Shown one piece after another: positions 1-33,637 of a stretch of DNA of 33,637 nt. The translations under genes and the position numbers were made by a program. A model generated the notes under the pieces. The model was not told the origin of the DNA and did not search any database. It saw only the letters and a list, made by a program, of their open reading frames with translations. Numbering within the stretch: the first letter of the stretch is position 1; each line of letters begins with the position of its first letter. This stretch comes from Comamonadaceae bacterium CG12_big_fil_rev_8_21_14_0_65_59_15 (GTDB taxonomy: Bacteria > Pseudomonadota > Gammaproteobacteria > Burkholderiales > Burkholderiaceae_C), in assembly GCA_002786915.1 (NCBI GenBank), contig PCUV01000047.1, positions 1 to 33,637 on the forward strand, read 5' to 3'.

Positions 1-731
1 CGGTGGAACGTGGTTACCTGGACCAACCCACCACCGTCAACAATGTGGAAACGTTTTGCGCTGTCACGCACATTGCGCTACAGGGTGCGCCGTGGTGGAG
101 CAGCATCGGCACGGCGCAGTCCACCGGTACCAAAATCCATTCCATTTCCGGCGACTGCGAGCGCCCCGGCATTTACGAATACCCGTTTGGCACGCGCATT
201 GGTCGCATCCTGGAAGACTGCGGCGCGCGCAACACGCAGGCGGTGCAGGTGGGCGGGCCGTCGGGCGTGTGCTTGTCAGCCTCGGAATTCAACCGACGCG
301 TCGGCTTTGAGGATGTGCCCACGGCAGGCGCCTTCATGATCTTTGACCGCAGCCGCAACATGTTTGAGGTGGCGCGCAACTTTGCCCACTTTTTTGCCCA
401 CGAAAGCTGTGGCTTTTGCACGCCGTGCCGCGTTGGTACCGAGCTGGTAGTGCGTCGGCTGGACAAACTGCAACGTGGCCATGGGTCGTCGCAAGACCTT
501 GACGAGTTATACGAGCTCGACAAACTGATGCACGGTGCCACGCACTGCGGGCTGGGCGCGGCGGCGTGCAACCCGCTGCGCGACACCATCGCCAAATTTC
601 GCCCGGCTTACGAGCAGCATTTGCAGTCGCTGCACTTTGTGCCGGGGTTTGATCTGGACGCCGAGCTGTCGCAAGCGCGTCTGGCCACCGCGCGCGACGA
701 TGCGCTCGCGCACCTGGAGACCTTGCCATGA
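1..731 (+). CDS. hoxF: NAD-reducing hydrogenase diaphorase subunit HoxF, 3' part
   Basis: C-terminal 242 residues of the FMN- and NAD-binding subunit of the cytoplasmic bidirectional [NiFe] hydrogenase; the gene enters from the left edge, so the 5' part is missing. The stretch QPTTVNNVET near the start and the ESCGFCTPCRVGT motif followed by the later CGLG/AAC region match the NuoF/HoxF family; the cysteines would bind the N3-type 4Fe-4S cluster that passes electrons from FMN to HoxU. The stop codon overlaps the hoxU start (ATGA at 728-731), so the two are translationally coupled. NuoF of complex I is the alternative, but the following hoxU, hoxY and hoxH make HoxF the clear choice. Confidence 0.95.
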   Translation, partial: VERGYLDQPTTVNNVETFCAVTHIALQGAPWWSSIGTAQSTGTKIHSISGDCERPGIYEYPFGTRIGRILEDCGARNTQAVQVGGPSGVCLSASEFNRRVGFEDVPTAGAFMIFDRSRNMFEVARNFAHFFAHESCGFCTPCRVGTELVVRRLDKLQRGHGSSQDLDELYELDKLMHGATHCGLGAAACNPLRDTIAKFRPAYEQHLQSLHFVPGFDLDAELSQARLATARDDALAHLETLP

Positions 732-1456
732 ACAACGATCGCATCGATGCGCTCACACCGGGCACATTTACCCTGGACGACCAGGAGGTGGAATTTGGCC
801 CCGGCGAAACCATCATGCAGGCGGTCACCCGCGCTGGCGGCTACATCCCGCATCTGTGCTGGCATGAGGGCTTTCACCCGCACGGGTCGTGCCGCCTGTG
901 CACGGTCAAGGTCAACGGCCGCATGGGATCGGCCTGCACCGTGCTGGCTAGCACCGGGCAAAACGTGGAAAGCAACACCGAAGAGTTGCGCACCCTGCGC
1001 CGCACGCTGTTGCAAATGATGTTTGTCGAGGGCAACCACTTTTGCCCGTCGTGCGAAAAAAGTGGCAACTGCCGTTTGCAGGCCACGGCGTATGAGGCCG
1101 GCATGACCGGCCCGCACTTTGAAGAGTTTTACCCCAACCGCAAGGTCGATGCCAGCCACCCGGATGTGTTGCTGGACCTGAACCGCTGCATTTTGTGCGA
1201 GCTGTGCGTGCGCGCCAGCCGCGACCTGGACGGCAAGAACGTGTTTGCCATCGGCGGGCACGGCATCGGCGCGCATCTGCTGGTCAACAGCCCCAGTGGC
1301 CAGCTGGGCGACAGTGCGCTGGCTGTGACCGACAAGGCGGTGCATGTGTGCCCGGTGGGAGCCTTGCTGTCCAAGCGCCGGGGTTTCAGAACACCCATTG
1401 GCGCGCGGCGTTTTGACATTCATCCGGTGTCTGAGAGCGAAGAGGCCGCACCATGA
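728..1456 (+). CDS. hoxU: NAD-reducing hydrogenase diaphorase subunit HoxU
   Basis: Iron-sulfur subunit (242 aa) that links the HoxF flavin to the HoxYH hydrogenase module in the cytoplasm. Visible in order: a plant-type 2Fe-2S set (C44, C55, C58, C70), an HxxC-type motif HFCPSCEKSGNC for a His-Cys3 4Fe-4S cluster, and a 4Fe-4S motif CILCELC followed by a distal CPVG. This is the NuoG N-terminal architecture, and the length is that of HoxU, not of full NuoG. It overlaps hoxF at its start and hoxY at its end (ATGA at 1453-1456), as expected for a tightly coupled operon. No odd residues seen. Confidence 0.96.
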   Translation: MNNDRIDALTPGTFTLDDQEVEFGPGETIMQAVTRAGGYIPHLCWHEGFHPHGSCRLCTVKVNGRMGSACTVLASTGQNVESNTEELRTLRRTLLQMMFVEGNHFCPSCEKSGNCRLQATAYEAGMTGPHFEEFYPNRKVDASHPDVLLDLNRCILCELCVRASRDLDGKNVFAIGGHGIGAHLLVNSPSGQLGDSALAVTDKAVHVCPVGALLSKRRGFRTPIGARRFDIHPVSESEEAAP

Positions 1457-2025
1457 ACGCCAACTTGATACAACCGGCGCACGGCCCGCGCAAGCTCAAG
1501 GTGGCCACGGTGTCGCTGGCGGGCTGCTTTGGTTGCCACATGTCTTTTCTGGATATTGACGAACGCTTGCTGGAACTGCTGGAGCATGTGGAGTTTGACC
1601 GTTCACCGCTGACCGACATCAAGACCATTGGCAAATGCGATTTGGGCTTGGTGGAAGGCGGCTTGTGCAACGCAGAAAACGTGCAGGTGCTGCGCGAGTT
1701 CCGCGCGCATTGCAAAACCCTGGTGGCCGTGGGCGCCTGCGCCATCAACGGGGGTCTGCCTGCGCAACGCAATCAACTCGATGTAGGGCAAATGCTGCGT
1801 GACGTGTATTGCACGCAACGTGGCAGCGGTGCACGCTGCCAGGTGCCCAACGACCCCGAGTTGCCGCTGCCGCTGAACCGTGTGCACCCGATCCACGAGG
1901 TGGTGCATGTGGACTACTTTTTACCGGGTTGTCCACCCAGTGCCGACACCATCTGGTCGTTTTTGAGCGACCTGCTGGCCGGGCGCACGCCGCAACTGCC
2001 GCAGAACCTGATTCACTACGACTAA
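1453..2025 (+). CDS. hoxY: NAD-reducing hydrogenase small subunit HoxY
   Basis: Small electron-transfer subunit (190 aa) of the soluble [NiFe] hydrogenase. It carries the four cysteines for one proximal 4Fe-4S cluster: C25 and C28 in AGCFGCHMS, one in the VGACAINGG loop near residue 96, and one in LPGCPPS near residue 159. It lacks a Tat signal peptide and the extra clusters of uptake-type small subunits, which fits a cytoplasmic NAD-coupled enzyme. The start overlaps the hoxU stop. About 60 bp separate it from hoxH, a wider gap than the rest of the operon. Confidence 0.95.
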   Translation: MNANLIQPAHGPRKLKVATVSLAGCFGCHMSFLDIDERLLELLEHVEFDRSPLTDIKTIGKCDLGLVEGGLCNAENVQVLREFRAHCKTLVAVGACAINGGLPAQRNQLDVGQMLRDVYCTQRGSGARCQVPNDPELPLPLNRVHPIHEVVHVDYFLPGCPPSADTIWSFLSDLLAGRTPQLPQNLIHYD

Positions 2026-2033
2026 GGGATGCG

Positions 2034-2062
2034 GGACAGACCGCAGCGAGCCAGCTCTGTCC
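2034..2062 (+). other. Inverted repeat between hoxY and hoxH
   Basis: GGACAGA (2034-2040) and TCTGTCC (2056-2062) could form a 7-bp stem with a 15-nt loop in the hoxYH message just ahead of the hoxH ribosome site. There is no T-run after it, so it is not an obvious terminator. An mRNA processing or stability element is possible; its role is unknown. Confidence 0.35.
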
Positions 2063-2085
2063 TCAATATATTAGAAAGTTGCATC

Positions 2086-3555
2086 ATGACCTTTGCCCTC
2101 GAAACCGCCGCCCACCCCGAGGCCTTGCGCCGTGTCGCCATTGACCCGGTCTCGCGCGTGGAAGGCCACGGCAAGGTCACACTGCTGCTGGACGCGCACA
2201 ACCACATCGAGCAGGTACGCCTGCACATTGTTGAATTTCGGGGTTTTGAAAAATTCATCGAAGGCCGCCCGTATTGGGAAGTGCCGGTGATGGTGCAGCG
2301 CCTGTGCGGCATTTGCCCGGTGTCGCACCACCTGGCGGCGGCCAAGGCGTTTGACCGGATTTTGGGGGCCACACCGGTGACAGCCAGCGCAACAGCGGTG
2401 CGCCGCCTGATGCACTACGGGCAAATACTACAGTCGCACGCGCTGCACTTTTTCCACCTGAGCTCACCCGATTTGCTGTTTGGTTTTGACTCGGACGTCG
2501 CCAAACGAAACATTGTGGGTGTGGCGCAGGCCCACCCTGACATTGCCAAAAAAGGCATTTTGTTGCGCAAGTTTGGCCAGGAGATCATCCGCATCACCTC
2601 GGGCAAGCGCGTGCACGGCACCGGTGCGGTACCGGGCGGCATCAACAAACTGGTGACGCGCCAGGAGCGCGACGCCCTGCTGGCAGACCTGCCGCAGATG
2701 CTGCAATGGGCGCAAGACGCGGTGGATATGGTCAAACAGTTGCACGCGCAAAACCCGGCGCTGTACAACACGTTTGGCAGCTTCAAGTCCAATTTGCTGT
2801 CGCTGGTGCGCGCCGACGGGGCCATGGATTTGTACGACGGCGTGCTGCGCGCGCGTGACGCCAGCGGCGCGATCATTTTTGACGGGCTGGACGACCAGCG
2901 CTACCTGGAGGTGATTGCAGAAGAGGTGCGATCCTGGAGCTACATGAAGTTTCCGTACCTCAAAAGCCTGGGCACGCAACAGGGCTGGTACCGCGTGGGG
3001 CCGCTGGCGCGCGTGCAAAACTGCGACTTCATCCCCAGCGAACGCGCTGAAGCTGAGCGCCAGGCCTTCGTGGCCTGGGGCCAGGGCGAGCTGATCAACG
3101 GTTCCTTGGCCTACCACTGGGCGCGCATGATTGAACTGCTGCACGCGGTGGAGGTGATTGGCCAGTTGCTCGACGACCCGGCGCTGCTGGCGGGTGACTT
3201 GATCAGCAGCGGCGCGCGTCAACAAAGCGGCGTGGGCATGATCGAAGCCCCGCGCGGCACGCTGATCCACGACTATGACGTGGGCGACGACGATCTGGTC
3301 ACACGCTGCAACCTGATCGTCTCCACCACGCACAACAACCAGGCCATGAACGAGGCGGTGCGCTCGGTGGCGCGCGAGTATCTGGAAGGGCAAGAGCTGA
3401 CCGAAGGCCTGCTCAACCACATTGAAGTCGCCATTCGCGCCTACGACCCTTGCCTGTCTTGCGCCACCCACGCACTGGGCAAAATGCCGCTGCAAGTGAC
3501 CCTGCTGGCCGCTGATGGCAGCGTGTTGGACCGACTAGAAAAGTCGTCGCAATGA
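2086..3555 (+). CDS. hoxH: NAD-reducing hydrogenase large subunit HoxH
   Basis: Catalytic NiFe subunit (489 aa) of the soluble hydrogenase; splits H2 reversibly with NAD+ as the final acceptor through HoxY, HoxU and HoxF. The Ni ligands are seen in LCGICPVSH near residue 74 and in DPCLSCATH (C456, C459, H462). A 27-residue tail follows H462; in this family the tail is removed by the HoxW protease after nickel insertion. The ATG at 2086 is chosen over an in-frame ATG at 2029, because the extra 19 residues are unlike the family and the product then starts just before the conserved VSRVEGHGK region. Length matches known HoxH proteins. Confidence 0.95.
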   Translation: MTFALETAAHPEALRRVAIDPVSRVEGHGKVTLLLDAHNHIEQVRLHIVEFRGFEKFIEGRPYWEVPVMVQRLCGICPVSHHLAAAKAFDRILGATPVTASATAVRRLMHYGQILQSHALHFFHLSSPDLLFGFDSDVAKRNIVGVAQAHPDIAKKGILLRKFGQEIIRITSGKRVHGTGAVPGGINKLVTRQERDALLADLPQMLQWAQDAVDMVKQLHAQNPALYNTFGSFKSNLLSLVRADGAMDLYDGVLRARDASGAIIFDGLDDQRYLEVIAEEVRSWSYMKFPYLKSLGTQQGWYRVGPLARVQNCDFIPSERAEAERQAFVAWGQGELINGSLAYHWARMIELLHAVEVIGQLLDDPALLAGDLISSGARQQSGVGMIEAPRGTLIHDYDVGDDDLVTRCNLIVSTTHNNQAMNEAVRSVAREYLEGQELTEGLLNHIEVAIRAYDPCLSCATHALGKMPLQVTLLAADGSVLDRLEKSSQ

Positions 3556-3566
3556 CTCTGTCTGCT

Positions 3567-3590
3567 GTAGGAGCGGCGCCCACGCCGCGA
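3567..3590. repeat. REP-like extragenic palindrome
   Basis: GTAGGAGCGGCG near 3567 continues into a perfect 6-bp stem GCGGCG/CGCCGC around the loop CCCA. The form (GTAGGAGC followed by a GC-rich hairpin and CGAA) resembles the extragenic palindromes common in Pseudomonas and some betaproteobacteria. It lies 12 bp after hoxH and could act as a message-end stabiliser or weak terminator. Only one copy was noticed in the window. Confidence 0.45.
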
Positions 3591-3712
3591 ATGTCTTCAA
3601 GCTATTCGAGAAACGTCCGTTTTTGACATGACCAGAAACCGGGCCATTCCGAGTGCATGGCTTCGGGCAGTCAACTCACTAAAATGTGACTTTTTGATGT
3701 GAAAGCATTTTT

Positions 3713-4081
3713 ATGCGTACCACTCTGGACCTTCCTGATGAGACTTTTCGCCAGCTCAAAGCACAGGCGGCGCTCAACGGCATGAAGCTCAAGGAACTGG
3801 TCACCCAATTGATTCAGCGCGGCCTGGCCGCCGGGGTCAAGCCAGCACCTCAGGCAGTCAACCATGCGGGGCAGCCGCCAGACCCGCCGCCCGTGGCCAT
3901 CCAGCGAATGACTGCTGAAGCAGCCGCGACGGGGTTGGCGCCGACCTATCCAATCCCCATCGCACGGGAAGCGGATGGCACGACCACACCCTACCTCTCC
4001 AACGCTCAGTTGTACGCCATTCTGGACGAAGAAGACTTGTCGCAATACCAGCGGGTGCTGAGCGCAGCAAGTGGTCAATGA
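3713..4081 (+). CDS. Antitoxin of a VapBC-type pair (ribbon-helix-helix)
   Basis: 122-aa protein whose first 45 residues (MRTTLDLPDETFRQLK, then an Ala-rich helix and LKELVTQLIQRGL) have the ribbon-helix-helix pattern of VapB/CopG antitoxins; such proteins bind their own promoter as dimers and neutralise the partner toxin with the C-terminal part. The Pro-rich middle and C-terminal tail make it longer than a typical VapB (about 75-90 aa). It overlaps the PIN-domain toxin gene by four bases. Just upstream, ATGTGA occurs twice (around 3684 and 3699), a possible operator. It lies between hoxH and hoxW, an unusual position for such a gene. Confidence 0.8.
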   Translation: MRTTLDLPDETFRQLKAQAALNGMKLKELVTQLIQRGLAAGVKPAPQAVNHAGQPPDPPPVAIQRMTAEAAATGLAPTYPIPIAREADGTTTPYLSNAQLYAILDEEDLSQYQRVLSAASGQ

Positions 4082-4521
4082 TTGATCTACCCGATGTCAA
4101 CGTCTGGCTCGCGCTGATTGACAAACGTCACATCCATCACGCCACAGCAGCACGTTATTGGGCTGATACCGCAGTGCGAAGCCGCGCCTTCTGTCGCATC
4201 ACGGCCAATGGTTTTTTGCGCCTGAGCACCCACCCCCGAGCATTAGCCAGGCCACTGAGCCCGCATGAGGCCTGGATCATGTACCGACAATTTTTGTCGC
4301 TCCCCATCATTTGCTGGCAACCGGAGCCAGCCGGGCTTGAAGACCGCTACTGCGCTTTGACCTGCGCCCCAGGGTTTAGCCAGCGCCTTTGGACGGATGC
4401 TTACCTGGCCGCATTTGCGCAGGCGGGTCATTTTCGACTGGTGTCATTTGATGGCGACTTCAAGCGCTTTGCTGACCTGAACTTTTTGCACCTTGGTGTG
4501 GCGCTGCCAGAGAAAAAATGA
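4078..4521 (+). CDS. PIN-domain ribonuclease toxin, VapC family
   Basis: 147-aa protein starting with the PIN-domain first strand LPDVNVWLALID, whose Asp is a metal ligand; further acidic candidates are in LWTDAYLAAFA and SFDGDF near the C-terminus. VapC toxins are Mg-dependent endoribonucleases that cut tRNA or rRNA and stop growth until the antitoxin returns. The start overlaps the antitoxin stop (ATGA at 4078-4081) and the stop overlaps the hoxW start (ATGA at 4518-4521), so toxin and hydrogenase protease are likely co-translated. Family assignment is firm; the exact RNA target cannot be read from sequence. Confidence 0.85.
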   Translation: MIDLPDVNVWLALIDKRHIHHATAARYWADTAVRSRAFCRITANGFLRLSTHPRALARPLSPHEAWIMYRQFLSLPIICWQPEPAGLEDRYCALTCAPGFSQRLWTDAYLAAFAQAGHFRLVSFDGDFKRFADLNFLHLGVALPEKK

Positions 4522-4988
4522 CCGCCCCTGTGCTGGTGTTTGGTTGGGGAAACCTGAGCCGGGGCGACGACGCGCTGGGGCTCATGTTGGTGGCTGCGCT
4601 GCGTGAGCAGTTGCCACCAGCCCTGCAAACCCAGGTGGAATGCCTCGACGACTACCAGTTGCAGGTGGAGCACGCGCTGGACTTGGTGGGGCGCAGCCAG
4701 GTGCTGTTTGTGGATACCAGCGTCAGCGCCGCGCCACCGTTTGAGGTGAGCGTGCTGCAAGCCGCAGCTGACGACAGCGTCAGCACGCACAGCCTGTCGC
4801 CGCAAGCGCTCATGCATGTGTACCAGCAGTTGCAGGGCACACCCGCACCACCGTGCACGCTATTGGCGATTCGCGGGGACAGTTTTGAATTGGGGGAGCC
4901 ACCCAGCCCGGCAGCGCTACAGCATTTGGCCGCTGCCCTGGCTTGGGTGCTGGATGCGCTGCGGTCGAAAAATGGCTTTGACTGCTGA
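4518..4988 (+). CDS. hoxW: Hydrogenase maturation protease HoxW
   Basis: 156-aa endopeptidase of the HycI/HoxW family that trims the C-terminal tail of HoxH after the NiFe site is filled. The signature GNLSRGDDALG (residues 11-21) includes the Asp pair at the nickel-sensing position, and a second acidic site is in LFVDTSV. The length is typical for the family. It overlaps vapC by four bases and is separated from its substrate gene hoxH by the toxin-antitoxin pair. In Cupriavidus necator the order is hoxFUYHWI; no hoxI is seen here, and the next gene is convergent. Confidence 0.9.
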   Translation: MTAPVLVFGWGNLSRGDDALGLMLVAALREQLPPALQTQVECLDDYQLQVEHALDLVGRSQVLFVDTSVSAAPPFEVSVLQAAADDSVSTHSLSPQALMHVYQQLQGTPAPPCTLLAIRGDSFELGEPPSPAALQHLAAALAWVLDALRSKNGFDC

Positions 4989-5012
4989 GTTCAGGCCGCG
5001 CCAGCTGGCGGG

Positions 5013-5804
5013 TTAGCGGCCGGTAAAACGTGGTGCGCGTTTTTCCGCAAACGCGGTCACGCCTTCCTTGAAGTCGTCGCGCCAACCCAGTTCACGCATA
5101 AAGCCGGCTTCTAGGCTGAGTTGCTGCTCCAGCGTGTGGTTGGGTGCGGTGTGCATGGCCGCGCGCGTGGCCACCAGGGCGCGCGTGGGCATTCGCGCCA
5201 GTTGTGTGGCCAACTGCGCTACGGTCGAGGTGAAGTCGGGGTCATCCACGCACTGCCAGATCAGGCCCCATTGCTCGGCTTTTTCAGCGGGCAGCTTGTC
5301 GGCCAGCATGGCCAGGCCCATGGCGCGCGCCATGCCGACGCGCTGCGGCAAAAACCAGGTGCCGCCCGTATCTGGCACCAGCCCGATCTTGCTGAACGCC
5401 TGCAAGAAATAGGCTGATCGGGTAGCTACCACCAGGTCACACGCCAGCGCCAGGCTACAGCCCGCACCCGCTGCTGCGCCATTGACGGCCGCAACGGTGG
5501 GCACGCGCAAGTCTTGCAACGCCAGAATCAGCGGCTTGTAGTGCTGCTCTACCACCGCGCCAATATCGGGCTGAAGATGCCCCAGCGCCATATCGGGGTC
5601 TGCCAGATCTTGTCCGGCACAAAACGCGCGCCCTGCTCCCGTGAGCACCAGTACGCGAATCGATGCATCGGTTTGCACCTGCGCCAGCGCCTCGCGCATC
5701 TCGGTATGCATCGCACCCACAAAGCTGTTGAGTTTGTCGGGCCGGTTGAGCGTGAGCCGCGCCACGCCGCCGGTGGCTTCAAAAAGAATGTGCTGGTAGG
5801 TCAT
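5013..5804 (-). CDS. paaG: Enoyl-CoA hydratase/isomerase family protein, PaaG-like
   Basis: 263-aa crotonase-fold protein. The N-terminal RLTLNRPDKLNSF and the oxyanion-hole segment GRAFCAGQDLAD, followed by VAAVNGAAAGAGCSLALACD, are characteristic of PaaG, the ring-1,2-epoxyphenylacetyl-CoA isomerase of phenylacetate breakdown. No other paa gene is present in the window, so a general enoyl-CoA hydratase or isomerase role remains possible. It is transcribed towards hoxW and ends 24 bp from it; a GCCAGCTGGC palindrome lies in that gap. Start ATG at 5804 gives a full-length protein of family size. Confidence 0.8.
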   Translation of the reverse strand: MTYQHILFEATGGVARLTLNRPDKLNSFVGAMHTEMREALAQVQTDASIRVLVLTGAGRAFCAGQDLADPDMALGHLQPDIGAVVEQHYKPLILALQDLRVPTVAAVNGAAAGAGCSLALACDLVVATRSAYFLQAFSKIGLVPDTGGTWFLPQRVGMARAMGLAMLADKLPAEKAEQWGLIWQCVDDPDFTSTVAQLATQLARMPTRALVATRAAMHTAPNHTLEQQLSLEAGFMRELGWRDDFKEGVTAFAEKRAPRFTGR

Positions 5805-5849
5805 GGGTGTCCTGATGGAGCAAAAGTGGATGAAAGGAATCGTACACGC

Positions 5850-5870
5850 TGACTGCGCAAAGCGCAGTCA
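5850..5870. terminator. Perfect hairpin at the pepP stop codon
   Basis: TGACTGCGC and GCGCAGTCA form a perfect 9-bp stem around AAA (5859-5861). The stem includes the stop codon of the aminopeptidase gene on the - strand. No T-run follows in either direction, so termination would have to be factor-assisted, or the hairpin protects the 3' end. Confidence 0.4.
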
Positions 5871-7262
5871 CTGCGCGCGCATCAGCGCCTCAATCTCGGC
5901 CACGCCCACGGGCACGTCGCGCGTGAACAGCTCGCAGCCCGTGGCGGTCACGATGGCGTCGTCTTCAATGCGGATGCCGATGTTGTGAAAGCGCTCTGGC
6001 ACATCGGCTGCCGGGCGCACATAGATGCCCGGCTCGATCGTCAGCGCCATGCCCGGGCGCAGGATGCGCGCCGGGCGGTCTTTGATGACTTCGCCCGTGA
6101 GCGCGTCCTTGCGCGTGCTCACCTGGCCAATTTCACTTGGCTCGGTGTAGGCACCGCAGTCGTGCACGTCCATGCCAATCCAGTGGCCGGTGCGGTGCAT
6201 GTAAAACGCAAAGTAGGCGCGCTGCTCGATCACGTCTTCTACACTGCCAACTTTGTTCTTGTCGAGCAGGCCTACGTCGAGCATGCCCTGCGCCAGCACG
6301 CGCACCGCCGCGTCGTGCGGGTCGGTAAAGCGCGCGCCCGCTTTTGTGGCCGCAATGGCGGCCTCTTGGGAGGCCAGCACCAGTTCATACAAGGTGCGCT
6401 GCGCGCCGCTGAAGCGCCCGTTGGCGGGGAAGGTGCGCGTGATGTCTGACGCGTAGCCGTCGAGCTCGCACGCCGCGTCAATCAGCACCAGTTCGCCATC
6501 ATTCACCCGCCCTGCGTCGGCGCGGTAGTGCAGCACGCAAGCATTGGCGCCGGCGGCAACAATGGAGCCATACGCCGGGGCCTGCGAGCCGTGGCGGCGA
6601 AATTCGTGCAGCAGTTCGGCGTCCAGGTGGTATTCACGCACTTCCTGCCCGGCGCGCAGCATGCGCGCGCACAACTGCATGGCGCGGACATGCGCGCCGG
6701 CGCTGATTTGCCCGGCGCGGCGCATGATGGCCTGCTCATGTGTGTCCTTGAGCAGGCGCATTTCGTCCAGCACACCACACAGGTCGCGCTGCTGCTGCGG
6801 ACACAGCGTGCCGTAGCGCACCCGCGCGCGCAGCTTGCTCAGCCAGCCGTCGATTTGCGTTTCCAGCCCCGCGTGGGTGGCAAAGGGATACCAGACCGCC
6901 TCGCGGCCATCAAGCAATGGGGGCAGTTGGGTATCTAGCTCGGCACTGGATAAAGCGGCGTCGACACCCAACTGCGCCGGCGCCGCTTCCGGGCCGACAC
7001 GCAAACCGTGCCAGATTTCGCGCTCGCGGTCCTTGGGCTGGCAAAACAGGGTGCTGTGGCCGTCGCCGCTGATGACCAGGGTGGCGTGCGGCTCGGTAAA
7101 GCCGCACAGATAATAAAAATAACTGTCGTGACGGTACAGAAAGTCGCTGTCGCGGTTGCGGTTGCGCTCGGGTGCGGTGGGCACAATGGCCACGCCACCA
7201 GGGCCGATGTGGCGCGCTACGGCGGCGCGGCGTTGCATGTAAATGTTGTTTGCGGGTTGCAT
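5868..7262 (-). CDS. pepP: Xaa-Pro aminopeptidase (aminopeptidase P)
   Basis: 464-aa dinuclear-metal peptidase that removes an N-terminal residue preceding proline. The N-terminal domain contains the RNRDSDFLYRHDSYFYYLCGF segment typical of bacterial PepP, and the C-terminal pita-bread domain shows all metal ligands in place: the Asp residues in DAACELDGYASDITRTF, the His in GHWIGMDVHD, and the Glu residues in LTIEPG and RIEDD. The length is normal. It lies head-to-tail behind the nucleotidyltransferase gene and before paaG; the gaps of 63-126 bp do not force an operon. Likely a cytoplasmic housekeeping enzyme. Confidence 0.94.
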   Translation of the reverse strand: MQPANNIYMQRRAAVARHIGPGGVAIVPTAPERNRNRDSDFLYRHDSYFYYLCGFTEPHATLVISGDGHSTLFCQPKDREREIWHGLRVGPEAAPAQLGVDAALSSAELDTQLPPLLDGREAVWYPFATHAGLETQIDGWLSKLRARVRYGTLCPQQQRDLCGVLDEMRLLKDTHEQAIMRRAGQISAGAHVRAMQLCARMLRAGQEVREYHLDAELLHEFRRHGSQAPAYGSIVAAGANACVLHYRADAGRVNDGELVLIDAACELDGYASDITRTFPANGRFSGAQRTLYELVLASQEAAIAATKAGARFTDPHDAAVRVLAQGMLDVGLLDKNKVGSVEDVIEQRAYFAFYMHRTGHWIGMDVHDCGAYTEPSEIGQVSTRKDALTGEVIKDRPARILRPGMALTIEPGIYVRPAADVPERFHNIGIRIEDDAIVTATGCELFTRDVPVGVAEIEALMRAQ

Positions 7263-7388
7263 GGAGAGGGGGTGTCAAAAGGTAAAACGGGCTAGGGCAC
7301 AAGCGTAACAAGTTTTTTGGGGTGGGGCTTGTTCGGCGGGTTAGCGCCGGTTGCATGAATGCCGCGTATTTGTCCTCTGCCTTGCTCT

Positions 7389-8216
7389 TTACGCTGCTTC
7401 GCCGTTAAGTTGTGCCAGCCGCTGCGGAGTGCCGACGTCGGTCCACGCCCCGGTGTACAGCTCGGCGCTGACCCGACCCTGGTCCATGGCTGCGCGCAAC
7501 AGCGGCGCCATCGCCGCCTTCAACCCTTGCGGATTCCCCGGTGCCACATCACACCAGGGGGACGCAAACAATGCGGCGCGATACAGACCGATGGTGGAAT
7601 AGGTGTAGCGTGGGCGTGGGTCGTCTGCGACCAGGTTCAGCGCCAGGCCGGCGGCGTCCAGCCCGAAGTCGCCACGCCGGTTGTGCGCCGGGTTGGGCAC
7701 CAGCCACAAATGCGCCAGCGCCTTGCTGGCAGCAAAACGCGCGACCGAAGCGCCAGCAAATTCAAACCCTGGCGTATAGACATCCCCCGCAAGCACCCAA
7801 AACACATCGCCACCAGGCGCAGCAGGCGTTGGGCACAGCAGCGGCAAGGCGCGGCAGATGCCCCCAGCAGTCTCCAGTGCGCCACCAAAATCGCGCCCTT
7901 CGTGCGAATACAGCATCTGTAGACGCTGCTCTTTAAATAGCTGCTTGCCCTTATTGGATAAGGGTTGAAGCACAAAAACATCCTTAAACCTTTGGCTGAT
8001 GTGATCTCCCAGCCAGGCGGTGTTGACCACCACTCGCGCTACGCCCGCGCGCGCCAACGCCTCCAGATGCCACTGCATCAGCGCCTTGCCACGCACCGGC
8101 AGCAGCGGCTTGGGACAGGTGTCGGTGAGCGGGCGCATGCGCTCACCACGGCCTGCAGCCAACAGCATGGCGGGTGCGTTTGCATCCATCACGTCAGCAA
8201 GTGAAGAAAAGGTCAT
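7389..8216 (-). CDS. murU: Nucleotidyltransferase, MurU-like
   Basis: 275-aa sugar-phosphate nucleotidyltransferase. The signature MLLAAGRGERMRPLTDTCPKPLLPV binds the nucleotide and Mg; GDVYTPGFEF carries the second metal site. Closest by pattern to MurU, which makes UDP-MurNAc from MurNAc-1-phosphate in peptidoglycan recycling; the usual partner kinase AmgK is not in the window, so the substrate is inferred. ATG at 8216 or 8189 could be the start; neither has a strong ribosome site. The product is longer than usual MurU because residues about 80-94 are encoded by a dispersed mini-repeat (7935-7979) inserted between HISQRF and the conserved YSHEG segment. Confidence 0.78.
   Translation of the reverse strand: MTFSSLADVMDANAPAMLLAAGRGERMRPLTDTCPKPLLPVRGKALMQWHLEALARAGVARVVVNTAWLGDHISQRFKDVFVLQPLSNKGKQLFKEQRLQMLYSHEGRDFGGALETAGGICRALPLLCPTPAAPGGDVFWVLAGDVYTPGFEFAGASVARFAASKALAHLWLVPNPAHNRRGDFGLDAAGLALNLVADDPRPRYTYSTIGLYRAALFASPWCDVAPGNPQGLKAAMAPLLRAAMDQGRVSAELYTGAWTDVGTPQRLAQLNGEAA
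7935..7979 (+). repeat. Dispersed mini-repeat, copy A (inside murU)
   Basis: About 45 bp beginning AAATAGCTGCTTGCCC and ending in GCACAAAAAC. It aligns along its length with copies at 9976-10022 (opposite strand) and 18463-18509: a shared TAGCTGCTTGCGCTT half, a variable centre, and a GGGTTAGAGGC half running into an A/T-rich tail. Here it lies in frame inside murU, so it adds residues to the enzyme. Confidence 0.75.
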
Positions 8217-8442
8217 GAGCAGCTCAGTTTCGGGCCGACCGAGCATAGCCGAAATGGCCCAAAAACGTCGCGACAACAACACACATTGCGCCACAAGTGC
8301 AAGCAGGTGTAAGCGGTGTCACACCCACGCCCTGGCGGTTACGTTTGCCTTTAAATTGTCATGCACGCAGGATATCGTTGGGCCACATCGATGCACCCGG
8401 TCTGTTGATTTAGGTCTGTTTTTACCTTCAAGGAGTATTTTT

Positions 8443-8802
8443 ATGAACAAGTCGTTCTCTCTCGCAGTTTTTGCCGTCGCTGGCTTGGTAAGCACAGGCG
8501 CCGCAGTGGCGCAATCGGCCCCGCTGTTGACTACCCCAAAGGTGATCCAGGTGGCAGCCATCCGCACGGAGCAACCCGTGATGTCGTACGAAGTGGCCTC
8601 GATGATCCAGCTGCTGCACAAGGCGCAAGCGCAACACCGCCGCAGTGGTCAGGCGCAAGACCGAGCCCGCGTGGAGGCCGCGCGCCGCGAGCTGGCCAGC
8701 CGAGGCTATGGCCGCATGACCCAAAGCGCACCCGTGATGATGGCGCAATCAGGCTCAATGCTGGACGGCGCCACCGATGTGCGCGTCAGCCTGGCCGACT
8801 GA
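8443..8802 (+). CDS. Small exported protein of unknown function
   Basis: 119-aa protein with a clear Sec signal peptide (MNKSFSLAVFAVAGLVSTGAA, probable cut after AVAQ or nearby). The mature part has an Ala/Arg/Gln-rich helical centre and Met-rich segments (MMAQSGSM); no domain is recognised. The ATG at 8443 is preceded by AAGGAG at 8429-8434, an excellent ribosome site, and is preferred to the far upstream in-frame ATG. About 220 bp upstream are free of genes and should hold the promoter, with divergent transcription of murU on the other side. A stable hairpin follows the stop. Confidence 0.8.
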   Translation: MNKSFSLAVFAVAGLVSTGAAVAQSAPLLTTPKVIQVAAIRTEQPVMSYEVASMIQLLHKAQAQHRRSGQAQDRARVEAARRELASRGYGRMTQSAPVMMAQSGSMLDGATDVRVSLAD

Positions 8803-8812
8803 AAGTCGTGCA

Positions 8813-8832
8813 CGCAGCGGTTCGCCGCTGCG
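8813..8832 (+). terminator. UUCG-loop hairpin after the small exported protein gene
   Basis: CGCAGCGG-TTCG-CCGCTGCG forms a perfect 8-bp GC-rich stem closed by a TTCG tetraloop 10 bp after the stop codon. UUCG tetraloops are unusually stable. No T-tract follows, so it may serve as a 3' stabiliser or a factor-assisted terminator. Confidence 0.5.
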
Positions 8833-8948
8833 GCCACTGATCCGTTGCGCAGCGCCCATCCGGCCCGCGAGCCGTGTGGGCGTTTTCATGCCTGATGCAC
8901 GCGCGCTGGGTATCATGGCGCTGCATCCAACCACCGGGAGAATCGCAC

Positions 8949-9974
8949 ATGGCACTGATGGATTTCATCAAGAAACAGTTCATTGACGTCATCGAATGGA
9001 CCGAAGACGGCGACGGCACGCTGGCCTGGCGCTATCCCATGGCCGACATGGAAATCCAGAACGGCGCGGTGCTGGTGGTGCGCGCGTCCCAATTGGCGCT
9101 GTTTGTCAATGAAGGCCGCGTGGCCGATGTGTTTACCCCCGGCAGCTACCGCCTCACCACACAAACGCTGCCACTGCTAACCAACTTGCAGCACTGGGAC
9201 AAGTTGTTTGCCTCGCCGTTCAAGAGCGACGTTTATTTTTTCAGCACGCGCCAGCAGATTGACCAGAAATGGGGCACGTCGCAGCCCATCACGCTGCGCG
9301 ACGCCGACTTTGGCACCGTGCGCTTGCGCGCGTTTGGCAACTTCAGCTACCGCGTGGCCGACGCGCAGCGCTTTCACACCGAAATTTCAGGCACCCGTGC
9401 CAGCTACGAGCGCACTGACCTGGACGGCCAACTGCGCGCGCTGCTGTTGCAAGCACTCAGCCAGGTGTTTGCTACCAGCGGTGTGGCGTTTATCGACCTG
9501 GCCGCCAACCAGCCCCGGCTGGCGCAGGTGCTGCAAACCGCGTTGTTGCCCGCGTTTGAAAAGCTCGGCCTGGCGCTGCAAGACGTGACCGTGCAAAACG
9601 TGTCGCTGCCCGACGAATTGCAGCAGGTACTCGACCAGAAAATTGGCCTGGGCATGGTGGGCGACGATCTGGCCAAACTGATGCAGTACCAGAGCGCGCA
9701 GGCCATCCCCAAGTTGGTCGAAGGCGGTGGTATGGCCAGCGACGCCGTGGGGCTAGGTGCAGGTTTGGCACTGGGGCAGGTGATGGCGCAAAGCCTCACG
9801 GGGGGTGTCACTTCCATACATGCACCCGCCAGCGGTGCAGCGCCCGCTGCTGCCTCAACCGCGCAAGACGTGCTTGCCACGCTGGAAAAGCTGGCTGAAC
9901 TCAAGGGCAAGGGTATCGTGACGCAAGAAGAATTTGACGCCAAGAAAGCCCAGTTGCTGAGTCAACTGAAATAA
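8949..9974 (+). CDS. SPFH-domain protein with C-terminal SHOCT domain
   Basis: 341-aa protein of the family sometimes labelled virion core protein-like. The N-terminal two thirds (MALMDFIKKQFIDVIEW, VVRASQLALFVNEGRVADVFTPGSYRL, then the long DLDGQLRALLLQAL helix region) match an SPFH/band-7 domain. A Gly/Ala-rich linker at about residues 260-300 leads to a SHOCT motif at the end (ATLEKLAELKGKGIVTQEEFDAKKAQLL), a short helical pair thought to aid oligomerisation or membrane association. The role is unknown; such proteins are probably scaffolds. The ATG at 8949 follows GGGAGAA and gives the family start; the longer frame upstream is not credible. Confidence 0.85.
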   Translation: MALMDFIKKQFIDVIEWTEDGDGTLAWRYPMADMEIQNGAVLVVRASQLALFVNEGRVADVFTPGSYRLTTQTLPLLTNLQHWDKLFASPFKSDVYFFSTRQQIDQKWGTSQPITLRDADFGTVRLRAFGNFSYRVADAQRFHTEISGTRASYERTDLDGQLRALLLQALSQVFATSGVAFIDLAANQPRLAQVLQTALLPAFEKLGLALQDVTVQNVSLPDELQQVLDQKIGLGMVGDDLAKLMQYQSAQAIPKLVEGGGMASDAVGLGAGLALGQVMAQSLTGGVTSIHAPASGAAPAAASTAQDVLATLEKLAELKGKGIVTQEEFDAKKAQLLSQLK

Positions 9975-9975
9975 G

Positions 9976-10022
9976 CACAAAAAATGCCTCTAACCCTTAT
10001 AAATCAAGCGCAAGCAGCTATT
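9976..10022 (-). repeat. Dispersed mini-repeat, copy B (between SPFH and CIA30 genes)
   Basis: Read on the - strand it starts AATAGCTGCTTGCGCTT and ends in GGCATTTTTTGTGC. It fills the whole gap between the two convergent genes and supplies the TAG stop codon of the CIA30 gene (10018-10020). It is the best preserved of three copies in the window. Confidence 0.75.
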
Positions 10023-10518
10023 GGTTTTCAATCAAAATCGATTCAAGGGCGAGCCTGAACTCGCCCGCTTGCTGCTCGGCAATCATCAACCCGACCTGGC
10101 ACACGCGCGCGCCCTCCAGCGTCGGCGCATCGGGCACGGCATGCCCGCGAAAGCTCGGGGCAAAGTCGCCCAATGTCAATGTCACATCGCACCACTGCCC
10201 GGGTGGCGGCGCAAACGTGGCCTGGTAGTTGACGCCGTCAAAGCCGCTGTCGGTGCGCAGGTTGAGTTTGTAGCGCTTGCCGTCGCCGCGCACACGCAAG
10301 CAGTAAGCTCGCACGTCAGGTGTCGCCAGCGCATTGGTGGCCAGCCGGACCGACGCAAAACCACCGTTGTTTTGCAACGATACCGATCCGGTAAAAATGG
10401 CAAACCTGGCTGCATCCCACACCATGCGGCTGCTCGACACGCCGCCCATCACCCGGTCGTCAATGGCGCGCCAACCGTCCACAGCGGCTACAGTGTCGAA
10501 CAAGAGACCGTTTTTCAT
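10018..10518 (-). CDS. CIA30-domain protein
   Basis: 166-aa protein matching the CIA30 (complex I intermediate-associated protein 30) family, a galactose-binding-like beta-sandwich: WRAIDDRVMGGVSSSR near the start, FTGSVSLQNNGGFASVRL next, then an RVRGDGKRYKLNLRTD strand and the closing RVCQVGLMIAEQQAGEFRLALESI. In mitochondria CIA30 assists complex I assembly; the bacterial role is not established. The gene occupies almost the entire domain length and has no signal peptide. Its stop is formed by a dispersed repeat, so the extreme C-terminus may differ from that of relatives. Confidence 0.85.
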   Translation of the reverse strand: MKNGLLFDTVAAVDGWRAIDDRVMGGVSSSRMVWDAARFAIFTGSVSLQNNGGFASVRLATNALATPDVRAYCLRVRGDGKRYKLNLRTDSGFDGVNYQATFAPPPGQWCDVTLTLGDFAPSFRGHAVPDAPTLEGARVCQVGLMIAEQQAGEFRLALESILIENQ

Positions 10519-10563
10519 GCGCTGATTGTGGCGCAGGGATGCGGTTCAGAACATGCCCCCACC

Positions 10564-11139
10564 ATGAGCAAAGCTTTTACCAAAGAATCCGACGCCGCTG
10601 ATGATGACGACGAGCCGCAACTGCCCGCGCTGCCCGTCGGCGGCAAGAACTACATCACGCCCGAGGGCTTTGCGCGCCTGCGCGCCGAGCTGAGAGAACT
10701 GGTCGAGGTGGAACGCCCCAAAGTGGTTGAGGCGGTGCACTGGGCCGCCAGCAACGGCGACCGCTCAGAAAACGGCGACTACATCTACGGCAAGAAGCGC
10801 CTGCGCGAAATCGACCGGCGCGTGCGCTTTCTGATCAAACGGCTGGAAATCGCCGTGGTGGCCGACCCGGCGCTGCACCACGGTAGCACGCAAATTTATT
10901 TTGGCGCCAGCGTCACCTATGTTGATGTGGCCGGGGTGCAACGCTGCGTCAAGATCGTCGGCATCGACGAGGCCAACAGCGCGGCCGGTGAGGTGAGCTG
11001 GGTGTCGCCCATTGCCCGCACGCTGCTCAAGGCGCACGAAGGCGACGTGCTGAAACTGGTGATGCCCGGCCGGGTGGAAGATATCGAGGTACTTCAGGTG
11101 AGCTACCCAGCGCCTGCGGGGGCGGACGAGCTGCCATAA
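10564..11139 (+). CDS. greB: Transcription elongation factor GreB
   Basis: 191-aa secondary-channel factor that stimulates RNA polymerase to cut backtracked RNA. The coiled-coil segment WAASNGDRSENGDYIYGKKRLREIDRRVRFLIKRL contains the acidic tip (D and E around SENGDY) and the GreB-type KKRLREIDRR pattern; the C-terminal FKBP-like domain ends with VLKLVMPGRVEDIEVLQVSY. An acidic N-terminal extension (AADDDDEPQLP) precedes the conserved start, as is common in Burkholderiales. ATG at 10564 starts MSKAFTKESD, a usual GreB opening; a longer in-frame reading upstream is antisense to the CIA30 gene and rejected. Confidence 0.93.
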   Translation: MSKAFTKESDAADDDDEPQLPALPVGGKNYITPEGFARLRAELRELVEVERPKVVEAVHWAASNGDRSENGDYIYGKKRLREIDRRVRFLIKRLEIAVVADPALHHGSTQIYFGASVTYVDVAGVQRCVKIVGIDEANSAAGEVSWVSPIARTLLKAHEGDVLKLVMPGRVEDIEVLQVSYPAPAGADELP

Positions 11140-11219
11140 AGCGTCTGTATTCGTCTTGAATTGCACCAATTGCCACCCATTACAAACAAGGCCAACGCAT
11201 TTCAAGCATAATTTCAGCC

Positions 11220-11528
11220 ATGCACACCCTCTACGACTCTGAAACTTATTCCGTGACGCATATGCTGGCCAACGCGGTGCCGGCTAACGTGCCCGATGAC
11301 ACGCTCAAAGCGGGTGAACAGTTGCTGATCGTGCCGCGGCTGGCACGCCACGGCTTTGAGATCGTGAACAAACGCACGGGCAAAGAGGTTTATCTGGACG
11401 GTTCCTGGGCCGAGCTGTTTCAACAGCATATTTCTGCCTGGCAGCTCAAGATGCCAACCCAGGAAGAGGTGGAGGACACGCTTGAGCGCTACGCCGAACT
11501 GGCGCAGAACCCGGTGATGCTGCACTAA
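11220..11528 (+). CDS. DUF3567 family protein
   Basis: 102-aa cytoplasmic protein without signal peptide, of a small family (DUF3567) that to my knowledge is confined to Burkholderiales. The start MHTLYDSETYSV and the segment GFEIVNKRTGKEVYLDGSWAELFQQHISAWQ are the recognisable parts; the C-terminal helix EEVEDTLERYAELAQNPVMLH is acidic. Function unknown. It stands 80 bp after greB in the same direction, and an inverted-repeat element begins directly after its stop codon. Confidence 0.75.
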   Translation: MHTLYDSETYSVTHMLANAVPANVPDDTLKAGEQLLIVPRLARHGFEIVNKRTGKEVYLDGSWAELFQQHISAWQLKMPTQEEVEDTLERYAELAQNPVMLH

Positions 11529-11684
11529 GAGCTTGTAAAGCAATAACTTGAACTTTTGCCTAGCCATTTTTGGGCGCATTGCGTTGTTGAAAATCGCTTG
11601 TTTAGCAGAGCTAAACCGCGCGCTTTGCGCCTCGCACTGCTAAATCTTGCCGCCAAAATGCACAACTTATCACTTTACAAGCCC
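11529..11684. mobile_element. MITE-like inverted-repeat element upstream of hoxV
   Basis: About 155 bp bounded by GAGCTTGTAAAG at 11529 and its near-perfect complement CTTTACAAGCCC ending at 11684. The match continues inwards with mismatches for roughly 30 bp per end (GATAA/TTATC, then TTTTG/CAAAA). In the centre GTTTAGC-AGA-GCTAAAC (11600-11616) is a perfect hairpin. No coding capacity is seen. It fills exactly the space between the DUF3567 stop and the hoxV start, and so must contain or displace the promoter of the hoxVBCJ genes. It could be a non-autonomous transposable element or a large regulatory RNA structure. Confidence 0.6.
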
Positions 11685-11692
11685 TAAATTTC

Positions 11693-12898
11693 ATGGCCAC
11701 AGCGGCCAGCATGGCTGGCCAATACCATCTCTACCCCGGCCAGTCCCTGGCCATCCACGGTCGGCGACCGGTTTTGCAGCCTGGCCGACTGCGCCAGTTG
11801 CTCGCGGGTCAGACGCCAGCACAAGCCGTAAGCACCTTAGGCAACGTTTTCACCTTGTGCGCCCACGCCCACCAGCGCAGTGCGCGGCAGGCCCTGGCCG
11901 CAGCGCAGCGCAGCCTCACCGATCACGGGTCTTGCGCAACGTCGTTCAATGATCCCCCCGCCTTGCTGCTACTGGAAACCGCCCGCGACCACCTGCGCAG
12001 CATCGCGCTGGACTGGCCGCAACGCCTGGGCCTGGCGCAAGCCCCTGCTGCGCAACTGGCGTGGCTCAAAGGCTGCCCGCTGCCGGTCGTCGCACCCACG
12101 CCCGTCAGCGACGAAGCGCTGGCGTGGCGCCTGCTGGCGCAACTCAACGACTGGCTGGCCAACCGGGTGTTGCAGCAAGCCAGCGACGCCTGGCTGGCGC
12201 AGCACCGTGCGCCGGACGCATTGGCGGCTTGGTGCCACACCCATGCCCGCGACCTGTTGCCCGCACGCTGCCTGGACGACGGCTTGCAGCACAGCACAGC
12301 GCTAGCCCAGAGCGCGCCCGCGCTGAGCTTGCTGGACCAGAATCCAGCGCGGCAACAAGACCGCTTGCTGGCACTGGTGCGACAGATGCAGCACGAGCCG
12401 GACTTTTGCCAATACCCCACCTGGCACGGCCAAAGTGCTGAAAACGGCCCGTGGACGCGGCTGCGCCACGCGACAACACCAACAACCAGCGCAACGCTGC
12501 CCGCAGTGCCACCTGTAACGCCACCGCTGGCGCCAGTTGCTACCCAGTCCACGCTGGAGCAGCGTCTGGCCTCGCGCTGGTTCGAACTGCTGGAGTTGTC
12601 ACAGACCACGCCCGAGTCACTGGCACAGGGACCCGCGCCTTTGCGCAGCGGTGTGCTGGTCACCGGCCCAGGCCAGGCCCTGGCGTGGTGCGAAATGGCG
12701 CGCGGCCTGCTGCTGCATTGGGCACACTGCGCTGCCGACGGCAGCGTCATCGACTACAAGGTGATCGCGCCCACCGAATGGAATTTTCACCCGCAGGGCA
12801 CGTTGGGTCAGGCGCTGGCGGTGTTGTCGTCAACAGACTCGGACACGGCCCGGCGGCTGGCGGCGGTGTTCGACCCCTGTGTGGTCTGCACGGTATAG
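11693..12898 (+). CDS. hoxV: Hydrogenase maturation scaffold, HoxV/HupK family
   Basis: 401-aa relative of [NiFe] hydrogenase large subunits that is not itself an enzyme. The C-terminus keeps VIAPTEWNFHPQG and FDPCVVCTV (C396, C399) but stops before the His that ends the true large-subunit motif; the N-terminal CxxC pair is replaced by TLCAHAHQRSARQA (C56). In Cupriavidus necator HoxV is thought to carry the Fe(CN)2CO unit to the membrane-bound hydrogenase. Here it stands 51 bp before hoxB and no membrane-bound hydrogenase is in view, so it may serve the sensor hydrogenase. ATG at 11693 lacks a good ribosome site; ATG at 11711 is an alternative. Confidence 0.82.
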   Translation: MATAASMAGQYHLYPGQSLAIHGRRPVLQPGRLRQLLAGQTPAQAVSTLGNVFTLCAHAHQRSARQALAAAQRSLTDHGSCATSFNDPPALLLLETARDHLRSIALDWPQRLGLAQAPAAQLAWLKGCPLPVVAPTPVSDEALAWRLLAQLNDWLANRVLQQASDAWLAQHRAPDALAAWCHTHARDLLPARCLDDGLQHSTALAQSAPALSLLDQNPARQQDRLLALVRQMQHEPDFCQYPTWHGQSAENGPWTRLRHATTPTTSATLPAVPPVTPPLAPVATQSTLEQRLASRWFELLELSQTTPESLAQGPAPLRSGVLVTGPGQALAWCEMARGLLLHWAHCAADGSVIDYKVIAPTEWNFHPQGTLGQALAVLSSTDSDTARRLAAVFDPCVVCTV

Positions 12899-12949
12899 AC
12901 TGCGCCCCGAAGGCAGCGCGGTGCGCGCTGCCAAAGCGTGGAGCAGGTC

Positions 12950-13954
12950 ATGACGTTCAATGTGTTGTGGTTGCAGTCGGGTGGCTGTGGTGGCTGTAGT
13001 ATGTCGCTGCTGTGCGCCGACACGCCCGATTTGCCCGCGCAGTTGCAGGCGGGCGGCGTCAACCTGTTGTGGCACCCGGCCCTGTCGCTGGCCAGCCAGC
13101 ACGAGCTGCTGCAACTGCTGGACGATTGTCTGAGCGGGCGGGTGCGGCTGGACGCGCTGTGCATTGAAGGCGCGCTGTTACGCGGCCCGCACGGCAGCGG
13201 GCGCTTTCACATGCTCGCCGGTAGCGGGCGCCCCATGATCGACTGGGTGCGCCAACTCAGCGGCGTGGCACGGCATGTGCTGGCCATCGGTAGCTGTGCG
13301 GCCTGGGGCGGCATCAGCGCCAGCGGCGCCAACGCGACACAGGCCTGCGGCTTGCAATATGAAGACGATCTGCCGGGCGGCTTGCTGGGGCAAACCTTCC
13401 GCAGCGGCAGTGGGCTACCTGTGATCAACGTCGCCGGTTGCCCAACGCACCCGGGCTGGATCATCGACACGCTGATGCTGCTGGCCGCCGACGCTCTGCA
13501 CGCGAGTGATCTGGACGCGCTGGGACGGCCACGCTTTTACGCCGACCAACTGGTACACCACGCCTGCACTCGTAACGAATATTACGAATACAAGGCCAGC
13601 GCGGCGCAGCCGTCCGACCTGGGTTGCCTGATGGAAAACCTGGGCTGCAAGGGCACGCAGGCCAACGCCGACTGCAACATCCGGCTGTGGAACGGGGAAG
13701 GCTCTTGCCTGCGCGGCGGCTACGCCTGCATCAACTGCACCGCACCGGGCTTTCAAAACCCGGGCCATGCGTTTCAAAGCACGCCCAAGCTGGCTGGCAT
13801 TCCAATCGGCCTGCCGACCGATATGCCAAAAGCCTGGTTTGTGGCGCTGGCATCACTGTCCAAAAGCGCCACGCCCAAACGCGTCAAGATCAACGCGCAC
13901 AGCGACCATGTGGTGGTGGCCCCGGCGCCACGTAGCAAGCGAGGCCGTTCATGA
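12950..13954 (+). CDS. hoxB: Regulatory (H2-sensing) hydrogenase small subunit HoxB
   Basis: 334-aa small subunit of the H2 sensor (HupU family). Proximal-cluster cysteines are C13 and C16 (SGGCGGCSMSL), then GSCAAWGG and VAGCPTHPGW; the C-terminal region (HHACTRNEYYEYKAS, GCLMENLGCKG, CNIRLWNGEGSCLRGGYACINCTAPGF) binds the medial and distal clusters. There is no Tat signal, as expected for a cytoplasmic sensor. ATG at 12950 with GGAGCAGG just upstream is preferred to the GTG at 12938. It overlaps hoxC by four bases (13951-13954). The sensor passes the H2 signal to HoxJ. Confidence 0.94.
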   Translation: MTFNVLWLQSGGCGGCSMSLLCADTPDLPAQLQAGGVNLLWHPALSLASQHELLQLLDDCLSGRVRLDALCIEGALLRGPHGSGRFHMLAGSGRPMIDWVRQLSGVARHVLAIGSCAAWGGISASGANATQACGLQYEDDLPGGLLGQTFRSGSGLPVINVAGCPTHPGWIIDTLMLLAADALHASDLDALGRPRFYADQLVHHACTRNEYYEYKASAAQPSDLGCLMENLGCKGTQANADCNIRLWNGEGSCLRGGYACINCTAPGFQNPGHAFQSTPKLAGIPIGLPTDMPKAWFVALASLSKSATPKRVKINAHSDHVVVAPAPRSKRGRS

Positions 13955-15447
13955 CCCGCCTGATTCTGGGGCCGTTTAACCGGGTCGAGGGCGACCTCGA
14001 AGTGCAACTGACGGTACATGACGGGCGGGTGGCCCAGGCACAGGTGAATGCACCGATGTACCGGGGCTTTGAGCGTATGCTGGTCGGCCGGGCACCGTTG
14101 GACGCGCTGACCATCGTGCCGCGCATTTGCGGCATCTGCTCGGTGTCGCAAACCGTCGCCGCCGCGCTGGCGCTGCGCCAGGCTTGCAACGTCCAGCCGC
14201 CCGCCAACGGTGTATTGGCGACCAACCTGATGCTGGGCTGTGAAAACCTGGCCGACCACCTGACGCACTTCTACCTGTTCTTCATGCCCGATTTCACGCG
14301 CCAGGTCTATCGTAGGCGCACCTGGTTTACACGGGCACAACAGCGCTTTGGCGCATTGCTGGGCAACACGCCGGGCAACGCGCTGCACAACCGCGCTGCC
14401 GTGGCGGCGCGCGCACGCTGGTTTGAACTGGTCGGCACATTGGGCGGCAAGTGGCCGCATACCGGCGCCATCTTGCCCGGCGGCAGTTCGCGAGCGCTGG
14501 AGGCCAGTGAGCGCGTGCGCCTGTTGCAGCGTGTGCGCGAGATGCGCGCTTTTCTGGAGGGCACGCTGTTTGGCGGGCCACTGGAACAAGTCACCGCACT
14601 AACCGATCTGGCCGCATTGCAGCGCTGGTGTGCGCAGCATCCGGACAGTGACTTGGCGCTGTTATTGGAACTGGCTGAAGACACCGCACTGGGCAAGCTG
14701 GGTGCAGGCCCTGACCTGTATATGAGCTACGGCGCTTACCCCGACGCGCGAGGCACCCCGACCTGGGTGCAAGGTGTCTGGGACGCCAGCACACAAAAAC
14801 GGCTGGCGCTGGTCACCCAGGACATCACCGAAGACAGCCATCACGCCTGGTACCGAGACGCAGTGGGCAGCGCCGCGCGTCACCCGATGAACGGCGCCAC
14901 CGAGCCCGACGCCGACAAGCCCGGCGCCTACAGTTGGAACAAGGCACCGCGGCTGGCCGGCCGGGTGCTACAGACCGGTGCGCTGGCACGCCAATTGATT
15001 GATGGCCACGCCCTGATCCACGACGCGGTAGCTCACCACGCTGGCACGGTGCTGCCACGGGTGCTGGCACGCTTGCTGGAAATCGCCCGCATCCTGCCGC
15101 AGATGGAGCAATGGTTGCACGCGATTGAGTTGCACGCGCCGTTTTATCAGGCGCACGAGCTGCCCACACAAGCCCAGGGCGTCGGGCTGGTAGAGGCGGC
15201 GCGCGGCGCACTCGGGCATTGGTTGCGCATTGAAAACGGCCGCCTGAGCCATTACCAGATCATCGCGCCGACCAGTTGGAATTTTTCGCCGCGCGACGCG
15301 CAAGGCCAACCCGGCGCGCTGGAGGCGGCATTGGTGGGCGCACCAATGGACCCAACCCTGGCGGACACCCCTGCGGCAAATGACAGCGTGGCGGTACAGC
15401 ACATCGTGCGCTCGTTTGACCCGTGCATGGTCTGCACGGTGCACTGA
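13951..15447 (+). CDS. hoxC: Regulatory (H2-sensing) hydrogenase large subunit HoxC
   Basis: 498-aa NiFe subunit of the H2 sensor (HupV family). Ni ligands are C60 and C63 in ICGICSVSQ and C492 and C495 in FDPCMVCTVH. The protein ends exactly at H498 with no removable tail, which is the mark of regulatory hydrogenases: no endopeptidase is needed. The Gln in the CGICSVSQ motif, in place of the His seen in HoxH here, is also typical of sensors. It overlaps hoxB at its start and is followed 17 bp later by hoxJ. Full length and intact. Confidence 0.95.
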   Translation: MTRLILGPFNRVEGDLEVQLTVHDGRVAQAQVNAPMYRGFERMLVGRAPLDALTIVPRICGICSVSQTVAAALALRQACNVQPPANGVLATNLMLGCENLADHLTHFYLFFMPDFTRQVYRRRTWFTRAQQRFGALLGNTPGNALHNRAAVAARARWFELVGTLGGKWPHTGAILPGGSSRALEASERVRLLQRVREMRAFLEGTLFGGPLEQVTALTDLAALQRWCAQHPDSDLALLLELAEDTALGKLGAGPDLYMSYGAYPDARGTPTWVQGVWDASTQKRLALVTQDITEDSHHAWYRDAVGSAARHPMNGATEPDADKPGAYSWNKAPRLAGRVLQTGALARQLIDGHALIHDAVAHHAGTVLPRVLARLLEIARILPQMEQWLHAIELHAPFYQAHELPTQAQGVGLVEAARGALGHWLRIENGRLSHYQIIAPTSWNFSPRDAQGQPGALEAALVGAPMDPTLADTPAANDSVAVQHIVRSFDPCMVCTVH

Positions 15448-15464
15448 ACCGGAGGCACACCCCC

Positions 15465-16808
15465 ATGTCGCCGTACGCCCAACTGCCTACCGTGCCGACC
15501 AGTAGCGAGCTTGAAGGCGTCGGTGACGACACCTGGCTGGAAGTGATCCACAAGATGGAGGAGGTCTATTCCGAGCTGGTCGCCGACGAAGTGGAGCTGG
15601 AAGCCAAGAACACCCAGCTTGAGCAGTCGCAGCAATTCATCTTTAGCCTGATCAGCGCCATGAGCGACGTGCTGATCGCCTGCAACCGCGACGGTGTCAT
15701 CGAAGAAACCAACGCCGCTTTGTGCACCCTAGTGGGATTGCCAGAAGTTGAGCTGCGTGGGCGCAACGTGACCGATCTGTTGGCCGACGCGCAAAGCGTG
15801 CAGCGCTGGCAACTGGCCACCTTCCACGCCGCCTCGCACGAGATGGCGCCGGTAGAGATCAACCTGCGCGACGCTACCGGGCAGGCTATTCCGGTGGACA
15901 TGAATTGCACGCCGCGGCTGGACAGCAACGGCCACGCCGTAGGGCAGGTGCTGGTGGGGCGGCCCATGGGCGAGCTCAAGCGAGCCTACCGCCAATTGCG
16001 CGAAGCGCACGACGCGCTCAAAACCGCGCAACAGCAGTTGTTGCAATCCGAAAAAATGGCCTCGCTGGGGCGGCTGGTGGCCGGCGTGGCGCACGAGCTC
16101 AACAACCCGATCAGCTTTGTGCTGGGCAACGTGCACGTGCTACAGCGCTACAGTCAACGCGTGGCGCAGTACCTGCAGGCGGTGCATCAGACTGACTTGC
16201 CTGCGCCCTTGCAGGCGCTGCGGCAAGAGCTGCGTATCGACCGTCTGCTGGACGACCTGCCGTCGCTGATGGAAGGCACCATCGAGGGCGCACAACGCAC
16301 CACCGAAATCGTCAACGGTCTCAAACGCTTTTCCAGCACCGGCAAGGAAGAAGTGGCACCGGTGGAGCTCAATGCCCTGGTGGAGCGCGCCATCCACTGG
16401 GTGCAAAAAGGCACCGCGCCACGCTTTGAAATCCATTGGACGCATGGCTCAGACTGCTGTGTGCAGGGCAACGCCGGGCAGTTGCTGCAGGTGCTGATGA
16501 ATCTGATCCAGAACGCCTCGGACGCCGCCGCCAGTAGCCCACAGCCCGCGTTGCACATCAGCCTCACGCGCCGCGCCGACCAGGTGGAACTGCGCTTTGC
16601 CGATAACGGCCCGGGCATTGCCCCCGAAAATCTTGCGCGCGTGTTTGACCCTTTTTTTACCACCAAGGCCGTTGGCAAAGGCACTGGTTTGGGGCTGTCG
16701 ATCAGCTACGGCATCGTCGAACAACACGGCGGCCAACTGGCTTGCAACAATGGGCCCGAGGGGGGGGCAGTGTTTGCGCTGCGCTTGCCGCTTCCAAGCA
16801 CAACGTGA
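15465..16808 (+). CDS. hoxJ: Hydrogenase sensor histidine kinase HoxJ
   Basis: 447-aa soluble histidine kinase. A PAS domain (about residues 50-170, with FIFSLISAMSDVLIACNRDGVIEETN) precedes a coiled segment and the dimerisation box with the phospho-acceptor H210 (SLGRLVAGVAHELNNPISF); the ATPase domain shows NLIQNASDA, DNGPGIAPENL, DPFFTTK and GTGLGLSI. No membrane segment, fitting a complex with cytoplasmic HoxBC. ATG at 15465 with GGAGG upstream is chosen over an in-frame ATG inside hoxC. A run of eight G at 16760-16767 near the 3' end is a slippage-prone spot. It converges on hoxA with a 3-bp gap. Confidence 0.93.
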   Translation: MSPYAQLPTVPTSSELEGVGDDTWLEVIHKMEEVYSELVADEVELEAKNTQLEQSQQFIFSLISAMSDVLIACNRDGVIEETNAALCTLVGLPEVELRGRNVTDLLADAQSVQRWQLATFHAASHEMAPVEINLRDATGQAIPVDMNCTPRLDSNGHAVGQVLVGRPMGELKRAYRQLREAHDALKTAQQQLLQSEKMASLGRLVAGVAHELNNPISFVLGNVHVLQRYSQRVAQYLQAVHQTDLPAPLQALRQELRIDRLLDDLPSLMEGTIEGAQRTTEIVNGLKRFSSTGKEEVAPVELNALVERAIHWVQKGTAPRFEIHWTHGSDCCVQGNAGQLLQVLMNLIQNASDAAASSPQPALHISLTRRADQVELRFADNGPGIAPENLARVFDPFFTTKAVGKGTGLGLSISYGIVEQHGGQLACNNGPEGGAVFALRLPLPSTT

Positions 16809-16811
16809 AGG

Positions 16812-18263
16812 CTACGCCAGTCCCAACCGCTCCAGCTTCATGCGCAGGCCGGTGCGGGTCAGGCCCAGCTCTTGGGCGACCCGGCTTTTGTTGCCCTGAT
16901 GGCGCTGCATCTCGGCCTGAATGATCTGCGCCTCCAAGCGCTCCAGCCGGGTTTTGAGCAGTCCGGCGGCTTCATCGTCGGGCACATCCAGCGGCGTTTG
17001 CCCCAAAACCGCCACTGGCACAGCGGGCTGACGCACGCGCGGCGACAACAACTCTGCGCCCAGTTCCATGCCGTCGGCCAGTGCCAACGCCCGGCGGATT
17101 TCATTCTGCATTTCGCGCACGTTGCCGGGCCAACTGTGCTGGCGCAGCAAGTCAAGCGCTTCGGGGGTGAACTTGCGCCCGACCAGCGGCGCGTTCTTCA
17201 GCAGGTCCGCCACGATCAGCGGGATGTCTTGCGCGCGTTCGCGCAGCGCCGGCAAATACAGGATAATGCCGGCCAGCCGGTAGTACAGGTCTTCGCGGAA
17301 ACGGCCGCTGACGACGTCGGCCTCCAGCTTGCGGTTGGTGGCGGCAATGACGCGCACATTAACGGCCACCGAGCGCGTGTCGCCCAGCGGACGGATCACG
17401 CCGTCCTGCAACGCCCGCAGCAACTTTACCTGAAACGCGGGCGACGTCTCGCCAATCTCGTCCAGGAACAAGGTGCCGCCATCAGCCTGCTGAAACAGCC
17501 CCAGGTGCGCTTCGGTGGCACCGGTAAAGGCACCACGCTTGTGGCCGAACAATTCGCTTTCGAGCAGGTTGTCGGGCATGGCGGCGCAGTTTTCCACCAC
17601 AAACGCACCGTCGGCGCGCTCGCTGGCGTAATGGATGGCGCGCGCCAGCAGCTCTTTGCCGGTGCCCGACTCGCCGGTGATCAGCACTGACAAATCATGC
17701 CGCGCCACCTTGTGCGCCAGCCGACAGACCTCGTTGAGCGGGCTGTCCACCGCGCGCAGCATCTTTTCGAACCCCGCCTTGGCCTTGGCCTGGTTGCGCA
17801 GGTCGGTTACGCGCAGCGCCAGTTGCTCTGGGCTGGTGCGCAGCTCCAGCGTGAGGCGCTGGTTTTCTTGCTGCAAGCGCCACAACTGGCCCGCGCCTTG
17901 CAGCGTCAACAGCAGTTGATCGGGGTGCCAGGGCTTCAGCAGATACTGCCAGATGCCGGCTTCGTTGATGCCGGTGATGATGTCCTCGGCCTCGGTGTAG
18001 CCCGACAAAATGAGGCGCACCGTGTTGGGCCACTGGGCGCGCACCTGACGCAAAAATTCGACCCCGGTGGTGCCGGGCATACGCTGGTCAGACACCACAA
18101 TCTGGATCGGCGCGCTTTCCATCAGCGCGTGCGCCGTCTGCGCAGAATCTGCGGTGAACACGTTGAAGTGCTCGTCGAGGGTGCGCCGCAATGACTCAAG
18201 CGAGCGCGGCTCGTCATCGACCAACAGCACGTTTAAGGGTGACAGTGGGTGGCTGGGGCTCAT
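16812..18263 (-). CDS. hoxA: Hydrogenase transcriptional activator HoxA (NtrC family)
   Basis: 483-aa sigma54-dependent activator. Receiver domain at residues 10-125 with phospho-acceptor D59 (VVSDQRMPG); AAA+ domain with Walker A GESGTGKE near residue 195, the sigma54-contact loop GAFTGA intact, and GTLFLDEIGE; a Fis-type helix-turn-helix at the end (NKSRVAQELGLTRTGLRMKLERL). In Cupriavidus the unphosphorylated form is active and HoxJ turns it off without H2. The start ATG at 18263 overlaps the hoxX stop (ATGA), so hoxX and hoxA are coupled. The gene faces hoxJ, unlike the co-directional hoxABCJ order of Cupriavidus. Confidence 0.94.
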   Translation of the reverse strand: MSPSHPLSPLNVLLVDDEPRSLESLRRTLDEHFNVFTADSAQTAHALMESAPIQIVVSDQRMPGTTGVEFLRQVRAQWPNTVRLILSGYTEAEDIITGINEAGIWQYLLKPWHPDQLLLTLQGAGQLWRLQQENQRLTLELRTSPEQLALRVTDLRNQAKAKAGFEKMLRAVDSPLNEVCRLAHKVARHDLSVLITGESGTGKELLARAIHYASERADGAFVVENCAAMPDNLLESELFGHKRGAFTGATEAHLGLFQQADGGTLFLDEIGETSPAFQVKLLRALQDGVIRPLGDTRSVAVNVRVIAATNRKLEADVVSGRFREDLYYRLAGIILYLPALRERAQDIPLIVADLLKNAPLVGRKFTPEALDLLRQHSWPGNVREMQNEIRRALALADGMELGAELLSPRVRQPAVPVAVLGQTPLDVPDDEAAGLLKTRLERLEAQIIQAEMQRHQGNKSRVAQELGLTRTGLRMKLERLGLA

Positions 18264-19987
18264 GCAAGGTGACCTGTTGTGTCGCGATGCCGCGCCAGAT
18301 GGCGCGGTGTCCACGACGGCAGCGTTTTATAGACAAAATGATGCCGCGCCACATGGTAGCTGGGATCAAAGCCGTAAAAATTGCGCCGCATGTGTTCCAT
18401 CTCTTCGGCTCGATAAGCGGCCAGCGGTTTAGCAGCTTCAGCCTGCTCTCTTGCTTTGTTTTTAGTAGCTATCTGCGCTTGTATATCGGGCGCTAGAGCC
18501 ATATTTTGTGCTTGCTGTTTGACCGCAGCCTGAAATGCCGCCACCGTGCCGGGCAGACAGGCATCGGCAAAGCCAGTGGCCACCGCCGCCTGCGCGCTCA
18601 AAGGCTGGCGGTTGCGCATGATGGCGCGCGCGCCCTCATGCCCCACCCGGCGCGGCAGCGAATAGGTCCAGTATTCCGAGCCATACAGGTTGCCCATGTT
18701 CTTGTAATGCGGGTTGAGCAGGACGGCTTCGCGCAGCCACACCAGATCGGCCGCGCGGGCCAGAAAGCAGCCCCCTGCGCCGGTGTTGCCAGCCACCGCA
18801 GCGATGGTCAACTGGCGCTGGTTGCACAGCAATTCCAGCGCCAGGTCGTTCATCGCGTTGATGTTGCGCCAGGATTCGTCTGCCGCCGAACCGCCCTGGA
18901 TGCTGGCGGCCTCGATCACGTTAAGGTGGATGCCGTTGGACCAGAAATCATGCCCGCCGGTCAGCACCAGCACGGTGGTGGGCCGCTGCTGCGCCCAGAT
19001 CAGCGCCTCGCGCAGGCGCTCGCACTGGTGTGTGGACATGGCACCGTTGTAGAACTCAAAATGCAAAGTGGCCACGCCATCGGCTTCGTCGTACGCAATA
19101 TCTTGCCAGGTGTGGCCCTGCGCGCGCCACCAGTCAGGCAAGGGCAGCTCCGGCACATCCTCGCACTCGCGGGCAAACGCAAGCGTGGCGGGCAACTTGA
19201 TGCTGCCGGCGCGCTTGACGTGGCCGATCCACACCGCGCCATCGACTGTGGCGCGGCACAAGGCGGTTTCGCGCTGCACGATCACCGCACCCGGCGCGCC
19301 GCGCAACGTGTCTTCTGGCCAGGCGTCAAACAGATGGCAGGGTTGGTCAAACAGGTGGTCCGCCACGCCCGGAAAGCCGTCGGCCGCGCGAATTTTGCGC
19401 AGTACCGTGGCGCTTTCGTCGCGCTGCCAGTCGATGGCACGCTCTGGTTGCTTCATCAAAGGCTGCCATTGGGTGCTGGCGGGGCGCTGCGGCGTCCATG
19501 CAACCGAGGCCGGGTTTGAAGCGGTTGTACGGCTCGCCGCAAAACGCTGCACCGCCAGTAGTACGCAGCGGGTGGCGGCCTGCGTCACCTCATGGCGATA
19601 GACGCTGCCCTTGCTGGCCTGGCGCAGGTCAAAACGCTCACTGGCCCAGACCGGGCCGGCGTCCATGTCAGCTTCGGCCTGCAACACGGTCACGCCCCAC
19701 TGGGCCACCTGGAGCGTGATGGCCCAGTCCAGCGCCGACGGGCCGCGGTCACCTTCGATGCCCGGATGCACGATCAGGCAGATGTGTTGTGACCAGACCG
19801 ACTTCGGGATGGCGCGGCGCAAATAGGGTGCCACAACCAGGTCGGGTTGGTACAGCGTGACCGCCTCTTCGGTGACCGCGTCATTGATGTCGAATTCCAC
19901 CGAGGTGTCGTGGCCTTGCGCGCGCAGCGCGGCATCGATGCACTGGGTGAGGCTGTTGTAGGCATGGGTGAGCAGCAGGATGCGCAT
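18260..19987 (-). CDS. hoxX: Hydrogenase maturation factor HoxX/HypX
   Basis: 575-aa two-domain protein of aerobic hydrogenase maturation; HypX has been shown to make the active-site CO ligand from a formyl group via formyl-CoA. The N-terminal half is formyltransferase-like (VVAPYLRRAIP, then HPGIEGDRGPSALDWA); the C-terminal half is enoyl-CoA hydratase-like (TGGHDFWSNGIHLNVIEAA, VAGNTGAGGCFLARAADLVW) and ends with the family motif FYGFDPSYHVARHHFVYKTLP. ATG at 19987 (MRILLLTHAYNSLTQ) gives the family start. Residues about 493-508 are encoded by a dispersed mini-repeat. Overlaps hoxA by four bases. Confidence 0.94.
   Translation of the reverse strand: MRILLLTHAYNSLTQCIDAALRAQGHDTSVEFDINDAVTEEAVTLYQPDLVVAPYLRRAIPKSVWSQHICLIVHPGIEGDRGPSALDWAITLQVAQWGVTVLQAEADMDAGPVWASERFDLRQASKGSVYRHEVTQAATRCVLLAVQRFAASRTTASNPASVAWTPQRPASTQWQPLMKQPERAIDWQRDESATVLRKIRAADGFPGVADHLFDQPCHLFDAWPEDTLRGAPGAVIVQRETALCRATVDGAVWIGHVKRAGSIKLPATLAFARECEDVPELPLPDWWRAQGHTWQDIAYDEADGVATLHFEFYNGAMSTHQCERLREALIWAQQRPTTVLVLTGGHDFWSNGIHLNVIEAASIQGGSAADESWRNINAMNDLALELLCNQRQLTIAAVAGNTGAGGCFLARAADLVWLREAVLLNPHYKNMGNLYGSEYWTYSLPRRVGHEGARAIMRNRQPLSAQAAVATGFADACLPGTVAAFQAAVKQQAQNMALAPDIQAQIATKNKAREQAEAAKPLAAYRAEEMEHMRRNFYGFDPSYHVARHHFVYKTLPSWTPRHLARHRDTTGHLA
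18463..18509 (+). repeat. Dispersed mini-repeat, copy C (inside hoxX)
   Basis: Begins TAGTAGCTATCTGCGCTTG and ends in GAGCCATATTTTG. It aligns with copies A and B with a handful of substitutions. Lying antisense inside hoxX, it is read through in frame and encodes the Gln/Ala-rich stretch between the hydratase-like domain and the conserved C-terminal motif. Confidence 0.7.
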
Positions 19988-20013
19988 CGGCGGATTGTCC
20001 CCGGGATGCACGG

Positions 20014-20031
20014 ATACGCCACATGGCGTAT
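20014..20031. promoter_or_regulatory. Perfect palindrome upstream of hoxX
   Basis: ATACGCC-ACAT-GGCGTAT, 7-bp arms with a 4-bp centre, 27-44 bp ahead of the hoxX start codon. It could be an operator for a dimeric regulator or a hairpin in the leader of the hoxXA message. I could not find a convincing sigma54 (GG-N10-GC) promoter next to it. Confidence 0.4.
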
Positions 20032-20115
20032 TCCCCAATCGGGCGGCGCTTTCTACAGTCAAGGCGTCGCATCCAAGTAGCGCGATGTTCATCCACCCAC
20101 CCATCGGAGTTTTCC

Positions 20116-20334
20116 ATGCCAAGCTTCAGTTCTCGCCGCTTCACCCTCAAGACGCTCGCCGCCGCCGTCGCATTGACCACCCTGTCGGCACAGCCCGCTT
20201 ACGCCACCGACACAACCAGGGTCGGCATTCTGCACAGCTTGTCTGGCACCATGGTCCTGCGCGTGACACCTCAAATCCAAGGGCGTGGCGGACAAGGACC
20301 TAGACGAAAAATAAACCCCGTTTGGTCACAGTGA
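20116..20334 (+). pseudogene. Truncated urea/amide ABC transporter binding protein (urtA remnant)
   Basis: The first 47 or so residues (MPSFSSRRFTLKTLAAAVAL, signal peptide ending near QPAYA, then TTRVGILHSLSGTM) are the N-terminus of a UrtA-type periplasmic binding protein, which is normally about 400 aa. The similarity stops abruptly after LSGTM; an unrelated reading of 25 codons leads to a TGA at 20332. Nearly all of the ligand-binding protein is missing and no urtBCDE genes follow. It reads as a deletion remnant, divergent from hoxX. Confidence 0.7.
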
Positions 20335-20449
20335 TTACCAAACTATCGTCAACATGTCAGGCAAGACGCGCAGCTGGAGCGGCGTCACTGAGGTTCACCT
20401 CAAACCCGATAAGCCGCAATTCAAGGAGTTCAATCAGCAGAAAAATTAA
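20267..20449 (+). other. Fragments of unrecognised gene ends
   Basis: One frame here is open over two short stretches that look like C-termini: HLKSKGVADKDLDEK ending at a TAA (20312-20314), and 20315-20449 encoding SDYQTIVNMSGKTRSWSGVT, then a Lys/Pro-rich tail ending FKEFNQQKN at a TAA. Neither has a start codon in a sensible place. I do not recognise the parent proteins. Together with the urtA remnant they suggest repeated deletion at this spot. From 20450 to 20542 I see nothing further. Confidence 0.4.
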
Positions 20450-20542
20450 CACCTCAAATTTGCACCTTTTGCGACAACTTGCTTGCTTGACTTCTATCGC
20501 CAACTTGGTCAAGACAATTCTCAATATGCCTTGCAAGCAGCG

Positions 20543-21670
20543 TCAAAATCCACTTTGCCACCCCAGCTCAACACGCCGGTACTGGGTGTCTGGGCCTTTG
20601 CCGTCGCTGGCTAGCACCAGTTGCCAGCCGTGCCAGCCGGCCTGAAGTTTCAACGCGCGCCAATGCGGCTCCAGCGTCAGGCTCCAGTGGGGCGCTTGGC
20701 CACCTGTCGGGCCACTTTGCCAGCCCAGCCAGGCCTGGTTGATACCGGCCTGGCGCGACATCTGCAAGGTGAGTGCGGCATGGTTGCTGGCATCAGCGTT
20801 CAGCGTGCGTTGCACGTTCAGTTGCCAGCGCGGGTCGATATGGGCAGTGACCGCTTGCAAGGTTTTTTGGCCTTTCAGGTAAGGGGCGTAATCCAGATAA
20901 CCGTCGGGGCGGCGGCTGGTGTTGGCTGATACCAGCGCGTTGGCGTCGGTGGCCAGGTTGTTCCATTGCAGGGTGGAGGCCAGGTCGTCCACGCGCAGGG
21001 CCACCTGCCAGCCTGGCAGCGGCTGCCCTTGCACGGCCAGCGACATCGACGCACCGCTACCGGCGCTGCCCGATGCAGGCAAAAACCGCCCGGTGATGCC
21101 TGTGTTGGAACGCTGGCTCCACAAGTCAAAGTCATACGCGTTGGCGGCGGTGTAGTCCAGCTGTCCGCCCACTTGAGCCAGCCGCAATTGCGTGAGTTGT
21201 AGCAGCGCCAGGCCGGCTTGCCATTGCCACCGGCGGCTAGTGGCAACCGGCCACCACGGCGTGCCCAGCCGCAGCCCCCGGCCTGCCCAGCCCTGGCTTA
21301 GGGCCGCAAGCTGATAGTGGCGCTGTTCGGGCGGGTTGGTGTTGCTGGCTTGGGCAGCAGCAAGGGTCACCGCGTCGGCATTGGCGTCGAGCCAGGTTTG
21401 CGAGCGCACAACGGCTGCCACGCGCCAGCCGCTGGGGTGCTGGGCGTAGATCTCAATTTGCTGGTTTTGAAAAGCGCGCCCGGGGTTGTCGGCTTGGGAA
21501 AGATAGTTGGACCAATCGGGCTGGCTCAGCGCCAATACGGGCAGGTTCAACCCCACGGACTCCTGGGCTACAGTTGCGCCCAGCACCCAGGTTGTTGATG
21601 GTGCGGCCAGGCCCGGCACGCACCACAGGTAAAAAAACGCCCGCGCAAAGCGGGCGTTCAGGGTGGCCAT
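20543..21670 (-). CDS. Probable outer-membrane beta-barrel protein
   Basis: 375-aa protein with a probable signal peptide (RFARAFFYLWCVPGLAA) and a mature part made of alternating polar/hydrophobic strands with many Trp, Gln and Asn residues, closing with YRRVELGWQSGF; a C-terminal Phe after an amphipathic strand is the usual recognition mark for barrel insertion. No named family is recognised. It follows the 779-aa protein gene by 15 bp in the same direction and is probably co-transcribed, yet a strong terminator hairpin sits inside its first 14 codons. A role in anchoring or exporting its neighbour is inference only. Confidence 0.65.
   Translation of the reverse strand: MATLNARFARAFFYLWCVPGLAAPSTTWVLGATVAQESVGLNLPVLALSQPDWSNYLSQADNPGRAFQNQQIEIYAQHPSGWRVAAVVRSQTWLDANADAVTLAAAQASNTNPPEQRHYQLAALSQGWAGRGLRLGTPWWPVATSRRWQWQAGLALLQLTQLRLAQVGGQLDYTAANAYDFDLWSQRSNTGITGRFLPASGSAGSGASMSLAVQGQPLPGWQVALRVDDLASTLQWNNLATDANALVSANTSRRPDGYLDYAPYLKGQKTLQAVTAHIDPRWQLNVQRTLNADASNHAALTLQMSRQAGINQAWLGWQSGPTGGQAPHWSLTLEPHWRALKLQAGWHGWQLVLASDGKGPDTQYRRVELGWQSGF
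21631..21658 (-). terminator. Intrinsic terminator inside the start of the barrel gene
   Basis: On the - strand AACGCCCGC-TTTGC-GCGGGCGTT (21658 down to 21636) is a perfect 9-bp stem followed directly by further Ts (seven T in all, 21637-21631). It has every property of a Rho-independent terminator for the 779-aa protein gene, whose stop is at 21686. It overlaps codons 5-14 of the barrel gene, so transcription into that gene would be attenuated. Confidence 0.8.
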
Positions 21671-21685
21671 GATGGTCAGCGCAAA

Positions 21686-24025
21686 TCAGAACTGCTCATA
21701 GCTGCCATCGGTGTAGGTCAGCAGGTTCGTTTGCGGAGAAAACTCTCCTACCAGCACGCCGCCCTTGGTCAGCGGGAATGCCGACTGGGCCTGGTCCATC
21801 ACCAGCTTGATGCCGTCGGTGCTCTCCAAGGTCAGCACGTTGGCCGTCGGGCTGCTGCTGCCGCTGATGTTGATCGTCAAATTGCCTTGCACGTATTGGC
21901 CGCTCAAGCTTCCTGATGCGTAAGTACCAGCGTTGCTGTTGCTGCCCGTTAAGGTCAGCGCCAGCGTGGGCCGGTTGGTGATGCTCACGTTGCCGGCAAT
22001 CACCAGGCGGCTTTGCAACACGTTGCTGCTGCTGATGGGAAGCCGGGTGTTGAAGGTGCTGCGGTTCAGCGCCTCGGCAGTGATGGTGCCATCAAAAAAA
22101 CTGACACCGTTGCGCTGGATGCTGCCCGCAAAAGACACCAGCGTCGGACTGTAGTCAAAGCCCGAGGCATCCAGTTTGAAAGCACTGCCTTTGAGCTCAC
22201 CGTTAATGGTGCTGGCAGCAGACCCCCCGCTGAGTTTGAGCAACATTTCCTGGCTGCCGTCATGTGCCATATTGCCATACATGTCAGGACGGCTGGTTTG
22301 CACATACGACCCCGTGTCAAGCGCCAGGCGCGTTTCCAGTGCGCCCGCCTTGATCAGCTCGACCGAGCCCGACAAGGCGACTTTGTAGATGCCATTGGTT
22401 TGCGTTATCGCGCCAGACAGCGCCACGTTGTGTTTGTCACCCAGCACGGTGGCCGTCTGGTTGGGCCGGTACAGCCAGTTTTGCGACGCACTATCAAAAT
22501 AAGAGGTGCCGTTGTACTCAATAGTGAAGGCTGGCGACAGTTCTCCGCTCAAGCCGACGGCCGTGATATTGCCGTTGACATCACGCTGGGCAGTCAGTGT
22601 GGCGGCGTTGCCGGGGAAGGCCGCGCCGTAGTGGGTGCGGGCCTCGTTGTAAGCGGTGGGCGTGGCTTGGCAATAACTTGTGCCAGTGGGGCAACTTGTC
22701 GCTGCGGTAACCCATTGGCCGGTGACGGGGTCAGAGTAAGAATAACCCATGGTCTTGACGGTCAGATCGGCTTTACGCGTCATGGTATAGACGGTAAATT
22801 TATTGGGGTCGGTAGCGTCCGGGTGCAAGCGGATGCGGTACGACCAGCGCGCGCCGCAGGATTCACCCACGGTGGTGCATTGCTTTTGCGTGCCATCGGG
22901 GTTGGTCGGCTGGATCAGGTCGTCAAATTGCGCCGATGAACCGCAGGCCACGTAGCGTGCATCGGCCTTGCTGGTGGAGAGAATGTTGTAATTCGTATCG
23001 CTGTTGAAGCTGCAGCCGCCCAAAGATGGACCCATGTAAGCCGTGCCTGAGTAGCCAACCGGGTACGCAGGTGCGCCATACGACGTGTCATAAAAAGTCT
23101 TGCTTTGCACAAACGGTGCCGCCGGGTTCTGGATCACATCGGTATAGAACTGCGCCGCCTGCAGGGCCATGTCCAGCGCTTTGACGCTGCTACCGGCAAC
23201 CGGGGCGGTGCGCAATTGCAGGTCGTTGGCAACCGCTTGCAGCTCGGTTTGTAACGACAGGTCGGCGGCATCCAGTGCCATGGCATTGCTGCGCAGAGAG
23301 GTAACAAACGTCTTGGCCAATGCCAGCGGTTCGCTGGTATCCACGGTACCCGGCGTATAGGCTCCGATGTTGACCCAGATGCCGTCCGTCGCTGTTGGTG
23401 CGGTGGCAAAGCCCAGATAGTTCTTGTTGGCGATGTAGGTGGCAAGTTGGCCGCTGCTTTCCAGACTCGGGGCAAAAAACCGCCACTGCGAGGTGTCGGC
23501 TTTCCATGACCAGATGGTGCTGATGGACTTGCCCGCAGTGCTCAGGCTGGGAGCCAGACCGGTGTTGAGTTGCGACGGATTTTTGTTGTCGGCACTGGCT
23601 ACCAGGTTCCAGCCCTGCGCCAGATCAGACTCTTGCAAATTGGCAGCCACCGAACCTGGCGTGGGTGGCGCCGCTTGTAGATCGGTCAGAGTCGTGGCAG
23701 CCACGGCGTTGACCCAAAAGCCTTCCTTCGGTGCGATGCTGGCCAGCACGTCGTAGCCTTTGCTGGCCGCATAAGCGGTGAGTTGGTCGTTGCTCATGGA
23801 AGGTGCAAAAAACGCCCATTTGCCGCCAGAGGCGCTGGCTTTGTTCCACTTCCACACGGTGACTATTTTTGTTGGGTCAGCAAACCGGGTGGCCACGTCG
23901 ATAGCGCTGGTGTCGCTGTTGCCCACCAGATTCCAGTTGGCCAAAAGATTGAGCGTGGCGGCGCTGGCCAAAGCGGGCAACAACAAACCCGACAAAACCA
24001 AGCCACGAATTTTGTTGAACTGCAT
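21686..24025 (-). CDS. Large exported protein with N-terminal paired WNL/GFWVN module
   Basis: 779-aa protein. A Sec signal peptide (MQFNKIRGLVLSGLLLPALASA) is followed at residues about 25-215 by two related units: the first has NWNLVGN, VWKWN, KWAFFAPSM and EGFWVNA; the second has GWNLVAS, IWSWK, WRFFAPSL and GIWVN. A helical stretch (about 220-320) then leads to a Cys-containing part (SLGGCSFNSD, VACGSSAQ, CTTVGESCG) and a long beta-rich C-terminal region ending SYEQF. No named family is recognised. The same module ends the divergent 1291-aa protein. ATG at 24025, with AGGGAAA upstream, is preferred to the ATG 15 codons earlier. Confidence 0.8.
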   Translation of the reverse strand: MQFNKIRGLVLSGLLLPALASAATLNLLANWNLVGNSDTSAIDVATRFADPTKIVTVWKWNKASASGGKWAFFAPSMSNDQLTAYAASKGYDVLASIAPKEGFWVNAVAATTLTDLQAAPPTPGSVAANLQESDLAQGWNLVASADNKNPSQLNTGLAPSLSTAGKSISTIWSWKADTSQWRFFAPSLESSGQLATYIANKNYLGFATAPTATDGIWVNIGAYTPGTVDTSEPLALAKTFVTSLRSNAMALDAADLSLQTELQAVANDLQLRTAPVAGSSVKALDMALQAAQFYTDVIQNPAAPFVQSKTFYDTSYGAPAYPVGYSGTAYMGPSLGGCSFNSDTNYNILSTSKADARYVACGSSAQFDDLIQPTNPDGTQKQCTTVGESCGARWSYRIRLHPDATDPNKFTVYTMTRKADLTVKTMGYSYSDPVTGQWVTAATSCPTGTSYCQATPTAYNEARTHYGAAFPGNAATLTAQRDVNGNITAVGLSGELSPAFTIEYNGTSYFDSASQNWLYRPNQTATVLGDKHNVALSGAITQTNGIYKVALSGSVELIKAGALETRLALDTGSYVQTSRPDMYGNMAHDGSQEMLLKLSGGSAASTINGELKGSAFKLDASGFDYSPTLVSFAGSIQRNGVSFFDGTITAEALNRSTFNTRLPISSSNVLQSRLVIAGNVSITNRPTLALTLTGSNSNAGTYASGSLSGQYVQGNLTINISGSSSPTANVLTLESTDGIKLVMDQAQSAFPLTKGGVLVGEFSPQTNLLTYTDGSYEQF

Positions 24026-24111
24026 AAGATTTCCCTGTAATAAAAACCATGACAGTCTAGCAAACTGCATTTTTGAGTATGATGTGCTTTCACTATCCTT
24101 CAGGAGCAGTC
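24026..24111. promoter_or_regulatory. Divergent promoter region of the two module-bearing exported proteins
   Basis: 86 bp of A/T-richer sequence between two start codons pointing outward, each with a ribosome site (AGGAG at 24102-24106 on +, AGGGA on -). TATGAT at 24078-24083 is a plausible -10 box for the + strand gene, but no matching -35 box at good spacing was found. A shared regulator for both directions is a reasonable inference. Confidence 0.4.
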
Positions 24112-27100
24112 ATGAGCCCGAATTTCAGGTTTGTTACAAAGCAATGGCTTGTCGCAACAGCGGCAGTTTTTGGCTTGGCCAGTTCAAGCATTGCGCAGTC
24201 TCCCAATTGGACCCAGGTCACCGGGCCGGGCACGCCCGGTTATGGGGGGCTGGTGCGCTTTAGCCAGGGCACGCCCGATGGCACGGCTTGGATGATGACC
24301 GAGGGCGGGGGTCTTCACAAATCAACAGACAACGGTGCCACCTGGACTGCGTCGAACAATGGCTTGACCCATTTGCGCATCAAGGCAGGCATCATTAACA
24401 CCGCACGCACGCCTTATTCTCTCGATGCAGCCACTTATGGTGGCGGGGTATTCGATTCAGTTGATGCGGGCGCCACTTGGGTGGCCATGAACGACGGCCT
24501 GGGTTGCACTTACGTGACGGCGTTGACCGGCGTGGGGTCGCGGCTACTGGCCGGTACCGATTGCCAGAGCGCCAGTGGTGTGTATTTCATAGAAGCGGGT
24601 CAGGGCTGGACTTTGGCCACGGGTCTGCCGGGCAATGTGCGGGTGAATTCCATCAGCAGGGTCATCCATACCAACTTTGCTGTTGACTTCTTGCTGGCCA
24701 ACACCGATCAAGGCATTTTCAAATCAACAGATTCCGGTTCCACCTGGGCGGCGCTGCCCGCCAGCCCCAGCGGGCCCAATGGTGCGGTGGTGTACAACGT
24801 GCGCGCGCTGTTTTACACGCCCACCGGCACTAGCACCAACGTGACGCGTTTGCTGGCCACGGTGGAAGGCGCGGGCATTTTTGTCTCTGAAGACGGCGGC
24901 AACACCTGGACTGCCAGCAATACGGGCTTGCCGGCTAATCCGGTGCCCATGAGTGGCCTGCGTTTTGACAACAATACCAGCACCTTGTATCTGTCGCTCG
25001 ACGGTGACGGCACTTACAAGTCAAACGACCGGGGTGTAAGTTGGACCCTGGCCTTTGCGCAAAACGTGTTGCCATCGGTCAGAGGTGTGTCACCCAGTAG
25101 CCTCGTGGCGGGCAGGTTGGTGGCCGATACGTTAGCCGGTTTGCGGGTTAGCACAGACGGTGGTGCAACCTGGCAGGGTGGCGGTGCAACTGGCTTGCCC
25201 GGTGGCTGGACCACCAACCTGAAGATGGACAACGCCACGCCAACGCCCAATATCTACGCCTCAGCGGCGGACGGGGTTTACAAGTTCAACGGTACACAGT
25301 GGGCCAAAATGCCGCCCCTGCCCAACATGATGTACGGCCAGGTGAAGGTGCGCGGATCCACGGTGTATGCCACCACCAGCAACAAGGGGGTTTTCAAGTT
25401 CAATGCCAGCACCGGTGTCTGGAATGCCATCAACAATGGTTTGCCGACTAACTTGGTCGGCCGCAACCCCAAGTATGTGGGCGATGGCACCAACGCCAAC
25501 AATGCCTACCTGGGTCTGCAAGGCGATGGCATTTATTACACCAGCGACGCGGGTGCAAACTGGTCGCCGCGCAACACCGGTTTGAGCGGTAACGCGTTGT
25601 TCATCAACAGCATCGATGCTTATGGCGCGCTGATCTACATATCGACCGATGCGGGTGTCTTCAAAAGCACCAACGGTGGGCTGAACTGGGCGTTGGTGTT
25701 TGCGCCCAAAAACGCCGCTAACCAGACGGTGCCCAGTGGTGGTGTTTCTGCGGATCCGCTGACCCACAGCACGGTGTATGTCGGCGTCTTCAATACCACC
25801 GAACTAGGCGCATCGTTGCCGTCCAACGGTGTCTATAAATCCACCGATGCAGGTGCTACCTGGACGCAGTTGAGCGGCATGGCGGGCAAAAAGGTGCGTG
25901 ACCTCCGTATTGAGGGAGCCGACAACACGCTGGTTGCCAGCGTTTGGGAGCCCAGTGTCGATGGTGGCCTATTTACCAGTAACGACGGTGGTGCTACCTG
26001 GGAGCCGGCCAGCAATGGGCTCACCACGCACCTGGTCAACTCGGTCATGGCCACCGGTACGGGCGCTTATGCCGCCACACGCGGCGCTGGTTTGTTCAAG
26101 TTTGACGATACGTCATCGGTTTACAGCGAATGGAAGTATTTTGGTGCCTGGCTCGACAGCAATGGCGCGCTCAGCTACGGGGTTGACTTTGGTGTGAATG
26201 ACGCCAACCAGACCTTGTCGGGCACCTCGCTCAGTGGCAACGGTCAGTCAGCGGTCGGCGCGCTCGATACGGGCGCCAACCAGTGGAATGCCCACCTGCA
26301 GTTTGGTGCCACTGCGCCCGCGTCGAACACGGTTTTCACGGCGGTAACGACGCCCAAAACCGGCACCCCGACGACATCAAATTTCAGCTTGCGCGCGGCC
26401 GGCTACAACACCGCCGTGCCGACCAACATCCAGCCTTCGGGGGGTGCCAACGTAACGGCAGCGCAGCCCGTCTTTAGCTGGTCTGCCCCAGTGAGCGGCA
26501 GCGGCGCGTATTCATATCATGTGCAAGTCAGAACCGCAGGCATGAGCTTTACTCAGGTGTGGAGTTCGCCCAATGTTTCCGGCACCTCGGTCACCTACAA
26601 CGGTCCCGCCCTGGTGCCAGGAACAAGCTACCAACTCGACGTCCAAAGCCAGCAACACGACAGTCCGACCAATACCACCTATGGCGCAGGGGCATCCACC
26701 ACCTTCTGCTTTCAGTGCAGTGGTGGTGGCGGTGGTGGTACCACGACTGGAGCGAATTACGATCAGTTGTTTATTGGTCGCAACGCGGGCGCTAGCCCTG
26801 AAAACTTTGGACTGGGCGTGAGCTATCCAAGAGCCGCAAATGATGGCAAAGCCTCATACGCCATTGCGTGTCCTGGCGGTAAGTCGGCCTCTGGAACATT
26901 TGGTACTGCGATAGTGAATGGGGCAGGGCACGAGTGGTACAACGTTGATCTGGGGTTCACCCAACCCGCCACACCGTTTGACTGCACGTCAACCGTGACT
27001 TACTCTGATGGCACAACCAACGTGGCTACCCTGACGGTTGACAAGTTTGCGGCGGCGTTGGACTACCCTACGGCCATTTCTCTGGCGGCCAATGCCGATG

Positions 27101-27987
27101 TGTCAAGCTTTACATCTGTGAGCTTTACCAACCCGCTTGCTGGAGCGGCCAATACGCGGGTGCAGTCCAATTTATGGGAGGTCAATGGCACGGGTGGCTA
27201 TGGTCAACAGTTGTGGTATGTCGGCAATACAGCGTCACCTATGACTTACACCGGACCGGCGCTGACCCCAAATACCCATTACCAATTGGCGATCACCACG
27301 GTTGAGGGTACCAACGTCATGCACGCGGCGCAGTACTGGATCCCGTTTTGTTACCAGTGCACCGGCACCGGGGGCGGCGGGACGGGGAGCGGCACTGCTG
27401 TCAATGCGGTGTCTGGCTGGAATTTGCTGGGTAACAGCACAACCACTGCGATTGATGTGGCCAGTGCGTATGGCGATCCAGCCAAGGTCACCACGGTCTG
27501 GAAGTGGGTTCCTGCCACTAGCAAGTGGGCGTTTTATGCGCCAAGCATGACGCCGGCAAATCTGGCCACTTATGCCGCCAGCAAGCAATACGACGTGTTG
27601 ACGACCATTGTGGGTGGCGAGGGCTTCTGGGTTAATGCGGCCAGCACGTTCACCAGTACTTTGCCAGCTGGCACGGCTGTCAGCTCCGGTTCTTTTGCAA
27701 CTACTTTGGGGTCGGGTTGGAGCTTGATTTCAATTGGCGACAACAAAACTCCACGGGCATTCAATAATGCCCTGAGCCCAACGCCACCTAGCGCAGGTAT
27801 TGCTGCGGCATCAATACTGACTACTTTGTGGGCTTGGGACAGCGGCAAGTCGTCGTGGTATTTTTATGCGCCGTCTCTTGACAACTCCAATGGTCTTGCT
27901 GATTACACGTTCAGCAAAGGCTACCTTGACTTTGGCACCACAGGCACACTTGCACCAGGGGTTGGTTTCTGGGTCAATAAGCCATGA
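24112..27987 (+). CDS. Giant exported Asp-box protein with C-terminal WNL/GFWVN module
   Basis: 1291-aa protein with a signal peptide (to about ASSSIAQ). Ten Asp-box/BNR motifs of the form SxDxGxTW lie at about residues 70, 115, 204, 260, 303, 347, 477, 518, 576 and 622, which suggests beta-propeller blades as in sialidases and sortilin-like proteins. Then come FN3-like domains, two of them ending in FC-x-QC followed by Gly-rich linkers (about 872 and 1085), and a paired WNL...VWKW...FYAPS...GFWVN module (about 1098-1291). No catalytic residues were recognised. Its stop overlaps the gspG start (ATGA at 27984-27987). ATG at 24112 has AGGAG in front. Probably the cargo or surface part of the secretion system. 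Confidence 0.85.
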   Translation: MSPNFRFVTKQWLVATAAVFGLASSSIAQSPNWTQVTGPGTPGYGGLVRFSQGTPDGTAWMMTEGGGLHKSTDNGATWTASNNGLTHLRIKAGIINTARTPYSLDAATYGGGVFDSVDAGATWVAMNDGLGCTYVTALTGVGSRLLAGTDCQSASGVYFIEAGQGWTLATGLPGNVRVNSISRVIHTNFAVDFLLANTDQGIFKSTDSGSTWAALPASPSGPNGAVVYNVRALFYTPTGTSTNVTRLLATVEGAGIFVSEDGGNTWTASNTGLPANPVPMSGLRFDNNTSTLYLSLDGDGTYKSNDRGVSWTLAFAQNVLPSVRGVSPSSLVAGRLVADTLAGLRVSTDGGATWQGGGATGLPGGWTTNLKMDNATPTPNIYASAADGVYKFNGTQWAKMPPLPNMMYGQVKVRGSTVYATTSNKGVFKFNASTGVWNAINNGLPTNLVGRNPKYVGDGTNANNAYLGLQGDGIYYTSDAGANWSPRNTGLSGNALFINSIDAYGALIYISTDAGVFKSTNGGLNWALVFAPKNAANQTVPSGGVSADPLTHSTVYVGVFNTTELGASLPSNGVYKSTDAGATWTQLSGMAGKKVRDLRIEGADNTLVASVWEPSVDGGLFTSNDGGATWEPASNGLTTHLVNSVMATGTGAYAATRGAGLFKFDDTSSVYSEWKYFGAWLDSNGALSYGVDFGVNDANQTLSGTSLSGNGQSAVGALDTGANQWNAHLQFGATAPASNTVFTAVTTPKTGTPTTSNFSLRAAGYNTAVPTNIQPSGGANVTAAQPVFSWSAPVSGSGAYSYHVQVRTAGMSFTQVWSSPNVSGTSVTYNGPALVPGTSYQLDVQSQQHDSPTNTTYGAGASTTFCFQCSGGGGGGTTTGANYDQLFIGRNAGASPENFGLGVSYPRAANDGKASYAIACPGGKSASGTFGTAIVNGAGHEWYNVDLGFTQPATPFDCTSTVTYSDGTTNVATLTVDKFAAALDYPTAISLAANADVSSFTSVSFTNPLAGAANTRVQSNLWEVNGTGGYGQQLWYVGNTASPMTYTGPALTPNTHYQLAITTVEGTNVMHAAQYWIPFCYQCTGTGGGGTGSGTAVNAVSGWNLLGNSTTTAIDVASAYGDPAKVTTVWKWVPATSKWAFYAPSMTPANLATYAASKQYDVLTTIVGGEGFWVNAASTFTSTLPAGTAVSSGSFATTLGSGWSLISIGDNKTPRAFNNALSPTPPSAGIAAASILTTLWAWDSGKSSWYFYAPSLDNSNGLADYTFSKGYLDFGTTGTLAPGVGFWVNKP

Positions 27988-28463
27988 CCTTGAGTCAGCG
28001 GGCGCGCCCGCGCCCTGCCCATGCAAAGCGGCCGCAAGGCCGTTTTGCTGTTTTCGGTGCCCGTGTCCAACGCGGCTTTACCCTCATTGAGCTATTGGTG
28101 GTGATGGTCATCATCGGCTTGCTGGTGGGCTACGTGGGGCCGCGCTACTTTGCGCAGATTGGCAAGTCTGAGGTCAAGGCAGCGCTGGCGCAGATTGACG
28201 GGTTGGAAAAAGCGGTGGAGCAATACCGGCTGGATGTGGGCAAATTCCCCAGCAATGAGCAGGGCCTGAACGCCCTGTTTGTGCGCCCCACCAACGAGCC
28301 ACGCTGGCAGGGGCCGTACCTGAAAAAAATGCCGCCGCCCGACCCCTGGGGCAACCCCTACGTGTACCGCAACCCCGGGGCCAATGGCGACTTTGACATC
28401 GTGTCGCTGGGCAAAGACGGCGCGCCCGGTGGCGAGGGCGAAGCCGCCGACATCAGCAAATGA
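27984..28463 (+). CDS. gspG: Type II secretion major pseudopilin GspG
   Basis: 159-aa pseudopilin. The prepilin site is RG/FTLIELLVVMVIIGLLVGYVGPRYF with G31, F32 and Glu5 of the mature form at E36, followed by the hydrophobic helix. The C-terminal part has the GspG calcium-site region (NEQGLNAL...PWGNPYVYRNPGANGDFDIVSLGKDG). The 31-residue leader is much longer than the usual 6-10, rich in Arg and Pro; no closer start codon exists in frame, and the ATG overlaps the stop of the giant Asp-box gene. It overlaps gspF by four bases. It forms the shaft of the periplasmic pseudopilus. Confidence 0.95.
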   Translation: MTLSQRARPRPAHAKRPQGRFAVFGARVQRGFTLIELLVVMVIIGLLVGYVGPRYFAQIGKSEVKAALAQIDGLEKAVEQYRLDVGKFPSNEQGLNALFVRPTNEPRWQGPYLKKMPPPDPWGNPYVYRNPGANGDFDIVSLGKDGAPGGEGEAADISK

Positions 28464-29503
28464 CGCCTGCCGCATCAGCGCGCTTTGCGCTGCTGGTTTT
28501 TTGCCAACAACTTCTGTCCTTGCTGGAAGCCGGGCTACAGTTGGTCGAAGCGGTGGACACGCTCACCGAAAAAGAGCAAGACAGCCGCCAGCACAACATC
28601 CTGCAACAGTTACAAGCCAACTTGCAATCGGGTTTGTCGTTTTCACAAACGCTGGCGCAGCGGCCAGATATCTTTCCGCCGCTGTTTCAGGCCGCCATTG
28701 AGGCCAGTGAGCAAACCGGCGGTGTGGCCGTGGCGCTGAAGCGTTTTGTGGCCTATGAAACCCAGTTTCAAACCCTGCGCAACCGGCTGGTGGGGGCACT
28801 CATTTACCCGGCACTGCTACTGTCTTTGGGTGGCCTGGTGATTGCGTTTTTGCTGGGCTATGTGGTGCCGCGATTTAGCGTGGTGTTTATCGACCGGCTG
28901 GAGACCATGCCTTACCTGTCGGGGCTGGTGATTCGATTGGGGTTGACCATTTCAGAAAACCCGCTGACTGCCTTGCTGGCAACGGGTGGCACCCTGGGCG
29001 GCTTGATCTTTCTTCTGGCCCACCCGGCTACGCGCGCCTGGTTGACCGGCGTGGCCTGGCAGTTGCCCTGGCTGGGCGAGCGCATGCACCAGTTTGAGCT
29101 GGTGCGCTTGTACCGCGCCTTGGGCATGTTGCTGCGTGGCGGCATTTCGGCCGTGCGGTCGTTGCAGATGATTGCAGCCATGGCACCGCTGCGCTCGCGC
29201 CAGAGCATCGCCCGCGCCATTGATGCGGTCAGTGAAGGCCAGCCGATTTCTGTGGCGTTGCAACGCGAAGGTTTCACTACGGTGGTCAGCGACCGCCTGC
29301 TGGCTGTGGGCGAACGATCTGGTCAAATGGGCGACATGCTGGAACGTGCCGCCGACTTCATGGACGCCGAGCTGGAGCGCGCGGTCGATCGTGCCACCCG
29401 CCTCATGGAGCCGCTCATGATGGTGGTCATCGGCGTGCTGATCGGCGGCATCGTGATGCTGATGTATTTGCCCATTTTTGAACTGGCCGACAGCGTGGGC
29501 TGA
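28460..29503 (+). CDS. gspF: Type II secretion inner-membrane protein GspF
   Basis: 347-aa polytopic platform protein. Two GspF domains are visible: the first (FCQQLLSLLEAGLQLVEAVDTL to SEQTGGVAVALKRF) and the second (YRALGMLLRGGISAVRSLQMI to GERSGQMGDMLERAADF), each followed by membrane segments (LIYPALLLSLGGLVIAFLLGY; PLMMVVIGVLIGGIVMLMYLP), with a further one between. The N-terminal cytoplasmic lead of about 50 residues seen in standard GspF is missing. It would couple the GspE ATPase to pseudopilus assembly. Translation is coupled to gspG by an ATGA overlap. Confidence 0.93.
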   Translation: MTPAASARFALLVFCQQLLSLLEAGLQLVEAVDTLTEKEQDSRQHNILQQLQANLQSGLSFSQTLAQRPDIFPPLFQAAIEASEQTGGVAVALKRFVAYETQFQTLRNRLVGALIYPALLLSLGGLVIAFLLGYVVPRFSVVFIDRLETMPYLSGLVIRLGLTISENPLTALLATGGTLGGLIFLLAHPATRAWLTGVAWQLPWLGERMHQFELVRLYRALGMLLRGGISAVRSLQMIAAMAPLRSRQSIARAIDAVSEGQPISVALQREGFTTVVSDRLLAVGERSGQMGDMLERAADFMDAELERAVDRATRLMEPLMMVVIGVLIGGIVMLMYLPIFELADSVG

Positions 29504-29507
29504 GTTT

Positions 29508-29807
29508 TTATTGGACGGAATGCGGCACGGCTTTGGCAGCGGGTTTGACACCTGCTTTGCGCTCGGCCTCACGCGCTTGTTGCACCATTTCATCGACAGA
29601 CAAGGGTTTGTCGGGTTTTTTCAGCATAAAACTGGGCACCGGCGGCGGGGCCAGCATTTCTTCAGTAATGCCGGGCGGCAATACCACCTTGGCGGCGGAT
29701 GCGGCGCTGGCCGGTGCTGCGGGTGGTGCCGTGTTTTGGGCCGATACCAGGCCGCACCAGGCAGCAAGTCCGGCCAGCGCCAGCAACAGGGAAATTGCAC
29801 GTTTCAT
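29508..29807 (-). CDS. Small exported Pro/Ala-rich protein of unknown function
   Basis: 99-aa protein with a signal peptide (MKRAISLLLALAGLAAWCGLVSA), an Ala/Pro-rich linker, and a conserved-looking segment LPPGITEEMLAPPPVPSFMLKKPDKPLSVDEMVQQAREAE. The Cys in the signal region is not in a good lipobox. No family recognised. It is on the opposite strand between gspF and the following pseudopilin genes, ending 4 bp from the gspF stop, and breaks an otherwise co-directional cluster. An accessory periplasmic part of the secretion system is possible but unproven. Confidence 0.6.
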   Translation of the reverse strand: MKRAISLLLALAGLAAWCGLVSAQNTAPPAAPASAASAAKVVLPPGITEEMLAPPPVPSFMLKKPDKPLSVDEMVQQAREAERKAGVKPAAKAVPHSVQ

Positions 29808-29893
29808 ATCCAGAATACCTTCCTTTATTTGTAACTGAGGCAGACCCTACTATCATACGAAGTCTGACCCAATCATTCTGATCCAACCCGCCC

Positions 29894-30388
29894 GTGACTC
29901 TTTCATTTTTTAATGCACAGCGCAAATGCACCGGCTTTACCCTGGTGGAAATGGTCGTGGTGGTGGCCATTGTCGGCATCTTGGCCAGCGCGGCCATTCC
30001 GTTTGTGCAGTACGGCGAGCACCGCCTGAAAGAGCGCGAGTTGCGACACGCTCTGCGAGAGATTCGCAGCGCCATTGATGCCTACCAAAAAGCCAGCCTT
30101 GAGGGTCGCATCCCCCGCAAAGTAGATGGCAGTGGCTACCCGCCCGATCTGGCAGCGTTGACCGACGGTGTGGCCGATGCCAAAACACCCGACGCGCGCA
30201 AGATTTATTTTTTGCGCCGCATCCCGCGCGACCCCTTTGCCCCACCCGAAACACCAGACAACGACATGTGGGGTCTGCGCAGCTACGCCTCAGCGCCCAC
30301 CGAGCCCAAGGCGGGCGACGATGTTTTTGACGTCTATTCACTCAACCCCGGCACTGGCAGCAATGGCGCACCCTACCGTGACTGGTAA
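29894..30388 (+). CDS. Type II secretion pseudopilin
   Basis: 164-aa pseudopilin starting at GTG (29894), since no in-frame ATG lies before the prepilin motif. Cleavage expected at G14/F15 (CTG/FTLVEMVVVVAIVGILASAAIP) with Glu5 present. The globular part follows the GspG-like plan: LREIRSAIDAYQKASLEGRIPR, then RRIPRDPFAPPETPDNDMWGLRSY and FDVYSLNPGTGSNGAPYRDW. Its 3' end overlaps the next pseudopilin gene by 26 bp. It is a second GspG-like subunit or a minor pseudopilin; sequence alone does not decide. Confidence 0.85.
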   Translation: MTLSFFNAQRKCTGFTLVEMVVVVAIVGILASAAIPFVQYGEHRLKERELRHALREIRSAIDAYQKASLEGRIPRKVDGSGYPPDLAALTDGVADAKTPDARKIYFLRRIPRDPFAPPETPDNDMWGLRSYASAPTEPKAGDDVFDVYSLNPGTGSNGAPYRDW

Positions 30389-30779
30389 CTTGCTCCAACG
30401 GGGCTTCACCCTGATTGAGCTGCTGGTGGTGATGGCCATTATTGCCACGCTGCTGTCAATTGCCGCGCCACGTTATCTGCGCAGCGTGGATGACGCGCGA
30501 GAAGCGGCGCTCAAGTCCAGCCTGGCACAAATGCGCGAAGCCATTGACCAGTTTCATGCCGACCAGGGCAAGTATCCGCAGGCTTTAACAGATCTGGTGG
30601 ACAAACATTACCTGCGTGCCATTCCGGCCGACCCCATCACCGAAAGCACGCAAACCTGGCAATTGGTGCCGCTACCCGATGCCGCAGAGGCTGCAGAGGC
30701 CGCAGACACGGCCATTTACGATGTGCGAAGTGGCGCGCCGGGCGAATCGCGGCTGGGTCAGGCGTATGCCAATTGGTAG
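30363..30779 (+). CDS. Type II secretion pseudopilin
   Basis: 138-aa pseudopilin with cleavage at G14/F15 (LLQRG/FTLIELLVVMAIIATLLSIAAPRY) and Glu5 in place. The helix continues into AALKSSLAQMREAIDQFHADQGKYPQALTDLV, the GspG-type beginning of the globular domain; an Ala/Glu-rich loop and YDVRSGAPGESRLGQAYANW close it. The ATG at 30363 lies inside the previous gene; GTG at 30378 is an alternative start that changes only the leader. Overlaps the next gene by 14 bp. Confidence 0.85.
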   Translation: MAHPTVTGNLLQRGFTLIELLVVMAIIATLLSIAAPRYLRSVDDAREAALKSSLAQMREAIDQFHADQGKYPQALTDLVDKHYLRAIPADPITESTQTWQLVPLPDAAEAAEAADTAIYDVRSGAPGESRLGQAYANW

Positions 30780-31371
30780 AACGGGGCGCCGCGCACAGGC
30801 CGGGTTCACCTATATCGGGCTGCTGATTGCGGTGGTGTTTTTTGGTCTGGGTATGGTGGGCGCGGCGCGGCTGTTGGCCGCCACCGAGCAGGCCGAGCGC
30901 GAGGCCGAATTGCTGTTTATCGGGCACCAATTTCGCCAGGCCATCCAGAGTTATGTGCAAAGCGGACCGCGGGCCGGCAACTACCCGCCAACCTTGGCAG
31001 ACTTGCTGCAAGACAGCCGCTACCCCACTCCCCGTCGCCATTTACGCCGCCTGTTTATCGACCCGATCACCGGACTTGCCGACTGGGGCCTGGTCATGGC
31101 CCCCGAGGGCGGCATCATGGGTATCTACAGCCTGTCCGAGCGCGAACCCAGAAAGCGCGCCAATTTTGATGCCGTGGATGCTGATTTTGAACTGGCGTTG
31201 CAACGCCAGCAGGCGCAGGGCCAGGCACTTGCAAACGGTTTGCAGCCATTAACTGCCGCTGCACCGCAACCAACCCCGCTGAAAACTCAGTCGTACAGTT
31301 ACCGCGACTGGAAGTTTGTCTATCGCCCGCCCCTGACCGGCGGCGCGCGCCGGCCTGCTGGGGGCGGATAA
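30766..31371 (+). CDS. Atypical type II secretion pseudopilin lacking Glu5
   Basis: 201-aa protein with a prepilin-like start (RRAQAG/FTYIGLLIAVVFFGLGMVGAARLL), cleavage expected at G13/F14. Position 5 of the mature protein is Gly (G18), not the Glu almost always present; absence of Glu5 is a mark of tip subunits such as GspK. The body contains REAELLFIGHQFRQAIQSYVQSGPRAGNYPPTLADLLQD and LFIDPITGLADWGLVMAPEGGIMGIYS, a pattern seen in some betaproteobacterial PulG-like proteins. The tail is Gln/Pro-rich and ends in a Gly/Arg-rich stretch. Probably a minor, tip-proximal pseudopilin. Confidence 0.8.
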   Translation: MPIGRTGRRAQAGFTYIGLLIAVVFFGLGMVGAARLLAATEQAEREAELLFIGHQFRQAIQSYVQSGPRAGNYPPTLADLLQDSRYPTPRRHLRRLFIDPITGLADWGLVMAPEGGIMGIYSLSEREPRKRANFDAVDADFELALQRQQAQGQALANGLQPLTAAAPQPTPLKTQSYSYRDWKFVYRPPLTGGARRPAGGG

Positions 31372-31482
31372 AAAATGCAGGTAAATTCAGGTACATCAGA
31401 TGTGGGACCAGCTCCTGGCATGGTAGCCTACTGCCCGCGCTAAACTGTGCCAATGCCCTAAGCCTATCCAGCATCCACGTTC

Positions 31483-33033
31483 ATGAAGCGCAAAAAGTTG
31501 CCCATTGGCATCCAGACCTTCGCCAAGATGCGTGAGGCGGACTACTACTACGTGGACAAGACCGGTTTTGCCGTGGATTTGGTGGATGGCGGCTCGCATT
31601 ACTTTCTGTCGCGCCCGCGCCGCTTTGGCAAAAGCCTGTTTCTGGACACCCTGAAAGAGCTGTTTGAAGGCAACGCGCCGCTGTTCAAGGGACTGGCAGC
31701 AGAACAGCGCTGGAACTGGGCCGTCAAATACCCGGTGCTGCGCATCAGCTTTGGCGGCGGCGTGCTGGGCTCGGTGGCGGATTTGAACCAGAGCTTGCAC
31801 CAGCAATTGACTACCTTGGAGCAGCAATACCAGTTGCCCGCGCAATACCCGGACCACCGCAGCCGCTTCAAAGACCTGATTGCCCGCATCACCCAAGCCA
31901 GCGGCCAGCGTGTGGTGATTCTGGTCGATGAATACGACAAACCCATACTGGACCGCATTGAAGACCCGGCCATTGCGCTGCAAATCCGCGAGGCACTGAA
32001 AGACTTTTATTCGGTCATCAAGGACAGCGACGCCTACGTCAAGTTTGCCTTTTTGACCGGCGTGTCCAAATTTTCAAAAGTCAGCTTGTTTTCTGGGCTG
32101 AACAACCTCAAAGACATCACACTCGACGCACGCTACAGCGCCATTTGTGGTTACACCGAAGCCGATGTTGACAGCGTATTTGCCGCTGAACTGCCGGGGC
32201 TGGATCGGGCGCAAATCCGCCAGTGGTACAACGGCTACAACTGGCTGGGCACGCCGGTGTATAACCCGTTTGACCTGCTGCTGTTGTTTGACAAACGACA
32301 GTTTCAGCCGTTCTGGTTTGAAACGGGTACCCCCACGTTTTTGCTCAAGCTGCTCACCCAGCGCCAGCAATTTGTGCCCGACCTGGAGCGCATCATGGCG
32401 CCAGAAGCGCTGCTGGCTACGTTTGACGTGGACAACATCCCCACCGAAGCGTTGATGTTCCAGGCCGGTTACCTGACCATTGAAAGCGCGCGCATGATTC
32501 CCGGGCGGCTAGAGCTGACGCTGCGCTACCCCAACCAGGAGGTGCGCGCCAGCCTACACGACAGCCTGCTGCAAGAGCTTAGCGGCAACCGCTCCGTGCC
32601 AGGTCGCCAGATCAGCCGTCTGTACGATTTGCTGGTAGCTAATGACCTGAGCGGCCTGCAAGCCCTGATCACCGCCTTTTTTGCCAGCATCCCCACCGAC
32701 TGGTACCGCAACAACCCCATTGCCCAATATGAAGGTTACTACGCCAGCGTGTTCTACAGCTACTTTGCCGCACTGGGCCTGGACATCACGGTCGAAGACA
32801 GCAGCAACCAGGGGCGTCTGGACATGGCGGTGCGCTTCAATGGCCACATTTACCTGTTTGAATTCAAGGTGGTGGAGCTGGTGCCCGAGGGCAAAGCGCT
32901 GGCGCAGCTCAAAGCCAAAAACTACGCGGCCAAGTATCTGGCCAGCGGCGAGCCGATCGACCTGATCGGCGTGGAATTCAGCAAAGAGGCGCGCAACGTG
33001 GTGGCGTTTGAGGTGCAGCGGGTCAACCCGTAA
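31483..33033 (+). CDS. AAA-ATPase-like protein with PD-(D/E)XK nuclease domain
   Basis: 516-aa protein of the AAA-ATPase-like/DUF1703 group. N-terminal IGIQTFAKMREADYYYVDKT and RPRRFGKSLFLDTLKELF (Walker A GKS near residue 49), Walker B VVILVDEYDKPIL near 145; C-terminal QGRLDMAVRFNGHIYLFEFKVVE (from about residue 444) has the D and ExK of a PD-(D/E)XK nuclease fold. These genes are scattered, often multicopy, and of unknown role; some authors suspect a mobile or defence function. It sits between the pseudopilin genes and gspE with 111 bp before it, and looks like an insertion into the cluster. Confidence 0.85.
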   Translation: MKRKKLPIGIQTFAKMREADYYYVDKTGFAVDLVDGGSHYFLSRPRRFGKSLFLDTLKELFEGNAPLFKGLAAEQRWNWAVKYPVLRISFGGGVLGSVADLNQSLHQQLTTLEQQYQLPAQYPDHRSRFKDLIARITQASGQRVVILVDEYDKPILDRIEDPAIALQIREALKDFYSVIKDSDAYVKFAFLTGVSKFSKVSLFSGLNNLKDITLDARYSAICGYTEADVDSVFAAELPGLDRAQIRQWYNGYNWLGTPVYNPFDLLLLFDKRQFQPFWFETGTPTFLLKLLTQRQQFVPDLERIMAPEALLATFDVDNIPTEALMFQAGYLTIESARMIPGRLELTLRYPNQEVRASLHDSLLQELSGNRSVPGRQISRLYDLLVANDLSGLQALITAFFASIPTDWYRNNPIAQYEGYYASVFYSYFAALGLDITVEDSSNQGRLDMAVRFNGHIYLFEFKVVELVPEGKALAQLKAKNYAAKYLASGEPIDLIGVEFSKEARNVVAFEVQRVNP

Positions 33034-33067
33034 ACCCGGGCACATGCAAGCATAAGACAATCCCGTC

Positions 33068-33637
33068 ATGATCGATTCCAGCATCGTGCGCCAAGCATGG
33101 CAACTTGCCCACCGGGAGTCCCGCACACTGGACGCCGTGTTGGCTGCGCAATTGAGCTTGGGTAGCGCGGATGTATTGCTGCAACTCGGTCAAGCATTTC
33201 GCTACCCCATTTGCCACTTGGCGGTCGATACCAGCCTGAGCCCCGACCTGGCCACCTTGAACCTGCCCGACTGCTGCCGCCTGTCGGCGCTGGTGGTGAC
33301 GCGCCAAGGCCAGCGCGTGCTGCTGCTGGCCAACCCCACCGATGAAGCCCTTCAGCGCTGGGCCGATGCCAAAGGCATTGCGGTGGATGCGCGCGAGCTG
33401 GTGCTGGAATCTGAATTGCTGGACCTGCTGGCGCGCCTGGAGGCCGCCACCTCCGCCCTGCCGGGCATTCTGGACCACGGTTTTACCGAGGCCGCGCGCC
33501 AGTCGGGCGTAGAAGAAATATCGTTGGCGCGCATCGACGAAACCACCAGCCCGGTGGTGCGCCTGATCAACTCCACGCTGTTTGACGCCATGGGCGCGGG
33601 CGCCTCAGACATCCACCTGGAAGCCGCCGCCAGCGGC
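33068..33637 (+). CDS. gspE: Type II secretion ATPase GspE, 5' part
   Basis: First 190 codons of a GspE/PilB-family ATPase, open to the right edge. The start MIDSSIVRQAWQLAHRE opens a short N1 (GspE-N/MshEN-like) domain; residues about 165-187 (ETTSPVVRLINSTLF, then GAGASDIHLEA) are the characteristic entry to the N2 domain (P-V-L-N ... ASDIH-E). The Walker motifs lie beyond the window. It would power pseudopilus assembly through GspF. The ATG at 33068 is 34 bp after the AAA-ATPase gene, so despite that insertion it may still be transcribed with the cluster. Confidence 0.9.
   Translation, partial: MIDSSIVRQAWQLAHRESRTLDAVLAAQLSLGSADVLLQLGQAFRYPICHLAVDTSLSPDLATLNLPDCCRLSALVVTRQGQRVLLLANPTDEALQRWADAKGIAVDARELVLESELLDLLARLEAATSALPGILDHGFTEAARQSGVEEISLARIDETTSPVVRLINSTLFDAMGAGASDIHLEAAASG

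Follow-up and report, generated by a model that had tools for sequence, protein, structure and literature searches.

A paired, mostly terminal protein module as a possible cargo label for one branch of type II secretion systems

Two divergent genes beside a type II secretion system (T2SS) cluster encode exported-looking proteins that share a paired module of about 190 residues, at the N-terminus of one and the C-terminus of the other. This module is a conserved, portable and confidently modelled domain that lies outside the catalogued domains. We posit that it serves as a folded, portable cargo label for a co-inherited, PulG/OxpG/TklG-like branch of the T2SS, whose recognition of the module we infer, and we give this reading an even chance of being right.

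The module and its two carriers

Both genes lie in the window, the whole stretch of 33,637 nucleotides that was analysed. Protein A (779 aa; 21689..24025, minus strand, stop at 21686-21688) runs from a signal-peptide-like N-terminus through the paired module (residues 24-220) and a helical stretch (231-299) to a β-rich passenger without a Pfam match; a model of the whole protein reaches a pLDDT of only 73.8. Protein B (1291 aa; 24112..27984, plus strand, stop at 27985-27987) has a signal-peptide-like N-terminus, Sortilin/BNR-type propeller repeats, fn3 and a C-terminal paired module (residues 1097-1290) ending in WVNKP. The initial annotation had placed a shared promoter region between them: by coordinates the starts are indeed divergent and 86 bases apart (24026..24111, assigned to no strand), but no sigma-70-like site was found in that interval.

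Two halves of about 90 residues each, in tandem, make up the module. Its placement in the two proteins, as first described, is borne out by a half-unit profile, which finds exactly two copies in A and two in B at domain scores of 90-105 bits: residues 24-107 (23705..23956, minus strand, 89.6 bits) and 132-220 (23366..23632, minus strand, 100.7 bits) of A, and residues 1097-1176 (27400..27639, plus strand, 90.5 bits) and 1197-1290 (27700..27981, plus strand, 104.6 bits) of B, with a single Pro between the end of the last half and the stop. Between A and B, the first halves show 55% identity, and the motifs quoted at the outset (WNL, VWKW, EGFWVN and others) are present, with 19 columns invariant across the four halves, including six Trp-containing positions of these motifs.

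The view that this is not a named domain also stands. Pfam and NCBIfam searches with the module gave no match; the SLH and CWB2 Pfam models matched neither A, nor B, nor any of 12 modules; and at E <= 1 neither the T9SS C-terminal domain families (PF18962, PF13585 and the NCBIfam kind) nor the NCBIfam CTERM models matched A or B. The AlphaFold2 model of the module is confident (pLDDT 96.8, pTM 0.91), and a Foldseek search of the PDB with it returned no significant match.

Two database searches yielded 492 and 371 matching proteins at E <= 1e-3, which together with 55 half-unit matches in the window's own genome exclude chance; the same genome gives 28 matches to the paired profile, some of them partial. 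Statistics were drawn from 240 listed homologues out of the 492 + 371 matches. Half-units number two in 231 of these and four in nine, and never otherwise; the module is N-terminal in 119, C-terminal in 87 and mid-protein in 25, with the nine four-unit proteins forming a class of their own. The 25 mid-protein carriers are counted against a label. C-class proteins mostly end GFWVN-x-P, exactly one residue past the module in 85/87 and with Pro as the final residue in 80/87, and they have no short tail of the GlyGly-CTERM/PEP-CTERM type, with its signature motif, membrane helix and basic cluster. By a crude rule applied to proteins starting with Met, signal-peptide-like N-termini occur in 102/115 N-class, 59/81 C-class, 16/24 mid-protein and 9/9 four-unit proteins, compared with 14 positives among 720 internal control segments. 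The passengers are otherwise unrelated, and include proteases, propellers and ice-binding domains. All of the carrier loci that were listed come from MAGs.

Linkage to one branch of secretion machines

Directly 3' of B lies gspG, the gene of the major pseudopilin (27984..28463; TIGR01710 at 169.4 bits, cut-off 88.85), whose start overlaps the stop of B as ATGA - an overlap kept in 5/5 loci checked. It is followed, likewise on the plus strand, by the gene of a gspF-like platform protein of 347 aa (28460..29503; PF00482, and TIGR02120 at 222.8 bits, below the cut-off of 424), by the pseudopilin gene pil1 (29894..30388), which was used as a marker, and by that of a second pseudopilin, pil2 (30168..30779 as the listed ORF, with the true start probably at about 30370 and a prepilin motif near 30396). 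A third pilin-like protein, pil3, has the N-terminus GFTYIG (30616..31371 as the listed ORF, motif near 30796; TIGR02523 at 18.9 bits, below the cut-off of 52.2), and the N-terminal part of gspE (33068..33637) is cut by the contig end at 33637, leaving its score below the cut-off. The window's genome holds GspG, GspF and GspE components together with a secretin of the matching type (PF00263), the last encoded on another contig (C74). Among relatives, gspF, gspE and secretin all lie within one cluster in L113/L114, L115 and L116, whilst clusters in L115, L123 and L131-L138 have three further pilins and a secretin beside GspG/PulG.

The enrichment of module genes near gspG and gspE that the initial annotation had named as support for a sorting role is strong. 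In 16 of the 17 module-bearing genomes with the matching machinery, a module gene shares a contig with its genes, where a comparison with the observed 16 entered by hand gave about 2.2 as expected; 14/15 remain when two genomes are removed in which adjacency first drew attention to the machinery. Adjacency is found on both arms of the machine branch, and both the module gene involved and its place in the cluster differ between loci; the module was found at none of 28 loci from module-negative genomes. A quick six-gene tree of the machines, with SH-aLRT support and no bootstrap, has a branch (SH-aLRT 99) that separates 14 module-adjacent and two then-undetermined machines from 32 machines without an adjacent module; among the latter are the second machines carried by G666, G697 and G698, which are module genomes. 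None of 500 label shuffles was as clustered.

The seeds of the marker alignments came from module-adjacent loci, and branch members outside those seeds score 232-293 bits for whole pil1 and 884-908 bits for GspE; a contig-cut branch copy of pil1 in G666 reaches only 175 bits. Across 399 family genomes, with the best 3 to 9 candidates scored in each, the module occurs in two and a pil1 relative in 95. Outside the two module carriers the best of these candidates reach 228 bits for pil1 and 823 bits for GspE, so that for pil1 little separates the branch from the rest (232 vs 228).

The tie to this secretion system holds for part of the family. The matching T2SS is present in 17 of the 26 module genomes and no characterised domain was matched, contrary to the two outcomes named beforehand as speaking against the proposal. 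In the other nine (G693, G699, G700, G703, G705, G706, G707, G710 and G712), searches by pil1, secretin and GspE found no machine of this branch. All nine records are titled MAG, with completeness not given, and the missing machine may be an assembly gap. Ten modules from seven of these genomes are scattered in the module tree (8 changes against a shuffled mean of 9.4), three of them clustering as their own group. A sister family in Desulfobacterota is likewise paired and mostly C-terminal, and no T2SS gene was found near its genes at 24 loci. The nine genomes and these 24 loci are both counted against a label.

Sorting, anchoring or binding

The initial annotation had left a choice between a sorting, an anchoring and a ligand-binding unit for this T2SS; the adjacency to a single branch upholds the association, but sequence alone cannot separate the three roles. 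Counted for a cargo label are the two or four half-units, their mostly terminal position, the unrelated passengers, the signal-peptide-like N-termini, the confidently modelled fold, the lack of modules at the loci of module-negative genomes, and the adjacency to one branch of machines. In such a scheme a Sec signal peptide would carry the protein to the periplasm, where module and passenger would fold; the tip of the pseudopilus, the platform or the vestibule of the secretin would then serve the module as docking site, and the pseudopilus would push the cargo out via the TPR-bearing secretin. After export, the module may additionally hold the protein at the cell surface. A fuller version of this idea, to which we lend slightly less than even credence, is that of a folded terminal address domain that can be transferred between proteins, stands at one or the other end of dozens of unrelated carriers and is recognised by a single dedicated T2SS branch; the related paired C-terminal family of a second phylum may feed a different exporter. 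For a domain of this kind, recognition could be probed by its addition or removal alone and its reader sought among few components; if the reading is true, the likely exoproteins of these uncultured bacteria could also be listed from sequence.

The main rival, which we consider unlikely though it deserves serious weight, is a surface anchor: a non-covalent retention domain, like SLH/CWB2 repeats, with a polymer of the cell surface as the ligand that it would bind once the cargo has been exported by a T2SS that reads something else. Repeated units at either terminus resemble the placement of those repeats, and the Desulfobacterota family, terminal yet with no T2SS gene nearby, is as an anchor predicts. 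In a Bacteroidetes protein, a T9SS sorting domain is preceded by a weakly related paired unit; this points to a role after secretion and means that the wider family need not sort. However, an anchor alone predicts neither that the adjacent machines form a single branch distinct from other T2SS, second systems of the same genomes among them, nor that the gspG overlap is kept in five loci.

Less probable still is an aromatic-rich extracellular module binding carbohydrate, particle or matrix and shuffled among surface proteins, with T2SS adjacency reflecting only that the genes of the main substrates lie next to those of their exporter. Each module has about 10 Trp, and eight of these are invariant across 59 modules, which would suit such a role, as would the proteases and ice-binding domains among the passengers; CBM65 appears among the low-ranking Foldseek matches, at a non-significant E of about 1. 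Binding modules, however, are usually not restricted to the last residue or to the first position after a signal peptide, and the single residue behind the module in nearly all C-class proteins argues against this reading. Truncated and contig-end copies in the window's own genome could suggest a mobile, recombining multigene family that hitch-hikes near this T2SS within a single lineage group and is functionally unconnected to it, but adjacency in 16/17 genomes, on both branch arms and with varied module genes at varied cluster places, makes this highly improbable.

Comparison with known systems

The cargo label that we favour can be set beside several known arrangements. T9SS C-terminal sorting domains (Por_Secre_tail, PF18962; CHU_C, PF13585) are portable folded terminal domains, borne by many passengers and read by a dedicated machine. 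A and B do not match them, however; our module is also found N-terminally, and most of its carriers are Betaproteobacteria that have T2SS genes. The SLH and CWB2 surface anchors, repeated units at either end of many passengers, are alike in repetition and terminal placement, but neither has a Pfam match here and the hosts are Gram-negative.

The GlyGly-CTERM signal is a short tail of tripartite form. With rhombosortase it makes up a many-to-one terminal signal of Proteobacteria, most of which possess a T2SS too, and its authors found no evidence that rhombosortase marks any particular T2SS subclass (PMC3237569). The module, unlike this short tail, adjoins one T2SS branch.

The Pul (PulG/OxpG/TklG) T2SS of Geobacteraceae is needed for secretion of the multicopper oxidase OmpB, in an account that cites Mehta et al. 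2006 (PMC3543383); the part of that account consulted mentions no such module. The Pul system has GspG/PulG with additional pseudopilins, a likeness to the clusters studied here, which combine gspG, gspF, gspE, a secretin and three further pilins. The name PulG/OxpG/TklG-like is given to our machine by analogy, GspG/PulG itself being present by sequence.

Module genes within a T2SS cluster

Proteins A (779 aa; 21689-24025, minus strand) and B (1291 aa; 24112-27984, plus strand) are transcribed divergently, with 86 bases between their starts. The initial annotation had placed a paired module at one end of each, and the half-unit profile bears this out, finding two copies in either protein, just after the signal-peptide region in A and at the extreme C-terminus in B. 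Sortilin/BNR repeats and an fn3 domain precede the module in B (Pfam), and the passenger of A has no Pfam match. The stop codon of B overlaps the gspG start as ATGA, an arrangement found at all five loci checked (the window, L044, L051, L072 and L031); in other linked genomes, module genes occupy different places in the cluster. Downstream of B come gspG and gspF, then three genes for pilin-like proteins, an AAA/PD-(D/E)XK gene and gspE, of which only the 5' start precedes the contig end.

The AAA-ATPase_like/PDDEXK_9 gene within this cluster (31483-33033) has relatives on other contigs of the host genome, G000 (loci L023, L025/L192, L027, L029 and L185; 65-94% identity over the matched part), and module genes adjoin the copies at four of these five loci. 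L192 (2-601, minus strand, contig C55) holds another gspE 5' part, with module genes beside it and about 86% identity to the window gspE over 169 aa; this part may be present twice in G000. At 20543-21670 lies a gene for a 375-aa protein ending in Phe and without a Pfam match, whose relatives adjoin A homologues in L033, L034 and L035; our guess is that it is possibly an outer-membrane barrel. Reminiscent of a hox/hyp regulatory cluster, the stretch at 11693-20122 carries NiFe-hydrogenase genes, a PAS sensor kinase together with a sigma-54 response regulator, and a formyltransferase/enoyl-CoA-hydratase fusion.

Module position, passengers and export

G000 holds 28 paired-module profile matches (E <= 1e-10, partial ones among them) and 55 half-unit matches (E <= 1e-3, truncated ones included). 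Truncated copies lie near complete ones and contig ends (L022 at C73:145000-160000, L025/L192 on C55, L028 on C76), some with stops or without the N-terminal part, and the module genes look like a recombining multigene family or a reservoir of partial copies.

The protein database gave 492 matches to the B module and 371 to the A module; among the best 120 of each search (240 proteins), every protein carries two or four half-units. The module is N-terminal in 119, C-terminal in 87 and mid-protein in 25, with nine four-unit proteins, proportions that are not unbiased, since one search started from a C-terminal and the other from an N-terminal module, with protein length restricted. In the C-terminal class, a single residue follows the module in 85/87 proteins, and the last residue is Pro in 80/87 (NKP 50, NHP 16, NRP 7). 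Precomputed Pfam accessions of the passengers include PF00082, PF00413 and PF01447/PF02868 (presumably S8, M10 and M4 proteases), PF00079, PF00415, PF15902/PF02012 and PF00188 (which we take to be serpin, RCC1, Sortilin/BNR and CAP), as well as PF07603, PF09826, PF00034 and PF11999 (by our assumption DUF1566, a propeller, cytochrome c and the ice-binding DUF3494 family).

Among proteins that begin with Met, 102/115 N-terminal, 59/81 C-terminal, 16/24 mid-protein and 9/9 four-unit ones satisfy a crude signal-peptide rule, compared with 14/720 internal control segments; these signal-peptide-like N-termini support Sec export. We propose that module proteins would cross the inner membrane in this way and that the pseudopilus tip, platform or secretin of a dedicated T2SS branch might then recognise the module as a cargo label. 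T2SS take up folded periplasmic substrates, as a passage in PMC5449463 describes.

The matching T2SS branch

The 52 module-bearing loci come from a pattern scan and are therefore a part only; they are mostly betaproteobacterial MAGs, with two records titled only Proteobacteria/proteobacterium, one Desulfobacterales and one Bacteroidetes. Among 27 genomes searched (G000, G666 and 25 reached via named loci), 26 carry the module and G714 does not. The profile of pil1, the marker pilin-like gene, scores 157-325 bits in 16/27 genomes and <=43 bits in the remaining 11. The TPR-secretin profile exceeds 300 bits in 16/27, part of these matches coming from a second, non-branch T2SS (G693, G697, G698 and one G666 copy), and the GspE profile, run on 14 genomes of the set, brings in G697, G698 and G704 as further carriers of the branch. 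Taken together, 17 of the 26 module genomes have the module-adjacent kind of T2SS, G702 by gspG only.

The proximity of module and gsp genes that the initial annotation proposed to check is found in 16 of these 17 genomes, where a module gene lies near T2SS genes on the same contig; about 2.2 would be expected by chance, computed with a 40-kb window, the observed count being entered by hand. The exception is G698, and the adjacency in G704 is a half-unit cut at the end of the fetched stretch. Leaving out G697 and G702, whose machinery first came to notice by way of the adjacency, 14/15 are linked. No module gene lies beside the four extra T2SS clusters of module genomes (G666x, G693x, G697x, G698x).

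Within the host's family, the module occurs in 2/399 genomes and a pil1 relative in 95/399 (E <= 1e-20); at 28 loci hand-picked from the 93 module-negative genomes with such a relative, the module was found at none (stretches up to 20 kb). A phylum sample gave matches in 2/299 genomes, namely G000 and one weak match of 20.5 bits. Family searches scored no more than the best 8, 9 or 3 candidates in each genome, and without the two module genomes reach 228 bits for pil1 and 823 bits for GspE; branch members outside the seed alignments score 232-293 bits (whole pil1) and 884-908 bits (GspE). A contig-cut pil1 copy of G666 scores 175 bits, and the G000 gspE, cut by contig ends, does not pass in the family GspE search.

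A tree of GspG, GspF, GspE, secretin, pil1 and pil2 (48 rows; a quick IQ-TREE run with SH-aLRT as the sole support measure, several of the rows being incomplete and some branches long) separates, with support of 99, 14 module-adjacent machines plus G698 and G704, not yet assigned at the time, from 32 others: the 28 loci from module-negative genomes and G666x, G693x, G697x and G698x. The G704 machine proved module-adjacent after the tree was made. The split is identical in an earlier 28-row tree, in which G696, G698 and G704 had been given the label linked at a time when their adjacency was not yet known. The secretins of G000 comprise GspD, PilQ, an MshL-like protein (below its cut-off) and a branch-matching secretin on contig C74; with several secretins present, a separate label for the second T2SS would, as an argument, make sense.

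The wider family and known systems

Using the pil1, secretin and GspE profiles, branch machinery was not found in 9/26 module genomes (G693, G699, G700, G703, G705, G706, G707, G710 and G712). Ten modules from seven of these nine are scattered in a module tree (8 changes versus a shuffled mean of 9.4), and three of the ten form their own group; the scatter fits incomplete MAGs or mixed bins without proving either.

A real alternative is that the module acts after secretion, as an anchor or ligand binder, and the wider family beyond Betaproteobacteria speaks for it. A Desulfobacterota sister family, matching the half-unit at a profile probability of 99.7%, gave 228 matches, and of 119 examined 118 are paired and 104 C-terminal; 12/297 genomes of the phylum match. 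Betaproteobacterial queries found a T2SS gene near 0/24 of its loci, several on short contigs, and a Bacteroidetes protein carries a weakly similar paired unit ahead of a T9SS sorting domain; the family at large is thus not tied to T2SS. On the other side stands the adjacency to a single T2SS branch, for which we favour the cargo label.

At the Desulfobacterota loci L291-L310 the paired halves are shorter (WNLIS...IWTY...YDP...GYWI), and 7-9 residues often follow the second one; these loci represent a wider family of terminal paired domains. In the Bacteroidetes MAG (L082:2-1594), a GWDIISLPV...GYWLKF / GWNLVGS...GYWIK pair lies upstream of Por_Secre_tail and is possibly a distant branch of the module superfamily.

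Sorting domains at protein termini are already known, as in the T9SS CTD, GlyGly-CTERM and PEP-CTERM; the literature searched yielded no report of a conserved portable domain adjoining one T2SS branch. The authors of the GlyGly-CTERM paper found no T2SS subclass that rhombosortase would mark (PMC3237569). Taken as a whole, the module-adjacent machine is similar to the Pul (PulG/OxpG/TklG) T2SS of Geobacteraceae (PMC3543383).
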